Position numbers and translations under genes: made by a program. DNA of 64,000 bases from Carex sylvatica (lineage: Eukaryota; Streptophyta; Magnoliopsida; Poales; Cyperaceae), in the NCBI GenBank assembly GCA_964058845.1, contig CAXKVR010000016.1, positions 124,001 through 188,000 of the forward strand, in the 5' to 3' direction. Under the pieces are notes generated by a model. That model was given only the letters and a program-made list of their open reading frames with translations, did not search any database and was not told where the DNA came from. Position 1 is the first letter of the stretch, and every line of letters begins with the position of its first letter. Positions 1-64,000 of this stretch are shown one piece after another.

Positions 1-90
1 TTCCACGGTTTGAGTATTTTTAAAATTCTGTTCAGACTGTGATTATTCTTAATAATTTATTTTTATTTTTGAATATTTTTAAAAATATCA
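1..90. repeat. Partial arm of a long foldback element, cut by the window edge
   Basis: These bases closely resemble the right terminal arm of the foldback element at 55900-57777 (compare 57680-57775): the same 'ccacRgtttgRgtattttt' block, then 'cttaataattt', then a terminal 'tatttttaaaaat'. The rest of this copy lies to the left of the window. Divergence is roughly 10-15% by eye. Confidence 0.6.
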
Positions 91-462
91 GACCGACACA
101 TCAGTCAACAGTCAATAGTCAACACCTGAAACCCCTCTTGTTTGTATAGAGAAAGAAAACAAGGGAATTACAGAGTACCGTACCTCTCTATCTCTTATCT
201 TTTATTTTACAACATTGTAACGGGTCATAAGATATGAATAATTGAATATTGGTGGTGGACCGTTACACAGACTTATGTACAACATCGATAACAGCATACA
301 TTGTTCCTCTCAGGTGGAAAGAACCATGGGCGTTGAAGCCGAGCAAGAATCAACTCGTCTTCTAACCTCAACCTTTCTACTATTAGTATTAGTTTTGCTT
401 CTTCGTTTCGATCTGAAAAATTATAGCGTAGCGGCCGTTTGGGAAGCCAACCCGATTGGACC
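91..462. promoter_or_regulatory. 5' flank and leader of the prolyl 4-hydroxylase gene
   Basis: This stretch has no supported coding exon. It contains ATGs at about 234 and 326 that are out of frame with the P4H start at 463, so they may be leader uORFs if transcription begins upstream of them. No convincing TATA box was assigned. Confidence 0.35.
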
Positions 463-3400
463 ATGCCTCCATCGAAATACATCCTCGCGCTTCTGACCTT
501 CATTACGATTGGCATGATCATAGGTATGTATAATCTTCGATTTCAAATGCTCCTAATTTACTCGGAAACTTAATAATAGACTGATCAGGCTTATATATTC
601 TTAAGATCAGTGTGGATATGGTTTTACAATACTTATGTTCATAGTTAACTCCAAAATCCTTGTATAGAATTAGTCACGTAATGCTCCGTTAGCCTAATTT
701 AGCTAATAATTATCTACATTAGGTAGGCGCACTTTTTTTTTGCATCAACTGTCATAAATCTTTAATTAGTTTCCAGAATAAAAATACTGGAAATAATCTT
801 GATTGAGTTTCATGTTTGAGATATTGAGTTCACTAACAAATTATGCTGTCTTAAAATTGCAAACAACTTCATACCTGCTTGTTGTACATTTTGGTTATAT
901 TCTATAAATCCCAAGAAGGGTATTGCAACACTTACAAGTTGAGTAACATGTCCTCTGATGTGAGAGGCCCTGGGTTTGAAACCGGATGGGGGAAATCCTT
1001 TGTTGTAATAACAAGGGTTTGAAAAGGGTGTTCGGTACCTTGACCCCCAACCCTATCATTCAAAAAAGAAATAGAGCGACATTTAGATTTTGGCCAGCTC
1101 AGTACTGGTATCTACTGTACCAATGTGGAGTAACTTAGCCACAATTGAGTCTTAATGAAAGCACATAACTGAGCAAAAATGAAGTCAAATCAGGCTTGCA
1201 TGAGTATTGAAAGCACATAACTGAGGATTACTTGCATAATTGATGGTCCTTGAGGGATGTTTAGTCATAAATTATGGGGAAGTAACACCTTGGCAACTCT
1301 AATTATAGCAATGCTTTACATGATCTGTTTTACAATAACTCTGTTTGTTACTTGTAGGATCTTTAGTCCAGCTAGCACTTATTCACCGATTGGAGGAGAC
1401 ATCTAGTATGTTGATTTCTGTATATTGCTACCACCATAATGTTTCTTTGCTGTAGTTGTTCTCATGTATAAAGCAACAAATGTAATGTTTACCTTTGTGA
1501 ATAAGAAATATTACTCACACCCTTAATATTAGGAGTGTATTGTAAAGCCTACAGTATTTGAATAATCCTTTGCACCCACCAGTTCCCCATGTTGCTACTG
1601 AAAATTCAGTGTCTATACATAACCAAGAAATAAAAGAGGTGTTTTTTTTTTCTCTCGAGCAAACAGCTTTTGTGAGACTCAACATGCTTTAGAGGCATGC
1701 GAGATGTTTTATATTTTCTGATATTGCAATGCTGTACATGATGTTTTGATGTTTTATATGAGCTGCACCAGAAATAATTTCATTTTTTAACTTTTATGTA
1801 TAGTTCATTTGACATATGATTATTTCTGATCTTTAGGTTTACCGCATTGGGAGAATGATAAAGATGCAATTGCACTTCGACTTGGATTTGTGCGTTTGTA
1901 TAATCTTTGGTTAAGTAATTAGTAATTTAAACCAACAGCTATCCCAAGATATTCTCATTTTGTGTTCTTATTTCAAGTTATCAAGGAACAAATTAATGAT
2001 GACATGTAAATAATGCTCAAGCCTTATTCTAGCTATATAGTGAGATCCTGTCCAAGAAATTATTTCAATTTTGATCAAATTTCTCAAGTGGTGCAATTCA
2101 TGGTGTATTCCCAACTAAAATTGGGAATGGTTGTGAATTTATGTCGGACTGAGAATTAGATTTAGAATCTTTTGAGTCTTGGTTACCTGAACGTATTACT
2201 CTTTTATAGGTCAAGCCAGAAGTACTTAGTTGGTCTCCACGAGTAATCCTTTTGCATAATTTCCTTAGCTTAGAGGTACTTTAATTTTATTCATCCAAAT
2301 TTTACTTCTTAGACTTGTAGTAACGAGATATTTTTTAAATTAAGTGCCCTTAAATAAGAGCGTTTAAACATCTAATTTTTCTTTTTGTTAGGAGTGTGAT
2401 TATCTAAGAGCAATAGCAAAACCCCGTCTCCAGATCTCCACTGTAGTAGACATCAAAACTGGAAAGGTTTAGTTTCTGTTTCTTTGCAAATCAGCCTCGA
2501 TATCTTACTATGATGCAGGAAACACACAAGTCTTTCTGTATGTAATTTATCAAACTCTCTCCTTCAGTATGAAGGTTAAAAGAAAAAAGTGACCAAATTG
2601 ACCCTGCTGTATATTTTAAATTAACTTATGAATCCACATGGCTTTATTGTATTTCAACTGTCTAGATTTGGAAAAAGAACCTGAATTAGGGAAAGTTGTC
2701 AATGTTTCGCTGAGTATACTTTTGGGCACGAAACTAACATTTGGTTATTCTTTGGTATAAAATATTGGGTTGTAGTGGCAAATAAAAGAGTGTTGTTATT
2801 TGCAAATACATCAAGCAGTTTTTGTTATTTGCAATAATGTTGTTTTAATTTATAACAAGTTTTGCGATGTCAGAAAACAATATCGTGGCATTGCGTTGCA
2901 AACCAGCTTGGAGTTCTCTAGCATTTGAAGCTATTTTTCTTCCTTTTTTTTTTCTAATTTCCTTTTGCTTTTGGGAAAGATACTGAATCAATAAGGTTCG
3001 GTACAGTTAATACGTCATACATTAATACTTGATTGTAGCAAGGCTCTAAGTATATTTTTGTTTAACTCTCTATCTCTCTCAGGGTATCAAGAGTGATGTG
3101 AGGACAAGCTCTGGTATGTTTCTTAGTTCAGACGAGAGAAAATTTCCAACAGTACAGGTAGTTGGTAGCTCCCTGTGAAATCTTATCTTATGCACCTCAG
3201 ATGTCAGTTGTACCCCTGAAATGAGAAAAATGATTGAAGCACTAAGTATTACCCATACAAAAAGGAACAATATAAATAGCAATGAGTGCTCCTTCCATCC
3301 AAATTTATGTGGGAGAAACTGTAAGGACGAAGGTTCTATTTTAGGAATTTTCATGTTTTCTAATGATGAACATAGTATCTCCAAATGGTCATTAGGTAGG

Positions 3401-5271
3401 GGTAATTGAAAGGTGCCTCATTTAAATTTAATATTTCCCCTTTTCTTGGTCATTATTTTGAACCGAACAATCTCACATTGCTTGACATCTTTTCTCTTTC
3501 CCTTTCCAGGCAATTGAAAAACGCATTGCAGTCTTTTCTCAAATACCGCCAGAAAATGGCGAGCTTATTCAAGTACTGAGGTAATACTCCTATTGCTTAT
3601 CACCATTTTTTCAAGTTATCTTAAAATTTGATCACTGAATTTCTATCTAATTCTTGAAAGGTTGCAGATATGAACCCGACCAATACTATAGGCCTCATCA
3701 TGATTACTTCTCAGATGAGGTAATTTCAATCATACTCTACAATAATAAGAATCATACATTTTGATATTCAGGCCCACCCCCAAATCTGCATTTGCTTTAC
3801 AGTTACTTTTAATGTGCATTTTCATTTTATAGATATGGGGATTTCGAGAGGTTTATGCTTGCATTGATTTCCTTTTTCTCTTTCACTTTTGGTTAACATG
3901 AAGTTCATGATGTTCTTTTGGGCCCATGGGAATTGGTCTATGCAAAGAAGTCCACTTTTATAAGTAATGTTTTTGCAGTTTAATTTGAAGAGAGGAGGAC
4001 AGCGTGTAGCAACAATGCTCATGTATTTAAGTGATGATGTTGAAGGGGGTGAAACTCACTTTCCTTTGGTAAATGCAAGTCTTTTTCTTTCAATTTTCCA
4101 TACCCATACCACCACTAATACTTTACCCGCCGAGAAACCCCGATATCTCATTCTTCTTTTCAATTTGAACTTTGTATGTTTTATTTTTGCTAAAGTGACC
4201 AAAAGTCATAATTTTAGTACTTGCTAGAAACCACAGTTTCAGAACCCCCAAATTGTAAACCTTGATAATGAGTAGGGTTTGAGTTGAAGCATTGTGGATC
4301 AGATCTCCTATAAATGACTTTAATAGTTCCTTGGTGAAGTCTGGCGATTAATTTTGTCTGAGGTTACGTGTCAAATTCTTCTGTTGCACACAATTTGATG
4401 ATTTATGCATAGGTTGACTTTGTTGGAATTTGGCTAGTGCCTATACCAGAATGTTTGATTGAAGTTGAATTCATGTGAAAAATCTTACTCAAGTTGTCTG
4501 TTGACAAAGGACATTTGTCCCCATCCAGTGAACTGTTATGCTAAAAGTTTCAGCTTACATAGTTTGTTTTACTTGTGGTAGGCTGGAGAAGCTGAATGTA
4601 GCTGTGGAGGAAAGATGGTGAAAGGTTTGTGTGTTAAGCCAAACAAAGGTGATGCGGTGCTTTTTTGGAGCATGGTACAGGGAATTTCATCTTTGTCTGT
4701 GATATTCCAATAATACAGTAGAAATTCATTGGAGAAACAATATGACTTTTCTTCCCTATCATAAGAAAAATTTAGGGCGCACACATGATGAAATCTCAAA
4801 AGTGTTAGGCACAACCCTCAGAAAATCTCATTGTCGTGTGCCCCTACCCAATCACTTCCCAGTTTCTCCAGGCAAAAGAATAAAGAGAAGGAAAAAGTAC
4901 CAAGCATCTGTCAAGATTAAAAAAAAAAAAAAAAAATAGAAGAAGAAGAAAATACCAGGACTATGTTCTTGGTATAACTTGTATACAGGAAAGATAAGAA
5001 CTAGTTGACATATTTGAAGAAATTGTGGATGAAAGGTTGTGACTGAATATGGTGCTTATTTTCTTCTTCACGGCACATGTTAACTTTTAAATTATTCCAC
5101 ATTTTGCTACCGGATTATGATATTTGAGATCAACTGATGCATTATTTTACCCTGTATTTCTAGGATTTAAATGGTGAATCAGATATAAAAAGTGTTCATG
5201 GAGGATGCCCAGTTTTGACAGGAGAAAAGTGGTCAGCGACAAAATGGATGAGGCAAAAGACTGCCCTTTGA
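463..5271 (+). CDS. P4H1: Prolyl 4-hydroxylase, P4H1 type
   Basis: The product is a 2-oxoglutarate/Fe(II) dioxygenase that hydroxylates peptidyl proline, for example in cell-wall hydroxyproline-rich proteins, in the ER/Golgi. Eleven exons join in frame: 463-523, 1358-1405, 1837-1889, 2210-2275, 2392-2466, 3083-3157, 3510-3580, 3668-3719, 3979-4068, 4582-4674 and 5164-5271. All introns are GT..AG, and the protein is 263 aa. Residues about 6-30 form one hydrophobic signal anchor (type II membrane topology). The double-stranded beta-helix carries the iron ligands H160 and D162 (in PHHDYF) and H240 (in SVHGGC), with K250 in GEKWSATKW as the 2-oxoglutarate ligand. The length is slightly below the Arabidopsis P4H1 protein (about 283 aa), mostly because the N-terminal stem is shorter. 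The start at 463 directly precedes the anchor. A SINE-like unit lies in intron 1. The reading frame is intact. Confidence 0.93.
935..1070 (+). mobile_element. Possible tRNA-derived SINE remnant in P4H intron 1
   Basis: A B-box-like block 'gggtttgaaaccgg' near 971-985 follows a weak A-box-like stretch near 940-965. The style matches plant Au-like SINEs ('gaggccctgggttt...'). The tail and target duplication are not clear, so this is a weak call. Confidence 0.3.
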
Positions 5272-6225
5272 TTTCAAATTGGTGTTCTGCCCGTATAAAG
5301 TATAAAAAAAAAGAAATTCTTAAATTTTCATAGTTTTGAACATTATAGACTGGAGGTATTGCCATGACCCAAAGTAGCACATCACATAGGTATGTACATA
5401 GACCTCACTGATACTTCTATTTGACGAAACAATTTTAAGCGGCCACTGAAAAGAGAGATAATAAACAATAATGAGCAAGTTAATTTTTGTTTTTGTTTTT
5501 GTTTTTGGCAAATAGCCCTTAGGCATTCATTAACCACGTCAGTACACATTACATATATTCAGATTGAAAATAACATGTGCCGGAATGATTCAATACTCCC
5601 CACTAGAGACTAAACAACTGATAACAAAATATACATTTAGCCAAAAACTTGCAACTGAGAACACTTGAAAGTTAAAACCATCAAAAGGTCACCAGTAGGC
5701 ATTTGAAGCCCTCACCCTGCACCATATTTTTTTGGCACTTTTACCCCTAAATATCAAATATGATTCATGAGAGGATAAGTGTAACCTGAGTAAACAAAGA
5801 GGTGTCTTGCCAAATTTGCCAAATGTGGCAGAGATTTAGATCACACTGATTGGGATATTGACTTCACACGCCAGGAATTCAGATCCTCCCCGGTACTGTA
5901 ATAGGGAATCTTTTACAATTACTGGATCTGGACCGTTCTTTTTAACTTGACACAAATCTCAAAGCCCAATAATACTGCCCACCTGCTAAGTTTATTTGTT
6001 TTTGTTTTTTTTATAGAGAGAGAGAGTTACAACCAAATTAATTACAGAGAAATAGATGGATGTAATGTACATAATATTAAGTAATATAGAGTGAACCGGT
6101 GCTTACAGAAAAAGAAAATGAACACATGCCTCAAAACCAAATTAAGCAAATATTACATTATTAATTAATTGGTGCATTGCAAAGGTGAAAATTTATGCAT
6201 GCATGTGTTGTTAGAAATCAAATAA
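5272..6225. other. 3' flank of P4H; no gene seen
   Basis: The stretch is AT-rich, with a short GTTTTT-type simple repeat near 5487-5512 and a GA run near 6017-6026. No exon or RNA gene was recognised. Confidence 0.6.
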
Positions 6226-6390
6226 TCAACATTGCTTGCTGCACACACGACGACGTAAAATACCAGTGCACCTGCCGCTTTCGTAGCCTTGGTTGACGCA
6301 AATGGTGGCGCATGCAGTTCGATGACGTGCATATATAAGTAACCTTGAACGACACCGGGTTCCAGGTTTCGCATGTTTTTGCCTCCACCC
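6226..6390 (-). pseudogene. Broken plant defensin-like exon
   Basis: On the minus strand an acceptor (gcag, ending at 6391) opens an exon that reads VEAKTCE, then continues to ICTSSNC, which is the first half of a cysteine-rich defensin. The second half (ATICVNQGYESGRC, then RRRVCSKQC) is in another frame. The two halves abut where TGCATGC replaces the expected TGC, which looks like a 4-bp insertion. One of the eight conserved cysteines (the first C of the CxC in the gamma-core region) is read as Arg (CGT). No signal-peptide exon was found upstream. Both the frameshift and the lost cysteine argue for a non-functional copy. Family identity is from cysteine spacing (C..C..NC..xIC..GxC..C..C) and is moderately secure. 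Confidence 0.55.
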
Positions 6391-6539
6391 CTGCATGCCG
6401 GCCACGGCTCCATTTATATATATCTCTCTCCTTTTTATTTTATCAAGGAGCTTAATATCTAGATTAAACAAGTCAGCTGTTGAATTTTTAGATCGCACAT
6501 AAATGAATTTTTTAAATTATGCACTTCAACACTTAAGCA

Positions 6540-6725
6540 TGCACTGGTCGCGTCACATATGATCTCAGCGCCCGTAGACTGCGCGCTGCACCCGTGGACT
6601 GCGCCTCTGAACCACGCACGGTGCCTGTGCACCGTGCACCATTTTTTTTCTACTGAAGGCGGGATTCGAACTCAGTCGGATTCTGTTGGTGCCGAAATTC
6701 TTACCACTACACTAGAGTTCACATG
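6540..6725 (-). mobile_element. tRNA-derived SINE-like element
   Basis: On the minus strand the unit begins with an A-box-like 'tagtgtagtggtaaga' and, about 40 bases on, has a good B box 'gagttcgaatcccgcc'. A GC-rich non-tRNA body with short inverted repeats (ggtgcacggtgcac) follows. The spacing matches an RNA polymerase III internal promoter. No acceptor stem pairs, so this is not a tRNA gene. Confidence 0.55.
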
Positions 6726-6734
6726 TGTTATCTT

Positions 6735-6897
6735 GTAGATAAATATAATATTTAACTATTTTTCTCTACAAATTTGATTTAAATTATAATTATATAAATA
6801 TCATATATAAAATAATAAATATATATATATATTAATAGCCGTATCGTATCCTTCATTTTTAAAAATTGCCATATCGTCGTATCCGTATCGTATCAGT
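6735..6897 (-). mobile_element. Fragment of the TE family found at 30951-31542
   Basis: Repeated 'cgtatccgtatcgtatc' and the neighbouring 'aatagccgtatcgtatc' are the reverse complement of the left part of the element at 30951-31542. Only one end is present. Confidence 0.5.
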
Positions 6898-7057
6898 ATT
6901 ATTATTGCTTTGAGATTTGTACAGCACGTATTTGAACGGTTGATTTTCAAAAAGGTCACGCAAATAATGAAATAATGAAACGCTTGATCTTCTTCATTTT
7001 ATAATATTTTATAATAAAATAATCTGTTTCCGTTGCAACGCACGGGTACGATGCTAG
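6898..7057 (+). mobile_element. Helitron-like 3' terminus (candidate)
   Basis: The stretch ends with a short hairpin-forming block 'ccgttgcaacgcacggg' followed within 11 bases by CTAG and a T-rich flank. This is the terminal style of many plant Helitrons (hairpin plus CTRR, inserted next to T). The 5' end is not defined. Confidence 0.35.
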
Positions 7058-9389
7058 TATATATTTATAGAGTAAGGCTACTGTACTTTGCAAAGCAAAC
7101 AGCCCTTTGTGCTTTGCATTTTCATCCATTAGATTGCCTTTCAGATTCGTACAAATCCATCTGATCAGATCTTAGAATTATCACTGAAAAATGAAATTGA
7201 GGGTCCAGTTAAAATTTGAACCCTTCATTTTCTTCCTCCCGATTCCCGACTCCTCCCTCTCAGGGCGACTTCACACCCTAAAAAATTGTGACTTCACAGA
7301 TTAGCTGCGAAACCCTCCCAGCGGTGAACACCTTGAGGTCCTAGTGGCGACCACCTGGACTTATGATTAAAAGTGTACTATGTATACCAAATCTCATGAA
7401 TTAGTCACGACAATTGAAAAGATTTGGTACACATAGTATGCTTTCAATTATAATTAACAGGAGGTAATACATCCAAAAATATGAGACTATATAATATAGT
7501 AATTCATATCTTGCTGTTCAGGTGCTGTTCTTTTCTTTCTACAACACTTTTTTTTTTACCCCTTGACTCATTTTACCAATGACCTTTGTTTTTTATTTTT
7601 ATTTTGAAAGGGTGTAACTGCCACTGCATACTCGGCTAATGGTTCCTTTATATGCACTGCTGGTGCTGATGGCCTGGTTTGCAAGATTAAGGCCCCTGCT
7701 GAGATGATTTTAGGGACATTTAGCGTCTCCTCCAAAGCAATCTCATCTCTCTGCCTCTTTTGGTACTATTACACAGAAAACGAATAACAAGTAGTGTTAT
7801 ATATTTTTTACTCAAAAACTCTCAATTTTATTTTTATTTTTTTTTAGATGGGAAGATGTTGGCAACCACTGGACAGGTGAGAACTTTTAGTTGTTATAAC
7901 TACAAGAGGATACAAAAAATTTCTGGGCATCCTGTAAGTTTTAATTTTACTGTTAAAATCACATAGTTCTCGTATAAAATCTTGATTTCTTAATTCAGTC
8001 TTTTGCAGAATGATATATATTCCTGATCTGGGATTGGAGATTATGGATGTGTAGTTCACTCCCCCTAGTTCTTTTAGAATATATAACCCTGCTTTTAGCT
8101 CTTACATAAAGAGATACAGTAGGAACTGAATACTTGTAAGATAAAGTGTACTTTTTCAAAGAATTGTGAAACAAAGGGTATAGAAGTTATTTTATCTCTC
8201 TAATTCTCTAAATTATGTTTAGATGGATGTTAGGTGTATGGCTTCCATTAAAGATGAGTCCTACATCCTCACATCAGGTGTAGGAGAGAGACATAGCCAT
8301 TTAGAAAACCCACCCCGCTTGTAAAATTCAGGGTGCTAATTTCATCCTCTCAATGGAACAACCCGCCTTTTTTTAGACTCCAAAACTGAGACTGCTACGG
8401 GTCGTGACGAAATGAGATTCTACATTCTTGCTGTTTCTGAACCTGGCATCTGAACCTGGCATCTGCTACTTTTGGTACTGTATGATTAAGAGACAAGAAG
8501 CTCACAAAATTTCAGTTGAGAGGGTTAGCAAGGGTGATTTGAGGATCTTTGGGGAGATGATTCAAGGATTAATGAATGAGCATGTGGACAGGTGGTGGCA
8601 GCTTATGGGTCGGTAGTTAAGCCGTACCTTGAGAGAGTTTCTGCATGTTATGTTGTTGATGTGAGATTAGATCCGGCTTGAGTGGGGATCCTCTTACCCA
8701 TACGGAGTCATGTGGTTTTCCAAAAGAATCAAGATGTCAAAACTCAAGGTATAATGAATATTTAATTATTACCATCTTTCTTTTTGTATAATGAAAATTG
8801 CAATATTACCATCTTTCTTTTTGTATATATTTGTTTGTTTTTTTATTGTGATTTTTGGTTGGAATAGGGTTTCATGATTTTTATTGTGTTGTAGGGTTTC
8901 ATAATGTTTTGTTGTACTTTGTGCCTGTACTCGTGCTACCTTTTAACACACAACTTGGTGACAATAAATATAAAGTATTGTAGTTTTTAATTGCCCTCAA
9001 ATTTTGAAATATGCATGCGGAGAGCTTGCATTATCTTCTATAATTTTATAATGTTTAATAAGAAAAATCTACATTGGTTAAAATTTATTTCTATGTTTTC
9101 AAATTAAACAGTTACGGCATTAGATGAAAGGTTCAGTAGATAATCTGAAATTCAAATTATCCCTTTTCATCCTGACCATAGTACTATACACCAACACTTT
9201 GTTTTCTCTTGTGCTATATTTTCTAAACTAAAAAAAATGCTTGTACGCCTCAATGGTTTTAGGTACTAAATAATTTATTTTGCGGTAAATGTTGCTCTAA
9301 ATTTGAATGTGCTTGGAGACCATATTTTGTAAAATATGTTTTTCCTCTTATAATATGTTTTCTGTTGCAATGTACAGACACAATACTAG
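7058..9389 (+). mobile_element. Candidate Helitron-like segment carrying a captured gene fragment
   Basis: A second terminus 'tgttgcaatgtacagaca..ctag|t' at about 9363-9389 resembles the one ending at 7057. The interval between them holds the WDR43-like gene fragment at 7611-8750, as expected for Helitron gene capture. I see no clear TC 5' end, so the unit boundary is inferred. Confidence 0.3.
7611..8750 (+). pseudogene. Fragment of a WDR43/Utp5-like WD-repeat gene
   Basis: Several pieces resemble consecutive exons of the nucleolar U3 snoRNP WD40 protein WDR43/Utp5. 7611-7761 encodes VTATAYSANGSFICTAGADG and a following WD unit. 7848-7933 encodes DGKMLATTGQVRTFSC..SGHP, with a good acceptor and donor. 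8223-about 8315 encodes MDVRCMA..SYILTSGVGERH. 8330-8750 encodes pieces such as YILAVSEPG, ICYFWY and YGSVVKP. Introns are retained, so it is a genomic copy rather than a retrocopy. It lacks both ends and has in-frame stops, frameshifts and a 16-bp tandem duplication near 8440-8472. Naming rests on remembered family features and is moderately certain. Confidence 0.55.
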
Positions 9390-9755
9390 TATATATATAT
9401 ATATTTATTAATTACATACAACAATTAATGTCGACAACTTAATTATATAAGAAAAAAGAAGGCAAATGAATGAATTAAAAATTAAAAATCGCTGATTTAA
9501 CGGTGGTTTATAATTTTATTATTTTGTTAAGTCAGTGATTTTCAAAGTGACTTAATAAATAGTAAAAAAAATTAGAAAAATGTAAAATTTGGTCTCCAAG
9601 CACATTTCAATTTAGAGATCACATCTAACGGTTCAGATTGATCTTTTGAATGTTAAAAATAAAAAAATGACTTCTAAGTATATATTATCATATGTTTATG
9701 TAAGTAGAGTAGTCAATTTATATATATATAGAGAGAGAGAGATAGGCTAATATAC
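8751..9755. other. AT-rich repeat remnants, no gene
   Basis: No coding signal was seen. About 9280-9330 and 9480-9680 hold diverged pieces of the palindromic MITE family at 9756-10146 (shared 'aaatttggtctccaagcac', 'catctaacggttcagat'). Confidence 0.5.
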
Positions 9756-10146
9756 AATCGATTGTTCCTAGTCTTCCGTGCAACCAAGTCGTTTTTCGAT
9801 TTTTAAAGTCCAAATGATCGATCCAAACCGTTAGATGTCATCTCCATATTAAAATGTGCTAGGAGACCAAATTTTATATTTTTTGAAATTTTTTTACTAT
9901 TTATTAAGCTACTTTGAAAATTGCTGATCCAACGGTGACTTACCAAACAGTAAAAACCAGAAGCTACTGTTGGATCAGCAATTTTCAAAGTGGCTTAATA
10001 AATAGTAAACAAATTCCAAAAAATGTAAAATTTGGTCTCCTAGTACATTTTAATATGGAGATGACATCTAACGGTTTGGATCGATCATTTGGACTTTAAA
10101 AATCGGAAAACGACTTGGTTGCACGGGAGGCTATGAACAATCGATT
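9756..10146. mobile_element. Almost perfect palindromic (foldback) MITE
   Basis: The left arm (about 9756-9945) and right arm (about 9965-10146) are near-exact reverse complements. Both start AATCGATTGTTC, and the spacer is only about 20 bases. The symmetry is strong enough that both strands encode nearly the same 61-residue open frame; neither is a gene. Relatives occur at 9480-9680 and inside 55900-57777. The flanks are AT dinucleotide runs, so the target duplication cannot be read. Confidence 0.85.
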
Positions 10147-10342
10147 ATATATATATTTACATGTAGATGCTGACCTGGCACTGTACCTGAATAATGCCTT
10201 TTTGGTTGTAAATTAATCAATTTTGAACTAATCTTCTATCAATAGCTAATTGTCATCGATGAGCTGGACAAGTCTCTCATTCGGTCATTCCTCTTTCTCT
10301 CTCCTTCTTTTTCTCTAGGCCTATACATCTCGTCAGGTCTCC

Positions 10343-10480
10343 CGACTTCTCCGATCCGCCACTAATCAATTCAACTCCTCCTCCTGACTTCTCCGATCCG
10401 CCACCAATCAACTCATCGTCTCCTCCCGACTTCTCCGATCCGCCGCCAGTCGACTCATCACCTCCGTCGGGCAACCTCAG
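10343..10480. repeat. Short minisatellite, about 42-45 bp, three copies
   Basis: The block 'gacttctccgatccgcc' recurs at about 10343, 10386 and 10428. On the plus strand it reads PDFSDPP three times in one frame, which could be a leftover of a proline-rich coding exon. No start, splice sites or homologue were recognised. Confidence 0.6.
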
Positions 10481-11346
10481 ACTTCAAAAATATTAGCGAT
10501 ATGGTTGTTTGTACATAAGATGAATTATTACTTCCTTTCTTTGATAAAAGTAATTTTAAATTTCTTTTTAGTAATGTTCTTAGAAAACTGCTAATAGTCT
10601 CCGAAAATCAATATCCGGATTATTTTCGAATTCACAAGATTGTAAATTTCATTACTCAATCTTATAAACCAATGCAACGAATTATGCAAACATAACATTT
10701 TGTGTGGTTCCCAACAACCTCCACTTTAGCTTTCACTTTTAACTCTCACTTTAACAACTTTAACTACTTTGATCGAGACCATTTTTAGATCTTTGACCGG
10801 AACCACTCAAACCACATCTAGAAAGATTTCCAAAAATTTGGTGCTTATGCTAGGGAAATTTAAAAACAGGTGTTCTTCCCGCTGCAACAATGGATTCAAG
10901 ACATACAACCATACAAGAGTTCCTCAATGGCTAAATGCCACTGCCTTAGCTTGGAATTATAAAAATACACCAAGCTAAATGAAAATACCCTTCCGTCAGT
11001 GAATCCAAACACGACACTGCGCCCTTTATAAATTTATTCAAATTGTGTATATCCTAAAGTACTGTAATAAATTACTTGACTAAAAAAAATTCACATTAGT
11101 TTTACAGATTTTATGGAAATGAAAGCTCATGTGGCCTCAATGGTGCTATGATCTCACCCAGTTCCCGTTGAATACACCAAACGGGCCATACCAAAGCAAA
11201 AGTTGGGAAATGCCATTCCCATGATGGGGATGTTGAAGTTGAATATTCTGCTGAGAATCCATGGCTTCAACTGATCCAAACTACAACTCTCTAAGTAATC
11301 CAACATCATAAATATATCATCTTTATTGGCATCCATCTACAGTCAA
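10481..11346. other. Intergenic DNA and 3' flank of the 11347-13043 gene
   Basis: No gene seen. The right part probably holds the 3' UTR of the minus-strand gene that stops at 11347. Confidence 0.5.
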
Positions 11347-13043
11347 TCAACGGAAATATGAATCAGTGTCAAATGGCTCGTTCCTCCGATTCATATTTGG
11401 CTCTACAAAGTTGCTTGTCGTGTTTATCGGAGCAAATGCTGTGTTTATCAAAGAGAAATATGTAAGCCACAACAAAAGAAACAAAAATAGTACACATATC
11501 TATGGCACTTCAGATCAGGTACAGTACTGCAGCAACCAGTGCATCGGTATAGCAGTTGCATATCTGATGAGATCTATTATCATCAACTTAGCATCAGGTA
11601 TTGAAGTGCCATAGAGGATCTGAACTAAAAACAATTGCAGAGAATACTGTGTAGAAAGACATAAATTGAAGAATTAGGAATTAAAAATAAATAAATAAAG
11701 CAAAAGGTGAGAATTAAGAATTAGGCACAATAAATGTTGGAATCATCACAGACCTTTCCCCTTCATTCTGTTTTCTCTATCATACTCAAACTTGTCACGA
11801 ATTTGTTTAACCCTGTCCCATGAATCATCTTGGTTCTGACCTCCAAAGCCTTGTCCTTGTCCTTGTCCCTGAAATATATTCACAAATTCATATTTATTTT
11901 CTTGCTTTTCTATGCTACCAAATAAAAACTTGATCAATTGTGTTAATCAAGGCCTTATCCAAATCAGAATAAATTTAATGTCATACGGATTTGAAAATTA
12001 ATCTAACAGGTTTAACCTCAAAATTTTCCATAGTTGCTTAGCAAATCACCATAAGTATAAATAATTATAAGAATGCAATCCATTAGATTTCAGAATAATA
12101 AAGAAAGAAAAATCACAAGGAAAAGAAAACTTGAAAATAAAAGCTGTTAACTACCTGAGTTTGATCACCATATGCTCGTCTTCTCCTTAATCCAATAAAA
12201 ATAAAAAAGATAGAAAAAGGGAAATAAAATTAGTGTTACAACTCAAATAAGAAAACTATATTTAAAAAACATTAGAAGGGTTTTGAATGAAAAATAACCT
12301 TTGGTTGTTATAATTGCGAGAACTCACCCACAATTACATTAGAAAGTGTGTTAAAAGATGACAATTTGCTGTAATTGAAGATCCTAACATACTTTAAAGT
12401 TTTAACCCTTGTCACAAAAATGAGGAGAAGTAGGAAAAAGAAAAATATGAGTTTACCGGTAAGGAGAGAAATCCATATGATCGTCATCCTCAGCAGAATC
12501 ATAGTTGGTGTGATCTTGTGCAATTTTCTTAGAATAACCCTCATCCCAGTACAGCCTTTCCCAGTTCTCTCTGAGCTCCCGGTACAGCTCCATGTAACTT
12601 TTGCACCATGCATCTTGCTCCTGCCAATAAAGCAAAAGAAACTGCACTGCTAAACGGGCCCCATGGTGAATAAACAAAAACCAAACAAATCAAAATTAAG
12701 AATGGGAGACAAGTACGGAATCTTTAAGCAGGAGTCTGGTGCGGCGCATGAACTGTTCCCGCATTTGCTTGCGCTTTTTGATAGGAAGGTTGTCTCTTGG
12801 TATAACGAACCTCTCTCTGCGTGGGACCCCTTCCCCGATCTCATGCATCTCGCCGTCCACGGCCCACCATTCCGACTTTCCGATTGGCGGTGCCGGAGAG
12901 AATGTCGGCCTTGATTTCCCGCGGCCACCTTGCCGGCGAGGTACCCTACGCGGAGATCCCGACTCTCCGCCGCGAAACCATCTCGATTGGATGAGGAAGG
13001 CGGTGGCAGGATGGGACCTCAGCAGGGACAGGGAGCGAAGCAT
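11347..13043 (-). CDS. Plant-conserved protein of unknown function, probably organellar
   Basis: Five exons on the minus strand join in frame: 12717-13043, 12457-12620, 12155-12185, 11754-11868 and 11347-11438 (242 aa). All borders are GT..AG. The N-terminus (MLRSLSLLRSHPATAF, rich in Arg and Ser, no acids) looks like a mitochondrial presequence. The body is highly charged. It contains EWWAVDGEMHEIGEG, then a basic segment (IKKRKQMREQFMRRTR), then a W/Y-rich block (ENWERLYWDEGYSKKIA), an acidic SAEDDD patch, a short GQ repeat, and a coiled-coil-like DRVKQIRDKFEYDRENRMK. I recognise it as a conserved plant family but do not know its function. A role in the mitochondrial ribosome is only a guess from its basic composition and presequence. 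It is divergently paired with NRPB5, with 343 bp between the two ATGs. Confidence 0.8.
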
Positions 13044-13386
13044 CAGTGATCAGTCTCTCATCAAAACCTAACCTCCTCCTTCCTATCGCATCACTGCTTC
13101 GCATAAGTATACAAGTAGAATCTGAACCGGACCCAATCTGTCTCACACGGTCACCCGCACGGACAACTTTAAGATGCGTGCCAATAAATATACAAGTAGA
13201 ATCTGAACCGGACCCAATCTGTCTCACACGGTCACCCGCACGGACAACTTTAAGATGCGTGCCAATAAATATACAAGTAGAATAGAGGATATGGATTCGT
13301 CCCAACTCCGGACCTAGAATTAAAAACCCCCGTCTTTCTCTTGAGGAAAACCCTAAAAAGAGCGAGAGAGAGAGAGAGAGGGGGAG
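13044..13386. promoter_or_regulatory. Short bidirectional promoter between two genes
   Basis: The two ATGs (13043 minus, 13387 plus) point away from each other with 343 bp between them, so this interval must hold both leaders and core promoters. It contains the 81-bp tandem duplication at 13108-13286 and a GA tract just upstream of the NRPB5 start (about 13361-13382). Confidence 0.65.
13108..13286. repeat. 81-bp tandem duplication, 2.2 copies, in the shared promoter
   Basis: The unit beginning 'tatacaagtagaatctgaac' starts at 13108 and again at 13189. A third partial copy starts at 13270 and runs to about 13286. The two full copies look identical by eye, which indicates a recent event. Confidence 0.95.
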
Positions 13387-14482
13387 ATGGGTTCAGAGGA
13401 GGATGCGAGCCGTCTGTTCAGGGTTCGACGAACGGTGATGCAGATGCTTCGCGACAGAGGATTTCTCGTGCTGGACGATGAGATATCGATGACCAAGAGC
13501 CAATTCTTGGACAAATTCGGAGAGAATATACGACGCGAAGATCTCATGATCAACAAAGCTACCAAGACCGGAGATCAGGTCATTCTTTTATCCTTAATTT
13601 TGGTTTCATACAAGACAATTATCTCTTTGATTTGATTTGTAATGGCAATGGCATCAGATATATGTGTTCTTCCCCGAGGAGCCAAAGGTTGGCGTGAAGC
13701 AAATTAAGCAATATGTGGAGAAAATGAAAACAGAAAATGTGGACAGAGGAATTTTAGTTGTGAAGACAAATCTCACCCCTTTTGCCAGGTCCTCTTTGCA
13801 GGAGGTCTCCCAGAAGTTCCACCTTGAAGTCTTCCAGGTACTTTCCTTTCTTTTCCTTTCCTTTCCTTTCCTTTCCTTTTACTACTAATTTCCCCCCTTT
13901 CTCCCCCACATTCAGATTCAGAAATTCTGACTTTACGAACCCAGTGTATCCGGTTGTCATAGATTACTTGGTTTTTAAACATTTTTATTTCATTTGATTT
14001 CAGGAGGGGGAGCTTTTGGTTAATATAAAGGACCATGTTCTTGTTCCAGAGCACCAGTTGTTGTCCACTGAAGAAAAGAAGACTTTGCTTGAGAGATACA
14101 CTGTTAAAGAAACACAGGTACATATGTATTATTGACTCTTTTCTCCTTTCATTGTATTTTATGATTGCATGCAGCCCTATTGCATGCTGTCATGGGCATT
14201 GGACATGCTACTATTGGTACCCGGTAGTCTGTTACCTTTAGCAATTCAGAGATCAATCTCTAGATGTTTTTGTAGAAACCACTACTACCTGGGCATTAAA
14301 CCCAATATGTTTGAATTGCATCTGATGTCTAATTTCAAATGATTTTTTTTTTCCAGCTGCCTAGAATTCAAGTTACAGATCCAATAGCGAGATATTATGG
14401 ACTGAAGCGGGGTCATGTTGTGAAGATCATTAGGCCCAGTGAAACTGCTGGCCGGTATATTACTTACAGATATGTTGTATGA
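13387..14482 (+). CDS. NRPB5: RNA polymerase I/II/III common subunit RPB5 (RPABC1)
   Basis: This is the shared fifth-largest subunit of the nuclear RNA polymerases, which contacts downstream DNA at the lower jaw. Four exons are in phase 0: 13387-13578, 13658-13837, 14004-14117 and 14357-14482 (203 aa, the usual eukaryotic RPB5 length of about 205). The N-terminal jaw domain (residues 1-about 140) starts [19 protein letters not shown]. The C-terminal assembly domain has the family block [10 protein letters not shown], then [19 protein letters not shown] and the terminal [14 protein letters not shown]. The start is chosen because it directly follows the GA-rich leader and matches the family. 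The last 21 codons and part of the 3' UTR are duplicated just downstream (see 14419-14602). The frame is intact. Confidence 0.96.
13843..13880 (+). repeat. (CTTTC)n microsatellite in NRPB5 intron 2
   Basis: About six units of ctttc lie directly after the donor site at 13838. Confidence 0.9.
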
Positions 14483-14602
14483 GTTTTCCATTTCTTTGGA
14501 ACACTGATGCTGTGAAGATCATTAGGCCCAGTGAAACTGCTGGCCGGTATATTACTTACAGATATGTTGTATGAGTTTTCCATTTCTTTGGAACACTGAT
14601 GC
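14419..14602 (+). repeat. 92-bp tandem duplication over the NRPB5 stop codon
   Basis: The unit 14419-14510 (last 21 codons, stop and 28 bases of 3' UTR) is repeated without visible change at 14511-14602. The second copy lies behind the true stop and is untranslated. Confidence 0.95.
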
Positions 14603-15780
14603 TCAGGGAACCTAGAGTTGACATCTAGATAACTACTAGTTGTAGTGGTTGAGAAGAATTTGTGTTTTTTTGTTAGCTCTTTGGAACAAGATATGTATTG
14701 TTATTGTGACGGTCAGCTTCGGGTGTACTTATTTAACGTTTTAAGGATTTCATAACCATATTTCGACTTAAGATTGGAGGAAAAAAAAAAAAAGCTTTCT
14801 GTTTCTGCGCGCATGAAATATTGGTTCTTTAACTCAGCAAATATGCACGCCAACAAATTTGTGAATTGTGATTACTGAATGGATAATCATTATCAATTTT
14901 GGAACAAGATCTTGGCTCCTTCGTATAGTATTTATAGTCATTCTTGTGCTCAAATTGTACAAGGCGAATTGTCGGTGCTTGTATTAACTTAGGAAAACGA
15001 ATGTTTTGCAGCTGCAAGATATAACTCAAATCCCTAATTTTTATCCTTAATTTTTCACCAACAAATGTCTGATGATGATCCGTAGTATCAGGTCATGGCG
15101 TCATGCGTAAGCCCTGTTTCATTAAATGGAAACTTAATTTACAAAACAAGTCACCATGTTTTAGCTGATTCAACTTCCCCACTCCAGCCATAGTCATGAA
15201 GTTATCATGTTCATATATGCAAAAACAACCCCACAAAACTTCAGCCTATATGCTGATACATCACCAAAGTTTTATCAAACACTGATGTTAGGATTTCATA
15301 TTTGCCATCTACTTCCTATCTATACTATTACTAGTGCTATTTTTCAACCTTCTCCTTCAGCTCTTGCTCCCTGGTTCACTGTTTGTGTGTCTACATAGAG
15401 GTCATGCCTCTTATGTAGAAGAAAACGAAAACCTATTCCAAAATATCTATCAAGACAATTATCCACACTAAAAGGAAAAATAATTAGAGGGGAACAAAAT
15501 AGCATTTGACTAGTTAGTAGCTCTAAATAAAGCTGCAAGGCATACTTAAAAAATCTCTCTTTCGGTTCAAAAATAAAGTATAGATCAGATTATCATAGCA
15601 GTAATTTAACACCATCCAAGTATCAATATTTAAACAAAATTACAAAATTGAAATAGAACTTAGCTAGAATGATCACAATTTTGCCAATCTACTCATTATT
15701 TACTACTGTAAAAGAATGATCTCAAAACAAATATACATGTACTTTGAAAAGAACAATCACCAATATGTACCTAACCATCT
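14603..15780. other. Intergenic region between convergent genes; no gene seen
   Basis: NRPB5 (+) and the 5-phosphatase (-) end here tail to tail. The stretch should contain both 3' UTRs. No open frame with coding character was found. Confidence 0.55.
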
Positions 15781-18700
15781 CTATACGCGGAAATCATCTC
15801 TATACCCACTGCGACTATGTTCTCTGTTTCTGGAAGCAAATGCTCCATTTGATCGTGTGTGATGTACATTTACCAAACAAGTCTTTGCCTCGGTCGAGTG
15901 ATTGCTAGTGATTTTCACAACTAAAATCGTCATTTTTTCTCCATTTTCTTCATTTTGCCGGTTCCCCGAGAATCCATCATAGAAATCTTGATTGTAAAGA
16001 CTACCGTGTTGAATATTGACTTCAACAGTTTGTCCAGGATTGATGATGCCAGATGTGGGATTTACCTATGTATATTTAAAAAAGAAGAAGATTGATATTC
16101 AATTCATTTGAGCAACATCTACATGCTTCAGTAAGTTACTTTTTGCAGGGATATGTTTTGCCCTCAAGGAAATACTTTCAATCTATATTGCATATATAGT
16201 AGTGTAAATTTTTTTTGCCAATATGGCAACCAGAAACGAAAAATATAGCAGATCCCGATGAGTGCAACTAAACTGGCAAAAGGAATATACCCGTACCACA
16301 ATCTCAAATTGCAAATCTGCCTCTGTCAAGTGTGGCATCATTTAAACACTCTTAAAATATTATAAATATCCCACGAATCATCATTCGGGATGGTAGACTA
16401 ACATCATCTAGCTTTGGCATGTTTTGATATTCTAACAAATAAAGGTTAAGGTGAATAGTTTTTTCATATTAGTTGCAAGATAAAAGAAGCTGACCTTTAA
16501 CCACTTGGGAAAGAAACCTCTCTTATGTTGATGCTCACCCGAAGGAGACAAAGCATCAGCAGAAAATATATCAAAAACAGCCTTTTCCCTTCTATTTTTA
16601 TTAACTACTCTGACAACGGAGATATCTTCATTATGCAAGTTTACATTGTTTGTACCAACATAAAATTCTGGCACAGTTTTAAGTTCCTCCAATAAGCCTT
16701 TTACTTTAGTGTTTGTCAAAATAATCTCTCCAAACTCTCGCCTCCTCACCCGCTCGTCTACATGGGCAATATCAACATTCAATATACATTTTACCGGCTT
16801 GTGATCACTGTCTGTGGCCTCCATGCAAGAATCATAACTGAGAATTAAAAAAATGGTAAATAATTAGCTAAACCATTTATAATAAACATCCACATTTTAA
16901 AGCAAGATTAAATGGGAACAAGCTAATTCCGGTTTTGCTCGGTCTTCAGTACTACAACCAACAATGAAGAACTACTCCTATACTGGTTTACTTGCAGACA
17001 GAATTCAATTCCAGATCCCAATCTTAACAAAACATGTTCCAGGAAGTATTAAAATTAAAAAATAAACTAATGAATAAAAATAAATTGAAACAGTAACACA
17101 AATATCAATGCGGTCATTTGTTGAAAAAGCAAAACTACTTACAGAGAAATAGATGAAACAATGGGGCAATCCAAGGAGCACTGATCCCCAGAAGTAGTAC
17201 GACTGTCACGATATAGAATGCGATCACACCATGCAGGAATACGCTTTTTCTCACTTGAATCATACCCTATAAGATCATATCAAGCCCTTTACTGAATCCT
17301 TTTACAGATCCTTTTTATGCTCACATCACATAGATTTATAAATAGGCTATTAAATTTAAAGTTCAGCTACAGATCCCAATCAACTTTATAGACCACACAA
17401 GTTTGCAAATCTGTAGGTGAAATCAATGTTCCATTCATACAAACCACAGCTTCAGCCCCTTTATTAATGATAAACTTCAAAAATTCTTTTAATTTAAAGT
17501 TCACCAGTTCTTTAGAAACAAAGTTTACTTGTGCCTTCGATCCTCCCCGGTTTATAAGGCTAGGCATACTATACCTAGGGTACAAAAGGGATAACATCAA
17601 GCAGATTGCAGTTATCAGCCCTACCAAAATCCAAGAGAAAAGAAAAAGTACCTGATAGACCTGGTATATATTTCTCAAATTTGTAAGTGGCGGGAAATTT
17701 AATGCTCCCTTCACGCAATCCCTGAAAGACTCTGCCGGCATGCATTTCTGCTCTGAGCTGGTCCCTCTGTCTCAGCCTATCAAAGTCCTTTTGGTAAACC
17801 AAAGCCATGGCTTCCTCATATGTGATGCCATCCAGCCGATAGTTGAAATCACCGAGAAATACAACCATATCGGTCTCTGATAGGTCCGGCCTTTTGTTGG
17901 GTACCTAATTACATGATCAAACCATAGTTAGAATATAAAAAAGCGCAAGTGATACTTAATTAGGTGTAGAATTCAGGTAACAAGATTTTCAAATATTTTC
18001 AGAAAAGATTTTGGTTTACTAAAATGACGTATTTAAGCAGGCTAGTGATGTACCCTGCTTTTTTGTTAATATTAATCAACACCTTTTCTGGAAAGAAAGT
18101 ACATGACAAAAACTGCTACAAAGATGGAATCTTTCATATGGTACTGATTAGGACCTTTTGTTTAACTAATATAAAAGTGAAAAGCAATGAGACTCCAACC
18201 TTTAATCAGAAAATTTTAAACTAGGAACAATAAAGTGCAGCACTGACAGTGAACACAGAGGAACTAAAAAGTGGTCCCACAAGTTCACATACAATAGGTG
18301 CGATACTCTTTGTTTCCAAAAAAACTGGGTCTAGGAGAATTGTGCCTTTGCTTCAGGTTACTAAACACAAAGGATGCTAATTTTAGGTGTGACGAATTTA
18401 ATTAGTCATGTTTATGTTTTAGCATAGCAAACCTGCCTACTGCATTTGGGTATATCAGACAAGTAACAGCCTTAACAAATATTTCCTCTATTTAAACAAG
18501 GAGCAAAACAAAATGGTCTGGTGGCACTTTTAACCAATTAATCATTTAATCCCCATAAACTCCCTGTAGAACTGCATTCTATATTAAAAGAATATATTCG
18601 AGGAAAAGCCACCTACATTTGCACCACGGAAAATTGGACCAGAAGAAGCATTAGCTGTTCACAAAAAAAGCAAAATATGTAAGAAACTTCTCTCACGATG

Positions 18701-21700
18701 ACAAGCTTGCAATATGCACACAAAAAAATGAAAACAGAACTGGAAAGAAAAAAAAATAATAAGTGTGAAATGAGGACCTGCTGAGGTGAAGGTCATACTA
18801 TGGTAAATATACTCAAAATCCTCATTACGGCGAATCACACCCTCCAAGTGTGCAGCCAAATGGCAGTTCACAAAACACACAGTTCTCCCATATATTCGCA
18901 TCCTGAAACCTACTCCTCCCTGTAGATCATATAAATAATTTATTCATGAATCATGGGTGAGTTTTTTCTGTTAAAAAGATCCCAAAAGATAAAACCCAAC
19001 AGAAATGCTGTACTTGATAGCACAGAACGGACATTTATCAAAGAACGACAGAAAGATAATTTATTCAAGTTCAAACTGATAAAGTTACCAGCTAAAAATA
19101 CAAATAGTTGAGGAACTTTGTAACAAAAACAAGATTATTGATCAATTTCTTTAGTTTGTTGTCATCCTTTTTAGATGATGCAGAAATTAACATGGTTAAA
19201 ATGTAGAGCATCTGTTCAAATATTTCTTCCTAAGGACTACAACGAAAAAATAAAAAATAAAAATCTTATTTTTATGAAGAAACAAAGCATTGTAGTTTGG
19301 TTCATGTGGAATTCACCATTCCCACAACAGAAAACTGCACTGAGTGCCATTACCAAAAGTCCTAACAGTTAAAAAGGTGCTTAGTTGTATAAAAAGGCAC
19401 CTTGTTAGCAATGGCACGTCCAAGGCCACAAGCTACTGCAGCACTTTCAACATCACCAATATACTGTTTAAGGCTCTTCTTTGCCCTGATAGAAAATGTT
19501 GTAAATTTCTAAGAAAAAAGGAAATAATACAATAATTTATTTTCAACAAACAAGTATTGCAACGTGGTATTTTGGTACTGCAGCACTTTCAACATCACCG
19601 CTGCCAGAGGCGAATGCACATGTTGCATATGGGGGTCAATTGAGGACACGTATCCTCTTGTAGTACCGCACGGTGGGGCCCACTACTTTACGGCTTCAGA
19701 TTAATGCAAAAACAGTGCCTATTCGGGATAGCGCGGGGGGCAGTATTATTTGTTCTTTGAGATTCGTGCAAAGTTAACAGAATGGTCCAGATCATCTCAC
19801 TCTACAGAACAGTGCCTCTGTAGTAATACAGAGGATACGAGTTCGCCAATTGACCCCAATTCATTTTCAAAATTTTTGTACTTATACATGGATTTCTATA
19901 TAGTTTAGTGTAAAATGCTATGGGTACTGTAAAATTGACCACCGTACGCAGCATAAAAAAATTATATGATTGACCCCCCATTCACATTTGACCCCATTGC
20001 TTGAAAGTCTGGCTCCGCCCCTGACCGTTGCAGCACTTTCAACATGGTATCTTGGTATTGTTCCATGGAGGTCTGTTGTTTTTAGTTATCCCATCCGGCA
20101 TTACAACATTTGGGTAAATCAGTGTTGTCATATATGAGGAACCATTGTTTTCTTATTAAAAAATTACCATACAGCAATGAGTAAGCTAGCAAACTGCCTA
20201 CAGCCAACACGCTCAAAGTGGGTCCGACCTAGGACCCTTTCAATGGCATCCAACCACCACTCGCCATTTGGACTTGGACTTCCCTCAAACCCTACCTGCA
20301 TGCATGCCATAATGGGCAGCAGAAAGCAAAAGAAAGTGAAACAAATCACTTTCACTATCAAGGAAAGAAAAAGAAGGAAATTATCATATTAAAAAAAAAA
20401 CAAAAAAGAATAGTAGAACACCCAAAATGTATTTATACAATCTAAGATTCCTGCAGAACTTTTTCCAAAATATTTTAAGTACACTCTAACACCAGTTGCA
20501 ATACAACCTAATACCTTTTTTAATACCTATCTGTAGCCCTTTTGTTTTAAAAGGATTAAGGGAGCCTCAATTGATACTTAAGCATTTTGATGTGGCAAAA
20601 TGATTCTTGTTCTTTTCTGACAATTATCATAACCCAAAACAACAAACAACACCATAAGAGACAAAGATAATCCAGGCAAAAGAAAATCACAGTTCTTGCT
20701 AACCGTCTCTTTAGCTGCAGCTATTGCAAGGAAACCTGCACCCATGTCCACTTCCTGCAACCCTACCACCACCAACTCAACTTCCTCTTTTACTGCAACT
20801 CCAAGCCATGCCCTTATAGAATCATTAGATGCCTTTTCCTGTCCCACATTCCATGTACCAGTCACCACCTTAAAATGCTTCAATCTTTTATACTTCGCCT
20901 CTCTGTGTGTCAGCTCAGCTCTTACAATACTATCAATTGGTCCAGGAGATGATAAACTCCAACCACGAATACCCCCATGATGTGCCAGTGTGAAAATTTG
21001 GGTCCCACCCACAGCCATTTTCATAATTGGACTTTTGTGTGCAACCCAACTTGCGAGAAGCTTCCCATCAGGGTCTATAATTTGTATTGTACCGTCGCTG
21101 TACCCAACCCACATCCTTGCACCATGTGCACAAATGCACACAACAGAGGTGAAGTTATGCTGGAATTCATTCAACCGATGCCCACTTGGATCCCACTGAC
21201 AAATGGCCCCATTAGCACTGCCAGCCCAGATTGTGCCAACTGCTGACATGGCGACTGCTTCAACTCTCCGAATGTCATCCCCAAAGGCGGCTTTCACTGC
21301 AACTCTCTTGAAAGTGTCTGCTGCACCCATAATGGCATTTCGGGAACGCTGAAAGAAGCTAGGGGGGCCACGCGGTTTCTCCTTTTTGAAGGAGTATGGA
21401 TCTTGAGGGGATAGATCAAACCGATTCTCCACTTGGCCATCTATGCTGCTTATTACTTTTACGAGCTCCTTTGTGCGGCAATCCCTAAATGACAAAAAAG
21501 TTAGATTACTTCCGATTAACAAAGATGGTCGAAGTTTAGCACATATCAGTACATAAAGCACCTGCCTATGTAACCTTAACAGTTACTACTAACTACACAT
21601 AATGGAAAATGTATTCAGACACTGGCTTTGAGAGGCACTTGGTAGTATTAATTATTATATGATTTTCGATAATACCATCTACCAGTAGTACCGAGAAATA

Positions 21701-23533
21701 AAAATAAATCAAGAACGAGAAGTGACAAACAAAAATTGAGAAGTACTCTACCAGGTTGAATATGTGTTTGAACTCTTGTGTTAGTGGTCTTTTATTGAGT
21801 TCATTTCAGACAATACTAATATAGGGATCAAATGAAACTCAAAAAACAATAACTTACCAGTCAAGAAACCAGCATGAGTACAGGCCAAATAAAACTAGGA
21901 CCTAATAGTGGATATACAATTTCAAATGAAACTAAAGAAACAATAAGCTCAAAGTCATACCAGAGAGCAAAGGAAAGAGGACCGCCAGACCAGACCTTTG
22001 ATCCAGAATTGTCGGATAATAAAAGCTTGATATCCACAACAGGTAAGGGGCAGCTCCCACCATCAGACACCAGAGTTCTCAGGTCAATGCACGTCCTCTC
22101 TAGCAAGAAAGTTGCCTTGTGTTTCTCTTCCTTTCGTAGAGAGAGGCACTCTTTAATGGCCTCAGCTGACCATACTTGAATAACTCCACCTTCTGATCCG
22201 GACCATAATTCACCTGGAACCCAGAAATGTAAGGAGCTTAGTTAAGTTTGAGGATTTCAGCAATGCACAACTCGTACCGTTTCAATTATGGCTAATAAAG
22301 GTATTAAACAATTTGCCCCTTCCTGCCTGTCTTTCCTCCCTCTGAAAAGATTTACTGAAAAAATATAGAGAAATATATGTGAATTTTAGAGTGTAAAAGC
22401 TGAACCTTTCACCTCTCATCAATCTAAAGGACATAACACAGAGTCACAAACCAATATTCAAAACCACAGATCACTCCATCACAGTTCTCATATAAGACAG
22501 GCAAATAAAAAAGATAATATAAACCACCAAAATCAGAAGTCACAGTACCATAAGAGGTCAAAACCATCGACAGCACTGGGGCCCGCTGGTGGGCATCCCA
22601 TGCACCACAGTCCACAAACCCATCAACCAAGCCCAACCCGTCAGCCCTCCAGGCCATTATTCTCCCATCTACATGCCCACTCCATATAACACCTCGTCCT
22701 GTATCTACCAAAAGGGAGACAACTGCCGCAGTCCTAGTTGACTCAATAAAAGGTGCACTCTCTTCATCCCCTCTCCTGATCCCCCTTTTGTTCAGCATTT
22801 CATCAAACGGTCTATCCAAATTGAAGACTGTTAAACCAGATTCATGCCCGGCCCACAGATGCAAGGGAGGGAAGAAAACAATGGACTTGAGAGTGAAGCC
22901 ATGTTGTGACTCCCGTGGTGGTCTTGGGCGGATGGTCAATGGAACAGGTCGATCTGGGTGGACAACAGCCCGAGATGCTGGTTGAAAAATTGGGTCTGAA
23001 TTTAGCCGGCCAGATAACTCGGGCAATGATCCAGCATGCTGTGGGCCTGGTGGTGGAGCCCATTGTGCAGATGGAGAGAAGGAAAGAGAAGAAGCTGAAG
23101 GGTACGGCTCAGATGGTGGGGTCCAGTAACCAGAGTCAGAGGAGGGGGAGTCTGAGCGTTCGGGAGCTGGAGGAGCACTGCGGATGGAGGGAGGATGAGA
23201 AAGAGAGAGAGAGACAGAGCGGTGGGGTTCAGCTAGAGAAGCACTGCGGATCGGAGCTGGCTCGGAAAGGGAAACTGAGCGTTGGGTCAGAGACAGGGAA
23301 GGAGCACCTCTGACAGTTGGGGGCGGCGTGAGGAAAGGATTGGTGGAGAAGGCGGAGTCTGAGTCGAGGAAAGGATTAGTGGAGTGGGGAGGGGGAGGGG
23401 GAGGGGGAGGGGGAGGGGAAGAGGAGGAGGAGGAGGAGGAGGAGGAGAGAGAGGTGACGGAGATGAATTGATCGGTGAGGAAGGACCAGTCGTCCTCCTC
23501 CGGATGCGCCGCAGGTGGGGGCCATTGCGACAT
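15781..23533 (-). CDS. Type II inositol polyphosphate 5-phosphatase with WD40 domain (FRA3/5PTase12-14 group)
   Basis: The enzyme removes the 5-phosphate from inositol phosphates or phosphoinositides. FRA3-type members act on actin organisation and secondary walls. Eleven minus-strand exons join in frame: 22549-23533, 21961-22213, 20704-21484, 20168-20295, 19401-19485, 18778-18919, 18617-18654, 17652-17904, 17143-17266, 16495-16837 and 15781-16065 (1138 aa; FRA3 is about 1100). Order: a Ser- and Pro-rich disordered N-terminus; WD40 repeats from about residue 230 to 590 ([41 protein letters not shown]); a catalytic domain with GTWNVGQEK (about 622-630), FLGDFNYRL (about 820-828) and [10 protein letters not shown] (about 897-906), then TDSDHKPV; and a C-terminal beta-rich tail. 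I start at the MSQWPPP codon; an ATG 93 bases upstream adds only GA-repeat-encoded residues. Intron 4 contains a hAT-type MITE. The frame is intact. Confidence 0.93.
19605..20023. mobile_element. hAT-type MITE in intron 4 of the 5-phosphatase gene
   Basis: The left end CAGAGGCGAATGCACATG and right end (reverse complement CAGGGGCGGAGCCAGACT) form imperfect terminal inverted repeats. They are flanked by 8-bp target duplications accgctgc (19597-19604) and accgttgc (20024-20031). Subterminal 'gggggtcaattg' and 'ttgaccccc' are shared with the copy at 34505-34778. A second small inverted-repeat element (about 19643-19850, ends 'cgtatcctcttgtagta' and 'tactacaga...ggatacg') is nested inside. Confidence 0.85.
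23385..23451 (-). repeat. Coding microsatellites (GGGGGA)n and (GGA)n
   Basis: On the plus strand these are a GGGGGA-type tract followed by about nine GGA/AGG units. On the coding minus strand they encode a poly-Ser run directly followed by a poly-Pro run near residues 28-50 of the 5-phosphatase. Confidence 0.9.
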
Positions 23534-24353
23534 TTCTCTTTTTTGGGTGGGGAGCAGTGCACGAACTGAAAGAGAGAGAGAGAGAGAGAGGGGAAGGCGA
23601 TCGAGTCCAAGGGGGGCCATGATCATCCGTTACTGTTAGTAACGGTAGTTACTAGTTGCTAACGGAGATGATCCTGGTCGGCTTTAGACATGGGCTCCTA
23701 CCTACTCATGCAATGCAACAGGCCCATCAGCCCATGGATATCATATGGATCTCACTATGAATTCAAGCCAGTCAGGTCAGGTCAGGTCAGGTCAGGTCAG
23801 ATCAGGTCTTTCAAAATGTTTCTTTTACATTCCACTCTGGATTAAGAAGCGCAAAAAAAGGGTGTTGCTAGGGTATGGGCTTGGAAGCCCATATCCTCCC
23901 CTGTGAACTGGGTTCTATGGATTTCTTTCTCATTACTGGTTTTGTTTCCGTGGAGGTGTAATGCTAAATTTCAGTCAGGTATACTGTGTTTCAGATTGAA
24001 AGTAACTCTCCAGTCTCGACTGCCAAATAAAATCCTCTTTTGAAACACCTTCAAAATTCAGACTACTAAATCTTTCTGTTTACTGATTTTAAAAACACTT
24101 GATTACTCTGTAACCTGATTTTAAAATTTTAGTCAGTAATGCTTGTATAATAACAGTTAAAGATATGCTGAGAGTGCATTACTTCAAACTACTCCAGCTA
24201 CCAATCTTATTCCAACTTCTTATTCGACCATAACAGAACAGTTCATACCACCCGTACCATAAAAATCACAAGCTCATACAACACAATTCAAAAGCAACAT
24301 ACTCTGAACCCACACAAATAACTATCACCGGTACCATACAAATCTTCTCTGTC
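23534..24353. other. Promoter of the 5-phosphatase and 3' flank of the reductase; SSR
   Basis: A GA tract (23568-23590) lies just upstream of the chosen start codon and belongs to the 5-phosphatase leader. A (GTCAG)n tract of about seven units is at 23771-23806. No other gene was seen. Confidence 0.5.
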
Positions 24354-24689
24354 TCAAACTTGTGCCTTCCATGAAGACAAGGGAGGCGTCTCAGAGTCCT
24401 TCCATGTATTTGCCATGGAGGGATACCTGTTACCCTGCACCAGTCCAGCACAAGACTCCAGCTCAGCCATTTCTTCTGTAGAGAGCTTCACAGATAGAGC
24501 TCCAATATTCTGGTTGAAGTTTTCTATTTTTGTGGTCCCAGGAATGGGGAACACATCAGGACCCTGGTGGTGGACCCACGCCAGTGCCAATTGGGCTGCC
24601 GTGCAGCCTTTCTTTGCTGCAAGTGCATTCACTCTCTCAAATGCAACAGCATTCTTCTCTAGGTTTTCAGGTTTAAATCTAGGTATCAT
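24354..24689 (-). CDS. Alternative last exon (4b) of the aldo-keto reductase
   Basis: This 336-nt exon has the same length, phase (0) and acceptor context as exon 4a (25069-25404), and its own stop. It starts [15 protein letters not shown] after the acceptor at 24690-24691. It encodes the same C-terminal third of the reductase, with many changes outside a shared core ([20 protein letters not shown]). No copies of exons 1-3 precede it, so it can be used only by splicing exon 3 to it and skipping 4a. Alternatively it is an unused duplicate. It has no stop or frameshift, which suggests selection or recent origin. Confidence 0.75.
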
Positions 24690-25068
24690 CTGTAAAGCAG
24701 TGTATGTGTCAAGTAAGACAGAATAATGAAAATTACAATAATTATGTAGGCTTCCTTTATATTTGGTGCAGCATATTAAGAAAATATGTCAAGCTAAATT
24801 AACCTAAGGTAACATAGTGGAAGCTGATTACTATCAGTTGGGTAGGCTGAAGGTGCTATATTTAACTTAATTAAGAAAATATTATTAAGCAAAAAGTCAG
24901 TTATGATGGTTAGCTACAATACAACTCTCAGTTTGAGCCAAATCTAAGGATTCTATCCAGCTAACTGAGAAGTATTCATTCATAAATTACACAGGCTCGC
25001 CACAAGTCAACATAACCACATAATTGACCCACAATGCACCATCATTGCACATATAAAGGAAAAGAGGC

Positions 25069-28000
25069 TCAGGCTTTCCAAGAGGACAGATGAGGGGTGT
25101 CAGAATTCTGCCAAGTCCAAAGCACACTAGGAGCCCTATCTCCCTTGACCAAGTCAGCTGAGGCGCAAGACTCCAGCTCAGCCATTTCTTCTGTAGAGAG
25201 CTTCACAGATAGAGCTCCAATATTCTGGTTGAAGTTTTCTATCTTAGTGGTCCCCGGTATTGGGCACACATCAGTGCCCTGGTGGTGGACCCAGGCCAGA
25301 GCCAGTTGTGACGGGGTGCATCCTTTCTTTGTAGCCATAACATTGACACGGTCAAATATTAGAGCATTTGAGTTGAGGTTATCGGGTTGGAATCTAGGGA
25401 AAGCCTGCAAATTTTAGGCCATTTTTGGTGCCTAGGTTTAGACAAGTAGACGCGTCAAAGATGATGGCTCCAAAGAAAGTATAACAAACAAGTGGCTAGT
25501 TCAAATGGTAACCATCTTCTCAGGATTAATACTCTCAAAAAGATTTTTCCATTTAGGTAACCATCTTCCTTCATTTTATTTTTATTTCGTTGTCTGTTTG
25601 AAGAAAGAAGCACGACAGCATGCTACTTTCCTTGCCTTGAACCTTTTATACATAAGAAACAAATGTCCAAAAAAAAAAAATTGCATCGAATTTGGTTTTA
25701 AGAGTTTTACCTTGCGGAAGTCTTGGTCTGATAGTTCAGAAACCATTTTTGGACCACTGCCGAAAAATCCCCTTCCAAGTGGGCTATAAGCAACAATACC
25801 AATGCCCAGCTCTCTACAAGAAAAGAGATGCCAATAAATAAAGCATAGGATTAGAAGCTAGAACAAGACATCAATCTTTGAACTGAGAACATAGGCAATG
25901 CAAGTACAACAATAGAACACCAACTAGTTGAGGAAAAGTACACATAAAAAATGACCAAAAATAAAAGCTGAAAAGAAAAATAAATTTAATGTAAAGGAAG
26001 CTTACAATCTAAAGATCTATTGTCATTCAATTTTTTTCTGCATTATTTTGATATGTATCCTACACTTAAATGACTACTTAGGTTAAGCTAAATTATAAGG
26101 CAATAAAAATAAAATCACAAGATAAGACCTGCATGTCGGTATGATATCTTCTTCACAGTCTCTGGTCCAAAGGGACCACTCAATCTGAACAGCAGTGATT
26201 GGGTGCACCGCATGTGCCCTTCGAATTGTCGAGGCTGATGCCTCGGATAAGCCTATATACTTTATCTTTCCATCTTCCACAAGTTTCTTAAGCTCTCCCA
26301 CCTGAAATTGGCAAATTAAGGAAATGTTCTTTACATTCTAGTCTCTAGAACCAGGGGCAAAGCCAGAAATATCTCATAGTAAGTCAAACTCTTAGTTTTT
26401 CACTAGGTTGGCTACATGTATATTTGTCTAATTCTTTTTTTTTTCTTCCAAAAATCATAGAAACATAATAAACTTGACTATTTTTCTAGTCAAGGTACGG
26501 CAACTGCCCTACCCTTCACCATGTGCCTCTGCTGCTGCCTAGAACTCTAGAAGAAAGAGAATTATAATATCTTGGCTAGCAATCATTTACGACCAGGTTA
26601 GCATATGTATTTTTTATATTTTTAGAAATTGTTCAGGTTTATTAGATGGGATTCTTCTAACCATAGTAGATAATCACCATAAAGAACTTGTAAATTTTAA
26701 ATCCGCCATTCAAGTCTCGATCTATATGATGTACATTATTGCCAATTTTTGACAGTGGTTGACCAATTTATGGACTCAGGTTCAAAAGCCATTTGTGAGC
26801 TAACTTTCATTTTGGCATACAAGAAGCTTAAAATCTGGATTCTAAAATAGACCAAATCATCGCTCTTATTCTATTTCACTAGTAATGCATGAACAATTGG
26901 AATTGCAAAAACTTGAAGTTCATTTCATTCAAGTTCAAAAGTTCAAAGATCATCATTTTGACTTATATTAAATTTGGTGCTTATCTTCTACAAAAACAAA
27001 CTTTAAGTTTTACAATATTCAATCATGACATGGAAAATTATTACATTGATAGACTGTAAATTTGAGTGAACTCCAGCCGAAAGTATTCGCTTTTAGTGAC
27101 TGAACTATAATAAAAAGAAAGATGAGCCAACCCAAACCGGACAAGACCTGACACATTGCATTCTATCTCAGATTATACAAATTTGAAAGATAAGCTCTCT
27201 ATCAGCACAATAACACATCTCTGAACTGACTTTTAGATTTGAAATGGTTTTAGCCTGATTTGACAGATATTGTCAAGATTGTCAAGATAAAGCACAATCA
27301 AGTAACCCTATTATTTGGAATTTAGCATGGTTTATATAATAATTCCCAAAGCAACATCATATGCTCACCTTATCCTACAGAATAATCAATGGATGAAAAT
27401 TTTTTACCAGCATTTAAGCGGTACTGGTACCACAAGGACAATAACTTGAAATAGAAAGGCATTCTCATACACCTAACATGTAGATGCAGCTTCATATGTG
27501 AAGTTTTACCTACCCTGATGTCTCACCTATCCTGACTTCATTCCCAATTAGTTACCCAACAAAAAAATACATAGCTTAAGCAAGTAGAGATGAATTTAGA
27601 TCCTCTCCACTACTCAGCCTCAACCCAAAATTAATGAAGATCATGTAACAGAATGTAAATCCCCATCATGTAAACTCTATTCCTTAAAACCAACATTAGG
27701 AGAAAAATATTTTTACCACAATCTCATACAGGATCCAACTTACACATATAAGAACTCTAACAACAGACTTCAATGTGGTATTCTGCTTTCCCCTACCCAG
27801 CATACCATCAAATCTATACTTATTTTCCTTATCTGGCATTTCTTCCTGAAAGAGCCCTTTAAACTTAAGTAATAATAATGATAAGGATTAAAGATTAAAT
27901 GGGCAAAAGCAACTTACTGTGACTTCAATTGGGACACGGGTATCAATGCGGTGCTGATAGTACAAGTCAATACAATCAATAGCGAGTCGGTTGAGACTAG

Positions 28001-28334
28001 CCTCACATGCAGCTCGCACATAAGCCGGGTCTCCCTTAATCTCTCTCTTGCCATCAGCAAAGGTGAGACCAAACTTGGTTGCCAGCTCAACCTTGTCTCT
28101 CATCCCACCTTGTAATGCCTTGCCAAGTAAAATCTCATTGGTAAAAGGACCATAGATATCAGATGTATCGAATAATGTAACACCAGATGCGATGGCATGG
28201 TGGATGAGAGCGATCATGTCGGAATCGGGTTTGGGAGGACCGTAGAAGGAAGACATCCCCATGCAACCTAGTCCTTGCCTGGATACTTCCAGTCCCTGCG
28301 AACCCAGCTTCATACGTGGCACCTTTCCCGCCAT
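25069..28334 (-). CDS. Aldo-keto reductase, NADPH-dependent (isoform with last exon 4a)
   Basis: This is a single-domain (beta/alpha)8 oxidoreductase of the plant auxin-induced/perakine-reductase-like AKR group; it reduces carbonyls with NADPH in the cytosol. Exons: 27918-28334, 26129-26301, 25711-25813 and 25069-25404 (342 aa, normal for the group). The catalytic tetrad is visible: D56 and Y61 in [12 protein letters not shown]87 in ATKFG and H128 in YYQHR. GLSEAS and the SPLGRGFF block (start of the C-terminal half) follow. The cofactor loop [14 protein letters not shown] lies in exon 4. A second, equal-length copy of exon 4 lies 379 bp further on at 24354-24689 and is also in phase. The frame is intact. 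Substrate cannot be told from sequence. Confidence 0.93.
26352..26537. mobile_element. Small hAT-type MITE in intron 2 of the aldo-keto reductase
   Basis: The left end CAGGGGCAAAGCCAGAAAT resembles the MITE ends at 19605 and 34505. The right end is a weaker inverted match (reverse complement CAGCAGCAGAGGCACATG). The flanks tctagaac (26344-26351) and cctagaac (26538-26545) fit an 8-bp target duplication with one change. Confidence 0.65.
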
Positions 28335-28523
28335 TGAATTGAATCTAGTAGTACAAAGTTCGAAAGAGTGGCGTCGGAGGTTATTTTTTGTTTTCTGATC
28401 GCCCTGCTACTCCGCTTCCTTCGTCTCTTCTCTACACCTAACACCGCTCTTCTGGAATGGAGTAGTGACTTGGTAGAATGGTAGGTGGTAGTCGCTGCCT
28501 TTTCGCCTTTTTCTTATGGAACG

Positions 28524-28590
28524 CCAGTAACGGCAATAACGGCAGTCACTCCAGTAACGGCAATAACGGCAGTCACTCCAGTGACGGCAG
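28524..28590. repeat. 27-bp tandem repeat upstream of the aldo-keto reductase
   Basis: The unit ccagtaacggcaataacggc(agtcact) starts at 28524 and 28551, with a partial third copy at 28578. It lies about 190 bp upstream of the start codon (28334). Confidence 0.9.
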
Positions 28591-28657
28591 ACTTGGTATG
28601 TGGATATAATCATCTCCCTTCTATCAAACTGGAGATGTCCTCTTTATTAAGCTGCTA

Positions 28658-28693
28658 TTTTTCTTTTTCTTTTTCTTTTTCTTTTTCTTTTTG
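28658..28693. repeat. (CTTTTT)n microsatellite
   Basis: About six units, next to the 27-bp repeat. Confidence 0.9.
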
Positions 28694-30950
28694 TAGCAGA
28701 CTGTCCATTCCTTTTCAAGGAATAAATTGTTACTTTTGCTATCCACTGTTTGAAATGGCGAAGACGCTTAAGTTAAAACAGGACAGACCGCATGACATTT
28801 GTTTGTGATTGGTTGATAAAATTATATCGGAAATAAATAGTATAGGAGGAAAAATGGTTAACTTTATATATTTATAATTAATATAATTGGAATTGAGGTG
28901 TAACAGATGAAATAAAAAAATTATAAATAATGAAATAAATATTCAATTTTATCTTATTTATATAATTCTCATTTAATTTTCCTTGTTACAAATCTACAAT
29001 AAACACCGAATTTTTCATTAACCTTCTAAATTTTAATTAATCAAACAAGAAATAAGACAAAAAAAATTACATTTATTTTCTCTCATTAATCATTCAATTA
29101 TGAAAAAAATTAAATATGTTAATCTCTTTTATATTCCATTCTATTTTTCACCTTTCCTCACTTTCTCTACTCTCCATCCAAACATAAATAACTCCAGATA
29201 TTATTCTCATCCTGACGACAGTATAATTAAAAATAGTCATTTTTTTTACTAAAGAATGACTTAAAATATTAGGAAGTTGATATGAGTACCTCCACCTAAA
29301 CTACCATAATTGCTTGTGGAGACCGCAATCGTTCCAGATCTGTAATTTTTTTTTTAATATTAATAGTCAAATCTTGAAGTATGTAGTCCAAAGAACACAA
29401 GTATTTATATTTATATAGTAAACAATGTAAATGATAAATTAATTATTTTTAAATAATCGTACCCGCACCTTTTTTTGAAATTTTTGACGTCGTACCCGCA
29501 CCTAAACTGTCATAACTGCTTGTGGGGATCGCAACCGTTCCAGATCTATAACTTTTTTTTAAAATATTAATAGTCAAATCTTGAAGTATGTAGTCCAAAG
29601 AACACAAGTATTTATATCTATATAGTAAACAATATAAATTAATTATTTTTAAATAATCATACCCGCACCTTGTTTTGAAATTTCTGACGTCGTATCTGCA
29701 TTAGGAATCACTCAAATGGCATGGGGGACCATAACTGCATGTGGGGACCACTAAAAACTGTCAACTAAAAAATATTGACTTAGCTGATATGCTGCTAATA
29801 TTATTTAACTTGCATTTATACCTATACGTTATTATATTTACGTACATTTAATAGAGTGTTTATAGATATGTTATATACTTATGCAATTAATTAATTGCAT
29901 TTATGGTATCTATAATTACTAAATAAAATATTAATATATATACTACGTTGTGCTTATAGCAATCTCAAAAAGTGTTTATAACCATACAGTTATCATAAAA
30001 ATAATAATTTCACATATAGTTATCTTGGATAATTCATATCCTTAAAACTCTAAAATTACCACTTATATAGATAATTACCAATAACATAGACAATTCATAT
30101 CACTAAATATTTTCAATATCATCAATCTCGACTCCTTCATTTTGTACAACATATAACTCATTGTTCAAAGGAGTACATGTTCAGATTCAAATCAAAATCT
30201 CTATTATCAACATAATCAACCTCAACTCTTGCATTTCCATCTATATCAGATTGTTCATCTTAAAAATTGACCGTTCAAGTTGTACAACATTCAATTCCAT
30301 GTTATGATCCCAGTCAAACTCTCTAATACCCACATCATCACTTATTACTTTATTTGCACGATGCAAATCTTCATAAAGCTGAAACAAATTCACCTCATCA
30401 ACATCATCACCATTATCTTGTATGCATAAATTATCTCCAAAATACACATTTAGATCAATATTCATTATGATATTGAACAATAATTATTTATCAGTTCAAC
30501 ATTTTATATATTACAGATGGAAAGTATTAATATATGTTATAACTAATGCAAATATATATCCAATTAAGTATTAACATAAATGTAACAAAGTATTAATGTC
30601 TATAATGCCAAAATGTACACAACTATTATGTCAAGTATTAACACTAAATCAGTGAAGTATTTATATTGACCAATACATACAAACATTATAACACATACAT
30701 ACAACTACATATAACGACAAAAACTAGTGCATATATTTATAAAATAAAAAAATGTACACATACAAAAGATCAACATATTACCTGAAAGAAGATCAACAGA
30801 GCTGAATTGATCTAAGACCTACGAAGATAAGTATTAACACAAATACGGGAAAGTATTAATAGCTATATATAAAAATAAAACATAGAGAAATACACATCAC
30901 AAAATATATATATTCTCCTACTTTTTTTAAACAAATCAAGTACTTAAAAC
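28694..30950. other. AT-rich intergenic repeats
   Basis: No supported gene. A 206-bp direct duplication is annotated separately (29286-29691). Around 30500-30860 the short string 'aagtattaa' recurs many times. A weak minus-strand open frame at 30241-30480 begins with MNIDLNVYFGD, which recalls the first residues of FAR1/FHY3-type (MULE-derived) proteins, but it is too short and unsupported to call. Confidence 0.45.
29286..29691 (+). repeat. Direct tandem duplication, about 206 bp, two diverged copies
   Basis: Copy 1 is 29286-29491 and copy 2 is 29492-29691. Shared blocks include 'taatagtcaaatcttgaagt', 'atgtagtccaaagaacacaa' and 'gacgtcgta' at the junctions. Confidence 0.85.
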
Positions 30951-31542
30951 CTATGTTGCATGGATACAGATACGGATATCGTGTCAGACACGACACGAAT
31001 ACGGTGATACGGTAATTCTCAAAAATAGATGATACGACATGGCTATTATATATATTATTTTTCTATTTTAATTATGATATTTAGATTAATATTAAATTTA
31101 AACTAAACTTGTACAAAGACTTACTCAAGTATGAATTAAATACCATGCTACTATAACGTAACACATAACATAGTATATTACAATGGGAAAGTATTTTGAT
31201 TTTTGACTCTTAACAGGAAAGCTTGGATTTGAATCACGCATAGAGCAAAAAATAGTCCAATTATTACATGTTGGCGGGGTGTATCGGACCAGGTCCAGGA
31301 GCAAAAATAATTATATATGCTGTGAAAGCTTGAGACCAGGAGCAATATGCGGAGATTAAAAAAAAATAGAAGTGTCCAACCGGCGCATTCATTCAATGAG
31401 GTGTTGGAGACCGTATTAAGATGGTAGAGACACGTCAGTTGGCGTATCTGATACGTATCGTGGCTGTGTCGGAGGAGTGTCGGTGTTGGATACGTGTCAG
31501 ATACGGGTACGGTGACCTCTTAGGAGTGTCAGGGTAGCATAG
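30951..31542. mobile_element. hAT-like non-autonomous element
   Basis: The ends CTATGTTGCATGGATAC (left) and CTATGCTACCCTGACAC (reverse complement of the right) are imperfect inverted repeats. Subterminal regions are dense in 'gatacg' and 'acacg' repeats on both sides. The flanks cttaaaac and cttataat could be an 8-bp target duplication with two changes. A fragment of the same family is at 6735-6897. Confidence 0.55.
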
Positions 31543-33297
31543 CTTATAATAGATCTATCAACTATTTCTATCTCATACAAAAATAATACGAAATAAACTT
31601 ATACATTCAATCATTTATTTATACTAGTTCTATCAGATATTAATACAAGATCTATCAAGAATTTCTGCATAAATCGATGAAATTAACACAAAATAGATAA
31701 TTATATCATTTTAGAAAATCAAAATGACATAAATATCACACAATTTCATATAAATCTAGCAAAACTGAAAATTAATTGTGTATATGAACTAGAAATGACA
31801 CAATCTATGATTATTGATTCAACAGCACAAAAATAAACTCAAAATCAATAAAAAAAATGAATATTAATCTCACTGATCACCCGTCAGAATCACTGATTCA
31901 CCATAGATAACTGAGAAGAGAGCATCGTCGCTAAGAGATGATAGATCGACTCAAAATTCACAACAAATCGCTTCCAGTTTCGAAATAGCCATCAAAATCA
32001 GATCCGGGAAGTTGAACCATCAAAATCAAAATCGCCTAGGCTGGGAAGTTGGAAGCTGATCCAGGCAAATCGAATCCGGGTTTTGTACCAGATAAAAAGA
32101 GGTGGTAAGTAGAGGAAGCATGCGGGGGTGTGTAGGCGGAGGCTGGTGAAGTAGAGGTGATTCGAGTGGCAAAGGCTGTTGACACAATATGAAAAAAAAA
32201 TATTTTCTCTGGAAGAGAATAAGACTGGGAGCCGATTGGAGGTGGAGAGAGAGAGAGAGAGAGTCTATTTTAGAAAGTCATTAGTTAGGATGGTCAAATT
32301 AGAATGTTGACTGAGTTGAAAAATATGCGAGGATTTTGCGAATACTCAAATGCGGGTATCAAAATAATTATTCAAAATATTAAGGTCATATTCGATAAGA
32401 AATTCCGGAAAATTACATTTTAGTTAGGGAAGCAACAATATTTATTAATTTTAAATTTATACTGAGACTATTGAAAACGGGTATGGTCGTTATTTCTATA
32501 TGTTATTTTTATTTTTTTTATAAAAGAATAACATTGCATAGTTAATTTTCTAAAGTATATTGAAAAATGAGTTTAAAGAGACCAAAAGCTTAATGAGATT
32601 GATAATAAAATCATATATTAAACTTGAAATTGATATATAGACCTTTCGAATAGATAGATATTCAAATTAGAGTGAGGCTACCGTATACATAATAATACAA
32701 ATCGGACATGGGACCCAAAGTTTTCTCTTTGGCTATAATCAGCTAGCGAAATGGCCTGATTTCATCACTAAGACCTGGGTTTGGCTCCACTCCCTTAATA
32801 AGGAACATTGTTGGATGGTTCGAATTAGATCAACACCATCCATTTCAGATTAAGATTAGCCTCTAAACCACTTTAAACTGATATGATCTGACCCATCCAA
32901 TCTGGAATTAACTAACGGTGGTATCGGTCTGTATATGCTGTTTGCCAGAAAACAAGAAAAAAATTATTCAATTGAGATTCTAATTTGCATCCCATGGGAG
33001 TACCTGACCGCCAAAACTGAAAAGCAAACCAAGGCAACCAATATTCTCAAGCAGAAAGCTGAGAGTAAGAATTGACTCAGGAATAACATTGCTTAACTGC
33101 ACCTCCTTATTTCTTTCTATAGTATTTACAACAAATGAGATGCCAGCCACAAGACATTTTTGTCCCTTCTACCAAAACTGTGGTAACATTATATTAATGC
33201 CAATATAACTAATTTATAGAATTTGCTAATGTAGTCCTATGGCTATCTACAATAAAATTAATCATTATACTGGAGTAAGAAATTGAGAACGCAAACA
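31543..33297. other. Intergenic AT-rich DNA; no gene seen
   Basis: A GA tract occurs at about 32249-32264. The right end includes the 3' flank of the BASS gene. Nothing else was recognised. Confidence 0.5.
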
Positions 33298-34388
33298 CTA
33301 GGAGCTAGCATCAGAGCATGTCTGGGGAAAGAACAGCTGCAAAGAGTCTCGAATCCGAGACCCGTTACCCCAAAAAGAAGCAAGACTTAGACCTGTTATA
33401 GCCATTATTACGACTGAACAAGCCGCCGGTACTGCTTGGGTACTACCTCCCAGAAATTGGGTTGCGAGAAGACCTGCTAGGGTTGAGCTCTGCATACCAG
33501 TGCAGAGAGAAATCGTCCTGCTTACTGGTTCACCTTGCCTGAAAAAGGACGATTTATCAGAATATTCAGCAAATGATTAACAAAATTATAATATTCTGTA
33601 TACGCAAGTGATACGTGTCAAATTATCATTTATAATATTCTGTATACACTAGTGATACACGTCAAATTATCATTTATCCACCTCCAAACATGAAGTTTCT
33701 CATTGTTTCACCTGAATACCTCCTTTTTCCTACGATATACCAAACTTATGTTCTTTATTCATTTATCCAGATAAACAATCCGGAACAAGAAATAGTTCGG
33801 GGATCTAATTAAGTATATGTTTATCCGCATATTCATGCTATATTAGATATTTCCAATGCTTTACAGATTTTGTTTTTGCACGGCATGCATTATTCTGCTA
33901 AACACCAATGTCATGCAGCAGGTTACAAACCACCCTTAGCGGAACATGTCATTTTGTACTTTTAGCAAATTTCTACCATTTGATAGTCCGTATCAGGTCA
34001 AAAAAATGCAATTTTGATTTCATGACCTTAGAACTCATCATGTGTCTTCAATTAGTGTTTACTAGAAACCAAGTTCGAAAAGAGATCTCTAGTATTTGCC
34101 GAGAAATTTTACCTCCAAAATGGCAGTTTGGAGAACCAATAGCCGATTGTGAAGGCAACAAGGTGAAATGTCAAAATTGGAAAAAGTAAAAGGAAGCCCT
34201 CCGAAGATAGAATCTTGCTTCGATTAATGGCAAGTGGACTCCCAATGCATAAAGAAGTGCAAATCATGGCCACAAAAGGCATTAGAGGCTGTATAACATT
34301 TACAACTGCCTTTGCATATGTGTTTAGTAGAAGCCCTAGTGCCACTGGAACTAGTACTACCTATCTCAAAAAAAACAGGCAACTAAGA

Positions 34389-34420
<32 letters not shown>

Positions 34421-36757
34421 ACACTTTTAAATGTAACTTGTATAGTAATGCATATGCCGGTACAATATACCACTAGCAGAATCAGCGTCAGCAATGCCTT
34501 TATTCAGAGACGGAGGGATATAGAGCAAATGGGGGTCAATTGACCCCCATACCTTTTCAAAAATTGGATTATTAGGTTTTGTTATATATTTTATAGTAAA
34601 ATGCTATGGATACCATAAATTGAACCCCATACTTTTTTTATAAAAATGTTATATGATTGACCCCCATTCTTTTCAAAGAAACTAGACTGTTGTACAATGT
34701 GTACAACTTGAGTTCTTGTAACATTTTACCCTTGTATGATTTTGACCCCCATTACTTAAATATCTTCCTCCACCCCTGCCTCAATTTAACCATAAAAACT
34801 TAAATGGCCTCTAACCTGTTAATTTTGGTAAGCCGTACTTAGCCAGGGTGAATATTTTAGCATACCAGGCCTGTTTGGTAGAGAAACAACCAAGGTTGCA
34901 GGCCAGCATCAGTAAGTTACCAACACAAGCTGGTTGTACTCCTAGTTAACAAGTGACAATTAATATAAGACATCACACATTGTCAGAAGCCTCTGCTGAT
35001 AATTTGAGGAATTGAGCTCCTATGCTTAGCTAAGTATATTAAGTTGTCATGCTTGAAATTCAATCTTAGTCATCTGTCAAGGTCTTAATAGTAAAACCTA
35101 GTGCATACCTGCAAAATGGACTTAGCCATGGCAACACCATCAACTGGTACAACTGAACCGATTAGAAGACCAGTAAGAACAGGCGTTACTACAACCGAAG
35201 AAATAGTAGAAGAGCTTGTTAGTAGTATACTCAAGGCCACATCCCCTTTGCTTAGGTAACCAGCATAACTAGATAACTGTGCACCCGCCACACAACACAT
35301 GAGAATGAACCCGGCATAGAATGTAGATGGCATTCTAAAGGCCTTTGCAATTAAGAGACCTAAAACGGGCTTAAGTGCGTACTGAGCGATATATCCAACT
35401 GACAGGGGTACTGGTCTGTATTGGAACCATGGAGAAGAAAGAATTAGCTGACACGTCTCATTATTGATCCTGAATTTGCAATTATAACTAATGCACAACC
35501 AACACATAATTATTTATAAAATCTACAAAAGTATTGAGTTAATTAGCATTTGTTTATGTAACAATGCCTCAATTGAACCCGTAGCATCAATTAGTTATCA
35601 ATTTGAGCACTGTGCCTCTAAAAGCCTCCTGATTCTAATAAGATTTACCCTCAAAACATCACTCCTGGAAGTAAAATCCAAATAACAAAATAAAAAACTG
35701 AACTGAAGCAGGCCCAAAAGCATGGCCAAAGCCCCTCCTACTGTACTGGACTACTGGTGGGCACAGACTGGTTCCTTCTGATTAAGAACCTAAGAATTGT
35801 CAACTGTGGTGCTGATCCTTAATTCATACATTAGAGAAGGTGACTTGTTTAAATGGATGATGAAAGAGAAAAAAAGCATTTTTAAGAACCTCTTGAAAGC
35901 AAGAGCAAAATCATCAATCGACAGCTTAATCCCAATTGATAGCATTATTCCTCCAAGAGCTGGTGCATAGTATTCGTTTGAAACCCTAAGACAGAACCTC
36001 AAGTCAACAATTTTCCATTTCAGGGAACTCAAATCACATATTAATTATTCTACAATTAAAAGATAATGCATCTACTGTAACAAAATTAGTTTGTATTTTC
36101 TGCTTTCTCTTTCACTATGTAAAATATATCTCCCCGTAATTCAAACAGATAATTTTTTTAGTTACCATCTTAATATTATAAAATTCCGACCTTACCATCG
36201 CTTTTTGGGAAATTCAGAAACTACCATCCACAAAGGTTCCACGCATATTCAATCTGCATGAACGGTAGTTTCTGCATTTCCAAAAAGCGATGGTAAGGTC
36301 AGAATTTTGAAATATAAAGATCAAATTTTCTATTCCCGTGGAACAATTAAAATAGTCGTAATCAGAAATACCAGCAGCTTGCAGTTGTTAGTTGTTACCA
36401 GGAGAAGGTTGTGGGATAGCTGAGAGCCGCCACACCAGTGGCCACAACTACAAGCGGCAGCATGGCCGAGATTTTCTGTGACACATCGTCCCCATTTTCT
36501 CCAGCGACTCCGTCTGACCTCTCATCTCCAGTCCCAGACGTGGCGCCGAAGTAGAGTATGGAAGCATTCCCCTCTCTCCTGTGCCAACCGACCTTACCGA
36601 AACCTGGTATTGAAAAGGGCGTTGAACTGGCCGACACGCGTCCGCGAGGCCCAGTTCGTACGGACACGTGGCGTAACCCGGCAAGACTGCGCGGTTGGCC
36701 ACGGGACATTGGGAAAGAAGCGCACGTGGAGCCGCAGAGGCAAGGAACTGCGGCCAT
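33298..36757 (-). CDS. Plastid sodium/metabolite cotransporter, BASS family
   Basis: This is a member of the bile acid:sodium symporter family; plant members sit in the plastid inner envelope and move pyruvate, keto acids or similar organic anions with sodium. Five minus-strand exons join in frame: 36399-36757, 35890-35985, 35109-35415, 34113-34360 and 33298-33538 (416 aa). The first about 70 residues are rich in Ser, Arg and Ala (MAAVPCLCGSTCASF..) and fit a chloroplast transit peptide. Eight or nine hydrophobic helices follow. The family blocks are NEYYAPALGGIMLSIGIKLS, GYIAQYALKPVLGLLIA, CVAGAQLSSY (with the KGDVALSI that follows), ISLCTGMQSSTLAGLLA and AVPAACSVVIMAI. Which BASS paralogue this is cannot be decided here. 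Intron 1 holds a hairpin element, and intron 3 a hAT MITE. Confidence 0.9.
33587..33675. repeat. 44-bp tandem duplication in BASS intron 4
   Basis: 'tataatattctgtatac' starts at 33587 and again at 33631, followed in both by 'gatac.cgtcaaattatc'. Confidence 0.9.
34505..34778. mobile_element. hAT-type MITE in BASS intron 3
   Basis: The ends are CAGAGACGGAGGGATAT and, on the right (reverse complement), CAGGGGTGGAGGAAGAT. The 8-bp flanks are cctttatt (34497-34504) and cctcaatt (34779-34786). It shares the 'gggggtcaattgaccccc' subterminal palindrome and 'gtaaaatgctatggRta' with the element at 19605-20023. Confidence 0.8.
36170..36320. repeat. Long hairpin in BASS intron 1
   Basis: Arms 36180-36225 and 36264-36308 are nearly perfect reverse complements (core 'gaccttaccatcgctttttg'), with about 38 bases of loop. 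The size and symmetry suit a tiny MITE, and a transcript would form a miRNA-precursor-like stem. Confidence 0.85.
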
Positions 36758-37876
36758 TGGAAGGGAAAGGGAAGGAAATACTTTGATGAGCCGCAGAAGA
36801 TACTTGTAGATAGATATATATATGAGGTATGAAATTGATAGAAGATAAAAATGGAGAGGATGAGAGTGAGGTTTTGTGGTCTGTGTACCAGGACAAAGTC
36901 ACTCACGGTTGGGTTGGGTTGGATGATTGGATCCTTCGAGTTCGAGGGAATCTCTCTCGAGCTCGCCGTGGAATAATTCTAAGCGAGTCTCATTCCGATT
37001 CCATAATCTACACCCTCTCAAGTAACGATAAATTTCTGTTTAGATCACAGCCGTCCGATAGTAATCCGGGCCAATCCGGCTGAGGTGGAAAGTACAGATA
37101 CGTTTTACTATTCGTGCGGATTCTGATTGGACGGTCCACATCCAAATAGTAATATTCTGTTACCGTAGGTGATTTGAATTCGTCAGACTCCCATCTCTCC
37201 AATCATTTTAATGTAGAATTGTCGTAGAATTAACAAATGTTGCCAACGAACCAAGATATTTTGCCTTGCCGATCAGCAAGGGAATTCGTATCCTCTGCGT
37301 TAACTCAAAAGGGAATCTTTTTGAGTTAATAAATTTTGGTCCTCCAATTTGTTTTAAGATTTGTGCAGACTAAATCTGCATTAATATTAAAGAGTTCTTA
37401 TATCATAAACAGGGACTAGATTGACTCTATTTAAAATCAGACGGTTGAAATTCATTAACTCAAAAGATTCTCTTTTTAGTTAATGCAGAGGATATGCGAA
37501 TTGATTCTCTTTTTAGTTAATGCAGAGGATATGCATTCGCAGTAAGATAGCTACGGGTGCGTCTCTTTTGAGATATCTCAACATTTGCGTGACCGACGTG
37601 TCCGGTGCCTATTCGGGGGTAGCGCGGGGCCTAGTATTATTGAGCTTCGAGATTCATGCAAACTGTATTTGAACGGTTTAGATTTTTCAAAAAGTCATGC
37701 AAAATTTGAGATATCTCAGAGGATATGAATTCGATAGCTACTGGCTAGGTACGAGTTAGATCTGGTTTCTCAACGCAGCCTATCTGTAAGACTGTAAGCA
37801 TCACTGCGCTGCTTATACAAATAAAAGGATGTTTGGCCAACGAGACCTGCCTCCATTTGTTTGTGGCACTGGTACA
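36758..37876. other. BASS promoter side and small inverted-repeat elements
   Basis: About 37281-37540 is a MITE-like unit: the left end 'gaattcgtatcctctgcgtt' mirrors the right end 'aatgcagaggatatgcgaat', and the right 37 bp is tandemly repeated (37466 and 37503). About 37566-37723 is a second unit bordered by 'ttgagatatctca' with 'gcgtgac'/'gtcatgc' inside. Its core matches part of the nested unit in the 5-phosphatase intron ('gtgcctattcggg'). No gene was seen. Confidence 0.5.
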
Positions 37877-38647
37877 TAGTGGTTTGCAAACGGACCGGAT
37901 CAGGCGGTTTGGGCAAAATCTGGGCACAGACATTGGTAGACAACGGCACGGGTGTTACGGGCACACGGGTATAATGGGTCGGATATTATGGATTTTTTTT
38001 TAAAATCCTGTCCTGCCCGTTTAATACCCGTGTCCATCACGGATTCGGGGGCAGGGCAGTCCGGGTAGGAGGGCTGGGCAGTACGGTCCGTATCCGATTT
38101 TTTTTTCTTTAAAAACCAATAAATTATAAATCCAAATTCATACCTATTAAAATTCATTTGACATGGTTGTATATTTGAACTCAATAATTTTTGTTATAAT
38201 AAAATATAAATAAAAATTTTCTTAAATCAATTACTTTAAAAATAATTAAGCTCTTATTTTAAACAATAGATTAACAAATAAAAGTTACCATCCTCCTTTA
38301 TTCGAGTTTGGAACCGGCTATGTAAAATAATATAGGTGGAGTTCTAACTCTTTTTTTTAGTAATTCTTCTTTAAAATAAATAATTTAAAAACTAATTAAA
38401 ATGTTTAGAAATTTATAATTTAAAAAATAACCATAAATATTAAAAGAAGTTAGAAATTTATACCGACACTACCTATCTAGAAGTTCGCATTCCTATATCA
38501 TTGTTCGCTCTCTTTCACACCGTCTGAATTTGAATTAGCCTCGGCCCTCGGCCTACGGCCCGGTACCACTTTCTTTAGTGCCGACTTCGGGTGATGATGC
38601 TTGTTGATCTCGATGTTGCATGCGATTTTCAGCATCAATCCAATCTT

Positions 38648-40368
38648 TCAAGCACACAAGTCTCTCAAAACATGTGCACTAAACTTACTGTATTTATCGG
38701 AGAGGATCATGTTCGCCGAACTAAAATAACTTTCGAAAGGGACGGTTGACACGGGCACGGCAAATACGTCGCGGGCCATCATCGTCAGCATTGGATAGAT
38801 CTTTACATGCCTCCTCCACCACACAATGATGTCAATATCTTCATTTTTGTTGAGCATCGACATATAGCTCAATAACTCGTTTATGGATGTGTGCGTTCGC
38901 TCTCCGACTGAAAATCTGCTAACAATCCACCACTACTAGTGCTCCTAGAAGTGAAACTATTAAAAAATAAATAAATAATTAGCAGACAAATAATGTAGAT
39001 ATTATAAGTAGAGTAGAACTAGGGTGTTCTTAAGCTCCAAAACCCATCAAATCGGTTTCAAATGACGAATCCGAACTGTTGAAACCCGCCTACCTTACGA
39101 GTGATGCGTCTACATGTGAAAATTTTAAACATTCGAATTAATTTAGTATAAAGTCAATCGGTCAAAATTAGAAACTTAATAAATTAATTTTAGTGCATTC
39201 ATTTTTTGAACGTTTTTTGACCGCTTGATTTTATACTAAATTAATTCGAATATTTAAAATTTTCACATATAGACGCATCACTCATAAGATAGGTAGATTT
39301 CAACGGTTCGAATTAGTCATTTGAAACCGATTTGATGGGTTTTGGAGTTAAGCTCACCAAACACTTTGGTGAGCTTAAGAACACCCTAGTTCTACTCTTA
39401 TAAGTAATAAAGATTAAAAATATATGTATATTTATATTCATACCTAGGGCCGACATGGAACGAAGACGGGTTCTGGTTGCCACTCATTCTTGAGTTGTAT
39501 ATATTAAACATCTCATTGAACTTCGAATTCACGTATGTCTCCATCCCGGTTTTGTCTAAATGTATATTATCTTTGTACATTTTAACTACTTTGATCGTGT
39601 AATACTTCTTGTATGCCGGGTTAAGGCAGTTTGTGATAATGGCCATGAGGGGTACATCTTTTCAATATTTTAGAAATTTTTGTTTCATGACATCTACGAT
39701 CGGCGTGAGAGATTTATCATGGATTTCAGCTTGTTCCAATTCACTATATACCTTGGAGATGTTATAGAGATGTTTGAGCAACTCAAATGACGTCGGTGAG
39801 TACGAGCATTATAGTTGGACGGTTGATATAAAAATGGTTCTTATGAAATCTTTAACCCTTTCTAGTTGCTCCCATTCTCCGTTGGTGAGTTCCAATGCCA
39901 ATCCCTCAGGGATGGAGCCTCTCAAAGCCTCCCCTATGACAGCTTTGTAAGGAATGCATTGGTTTAACATCCTATAGGTAGAGTTTCAACGGGTATCTAT
40001 ATCTCAAGGTACTCTCAACTTGCTCAATCCATAGTGGACACATAATCTCGCAAAACATTGTTTTCTTTCTTGGTTCGAAACAACGTGGTTGAGAGCATTT
40101 TTAAATTTAATTATCAATAGATTTACGACTTCTGTTTTAAGACCCGTCTTCACGACGAGGTGAAGTATGTGGACAAGCACATTTTTGGTGAAATATTTCA
40201 CCATTCATAATCGGATTTAATGACCGTTTAAAAATCTCAATGGAAGCTAGGTTGTTGCTAGCATTATCGAATGAGATAGAAAAAATCTTGTTATCCATAT
40301 CCCTCTTAAGGTTATACTCTTCTAAGACCTCAATAATGAATTTAAAAATTACATTTGCAGTGTGCGGG
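38648..40368 (-). pseudogene. hAT transposase, C-terminal part (broken)
   Basis: 38648-38872 encodes the hAT dimerisation domain: IDIIVWWRRHVKIYP, MLTMMARDVFAVPVST, FESYFSSANMILSDKYS. Further upstream on the same strand lie segments from the catalytic region: 40137-40385 has IFSISFDNASNN (the Asp-containing second catalytic strand of hAT enzymes), and about 40004-40204 has VHILHLVVKTGLK. The pieces are in different frames with stops between them, and a MITE (39011-39397) interrupts the gene, so it cannot make a working enzyme. The 5' part of the same gene continues at 50814-51865 beyond the retrotransposon. Confidence 0.8.
39011..39397. mobile_element. Mutator-like MITE with perfect 9-bp target duplication
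   Basis: The ends GAGTAGAACTAGGGTGTTC and GAACACCCTAGTTCTACTC are inverted repeats that extend, with one small insertion, for more than 150 bp per arm. Target duplications TTATAAGTA are at 39002-39010 and 39398-39406. It sits within the hAT transposase gene. Confidence 0.92.
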
Positions 40369-40373
40369 GATTC

Positions 40374-41842
40374 TAATATCTCCATATTATATCTAAATTA
40401 TGGCCCTAATTTACAATGAAACCTGTGCTTTAAAGCCTATGAATGTGGACTTTTTACTTGTATTTCGATGAAATGTGGTACTGCTATGCTTTGTTTGGTA
40501 TTTTGCAAGAAAAATGGTGAAAAACTGCATCTGACTACTTTTCATACGGCCCGTATGATATTCTGTACAGGCCGTACAAGATCCGCCCAACCACACAGAA
40601 GGATCCACAACAGAGGCACAAAGTCTCCAAGTCAAAGCCAGGCATACGGTCCGTACAGGATCCCGTACGGGCCGTACAACGCTGATTCGGAAAATCCAGC
40701 TGGAATCTGAATTGAGCACGATTTGAGGAGCCGAAAAGGAAACCCCTGGAGGCGTGATCTGGGGGCATTAAAGGAGATATTCCACAGCAGAAAAAGGGGG
40801 GAATGAATCAATAACAGGGGATCTATCAATCATTCATTCAGAGTTTTTGCTTGGATAAGAGGAAAAAAGGAAGAGAAGGGAAGAACGCTAGTTTTGAACG
40901 GATCTTCGGATTTTCCACTGTTTTGTCATGAACTCTTTTATTTCTTGTTATTTGTGTTATCTTATGAACATGAGTAGCTAATTTACTTTGTTTCTAGGGG
41001 TAAGATGTAGTTTCTAGTTTAGTTTTGTTTGCATGCTACTTGGATCTTGTGTTGAATGCTTGTTTTTACTATGTTGTGTAGTATTTTGATTGCTTTATTT
41101 GTGCTTGCTTGAATTGATTAGTCATCCCGTTAGATGAATGCGCACATCTAAGTGTTAGGAGCCAAGTCTATGACATTCATTCCAACCGAGTAAAGTATAT
41201 GAAGTAGGGTGAAACCAAGGAGTACCCGAAAGGCAAAACTTTCCTTGAGGCGAAAGTCCTTGGATACTTTTAGTAAACTAACAAGTAACTTAGATAAATT
41301 AGGCCAAAATGCGAAAGTTGAGATTTAACGCATCTAAGAGGGAAGTACTTGAGTCCGGTAATCAGGTATTAGGCCAAAATGCGAAAGTTGAGATTAGGTA
41401 TCTAGATCTGGTCGAAAAGAAACCCTAAACACAGTACCAACACAGAAAACAGTGGCTGCAACATCTACTCGAGGTCCCATACGGACCGTACGGGAATCTG
41501 TACGGGCCGTATGCCTTGAGGCTGAACAGAAATGAAATCTGAACCCTGGAAACGCCCTTTTATCAATTGAAAATAACTTTAATTACTTTTTATCGTCTTT
41601 TAAACTTGTCATAAATCAGTAGAATTGTTAGAACTAAAACCAAACCAAACTCTCTCACTTCTAGAATATTAAGTGAATTTAGGATAAGTCCAGTGTTTTT
41701 CTTCCGTCCCTGTGGATCGATACCTGAGCATACTCAACGACAGGATAGTACACTTGCTATCTGAATTGACAGAGTATAACAAAGGTTTAAAAAGTATAGC
41801 TTGCTATACTGAGACTTTTTGGCATATATTCTAGTGCGATCA
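40374..41842 (+). repeat. 5' LTR of the Athila-type element
   Basis: This is the non-coding DNA between the left target duplication and the primer-binding site. It starts TAATATCTCC rather than the usual TG and ends near 'gcgatca'. It holds three of the dyad pairs (from 40544, 40644 and 41479) and an internal short duplication ('aggccaaaatgcgaaagttg' at about 41301 and 41370). It cannot be checked against a 3' partner because none is present. Confidence 0.65.
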
Positions 41843-41848
41843 AGTTTT

Positions 41849-41866
41849 TGGCGCCGTTGCCGGGAA
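41849..41866 (+). other. Primer-binding site
   Basis: TGGCGCCGTTGCCGGGAA matches a tRNA 3' CCA-end complement. Athila-like elements usually use tRNA-Asp, and this string fits it. Confidence 0.8.
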
Positions 41867-42126
41867 CGGCAACTAAAATTCTATACTTTTTCTTATTTTT
41901 GCTTGATTCTAGATTTTGATTTTAATTTTTCGTATTCCATCTTTGCAGGAACATACTGGAAGAATCACTGCCCAATAATCACTACCATCTCAGAAGCAAG
42001 GGGCAAACTTCCAACACATTTGTTCCAGCGCCACCACATCTGTCACCTCTCCGTACGGTCCGTACAAAATTCATACGGACCGTACAAACTGACAACAGAG
42101 ACCAGACAGATTCAGAACAAAGCGAA

Positions 42127-43509
42127 ATGAACAACCACGGTGCTGAACAAGATCCACTCAACGATGGTGCTGGACAAGGTCAACCCAACGAGGATCAATA
42201 CTCTGATGACGAAGGAGCAAACTATGCGCCAAGGACATTGCGAGAGTTCAATGTCCCGAGAGCTGGAGATGTTCGAGGAGCAATCCGATTGCCAAGGATT
42301 GTCGGCAACCAACCCAACTTCAATCTGGGCGTTGTCAACATCGTGCAGCAAAACACATTCCATGGCATGGATCATGAGGATCCGCATGCCCATGTTCAGA
42401 CCTTCCTTGAATGCTGTGCCACCATTAAAATTAATGGCGCAACAGCTGATTATATTAGACTTGCTTTATTTCCTTTCACTCTTAGGGATAAAGCCAAGAA
42501 ATGGTTAGGGTCATTACCAAGGGATTCAATTACCACTTGGAGGGAACCGTCCAAACTGTTTTTGACCAGATTTTTTCCCCATAAAAGAACTGCCGAGGTT
42601 AGGACCCAACTGACCAGTTTCAAACAAAGGTCTGATGAACCACTGAATGAGGCCTGAGAAAGGTTTAGGGAATTGCAATACTCTTGCCCACATCATGGTA
42701 TTCCCGAATGGTTACTTATTCAGTCTTTTTATGCTGGTTTAACTGATACCACTCGTACTTCTGTAGATGCAGTTGCAGGTGGAGCTCTCATGGATCGAGA
42801 CGCTACTGAGGCAATGAACTTAATCGACAATATGGCGACTAACCAACAGTGGTCCGGCCGAGAGGGCAATCGAGCAATTGGAGGAGGCCAACTTGAGGTC
42901 GATCAGATCACTGCTCTCACCGCCAAGTTGGATGCCATGCAGAGGGCTTTTGACAAGATGAGTGTCAAGGCACTTGGTAATCAGCAACCACAGCCTTGTG
43001 TTATGTGTGGAGACGAGGGGCATGAGTATGAGAATTGCCCGCTTGCGCAAAGGGATGAAGGGCCCGAACAAGTTAACTCTCTCAACAGTGAACCTTCCTA
43101 CTTCCCAAAACCTCCTTTCAGCCGAACCTATTCCAAGGATCCGATTGAACAACAGAATTGGAGGTGGAAGCAAAACAATCCCACACAATTCAACAACAAC
43201 CCTTCTGGCAGCAACAATAACAACCGCAACTTCTACAACAATGCTGCATTCAATAACTCGAACAACCGACCACCATATTCTGGACCATCTAAGCCCTATG
43301 TTGCTCCTGCAGTAGAAAACTTCATGCATGAACAAGGGAAGATGAATCAAATGCTTTTCGAACAGATGCAAACGATCAGTGCTCAATTGGCAAGTTTGGC
43401 CCAAAACAAACCTCAAAGTGGGAGCCAAACCGCACCACCACAACCTGGAATGCTACCAGGCCAACCAGAGATTAACCCCAGGGGAGAGGCCAAAGCGGTA
43501 ACATTGTGA
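42127..43509 (+). pseudogene. gag region of the Athila-type element
   Basis: This is the capsid/nucleocapsid part of the polyprotein. A retrotrans_gag-type domain covers the first about 200 codons (HAHVQTFLECCATIKINGA, ALFPFTLRDKAKKWLGSLPR). A CCHC zinc knuckle CVMCGDEGHEYENC lies at 42997-43038, followed by an Asn-rich linker. The frame is broken by TGA at 42655 (a position normally Trp) and TGA at 43507 (followed by SGTQYQGP, where Arg is usual); it then runs on into pol in the same frame. The start at 42127 follows the leader with dyad set d. Confidence 0.85.
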
Positions 43510-46500
43510 AGTGGGACACAGTACCAAGGACCAGCCATACCTGTCGAGCCAGAAGCCGATCATACGGTCCGTACGAATCCCATACGGCCCGTACCGACAC
43601 CCCCTGTGATTTCCGAGCAGTCAAAGCCTGATCCGATCGAGGTTGTTACTGAGAAGACATACCATACGGTCCGTACGAATACCGTACGGCCCGTACAGAA
43701 TGAAATCGACAGACAGAAAAAGAAGGTGACCGAGAAACCTCCGCCCTACCGGCCACCAGTACCATTTCCACAGAGATTAGCTGAAACTCGACTCAATGAA
43801 CAGTTCTCAAACTTTCTTGGAGTTCTCAAGCAATTGCATATTAGCATCCCATTCACCGAGGCTTTGACCCAAATGCCAACCTATGCTAAGTTTCTCAAAG
43901 ATATCCTATCCAATAAACGAAGCTTGGGGGGGCATGAGACGGTGAAATTGATTGAGCAGTGCAGTGCTATCCTGAGAAATGAACTTCCACCGAAATTGGG
44001 AGATTCGGGTAAATTTTCCATTCCATGCACAATTGGCAAAGCAACCATCCGACAAGCTTTATGTGATTTGGGGGCTAGTGTGAGTCTCATGCCGCGAACT
44101 ATCTTCGAACGAATGGGTGTAGGTGAGCTTAGACCTACACAAATGACTTTACAACTTGCGGATTCTTCGGTGAAACTACCGCTTGGCATAGTGGAGGATG
44201 TACCGGTTCGAGTCGGTAAGTTCTATGTGCCCGGTGATTTTGTTGTGATGGAAATGGAGGAAGACAAGGAGGTCCCTATTATTCTAGGACGGTCATTTTT
44301 GAGAACCGCCGGGGCGCTGATTGATGTGAAAAATGGGACTTTAACCTTGAACATAGGAGATGAGAAAGTTCACTTTCAAATCGACCGAGCAATGAAGTAT
44401 CCCGCTCAACCCGAATCGTGTTATATGGCCGATGTGATTGACGAATTAGTTGAGGAGAAGTTAATGGAGCAAATCAACAACTCTCTAAGGTATCATTCTG
44501 ATTTTTTATCTGATTTGCAGGTTGAAACAGGCGATCTTGAAATAATTTGTGCAGCAGACATGACACCTGTCTGTCTGGAAGACTTTCCGTACGGGCCGTA
44601 CACAGATCATACGGACCGTACACCAGATGAATTTCAAACCGAGAAGCTGGAGATTGAGAAGGAACCAAAAGTTCAGTCTAAGGCTGAGGCATACGGTCCG
44701 CACAAAACTCATACGGACCGTACAACAAGCCAGACAGCACAGACCACTCCCGAATTAAAACCTCTCCCAGCTACTCTCAGGTACGAATTCCTTGACTCAG
44801 AAAAGACATATCCTGTCATTGTGAATGCAGGATTGACCCCTGACCAAACCGCCAAGCTCATGGAGAAGTTGAGAACCCACAAAGGTGCGATTGGGTATTC
44901 TATCAAGGACTTGAAGGGGATCGATCCAGCCACTTGCACACACAGGATCTTGCTAGAAGATGACCACAAGCCTTCAGTTGAACACCAAAGACGGCTCAAC
45001 CCAAATTTAAAAGAGGTAGTAAAGAAAGAAATTTTAAAACTTTATGAAGCAGGTATTATCTACCCGATTTCTGACAGCAAATGGGTGAGTCCCGTCCATG
45101 TGGTTCCCAAGAAAGGAGGAGCAACAGTGGTGAAAAATGAGAAAGATGAGATGATTCAAACGCGCATTGCGACCAATTGGAGGATGTGCATAGACTATCG
45201 GAAGCTCAACGCGGCTACACGCAAGGATCACTTTCCCTTGCCATTTGTTGATCAGCTCCTTGAAAGGCTTGCTAACCACTCATATTTTTGTTATCTTGAT
45301 GGTTATTCAGGTTTCTTTCAGATTCTCATTCACTCGCAAGATCAAGAGAAGACCACATTCACATGCCCATACGGTACCTATGCATACCGTAGAATGCCTT
45401 TTGGTCTTTGCAATGCACCTGCGACTTTTCAAAGAGCCATGATGGCTATTTTTTCTGATTTTATTGAAAAAAAAGTTGAAATTTTTATGGATGATTTTTC
45501 TGTATACGGTACTTCTTTCGATTCTTGTTTGGCTAACTTATGTAAGATTTTGCAGAGATGTGAAGAAGTCAATTTAGTCCTCAATTGGAAAAAATGTCAC
45601 TTCATGGTCCAAGAAGAAATTATCTTGGGACATGTTATCACCTCTAGAGGGATCGAGATTGATAAAGCAAAAATTAAGGTAATCGAGAAACTCAAAATCC
45701 CAACAAATGTCAAGGGGGTTCGAAATTTTCTTGGACATGCCGGTTTTTATCACCGTTTCATAAAGGACTTCTCAAAAATTGCGAAACATTTGACCAATCT
45801 ACTTATTAAAGATTCTGATTTTATTTTCACTGATGATTGTGTCAAGTCTTTTTGCAGTTTAAAGGAAGCTCTTATCTCTGCACCTATCTTACAACCGCCA
45901 GATTGGTCACTACGATTTGAGTTGATGTGCGATGCAAGCGACTATGCAGTCGGAGCAGTTCTGGGGCAACGAAAAGATAAAAAGCCGTGTGTTATTTACT
46001 ATGCTAGCAAGGTGCTAGATCCGGCCCAAATGAACTACACCACAACCGAAAAGGAGCTGCTCGCCATTGTATTTGCTCTCGACAAATTCAGATCGTATTT
46101 GGTGGGCTCGAAGATAGTGGTCTACACAGATCATGCCGCACTAAGGTACCTTTTCAGTAAAAAAGATGCAAAACCAAGACTGATTAGATGGATTCTTCTT
46201 TTGCAGGAGTTTGATCTCAAGATAAGAGATACGAAAGGAGTCGAGAACTCTGTGGTGAACCATCTGTCACGTCTTCATTGGGAAGAAGATACCACAATTA
46301 AGCTCCCAATCAATGACTCATTCCCAGATGAACAACTACTTGCAATCAGTTCTGATCTGGACGACATCCATATGGGTCGTACAGAAGTTCATACGGCCTG
46401 TACAATCCAACATACGGACCGTACACAAATTCATACGGACCGTACCAGTACCAACCAGACCAAACAGCAAGCTCCCTGGTATGCTGACATCGCGAATTAC

Positions 46501-47772
46501 CTGGTCTCTGGAGTTTTGCCCGCCACAATGTCCCACCAACATAAGAAGAAACTAAGGTCGGATTCCAAGTACTACTTTTGGGATGAGCCCTACCTCTTCA
46601 AGGTTGGAGTCGATGGCGTATTCCGACTTTGTGTCCCACTCGAGGAAACAGACTCTATTCTTGCGCATTGCCACTCGTCCGCTTATGGAGGACACTCTTC
46701 ATTCTCTAAGACCACTGCCAAGGTATTACAATCTTGTTTCTTTTGGTCTTCTCTTTTTAAAGATGCAAGATCTTTTGTTATAGCTTGTGACAGGTGCCAA
46801 AGGACCGGAAACATGACAAGACGAAGTGAGATGCCTCTCAACTTTATTCTTGAGGTTGAGATTTTTGATGTTTGGGGCATCGATTTCATGGGTCCATTCC
46901 CCTCTTCTCAAGGGAATGAGTATATTTTGGTGGCAGTCGACTATGTATCAAAGTAGGTTGAGGCAATGGCGTGCCGCAAAGCTGACTCGAATTCAGTAAG
47001 AAAGTTTTTCAATGAGATCATTTTCCCTCGTTTTGGGGTGCCTCGAGCTGTCATCAGTGACGGAGGCAAGCACTTCATCAATCGACAATTCAAAAAACTC
47101 TTGAGCCGACATGGGGTGACTCACAAGGTATCAACTTCTTATCACCCTCAAACTAATGGCCAAGCTGAGATTTCTAACAGGAAAATCAAGTCGATTTTAG
47201 AGAAAACAGTCGCAAGGACGAGAAAGGATTGGGCTTTCAAGCTGCATGATGCACTTTGGGCCTACCGCACCGCCTTCAAGACACCGATCGACATGAGCCC
47301 TTACAAGCTGGTGTATGGAAAGCCGTGTCACCTTCCCGTTGAAATTGAGCACAAGGCATTTTGGGCCACAAGAGCGATCAACATGGACCTGTTTGCAGCT
47401 GGAGAAAAGTGTGTCCTCGACTTGCATGAGCTGGAGGAAATGAGGTTGCATGCGTATGAGAATGCGAAATTTTACAAGGAAAAGACGAAGCGCTTGCACG
47501 ACCAACGCATTTTGCCTCGCCAGTTCAAAGATGGAGATCTTGTACTTTTATTTAATGCTAGATTGAGAATTTTTCCAGGTAAACTCAAATCAAGATGGTT
47601 CGGCCCATTTCAGGTGGAGAAAGTGTACCCTTTAGGAGCGGTTGATATCTGGAGTACAGAAAGTGGGACCTTCAAGGTAAATGATCAACGTCTCAAGCAC
47701 TACGTTGCTGACCACTTGATGAATGAGCGGAGTGTTCAGTTTCTTACTGACCCCGCTCCGATGGAAGCTTAA
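43510..47772 (+). pseudogene. pol region: protease, reverse transcriptase, RNase H, integrase
   Basis: It continues the gag frame without a shift. Order: aspartic protease (CDLGASVSLMP, about 44068-44100), reverse transcriptase (SPVHVVPKKGG, CIDYRKLN, catalytic FMDD at 45484-45495), RNase H (LMCDASDYAVGAVLG, YTDHAALRYL), HHCC integrase finger (AHCHSSAYGGHSSF, CDRCQRTGN), integrase core ([31 protein letters not shown]) and a C-terminal domain ending at TAA 47770-47772. An in-frame TAG at 46954-46956 falls inside the integrase core, at a position normally Trp. Linkers between protease and RT, and between RNase H and integrase, carry the dyad repeats, which are translated as HTDRT- or YGPY-like peptides. 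Confidence 0.9.
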
Positions 47773-48528
47773 GTTGCGAGGTGGTCTAGCTAAAGACCTA
47801 AAACGAGCGCTTCTTGGGAGGCAACCCAAGCACTTTTAAAATTGTTATGTTTAGTTATTTCTTTTATTTTTGTTTTAGTTTCCGAATATTTAGTTTTATA
47901 TTAGTTTAATTCTGACTTTTCAATTTGTAGTTGTTATTTTTCGATTCTGAGTAGATATGAGAAGAAACCATCTCTGGGGGGTTAGTACGGTCCGTACAAA
48001 CATTCATACGGGCCGTAGGGAAACCATTAGGCGCAGAACCTCAAAGAGGCGCGACCTTCTCTCTCTTCGTGTCCTTACAACTCGCCCTTTCCCTTTTATA
48101 CCCCACCCCCCCCGACAAACCCTACCCCACCCCACCAACTCTTGTCGTTTTCTTCCTACGGACCGAACACCACCCCATACCATAAACCCTAGCCAGCCGC
48201 CGCCTTCTCCTCCGCACCAACAACCGCTTTCCGCCTTTCGCAGCACACCACCCACCGGATCTCCACCACCTTTCTCTCCGCCCCTAGCGGATCACTAAGC
48301 CCTAGCCGCCGACACTCTCTCCTCTGCACCAGCTGCCCGATCTCCATCTCTCTCCGTGTACCACCGTTCAACCCTCGCGCTCAACACCACCTTCTACTAC
48401 CCGTCGCCTCCTTTCCATCTGAGCACACCACAACCCTACGGCACGTATAACTCACCATCCGACCCGTACCGACAGCCGTCCGACCCGTACAAAACCCCGT
48501 CCGGCCCATCCAGTTTCAACTGACAAAT
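47773..48528 (+). other. Spacer between pol and env-like frame
   Basis: The spacer is pyrimidine-rich and proline-codon-rich on the plus strand, with dyad sets j (47985-48018) and k (48437-48511). No gene seen. Confidence 0.6.
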
Positions 48529-49863
48529 ATGTCTGGTGAGCGCCGTCAAAAGCGACGCCAGGACCGCTCCCCCACACCTCCCCGTCATCCATCCCCGGAG
48601 CCCTATGACTCCGGCGCTGAACAAACCTCCTCTGGCGAATACACCGACCACGCCGACCGCTTCGCGGCACGGTATTTTGACATGCCCACTCGTCGGATGT
48701 ACGAGAATTTCATCTCTTTACAAAAGAAGATTTTTGAGAACACTGCCATGATCCACCTCGACACACTCAACAGCTTTGGAGTGGAAGATGATTTCATCCT
48801 TCTCACCACTAGGGTTGGGTTTAGCCCAGATTTCTGGAACCTCCACCATCCCACCTACGAGATGGACACCAAGGAATTCCTCTCCTCTCTCGAGCTCAAG
48901 TTGAACAACCAGGATGTCCCATTCATCAAATTCTGGCTGTGCAATCGCACCCATCGCGTCTACCTCTCTCTTTTCCGCGAATGGTTCGGCTTCCATAGTA
49001 CGCCCTCTACTGACACCCTCAGTTTCCGAGAGGGATGGGATCGCGATACCTTCTGGGCCATGATCACCGGCTGCCCTCGATCTGCCAATGCCCACTACCG
49101 CGCCCGCTACATCCCTCACCCGGTTCTTCGTATCATCCAGCGTGCCCTTGCCTCTACCATCTTCGCGCGCGGTGAGACTCAGAACCACACCAACAGCGTC
49201 GACCTCATGCTCATGGACACTATGCTCCGTCCCACCCCCGAGTATCCGGACTTGGCCTTTCTCATGGTCCAGCACTGGCTTGGGCAGCAAGCTAAGAACA
49301 AGCCAGGTGGAAAGATAAAAATTGGAGCCTATGTCGAGGTCATCAAGCAACGCCTAGGCTTGGGGGCGTATCCGGGTCGCGACATCTGTCCTGGCCCCAC
49401 TCTTATGGATCCTGAGAGCTTCCGCCAGGCCCTCTTCCTCTCTATCTCCCGCGGACCCGCCGGTCACTCTGACTACTATGACTAGCGCTTTGTGGATGGC
49501 TCTTCACGTTGCCTCCCATTTGGCCCATCCATCTCCGTGGCTGACCCCTCCACCTGGTTAGTCTCTGCGACTCCACCCCCTCACTCGGACATTCCCAGTT
49601 TCTCCTCCCAGCCACCCACATCTGAGTATGCACGCCATTGCCCAGCTGACCCCTCTCTTAGGGATATCTACTCCCTCCTGACTGACATCCGGGACACTCA
49701 GCTGCAGCAGGGCCGTGACATCACAGCCATCCAGCAGCAGTCAGCTCAGCACACCACTCGACTGGATGAGATTAGTGGGTACATGGCTGACTATGCCGAG
49801 CGCCTTGGTGACATTGAGGACCAGTTTCGCGACTGGCGCTTCGACCCCTCCTCTGACTACTGA
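48529..49863 (+). pseudogene. Env-like third frame of the Athila-type element
   Basis: This 445-codon frame begins MSGERRQKRRQDRSPTPPR and contains RFAARYFDMPTRRMYENF, VPFIKFWLCNRTHRVYLS and a C-terminal QLQQGRDITAIQQQSAQHTT coiled-coil-like stretch. It sits where Athila elements carry their env-like or ORF3 protein of unknown role. A TAG at 49483-49485 interrupts it; the same frame continues to TGA at 49861-49863. I see no clear signal peptide or membrane anchor, so the 'env' label is positional. Confidence 0.7.
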
Positions 49864-50808
49864 TCAGGTTCTTCCTACCCCAGCTTATTTATTTTTCCAT
49901 TACATGTCTTGAAGCATTGAGGGAAATGCTCAGACTAAGCTTGGGGGGGTGATTAGTTATTTTCCTTATTTGCATTTAGTTTGTTCTTTTTGTTTTTTGT
50001 GCTTGCATGTTTTGAGGATTAAATTTGTGTGAATTGCGTGAATCGGGGTCCAATTTGAGAAATTTTGGTTGGGAAATGGTTGAATTAGGAAAATTGGAAA
50101 TAATCACGCATTTGGTTGAAAGAACTGTGTACGATAGTCTGTTTTGGGACTTTTGTGGGATTGAATTGAATTGTGTCAAGAAAGCATTTGAAACCGGACT
50201 ATGCCTTGTGAAAATAGAAAAATGGGATTTCAAAGCAATAGAAAGATTTGGACATCCATTGGTATGAATGAATATCATTGGATGTGTGTATTCATGATGT
50301 ATACGAAGAGAAAAGATGGAGAATATAAGAGTACTGACAATAAGCCATGTTAGGCGCCTTTGAGCTCGTCTCCCATACGGACCGTACCCAGATCATACGG
50401 ACCGTACACCTAAAATAAAAAAAAAAACTAAAAAGAGCCTTTACATACATCAACACACAAAGTCCGCAACTTTCTGACCTAAGCTTGTTCCAAGCTTGGG
50501 GGAATTTCCAACCACAAATGAGGGCATAAATTTGGTAAAGAATGAACTATTGATGCGTTTGATTGCTTAATTCTTACAAATAGCAATACATTCTTGAAGT
50601 TAGGGTTTGATCAATTGAATTGTGGGGTGAATCAAAGTTGACCAAAGGAAACCAAATTACTATCCAAAATGAAGATTTCTAACGAACGCAAGATCATGCA
50701 CATTTTTCCTCTTGGTAGATTAACTTGCATATAGGTAAGTCCAACAACCAAAAACACACCTAAGTTAGAATTTTTGCTTGAGGACAAGCAAAGTTCAAGC
50801 TTGGGGGA
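49864..50808 (+). other. 3' untranslated zone with three polypurine-tract-like copies
   Basis: 'aagcttggggg' occurs at about 49936, 50494 and 50797. The last copy, after 'gcttgaggacaagcaaagtt', is in the position of the true polypurine tract, and the element ends directly there. Dyad set l is at 50375-50407. Confidence 0.7.
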
Positions 50809-50813
50809 GATTC

Positions 50814-51865
50814 CAATACTTTAAAACTTAATACCCTCTTTTGTAATACCCAATTATCATCCATCAAATACCCGGTAATACAAGAGTACCCGAGTCCATG
50901 TTTACCGACAGTCAATATATCGGAGGTAATTGAGACTCTATTGTTTTTGTATGCAAATGTAGCTCGTAGCTCATTTTTTGTAATGGTAAATTGATTTTTC
51001 ATTTCACTAACCATCTTTCTATGATGAATCATCTTGTACATTGGTTGACCACACCTCCAAATGACCAACCAGGTAAAACTCAAGCAACCACCCATACTTA
51101 TTGGTTGTTCTTTATAGGTAATGTATCGGGCCAATTTACTAAGCATTTTTTATTCATCAAATTTTGGGTTGTTTCTGGTACCATTCGCGTTCACAAGAAT
51201 TTGGATTTGTCTCGGTCCATCATTTTCACTTGGTTCTTGACCCTTTTTTCATGCATTTCGACATGTCTCTTAAAGCTAGTCATACAAATATGTTGTTTAT
51301 ACTCAAAATTCAATTTCTTGCAATTTTTTGCCTTACATTGTTGATGTTGCATAGTGCCCTCCCCATCTCTTATCCAATCATAGTATATCAACCACAGTTG
51401 ATTGTATTCGGACCATCTTTTAGCCTTCTTTTCTGATAATTCTTGTGGGGGGGGATACTTGTCGAATGAGGGACATCAACCTCTTAAATTTTGGAGACAC
51501 TTTTAGAAGGATTATCTTCTATAGTGGACGTGAATTGACTCGATGCTACTAAAGAAGTGCCTCCATATGCATACGGTGGTGTCGATTGATGTGTTTCTTG
51601 TGGAATGAATATGTTTGGATCATTTGAAGTATAATACGGTGCATTCATTTGGGGGTTGTTGATTACTTGTTTGTAGTACTTGGTCCCTTCTTTGATAATT
51701 TTGTGGATAATTTTGTGGATAATTAGTTGGTGGCATTTGGGAGGAACTATCAAGATAATTATTTGGATAATTTTGTAGATAATTAGGTGGTAGCATATCG
51801 TAGCCAAAAATAAAGTCTGACATTCTAGCGATGTCTTCGTCCACCGATTCGCGATAAGATGTCAT
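50814..51865 (-). pseudogene. hAT transposase, N-terminal part (broken)
   Basis: From the 5' end of the minus strand: a start near 51865 (MTSYRESVDEDIARMSDF) with Asn/Tyr/Pro/Gln-rich repeats; then a BED-type zinc-finger region at about 51191-51391 (CKAKNCKKL...TSFKRHVEMH); then 50814-51146 with AYKNNRVSITSDI (first catalytic Asp region) and CITGYLMDDNWVLQKRVLSF. The frame changes between these blocks, so it is degenerate. The gene is cut at 50813 by the retrotransposon and resumes at 40373 and below. Confidence 0.8.
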
Positions 51866-52134
51866 TTTTTAAACCTGTTCAAAAAAATAAATATAAATTA
51901 ATTCACATATTCAAAAAAATAAATCTAACCTATTTTTTTAACCTATTAAAAATAAAACCGAATTTAAAAAATAAAATCTAACATATTCAAAACAAATCTA
52001 ATTACTTCACATATTCACAAAAATAAATCTAACATCTTTTTTTAACCTATTAAAAATAAATTCAAATTTTAAAAATTAAATCTAACCTATTCAAAAAATA
52101 AATCTAACATTTTTTTAACCTATTAAAAATAAAA

Positions 52135-52320
52135 ACAGAAATAGAAATAGAAATAAAAAAAATAAAAAAATATGTTGTTTCGGCCTCTGTTCCTGGCAGG
52201 AACAGGCTGTTTTGGCCTTTGTAGAGAAGTTGTATTTTCTGCAAAAGCCGAAATAGGCTGTTCCGACCAGGAATAGAGGCTGAAACAACATATTTTTTTT
52301 CTGTTTTTTTATTTCTATTT
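52135..52320. repeat. Large imperfect hairpin
   Basis: The arms run from 'aaatagaaataaaaaaaata' through 'tatgttgtttcggcctctgt' on the left to 'aggctgaaacaacatat' and 'tttatttctattt' on the right. A second inner pair ('caggctgttttggc' and 'gccgaaataggctg') shortens the loop to about 30 bases. Confidence 0.75.
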
Positions 52321-52551
52321 AAAAAAAATAAATCTAATCTATTTAAAAATAAATCTAACATTTTTATTATAAATCTAACCTATTCAAAATAAATCTAACA
52401 TTTTTATTATAAATCTAATATAACATATTTAAATTTTAACATTCAACAAATTTTAATCTAATAATCTAACCATATTCAAAAATATTTCTAACATTCAAAG
52501 ATTTCTAACTATTTAACCTATTCAAAAATAAATCTAATATTATAAATAAAA

Positions 52552-53224
52552 GGGGCAATTTCATGTATATTCCTCAAAAGTTTTAATATTACATATTTAT
52601 CCCTCCAAAATTAATAATTACATATTTATCCTTAAAAATCTTACAAACTCACATATTTGTCCAATCTAACTCTATAACATATCAAATTTCTCCAAAAATA
52701 ATTAAATAATATTTTTTTAAATGTAAAAAATTATTGTACAGTATTAATTAAAAAAATATAGTGACTATTATGCTCTTCATTTTTGTCTCTTTAGTCCGTC
52801 TATGTTCTCTTCTCTCTAAGGTGCCAAACCTTCCGCCTCTCTATCCAAAATGAAAAATTAAAGCAGCGAGAGATAGCATAAATCTGTGAGAGGGGAGGCG
52901 ACTAGGGAAGGCGAGGAGAAATCTGTGATTCGGTGCATTTGGAGAGAGGTGGGGGAAATTTGGCGCCTTACAAAGAAGAGAACTCAACTGGATTAAAGAG
53001 GCCGAATGGCATAATGGTCAACATATTATTAATTAATATTGTAAAATGAATTTTAAAGTTAAAAAAATATTTAATTATTTTTGGAGATATTTGATATGTT
53101 ATAGAGTTAGATTGGACAAATATGTGAGTTTGTACAATTTTCAAGGATAAATATGTAATTACTAATTTTGGAGGGATAAATACGTAATATTGAAACTTTT
53201 GAGGAATATATATGAAATTCCCCC
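52552..53224. mobile_element. Foldback (MULE-type) element, perfect 9-bp target duplication
   Basis: The arms of about 180 bp start GGGGCAATTTCATGTATATT and end (reverse complement) GGGGGAATTTCATATATATT. TAAATAAAA flanks both sides (52543-52551 and 53225-53233). The centre (about 52790-53000) is more GC-rich and not repeated in the arms, so it may be captured host sequence. Confidence 0.9.
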
Positions 53225-54951
53225 TAAATAAAATCTAACATATTTAAAAATGAATCTAACATGTAAAATCAAAATATATCCAAATTTGAAAAATAAAATC
53301 TAACCTATTCAAAACAAATCTAATTACTTCACATATTCACAAAAATAAATATAACCTATTTATTTAACCTATTAAAAATAAATTCGAATTTCAAAAATAA
53401 AATCTAACCTATTAATAATAAATCTAATTACTTCACATATTCTAAATAATAAATCTAACCTATTTATTTAACCCATTAAAAATAAATCCGAATTTCAAAA
53501 ATAAAATCTAACCTATTAAAAATAAATCTAATTACTTCACATATTCTAAAAAATAAATCTAACCTATTTATTTAATTCATTAAAAATAAATCCGAATTTT
53601 AAAAATAAAATATAACCTATTAAAAATAAATCTAATTACTTCACATATTCTAAAAAATAAATCTAACCTATTTATTTAACCCATTAAAAATAAATTCGAA
53701 TTTCAAAAATAAAATCTAACCTATTAAAAATAAATCTAACTTATTTATTTAACCCATTAAAAATAAATCTGAATTTCAAAAATAAATCTAATTACTTCAC
53801 ATATTAAAAAAAAATCTAACATATTTTTGTAACCTATTAAAAATAAATCCGAATTTCAAAAATAAAATCTAACATATTCAAAACAAATCTAATTACTTCA
53901 CATCTAACAAATCTAACATAAACTAAATAAATATAACATATTCAATAAATCTAACAAATCTAACATAAAATAAATCTAATTACTTAACAAATTTAACAAA
54001 TCTAACAAATCTAATTACTTAACATTCAATAAATCTATGCTAGCATAAACTAAATTTACTCTACAAAAATAAATTAATCTAACATGAAATAAATGTAACA
54101 TTTAAATCCTGCTAAAAAAATCTTGCAGGAGGTGCTGAACTTTGTAATTTCGATATTTTCGTAATTCCATTTGCGTATTTGTAGAATGAATTAAATTTAC
54201 AACTATATTTTTTTAAAACAATAAATTTAAAAATTGAGAATAATAAAAATTGAGATTGAGAGAATGAGAGAATAAGAGATTGAGAGATTGAGATAATGAG
54301 ATAATGTGAAAATATTGAGAAGAAGAGGGATGTATTTAAAAAATTTTGATTGGAGTGAGAATAAAATTTGAAATTTAATAAAATAAAAAACCCGGGGGCA
54401 CGAGTAAGGTCCGGACGATCCGTATTTGATTTGACCGGTCCGAGAGGGGGGGATTTTGAAAAAAATTGAAATTTAAAAAATAAACGGGTACACGGATGCG
54501 GGCACGTATACACGGGCTCACGGGCACAGATTAACGGGCACTACGGTCCGGGTATGCACAGATTTTATCCCAAAAAATTGGTTTCGGTCTGTTTAATATC
54601 CGTGCTCGTGTACCCGTGTACCCGTGTATCCGTGCATACCCGTGGCACGGACACAATCCGATCCGGACACAGACATGAGCGGACCAAATCGGGTTTAGCT
54701 CCCGAGGGTTTTGTCAAACCACTACTGATACATGATTGATTGAAGGTATATATTTATTGCTCCGGAGTTTTGATAAGAGAAGGTAAATGAAAAGCAAGCT
54801 AAGTAGATCAAATGAGAGAAGCAGATGACACCCCGGGTAACGGGGTGGGTTAGATGGAAATTAAATTAAATGGACTGCGGCAGGTTCCAGATTTCAATTG
54901 GGTCTCTGGATGTAACTTAAAAAAAAAAACTAAAATAGATATTTTTTTGTT

Positions 54952-55591
54952 GGAGGAATTTCACGTATATCTTTAAATTTCTTTTTAAAATTACGTATTT
55001 TTTTCTCTAAACTTTTAAAAAATCACAAATTTATCAATTATATTGTCTTTTATATGAAAACTCATTCTAAATTTATACCCATTTTATTTTTTATTAAAAG
55101 CATAAAATGCTTCATCGAACTCAAATTTGAATATGAAGAGTTTCTCTACCGTTCGATCCACGTGTATCGCATTAAGATCTACACGCGTCGCTTCAACTTT
55201 CATGTGTGTTCGCTTTAAGATTTGTGCTAACCTAGCGTGCATGAATCTTAAAGCAATTTTGATCTGTGCACATCGCATTAAGATATGTGCATGTTGCTTC
55301 ACTATTCATGTGTTTGCTTCAAAAATCATGCTGATCTAGCGTGTACGTGTCTTAAAGAAGTTCGGACAGTAGAGTACTCTTCAAATTCAAATTTTAGTTA
55401 GATGGACGTTTTATATTTTAATGAGAGGGTATAATAGGTATTTTTAAATTTCAAATGAGTTTTAATATAAAAGACAATAAAATGGATAAATTTGTAAGTT
55501 TTTCAAGTTTAGAGGGAATACATAATTTCAAAGTTTAGATGAAAAAATATATAATTTTGAAGTTTTTGAGGGGTATACGTGAAATTCCCCC
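54952..55591. mobile_element. Second foldback element of the same superfamily
   Basis: The left arm begins GGAGGAATTTCACGTATAT; the right arm ends ATACGTGAAATTCCCCC. Arms are about 150 bp. The middle (about 55110-55400) contains a second inverted pair ('aaatttgaatatgaagagt' and 'actcttcaaattcaaattt'). The target duplication is not convincing. Confidence 0.75.
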
Positions 55592-55899
55592 TTTTGATTT
55601 TTGATTTTTGAGTAACTATATGGAATATGCATATTACATTACGGAGATATGCGTGTTATGAATTTAGTTATATATTTGAAAATTTTAAACAGTTAATTAA
55701 AACAGTTAAACATTATTTTTTATAAAAATATATTTGTAGATCAAATTTAATATTTTTTTAGATTTATGTTATTATTTTTTAATAGGTAGAATATCACTAA
55801 TTTATGGTACATAATTTTCAAATCAATTAATACTCTATCTATCTGAAAAGTTAATAAAAAAATATTCTAAAAAGGTGTAACTTTTGATCTCCAAGTATA

Positions 55900-57456
55900 C
55901 CGACATTTTTAAAAATACCCAAAAATAAAAATAAATTATTAAAAATAACCAGGGTCTGAGCAGAATTTTAAAAATACCCAAACCGTGAAAAAAATCCACG
56001 GTTCTGAATTTTTATTCATAATTTTTTTTTTTTGCACTATAATAGGGTTTGAATAAATAAAATATCCACGGTGTTTTTATTTATTTATATATAATATAAA
56101 TGTTCAACATGATGAATATGTTAAAATGTGCTTGCAGATCAAATTTTATATTTTTTGAATTTTTTTTTGCTATTTATTAAGATGAGTACAAAATTCAATG
56201 ATCTGAATATAGCGATTTTGTTAAATACTTAATAAATAGTAAACAAATTTCAAAAACTTCGACAAATGTACTGAAATATGTTCAAACAGTAGTTTAGAGC
56301 TACTAAAATATGTTCAAACCTCAAATTAGATCTCTGTCCATGCACAAAGCATCCTAGACTGACCTCTGGTATGGTACTAAGTCCAAACTCAGTAGCCAAG
56401 CACTAAAAATATTAAATTTGATCTCTGCTGGTAAATCAGCAAGTCTTGACTGATACAGAGATCAAACTGTAAAAGTGATTACACTAGCATATAGGGCATT
56501 CAAAAATACATAGAATTGACACAAATTTCAATTTATTTGAATTTTTATGAAGTTAGTTATGAATTCTCAAAGTTCAACTTTCGAAAAAACTTTAAACATT
56601 CATAACTTTGGCTACGAAAGTCGAATTTGAGCGTATGATCACTTTTCGGAAAGGTAGAAACGAGATGGATCCAAATTTTATCCGAAGGGAACCCTGGGAA
56701 TTGTGAGAGGCATTCGGAGTGTCAGAATTAAAAAAAAAACGTCATTTAGTGTCTCAAAAATTCAGTTTAAGTTTTCGTTCGACGGTAGGCATTAAAATAC
56801 AGCGATTTTCATACCATCTTAATAAATAGTAAAAAAATTTCAAAAAATATAAAATTTGATCTCCAAGCATATTTTAATATAGATTAAACATCTAACAGTT
56901 TGGATCGGCTATTTAGACTTCAAGACTATAGATATGAGCGCGAATTAAAACATTCATTTTTAATTCGCGAAGTAGCGTAGCCTTACTCTATATATATATA
57001 CATATACATATATTATATTATATTATATATATATATACATATATTATATTATATTATATATATATATACATATATTATATTATATTATATATATATATAC
57101 ATATATTATAAAAAAAAATGAGTATATAAAAACCCTATTTATAGTGCAAAAAAATGCGGGGTACTTTTGTATAATGCGGGCGTGCAAAAAAAAGATTTTT
57201 ACAAAAGTACCCCCGCATTAAGAATCAATACCAAGTCCTTGGTTAGTGTTATATTTAAGACTTGTGATATCCTTTATTAATACAAACCAAATTTAAAAAT
57301 AATTATTTTTCAATAATTCAACGAAGCCTGTAATGAATTTTTCAAATAATTACAAATAAATGTATAGGTGCTATATTTTGGTTATAAATTTTATTAATTA
57401 TGCACATAATTCATTATTGAAATGGACTAAAAATAGAACATTTATATTATATTAAT

Positions 57457-57491
<35 letters not shown>

Positions 57492-57777
57492 TCCATCATG
57501 TTGAACTAAAATTTTTAACATATCCATCATGTTGAACATTTATATTATATATACATAAAAAAAAAACCGTGGATATTTTATTTATTCAAACCCTATTATA
57601 GTGCAAAAAAAAAAAAATCTGAATAAAAATTCAGAACCGTGGAATAAATCCACAGTTCCGAATTTTTAATCAAAACCGTGGATTTATTTCACAGTTTGGG
57701 TATTTTTAAAATTCTGCTCAGACCCTGATTATTCTTAATAATTTTTTTTTGTTTTTGGGTATTTTTAAAAATGTCGC
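55900..57777. mobile_element. Long foldback element with about 230-bp arms
   Basis: The left arm runs from CGACATTTTTAAAAATACCC through 'aaatccacggttctgaattt' to 'atgttcaacatgatg'. The right arm is its reverse complement and ends in 'gtatttttaaaaatgtcg'. The flanks CCAAGTATA (55891-55899) and CCAAGGTATA (57778-57787) fit a 9-bp duplication with one added base. The interior holds relatives of the 9756-10146 palindrome (about 56115-56290 and 56800-56960), an AT microsatellite (56985-57110) and a hairpin (57153-57219). It appears to have inserted into another copy of that palindromic MITE, whose halves flank it. Confidence 0.8.
56985..57110. repeat. (ATAT..ATTATATT)n microsatellite, about 37-bp period, three copies
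   Basis: The block 'catatattatattatatta' plus an AT run repeats three times. Confidence 0.9.
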
Positions 57778-57787
57778 CCAAGGTATA

Positions 57788-58333
57788 TGTTTAACAGTTT
57801 GGATGGAATAAACTTTGAAATTAAAATCATAAAAAAAAGAAAAAAAAAAAGAGAGGCTATAAGCCCATTTCCATTGCTGAAAATATAAGGTTACAAGCAT
57901 ATTAATTACCATTCTTCCACTATTTTCCTTTTCTTTATATTATCTGATTAGCCATGCCAAGTTCTATTTCTATAATACAATTGGTTGTCTTTTCGCTGAC
58001 CAACCTTGGCAAAAAAAAAAAAATCATTCTTCTCATAAAAAAATGACCAAATTTCAAAAGTTGCAGTTGTCAATTTCCTTTTTTACAACGGGCAGGGCAG
58101 TGGGTAAGTTACAACTGTCAACCAAAATCCCATTTGTTAAAGAAAAAAAAAGGAAACAAATTAATTCTCACATGTTCTATGCAAAACCATTCAGCCTCAT
58201 CTTAATTTCCTATTCCCCCTCTATACACCTGCCATCAAATAAACAATAAAAATTCCCCATATACCCCTCAATTATCACTACCTACAATTACAAACACCCC
58301 CTAAGAAAATACACATATGTATGTATTCACATA
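57788..58333. other. Flank of foldback element and 3' region of the MACPF gene
   Basis: AT-rich. It probably contains the MACPF 3' UTR; no gene seen. Confidence 0.5.
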
Positions 58334-61300
58334 TCACTCCACAAAATCCTCATGTCCCGTGCCATAATTCAGCAAAGCAAACTTAACATGCAACCCGATC
58401 TTGCCATTTTCTTTAACTAGCTTGGCAGCTGTTACCATCCAATGGCCTGGTACATCATGAGGTCCACGTAAAACCTCTGACATGTCGACAAACTTTAGTA
58501 ATTTCCTATATTGTACTGGTACAGGCGGGCCATCAGGGTAAACCCCTGAGTTAAGATGTGCTGGTTCATGCTTTGGAGCCATGGTATTCTCCTTTTGCAT
58601 GAAGGGAGTGCTAAGAGTGGTACTGATAGTGTTCAAAAAGCTCCCCTTTTGGGATGCGGCTGGCGCACGGGCCCACTCAGTCTTCCTAATGGTGCAGTTT
58701 GGGAGGTGCGAATAAAGGAGCCTCAGGTGTAGAACCTTCCGGGACCACGTGCCTTTTGTCACTAATTGTGCACCAGTAACTATGAAAACACCATCAGTGA
58801 CCCTCTTAAGCCATACTGGATCGTGCTTTACAACTGAAGTGCAAACGCATGAGTAACGTTTCCATGAGACCGGCTCAATATATGCTGCATCAGAGTCTTC
58901 AGACCCTTGCCATTGAGGAGTCATTTGTGGGGGCAAACTGGGGCTTGTTAGCATGCTTGGGATGGATGAGAGGTGTTGTACATGGATAGCAAGGCGGTTG
59001 CATTTCCTCCCCTCTAGGTACAACCGTAGACCAACAACCGGTCTATTTTCACTCGAAACCTACAATGCATGATAAAGGGTTTATTACAAAGGTTGAGAAA
59101 GAAAACTTCAAAAAACCAGCTTTTCTTAATCAGAATAACAGTACTGCAACACAGACGTATGTTTCACACCAGCTAGAATAAAGAGATAAACCTAAAAGTT
59201 GAAATTAACTGATCATGCAATCAAATTGATAGATCCAGCAGGACTCATTAAAAAATAATAAAATAAACTTTTTAACCTACCAATGTTAATTTCATCTTAC
59301 GGCCTAACTAGGCAGGGCTAAAAATTAAGTGATAAGAGATGAGCATTTCTGCATTATGACAATTAAGGAAACTCATTATGAAAATTGTCAAGATCCTTTA
59401 GATCAATAAGCATCATCATGGAGTACCTGAGAAGTGCTAACTTGGAGTTTTGGGCCAAGACATCTAAACTGGAGAGATGGATAAGAAGCTCTCCTTTGCT
59501 GGGGCCCAAGCGCTAGATCATTGAACAGAGGGGCCCACTGAAGAGGTACTTGGAACTCCAAGAAGTACCGCAAATCTTCGATATCAGGTTTATCTGGTTA
59601 TTTCAGAATTATATAAAAAAATTAAGTATAATTCTCCATTAGTGAAGCGACTACATATCAAGGAGTGCAGTTTCAACAGGTTTTATTTTGAGGAATTATG
59701 GGAAATAGACTATTGCATACCCTTGAAAGATGCTAATTAGTGGAAATAATTAGAGGTGCAGTTTTATGGTCTCTACGATTAGATAGGAATAGAATTGTGT
59801 TTAAAGACGGTAGAATACATGAAATTCAAGACTTAGGTTCAAAGATTATACCAACTGCTTATTTTTGGGCTTCTCAACAAAAGGTAGATTCAACATCTCA
59901 ACTCAAATTAATTTTTCCTTGTGATGTGAAGGACCTGATAGGTACTACAGTGGCAGTTTTCATGGAGGAAGTACAGGATATAATCCGTATGCTTGGAGCA
60001 AGGATAGATTTGGATGGTGAGGATGCCACTCAGTCTCAACAGTTGCTGTCTCCAAGAATTTCTTGGTTGTTAGGGACCAGATTGCTTATTTGTCTCTATT
60101 GGAACTTTTGTTGTTTTACAGGGTCTGCTTTGTAATTTGTAGGTCTTATGGTTGTAATATGTTGGATTGTTGACAGGTTAGTTTTTGGATGAAGATCATT
60201 TACTGTTTGTTTGTGGTATTTGCTTAATACCGATTTTGTATGTTGGTGGCTTTGTTACTGGTACCAGAGTGTTGGTACCAGTCTATGCTTGAATAACTCT
60301 TTTAGTTTTCATATCAATGGAAATCGGTGGCCTAAGTCCACTTCTTTCAAAAAAAAGAAAAGAAAAAAAGGTAAACTTACAGCGAAGGTAAAGGTTGATA
60401 GCATGGCTGAGATAGCCGCTGCCTTGGACACCCGTCAGAAGAGCAGTAATAGGGACAAATTTAAATGCTATGGCATCAGGATTTGCAGAAACTGTTTGAA
60501 GCCAACTGGAGTGGCTGGGCACATGCACATCACCTCCTCTTTTAGATTTAATTACAGCTAGGCCCTGTTACATGTTCCATCATACAAGATTATAATTACA
60601 TACACCAATGTAAAAACAGCAAGATTTTCATCTGAAGCAGTGCTGCATAGTATCATTTTAGGGTTTCCCTATTAATTGTTTCCGACTCCATAGAACCTAA
60701 CACCCCCCCCTGCTGCCACCGCAAAAATAAAGAGAGAAGATCAAAATAAATAACCATAAAAAAACAAAAGAAGCAATAAAATAACAACAGGTCACCCCTA
60801 CAACTTGCAAAGACTGGTAATGGGTACAATACCAGTCAGACCGAATACAGTGTGTAATTTTGGTATGGAAACCCACTAGTTCATCTAAAAGACTAAAACA
60901 GTACATTTACCAACCAATCCTGGAACCAGGATGAACGGGGGAAAGAATTGAAGCCTCAAATTACAGTATATTCAGTTACAGCTACGTTTTATAATTGATG
61001 ATCATACAGTATATTCAGTTAAGCCTCGAATTACAGTATATTAAGCTTACATCCTTGTTAGAAGTTTCTGAATAGCTAGATAGTTGCATGTAATTTGTTT
61101 GCAAAATCCGAACGAATACTTCTGGAACCTATATTTCAAACAAAAACAATCATATCATAAGAAAGAATGATAAATTAATAGGTAATATCAAAAAGAAATA
61201 CAAGTCAGGTTCAGCATGAAGATATCAGTTGCTACCAGAGGCATGCTGGTCATATACCTGTATGATTTTTTTTAATTCTCAAGTTTGTTTTCAGTTGGCA

Positions 61301-63494
61301 CCCTACTGGTCAGTTCTGGAATTGTTACGGGACCCATCTAGTTCATTACCTGACGTATCCCTCTGACTATACAGAGACACAGAGTACTACTAGCAGTCAA
61401 TATCAACCATGTGCCAGAGTTACGTAGCTATCTGACTATAACCTTGCTACATCCACCATATATTTCATGTCATATTTCTTTAGGTCTGGTTTTGTTGTAA
61501 ACCAAGTAGAACAGTAATACTTCATTATGCAAACAAAAAACATGAACAAATACAAAAGTAAACAAGAAGGTTGATAAATGCACCTTATTCTTGCCTTCTC
61601 TATTTTGACGGTGAACAGGAGAGAGGCCTGTTCCGTCTTCGAACAAAATATTGCCGAGGTCTTCTAGATGCATCTTCAAATCGGCTGTGGATACAGGCGA
61701 AGAATGGGTTTGCCTGACACAAACCATATCTTGGCCTCCAATTGATAAACCAACTATGATGTGGGTACCATATGTCTGTATAAACCTGAAATGTAACATT
61801 AACACTACATGTCATCTTATCTAGCTGACAAATGTAGAAATGATGAGATTGCCGGTACAGTTCTAATATCAGATGACCAAGTAATTTATCAAAACATGAC
61901 ATGGTAATAAGCTTACGTTTTGCATCAGTTATAGCATGCACTTGTACTGCTAATAGGTCCAATAACAGAAACCTGTAGCAGGTGGTATCTAATGGTACCG
62001 ATACCAGTGGTATGTCTGGCCCCAGTACATGGTTGCACAGAGATGGTATGGGACCAGGTGATACTGATTGGTACACTATAGTGTCACAGTCCTTGCCTTG
62101 ACCTATTTTATTGGACTAAAAATAGCCAAAACGCAGGTACATCCCATTTGATATATCAGTCATGGTATTCTAGTGAATTAACTGACAAAAATCCAATATA
62201 AAGAAGACAAACGAAGGTTTCATAGCTTGATTAAACAAAAGAGGGCTGGTAGCAAATTAGGCAATCATTGACTGGCAACATACGAAAGGGGAAACAAAAA
62301 TGGTACTCTGCCAGTATTTAATTGTACAAAGTACCAAGTGCCACAGCTTGGCACCAGTGCATGGCTGTAAAAAGTGTGGGTAACACCAGATCATACTGAT
62401 CAGTAGAGGACAGCATCAAAGTCTTTGCCTTGACCTAAATTACTGGACTAACATAAAAAAAAACCAGGCGCACTCCATTCAATAAATTGGTTGTAGTATT
62501 CTTGTGATTTTTAATGGAAAGTAGTCCAGTATTTAAAAAAAAAAAAGAATTGAAGGATCATGGCTTGATTGAACAAAGAATAGTATTCACGGATGGATTA
62601 AACAAGTCAAAACAGTTCATGGTCATAGACCAATTTCAAATTTTAAAATCTATAATTTCTAACCTGGCAAGAGCAACTGGGTCCCAGTTGGGGGGAACAG
62701 CCTTTTTAACTTCATCTCGAAGAATTAAAGGAGAAGCTCTTAAATGTAAATTGTACAAGCAAATGAAATTTCCATCAAAAGCCAGGTGTTTGGCCTCTTT
62801 GGCATCCTCTAACCATGCACCGGTAAGGTCAAATAAGGAATTAAAAAGACCCGATGGCACCTTTCCTGGTACTGAACAACCCTGATTAATAAGCTCTGAC
62901 ATCTGCCAAAAAGCAAATTAAATATAAATCATAAGCTACTGCTGTATAATCAAAACGATTTTCTGATATTATTTGGTTTTTGTCATTCAAATGTATAATC
63001 AGGTATGATTTCGGTGTTAAAACAAAGTTAATTCAGCATAATAAAACATCAATCAGGCAGATAGGTACCGAACCAGTCCTGGTTTGGTGCTAACCGCATC
63101 TCTAATTATCCTTAGCATGCAACCAAAGGATTATTAAACAAGTTTTAAAATGGATATGCAAAATAAGACCCACATGTCAGAACTGTAAGTAAAACAACAA
63201 ATGGAGAAGAAAAACCAGTATAGCAATACAAACCTGATTGAATTCAAGAATATCAGACTGGAACCGCATGCGGTCACCCTTGTCACACCCGATATCACGC
63301 GACACCCGGCGAATCGTGGGCCCCCCTGGGATGGCCACATCATGCAAACTTTTGTCATCTAATTCCACCAACCTCCCCCTTTCCCCTTTGGCAAATCTCA
63401 ATCTAAAATCATTTGCCAAGTCGAAGCCTCGGCCGAGAGCTGCCAGAGCTGCTTCTCCTATCCCATCTGCCACGGACATATCTAATTCTTCCAT
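58334..63494 (-). CDS. MACPF-domain protein, CAD1/NSL1 type
   Basis: This is a plant membrane-attack-complex/perforin-domain protein. Relatives CAD1 and NSL1 restrain salicylate-dependent cell death; the molecular action is not settled. Six minus-strand exons join in frame: 63234-63494, 62664-62902, 61584-61785, 60381-60564, 59427-59593 and 58334-59059 (592 aa, normal for the family). The N-terminus has the family block ALGRGFDLANDFRLRFAKG. The MACPF signature YGTHIIVGLSIGGQD is at about residues 172-186. Then come KRGGDVHVPSHSSW, PITALLTGVQGSGYLSHAIN and a C-terminal region with GLRLYLEGRKCNRLAIHVQH. There is no signal peptide, as usual in plant members. Intron 2 has a diverged internal duplication, and intron 4 a LINE fragment. 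The frame is intact. Confidence 0.93.
59670..60370 (+). mobile_element. 5'-truncated LINE fragment in MACPF intron 4
   Basis: The plus strand (opposite to the host gene) encodes RGAVLWSLRLDRNRIVFKDG, the style of the zinc-binding RT-associated tail of plant LINEs. An untranslated tail, 'atatcaatggaaatc' and an A-rich terminus (60347-60370) follow. Only the 3' end is present, which is typical of target-primed insertion. Confidence 0.75.
61890..62560. repeat. Diverged direct duplication of about 335 bp in MACPF intron 2
   Basis: 'gtcYttgccttgacctaWat', 'tggactaa' and 'tgRtactgatYRgta' occur near 62060-62150 and again near 62395-62490. 'catRgcttgattRaacaaa' occurs near 62220 and 62558. The copies are about 75-80% alike by eye. 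Confidence 0.6.
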
Positions 63495-64000
63495 GTTTTA
63501 TTTTCTTTTCTCTATATCTTCAGTGTATGTATCTGTGATCTCTAGAGGAGATGAGCAGGAAACATTTGATTATGTGATTTTGTTTGTTTTACCTCTCCTG
63601 TCTCTATACTAATACTATACACCAATGAATTGGAGGTGTAGAAGAAGCACCTTCTTTTGATTTGATTGTGCTGGGTTGCTTGACTAATGAATAATTGAGA
63701 CGCCAAGAACAAATTAAAATAGGAAAAGATTGGGTATTTGTATATATATATATTACTAGATACTGTTATTTGACTAGAGGGATAACTTGTTGAGTTACCA
63801 GTAAGTAATTTGGAGAGGGGGGGGGGGGGGGGGCTTGGGGTTTGGATTAGAGAGAGAGAAGGGAGGCTTGTTGAGTCTTGACTAGAAACTAAATAGAAAG
63901 AAAAAAGAATTTGAGGTTGATGTATCCTTCTTGGGGAGGGAGGCTCAGGCTGGAATGAATTTCAGATTTTGATGCCTTTGAAAAAGATATATAAAATAAG
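63495..64000. promoter_or_regulatory. 5' flank of the MACPF gene, with a poly-G run
   Basis: The leader and promoter side of the minus-strand gene. A run of 17 G lies at 63817-63833, followed by a GA tract. No other gene was seen up to the window edge. Confidence 0.45.

What the first reader, a model, noticed from the sequence alone, without database searches (positions are those of the whole stretch)
40544..50407. Twelve sets of a 13-bp dyad, phased two helical turns apart, spread along one retrotransposon
The near-palindrome RTACGGNCCGTAY occurs about 28 times in twelve sets. In nearly every set the copies start 20 or 21 bp apart, with 7-8 bp between them. Two sets are quadruples (46370-46445 and the degenerate 48437-48511). 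Sets occupy the LTR, the leader, the gag/pol junction, the protease-RT linker, the RNase H-integrase linker, the pol/env spacer, the env leader and the 3' zone. Inside coding DNA they lie in linkers and are read in different ways (HTVRT, YGPYTDHTDRT), so the DNA rather than the peptide seems conserved. A dyad at about 10.5-bp multiples is what a cooperative dimeric DNA-binding protein would need. Possible roles are a host silencing or insulator site, a nucleocapsid or integrase site, or a small mobile cassette. That role is inference.
Basis: partly seen in the sequence, partly recalled or inferred. Interest (0 to 1): 0.88.

Follow-up and report, generated by a model that had tools for sequence, protein, structure and literature searches.

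The report
Paired DNA dyads along Athila retrotransposons
A plant jumping gene carries about 28 copies of a short mirror-symmetric DNA word, mostly in pairs two helix turns apart, which look like docking sites for a DNA-binding protein that probably helps the element against silencing by its host.

Summary
In detail: 28 copies in 12 sets, all 16 within-set intervals 20 or 21 bp. The own genome has 1,117 exact 13-mers against 3 for the reversed control, and 408 close pairs against 0. The carrier is an Athila-type Ty3/gypsy retrotransposon; the sets recur at the same map positions in 20 copies examined.

Sister Athila families in the same genome have sets at matching places, mostly phased 20-21 bp, with other dyads: TACGG-N-CCGTA in the window family, CACGG-N-CCGTG (often one arm only) in two others, TGCGA-N-TCGCA in a fourth. 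Two CpGs per dyad stay conserved where other CpGs erode. Dyads use all three pol frames, so DNA is what is kept.

The parts
40544..40577 (+). dyad pair, LTR set a (start spacing 21)
   Evidence: same spacing in 17 of 18 copies that cover it
40644..40677 (+). dyad pair, LTR set b (21)
   Evidence: 17 of 17 covered copies
41479..41512 (+). dyad pair, LTR set c (21)
   Evidence: 18 of 18 covered copies; family F4 has a triple in the corresponding interval
41849..41870 (+). primer-binding-site-like sequence after the 5' LTR (Athila type, recalled)
   Evidence: read; not tested against a tRNA
42053..42085 (+). dyad pair, leader upstream of gag (20)
   Evidence: 17 of 18 covered copies
42127..43509 (+). 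gag, interrupted in this copy (Retrotrans_gag PF03732; CCHC knuckle read by eye)
43562..43594 (+). dyad pair, gag/pol junction a (20)
   Evidence: 20 of 20 copies
43664..43696 (+). dyad pair, gag/pol junction b (20)
   Evidence: 20 of 20 copies keep the 20-bp interval; in 6 of them the scan also reports an extra weak site 9 bp upstream
43606..46956 (+). pol: protease, reverse transcriptase, RNase H, integrase zinc domain
44589..44621 (+). dyad pair, protease-RT linker a (20)
   Evidence: 19 of 20 copies
44691..44723 (+). dyad pair, protease-RT linker b (20)
   Evidence: 19 of 20 copies
46370..46445 (+). dyad quadruple, RNase H-integrase linker (21-21-21)
   Evidence: 17 of 20 copies as quadruple, 3 of 20 as triple
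46966..47772 (+). integrase core (rve)
47985..48018 (+). dyad pair, pol/3'-ORF spacer (21)
   Evidence: 19 of 20 copies
48436..48511 (+). degenerate dyad quadruple ending 17 bp before the ATG of the 3' ORF
   Evidence: 15 of 17 covered copies score as four units, intervals 20-22 with 22-21-21 the commonest (recount); four-unit sets also in F2 and F4
48529..49485 (+). 3' ORF, PF03078 'ATHILA ORF-1': candidate dyad-binding protein (318 codons here, 444 in intact copies)
50375..50407 (+). dyad pair, 3' zone (20)
   Evidence: 6 of 10 covered copies as a pair, 2 single, 2 none

Best explanation
The dyads are binding sites on double-stranded DNA for a symmetric (dimeric) protein that sits in cooperative pairs on one face of the helix at sites spread over the whole element. 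The binder serves the element and co-evolves with each Athila family, so it is most likely element-encoded, namely the 3' ORF product (PF03078). By analogy with VANC proteins, it would bind the CpG-bearing arrays in the LTR, in coding linkers and in front of its own gene and keep the element, or its promoter, out of host DNA-methylation silencing. Shown here: site architecture, phasing, conservation of DNA rather than peptide, dyads that differ between families at matching places, CpG retention, fast but constrained evolution of the ORF. Inferred: that a protein binds, that it is the ORF product, that the effect is anti-silencing. My step estimates: DNA-binding sites 0.85, element-encoded binder 0.5, anti-silencing as main effect given that 0.6; the confidence below is for an element-encoded binder at these sites that serves the element.
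Confidence: 0.45

Rival explanations
1. The dyads are sites of a host transcription or chromatin factor that the element exploits (for example as enhancers), with families tuned to different members of a host factor family.
For: Cis arrays of host sites are common in LTRs (recalled). A different, foldback-like repeat in this genome carries a similar CGGNCCG palindrome at 41-bp spacing, and Sirevirus CGG-CCG repeats occur in envelope-less elements too, so the core may suit a host protein.
Against: Several dyad types coexist in one genome at matching positions, which a single host factor does not explain. Sites spread through coding linkers and the 3' zone, not only the LTR.
Confidence: 0.3
2. 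RNA-level function: adjacent dyads pair as a hairpin, or dyads serve genomic RNA dimerisation or packaging.
For: Each dyad is nearly self-complementary, so two neighbours can form a stem with a 7-8 nt loop; the inner positions are complementary in 11 to 13 of 13 intervals, as they must be for any repeated palindrome.
Against: In 13 neighbouring window intervals the outer positions are complementary in only 3 of 13 and the centre in 4 of 13; triples and longer runs occur; a hairpin does not need each unit to be a palindrome; the 20/21-bp period fits B-DNA.
Confidence: 0.07
3. Neutral repeat dynamics: a short palindromic unit multiplies by slippage and is homogenised, with no binder.
For: Whole-unit gain or loss exists (RNase H-integrase set 17 quadruples and 3 triples of 20; a run of six units in one F2 copy).
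Against: Spacers differ between sets, sets persist at matching places across families, CpG columns and third codon positions are constrained in the source lineage but not after insertion, and the centre base is free.
Confidence: 0.08
4. The sites attract host silencing (CpG-rich palindromes as targets of small-RNA methylation or of REM-type factors that recruit Pol IV).
For: Clusters of palindromes in maize Sireviruses are small-RNA hotspots (passages of PMC5311732 and PMC10760457); REM factors recognise repeated short motifs (passages of PMC12270911).
Against: A harmful site should be lost, but the source lineage keeps it. The REM motif words seen there (TTTTGCTTAT, AAGCGGAT) do not match.
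Confidence: 0.08

Closest known systems
Sirevirus repeated motifs (RM), PMC2829016
   Same: High-copy palindromes, 12 of 13 with a CGG-CCG core, that differ between elements; clustered in the LTR and upstream of the envelope-like gene (section 9 read).
   Different: Those are Ty1/copia, and copies are reported in LTR, linker and the start of ENV. Here the element is Ty3/gypsy Athila, sets also sit in gag-pol linkers, units are phased at 20/21 bp, and one sister family uses CGA-TCG.
VANC/VANDAL sequence-specific anti-silencing, PMC5735166 and PMC10398659
   Same: Short motif repeated along one transposon family, unit gain and loss, different motifs in related families (passages); the best structural match to the 3' ORF model is VANC21 with DNA.
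   Different: VANDALs are Mu-like DNA transposons (partly recalled); the motif YAGTATTAY is not palindromic and lies mainly in noncoding tandem repeats; no sequence relation to the Athila ORF found; binding and demethylation not shown here.
Retand antisense TRP28 ORFs, PMC11963269
   Same: Ty3/gypsy elements with an extra ORF predicted to bind DNA and family-specific repeats between pol and the 3' LTR (passages).
   Different: Antisense ORF of another protein family and tandem arrays in one zone, not phased dyads through the element.
Drosophila gypsy Su(Hw) insulator (recalled)
   Same: Clustered binding sites inside an LTR element.
   Different: Host zinc-finger protein, one cluster, non-palindromic site (all recalled).

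Membership tests
Athila lineage (Ty3/gypsy) | gag-PR-RT-RH-INT order | tested here: met
Athila lineage (Ty3/gypsy) | 3' ORF of PF03078 type | tested here: met
Athila lineage (Ty3/gypsy) | two LTRs around this copy | tested here: inconclusive
   no second LTR found in window 36000-56000; this copy appears truncated at the 3' end; repeated LTR-type spacing on C1 suggests two LTRs in other copies
Athila lineage (Ty3/gypsy) | tRNA-Asp type primer site | not tested
   sequence at 41849-41870 resembles it from memory only
Sirevirus RM | Ty1/copia Sirevirus element | tested here: not met
   integrase lies after RNase H and PF03078 is present
Sirevirus RM | palindromes with CGG-CCG core in LTR and upstream of the extra ORF | tested here: met
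   for the window family (the set before the ORF is degenerate); sister family F4 has CGA-TCG
VANC/VANDAL system | protein related by sequence to VANC | tested here: inconclusive
   no such match, at the sensitivity of HMMER
VANC/VANDAL system | VANC-type fold | tested here: inconclusive
VANC/VANDAL system | family-specific short motif repeated in the element | tested here: met
VANC/VANDAL system | protein binds motif and lowers methylation of its family | not testable with these tools
   needs in vitro binding and methylation data
SBP/SPL transcription-factor site (GTAC core, recalled) | GTAC core kept in all families | tested here: not met
   F4 core is TGCGANTCGCA; F2 left arms mostly CACGG
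REM/CLSY RdDM motifs | motif TTTTGCTTAT or AAGCGGAT repeats | tested here: not met
   words given in passages of PMC12270911 compared by eye with the dyad types; other REM factors not tested

The most novel reading that the evidence does not exclude
Athila-type retrotransposons carry a self-contained, family-specific site-and-protein system: the enigmatic 'env-like' 3' ORF is a VANC-like DNA-binding anti-silencing factor that recognises helically phased, CpG-bearing dyads planted along the whole element, including inside coding linkers, and site and protein have changed specificity together at least twice among the families of one genome.
Probability: 0.35. Interest if true: 0.9.

Novelty: new variant of a known kind. 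Interest (0 to 1): 0.78.

Why it matters
The function of the extra 3' ORF of Athila elements, often called envelope-like, is unsettled. A set of family-specific, phased sites with a fast-evolving ORF whose model resembles VANC21 gives a directly testable role. It would extend element-encoded, sequence-specific anti-silencing from VANDAL DNA transposons to a large LTR-retrotransposon lineage, and link the unexplained Sirevirus CGG-CCG repeats to the same logic. It also offers a natural series of matched site and protein variants within one genome.

Tried and rejected
SPL/SBP site (GTAC core): rejected because sister families lose GTAC. REM/CLSY motifs: different words in the passages seen (one search shows no word). 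Pair hairpin: not supported. Mobile cassette: spacers and flanks differ between sets. The dyads seen upstream of RT in L040 were first taken as an F4 set; they belong to an inverted F1 LTR nested in that copy (93% over 605 columns), so they were dropped from the F4 tally. A motif-agnostic palindrome autocorrelation gave lags 20 and 21 (5 pairs each; null maximum 1) in the window element, lags 20 and 40 (2 each) in F2 L029, lag 20 (2) in F3, one pair at 21 in F4 L040, and nothing in F2 L026 or F4 L041. Sequence and fold searches for the 3' ORF: Foldseek found nothing at E <= 0.001; profiles against PDB found no VANC. VANC21 is absent from the VIA list of the longer model, where most rows match only the C-terminal helix. 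No Athila relatives in viral contigs by pair pattern or by ORF. In bacterial and archaeal genome contigs the exact pair pattern occurs in 4 stretches, taken as chance and not examined. Host species not identified (one search gave one unnamed protein; one search named distant Chenopodium, Beta and Bienertia proteins only). The 270 and 64 hits were not each placed in an Athila copy. Paper searches that showed no report of these dyads in Athila; the library is open-licence only, and the 2016 Sirevirus palindrome paper was not held. Two sunflower papers (passages) already raise VANC as a parallel for LTR-retrotransposon ORFs or methylation, and report Athila clades with distinct methylation patterns; no such sites are named in the passages seen.
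Full report
OBSERVATION. The 13-bp near-palindrome RTACGGNCCGTAY is in the window as described. One search finds 37 matches with up to 2 mismatches against 1.97 +/- 1.39 in shuffles. The interval 40544-50407 holds 28 dyads in 12 sets; all 16 within-set intervals are 20 or 21 bp. In the own genome (64.0 Mb, 950 contigs) the exact pattern occurs 1,117 times against 3 for the reversed, equally palindromic control, and pairs with a gap of 0-30 bp 408 times against 0. By my count of the plus-strand rows in the capped list for contig C1, 56 of 57 lie in three clusters with this element's spacing, two of which contain an RT match; the remaining one (C1:318454) has a degenerate partner 21 bp away (L033).

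THE ELEMENT. Pfam places gag, protease, RT, RNase H, integrase and then PF03078 ATHILA in Ty3/gypsy order. No second LTR was found in 36000-56000, so this copy seems truncated at its 3' end; gag and pol are interrupted. An RT piece finds 33 further matches at 93-96% and six at 78-80% (40 of 76 candidates scored). I fetched 20 of the 33 and several sister copies.

POSITION AND PHASE. Sites in the 20 copies map to the same positions as in the window (7 to 20 copies per site). Core sites up to 60 bp apart have spacings 20 (97), 21 (111), 22 (4), 42 (27) and 44 (1), and no other. Per set, the interval is the same in nearly every covered copy, with these exceptions: the RNase H-integrase set is a quadruple in 17 of 20 and a triple in 3; the degenerate env-leader set has four units in 15 of 17 covered copies, most often at 22-21-21; the 3' zone pair is kept in 6 of 10. 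Distances between neighbouring sets are not strict helical multiples, so the phasing claim is limited to units within a set.

WHAT IS CONSERVED. Over 24 dyads (env-leader quadruple left out) and 21 copies, position 2 is T in 463 of 463 cells and position 12 is A in 461 of 461, while the centre base is spread over all four letters. The outermost bases are mostly A left and C right, and a C precedes 21 of 24 window dyads, so the sites share an orientation and are not perfect palindromes. In dyad-core CpG columns, variants shared by two or more copies occur in 6 of 98 columns, against 50 of 180 in noncoding and linker DNA (p = 8e-6) and 136 of 646 in all columns counted outside dyads (p = 2e-4); private changes have the same rate inside and outside (25 of 1,971 cells against 176 of 12,802; shared-to-private contrast p = 0.012). 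Copies therefore decay normally after insertion, while the replicating lineage keeps the sites. For non-CpG core columns no clear depletion is seen (16 of 167 shared; noncoding 366 of 2,477; gag-pol 327 of 4,529; earlier version p = 0.15). In pol, dyads lie in all three frames; third codon positions in dyad cores are shared-variable in 1 of 36 columns against 190 of 1,075 (p = 0.013), four-fold sites in 0 of 21 against 71 of 445 (p = 0.056). Copies share ancestry, so these p values are optimistic.

SISTER FAMILIES. RT groups: F1 (window), F2 (C298 clade), F3 (C48), F4 (C938, C480, C44), F5 (C783), with 78-84% RT identity between groups. F2 and F3 carry CACGG-N-CCGTG or mixed forms in linkers, leader, LTR and before the 3' ORF; pooled spacings are mainly 20 (23) and 21 (14), with 15 (6), 19 (3), 40 (7) and scattered others. 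In F3 both arms changed in most sites (C 13 of 18, G 12 of 18); in F2 the left arm has C in 71 of 112 but the right arm G in only 43 of 112. F4 carries TGCGA-N-YCGCA-like dyads: four units at 21-21-21 in the RNase H-integrase linker of L040, two 20-bp pairs in the protease-RT linker of L043, a triple in the pol/3'-ORF spacer (21, 21) and four units before the 3' ORF (20, 20, 21) of C480; a triple (21, 21) in C480 lies in the interval homologous to LTR set c. The fetched C480 gag piece ends before the gag/pol junction; by coordinate arithmetic a listed exact hit just beyond it, C480:26479-26491, falls where gag/pol set a would be. Genome counts: RCACGGNCCGTGY 270 against 2, RTGCGANTCGCAY 64 against 0; these hits were not each placed in an Athila copy. 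F5 was seen only as one 2.3-kb piece and shows at most weak traces; L041 of F4 is eroded. Across representatives that I picked by architecture, weak ones included (28 F1, 32 F2, 18 F4 sites), arm complementarity is 0.744, falls to 0.655 when right arms are exchanged across families (0 of 2,000 reach the observed value), but is unchanged when exchanged within families (1,067 of 2,000). So symmetry holds between families, not site by site. Between F1 and the sister copies, dyad CpG columns are 80-93% identical and other CpGs of the pol region 60-72%; dyad arms are 62-66% and other bases 76-77%. In a linker-only alignment dyad CpGs are 90.5%, arms 61% and flanks 59%, so the arms change at the pace of their surroundings. 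The constant features are two CpGs five bp apart and the 20/21-bp phase.

MECHANISM. A near-symmetric site repeated at two helical turns places bound dimers on one face of B-DNA. Because several dyad types coexist in one genome at matching positions, and because the element's lineage keeps the sites, a co-evolving, element-encoded binder that benefits the element is the simplest reading; spread through a 10-kb body, including coding linkers, argues for a chromatin-wide effect rather than a promoter alone. VANC proteins do this in VANDAL elements: short motifs repeated in the element, different in related families, with loss of methylation (passages of PMC5735166 and PMC10398659). The CpGs in the dyads would make binding a direct competitor or sensor of methylation; that last step is inference.

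COMPARISON. Sireviruses (Ty1/copia) have 8-32 palindromic repeats per element, 12 of 13 with a CGG-CCG core, in LTRs and upstream of ENV (section 9 of PMC2829016 read; passages), described there as absent from the classic retrotransposons compared. The Athila dyads share core and placement but differ in lineage, phasing, gag-pol linker sites and inter-family switching. I therefore do not file them as Sirevirus RMs or as a VANC system; they work like the former's cis side and may work like the latter. No report of these dyads in Athila was found in the open-licence library with the searches. Rated a new variant of a known kind.

LIMITS. Host unnamed; one genome; sister families from few copies; F4 sites pooled from several partial copies; no experimental data.

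Noticed in passing
L030, L031, L034 (G000 C33 and C107): A different repeat with inverted arms carries the longer palindrome ACCGAACGGNCCGTTCGGT and close variants at 41-bp spacing (about four helix turns); RAACGGNCCGTTY has 43 hits against 6 in the genome. Possibly a second element type using the same principle.
   Followed up: partly
L033 (G000:C1:318250-318700): A lone ATACGGACCGTAT with a degenerate dyad ACACAGGTCGTGT 21 bp downstream, outside the Athila clusters; perhaps another LTR.
   Followed up: partly
window 38081-38093: A single exact dyad GTACGGTCCGTAT outside the element with no partner within 100 bp listed.
   Followed up: no
window 42820-43443 and 48718-49350, minus strand: Open frames of 207 and 210 codons antisense to gag and to the 3' ORF; antisense ORFs are reported in a sunflower Athila and in Retand elements.
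   Followed up: no
window 39035-39347: Inverted repeat, 133-nt arms 91% complementary with a 47-nt loop just upstream of the element, MITE-like.
   Followed up: no
window 51896-54024: AT-rich repeats with 104-bp period, interrupted by an inverted repeat with 165-nt arms.
   Followed up: no
window 20578-23626, minus strand: Exons of an inositol-polyphosphate 5-phosphatase-like WD40 protein (PF23754), a likely host gene.
   Followed up: partly
L040 (G000:C938): An F4 Athila copy is interrupted upstream of RT by an inverted F1-type LTR, 93% identical to the window LTR over 605 columns.
   Followed up: yes
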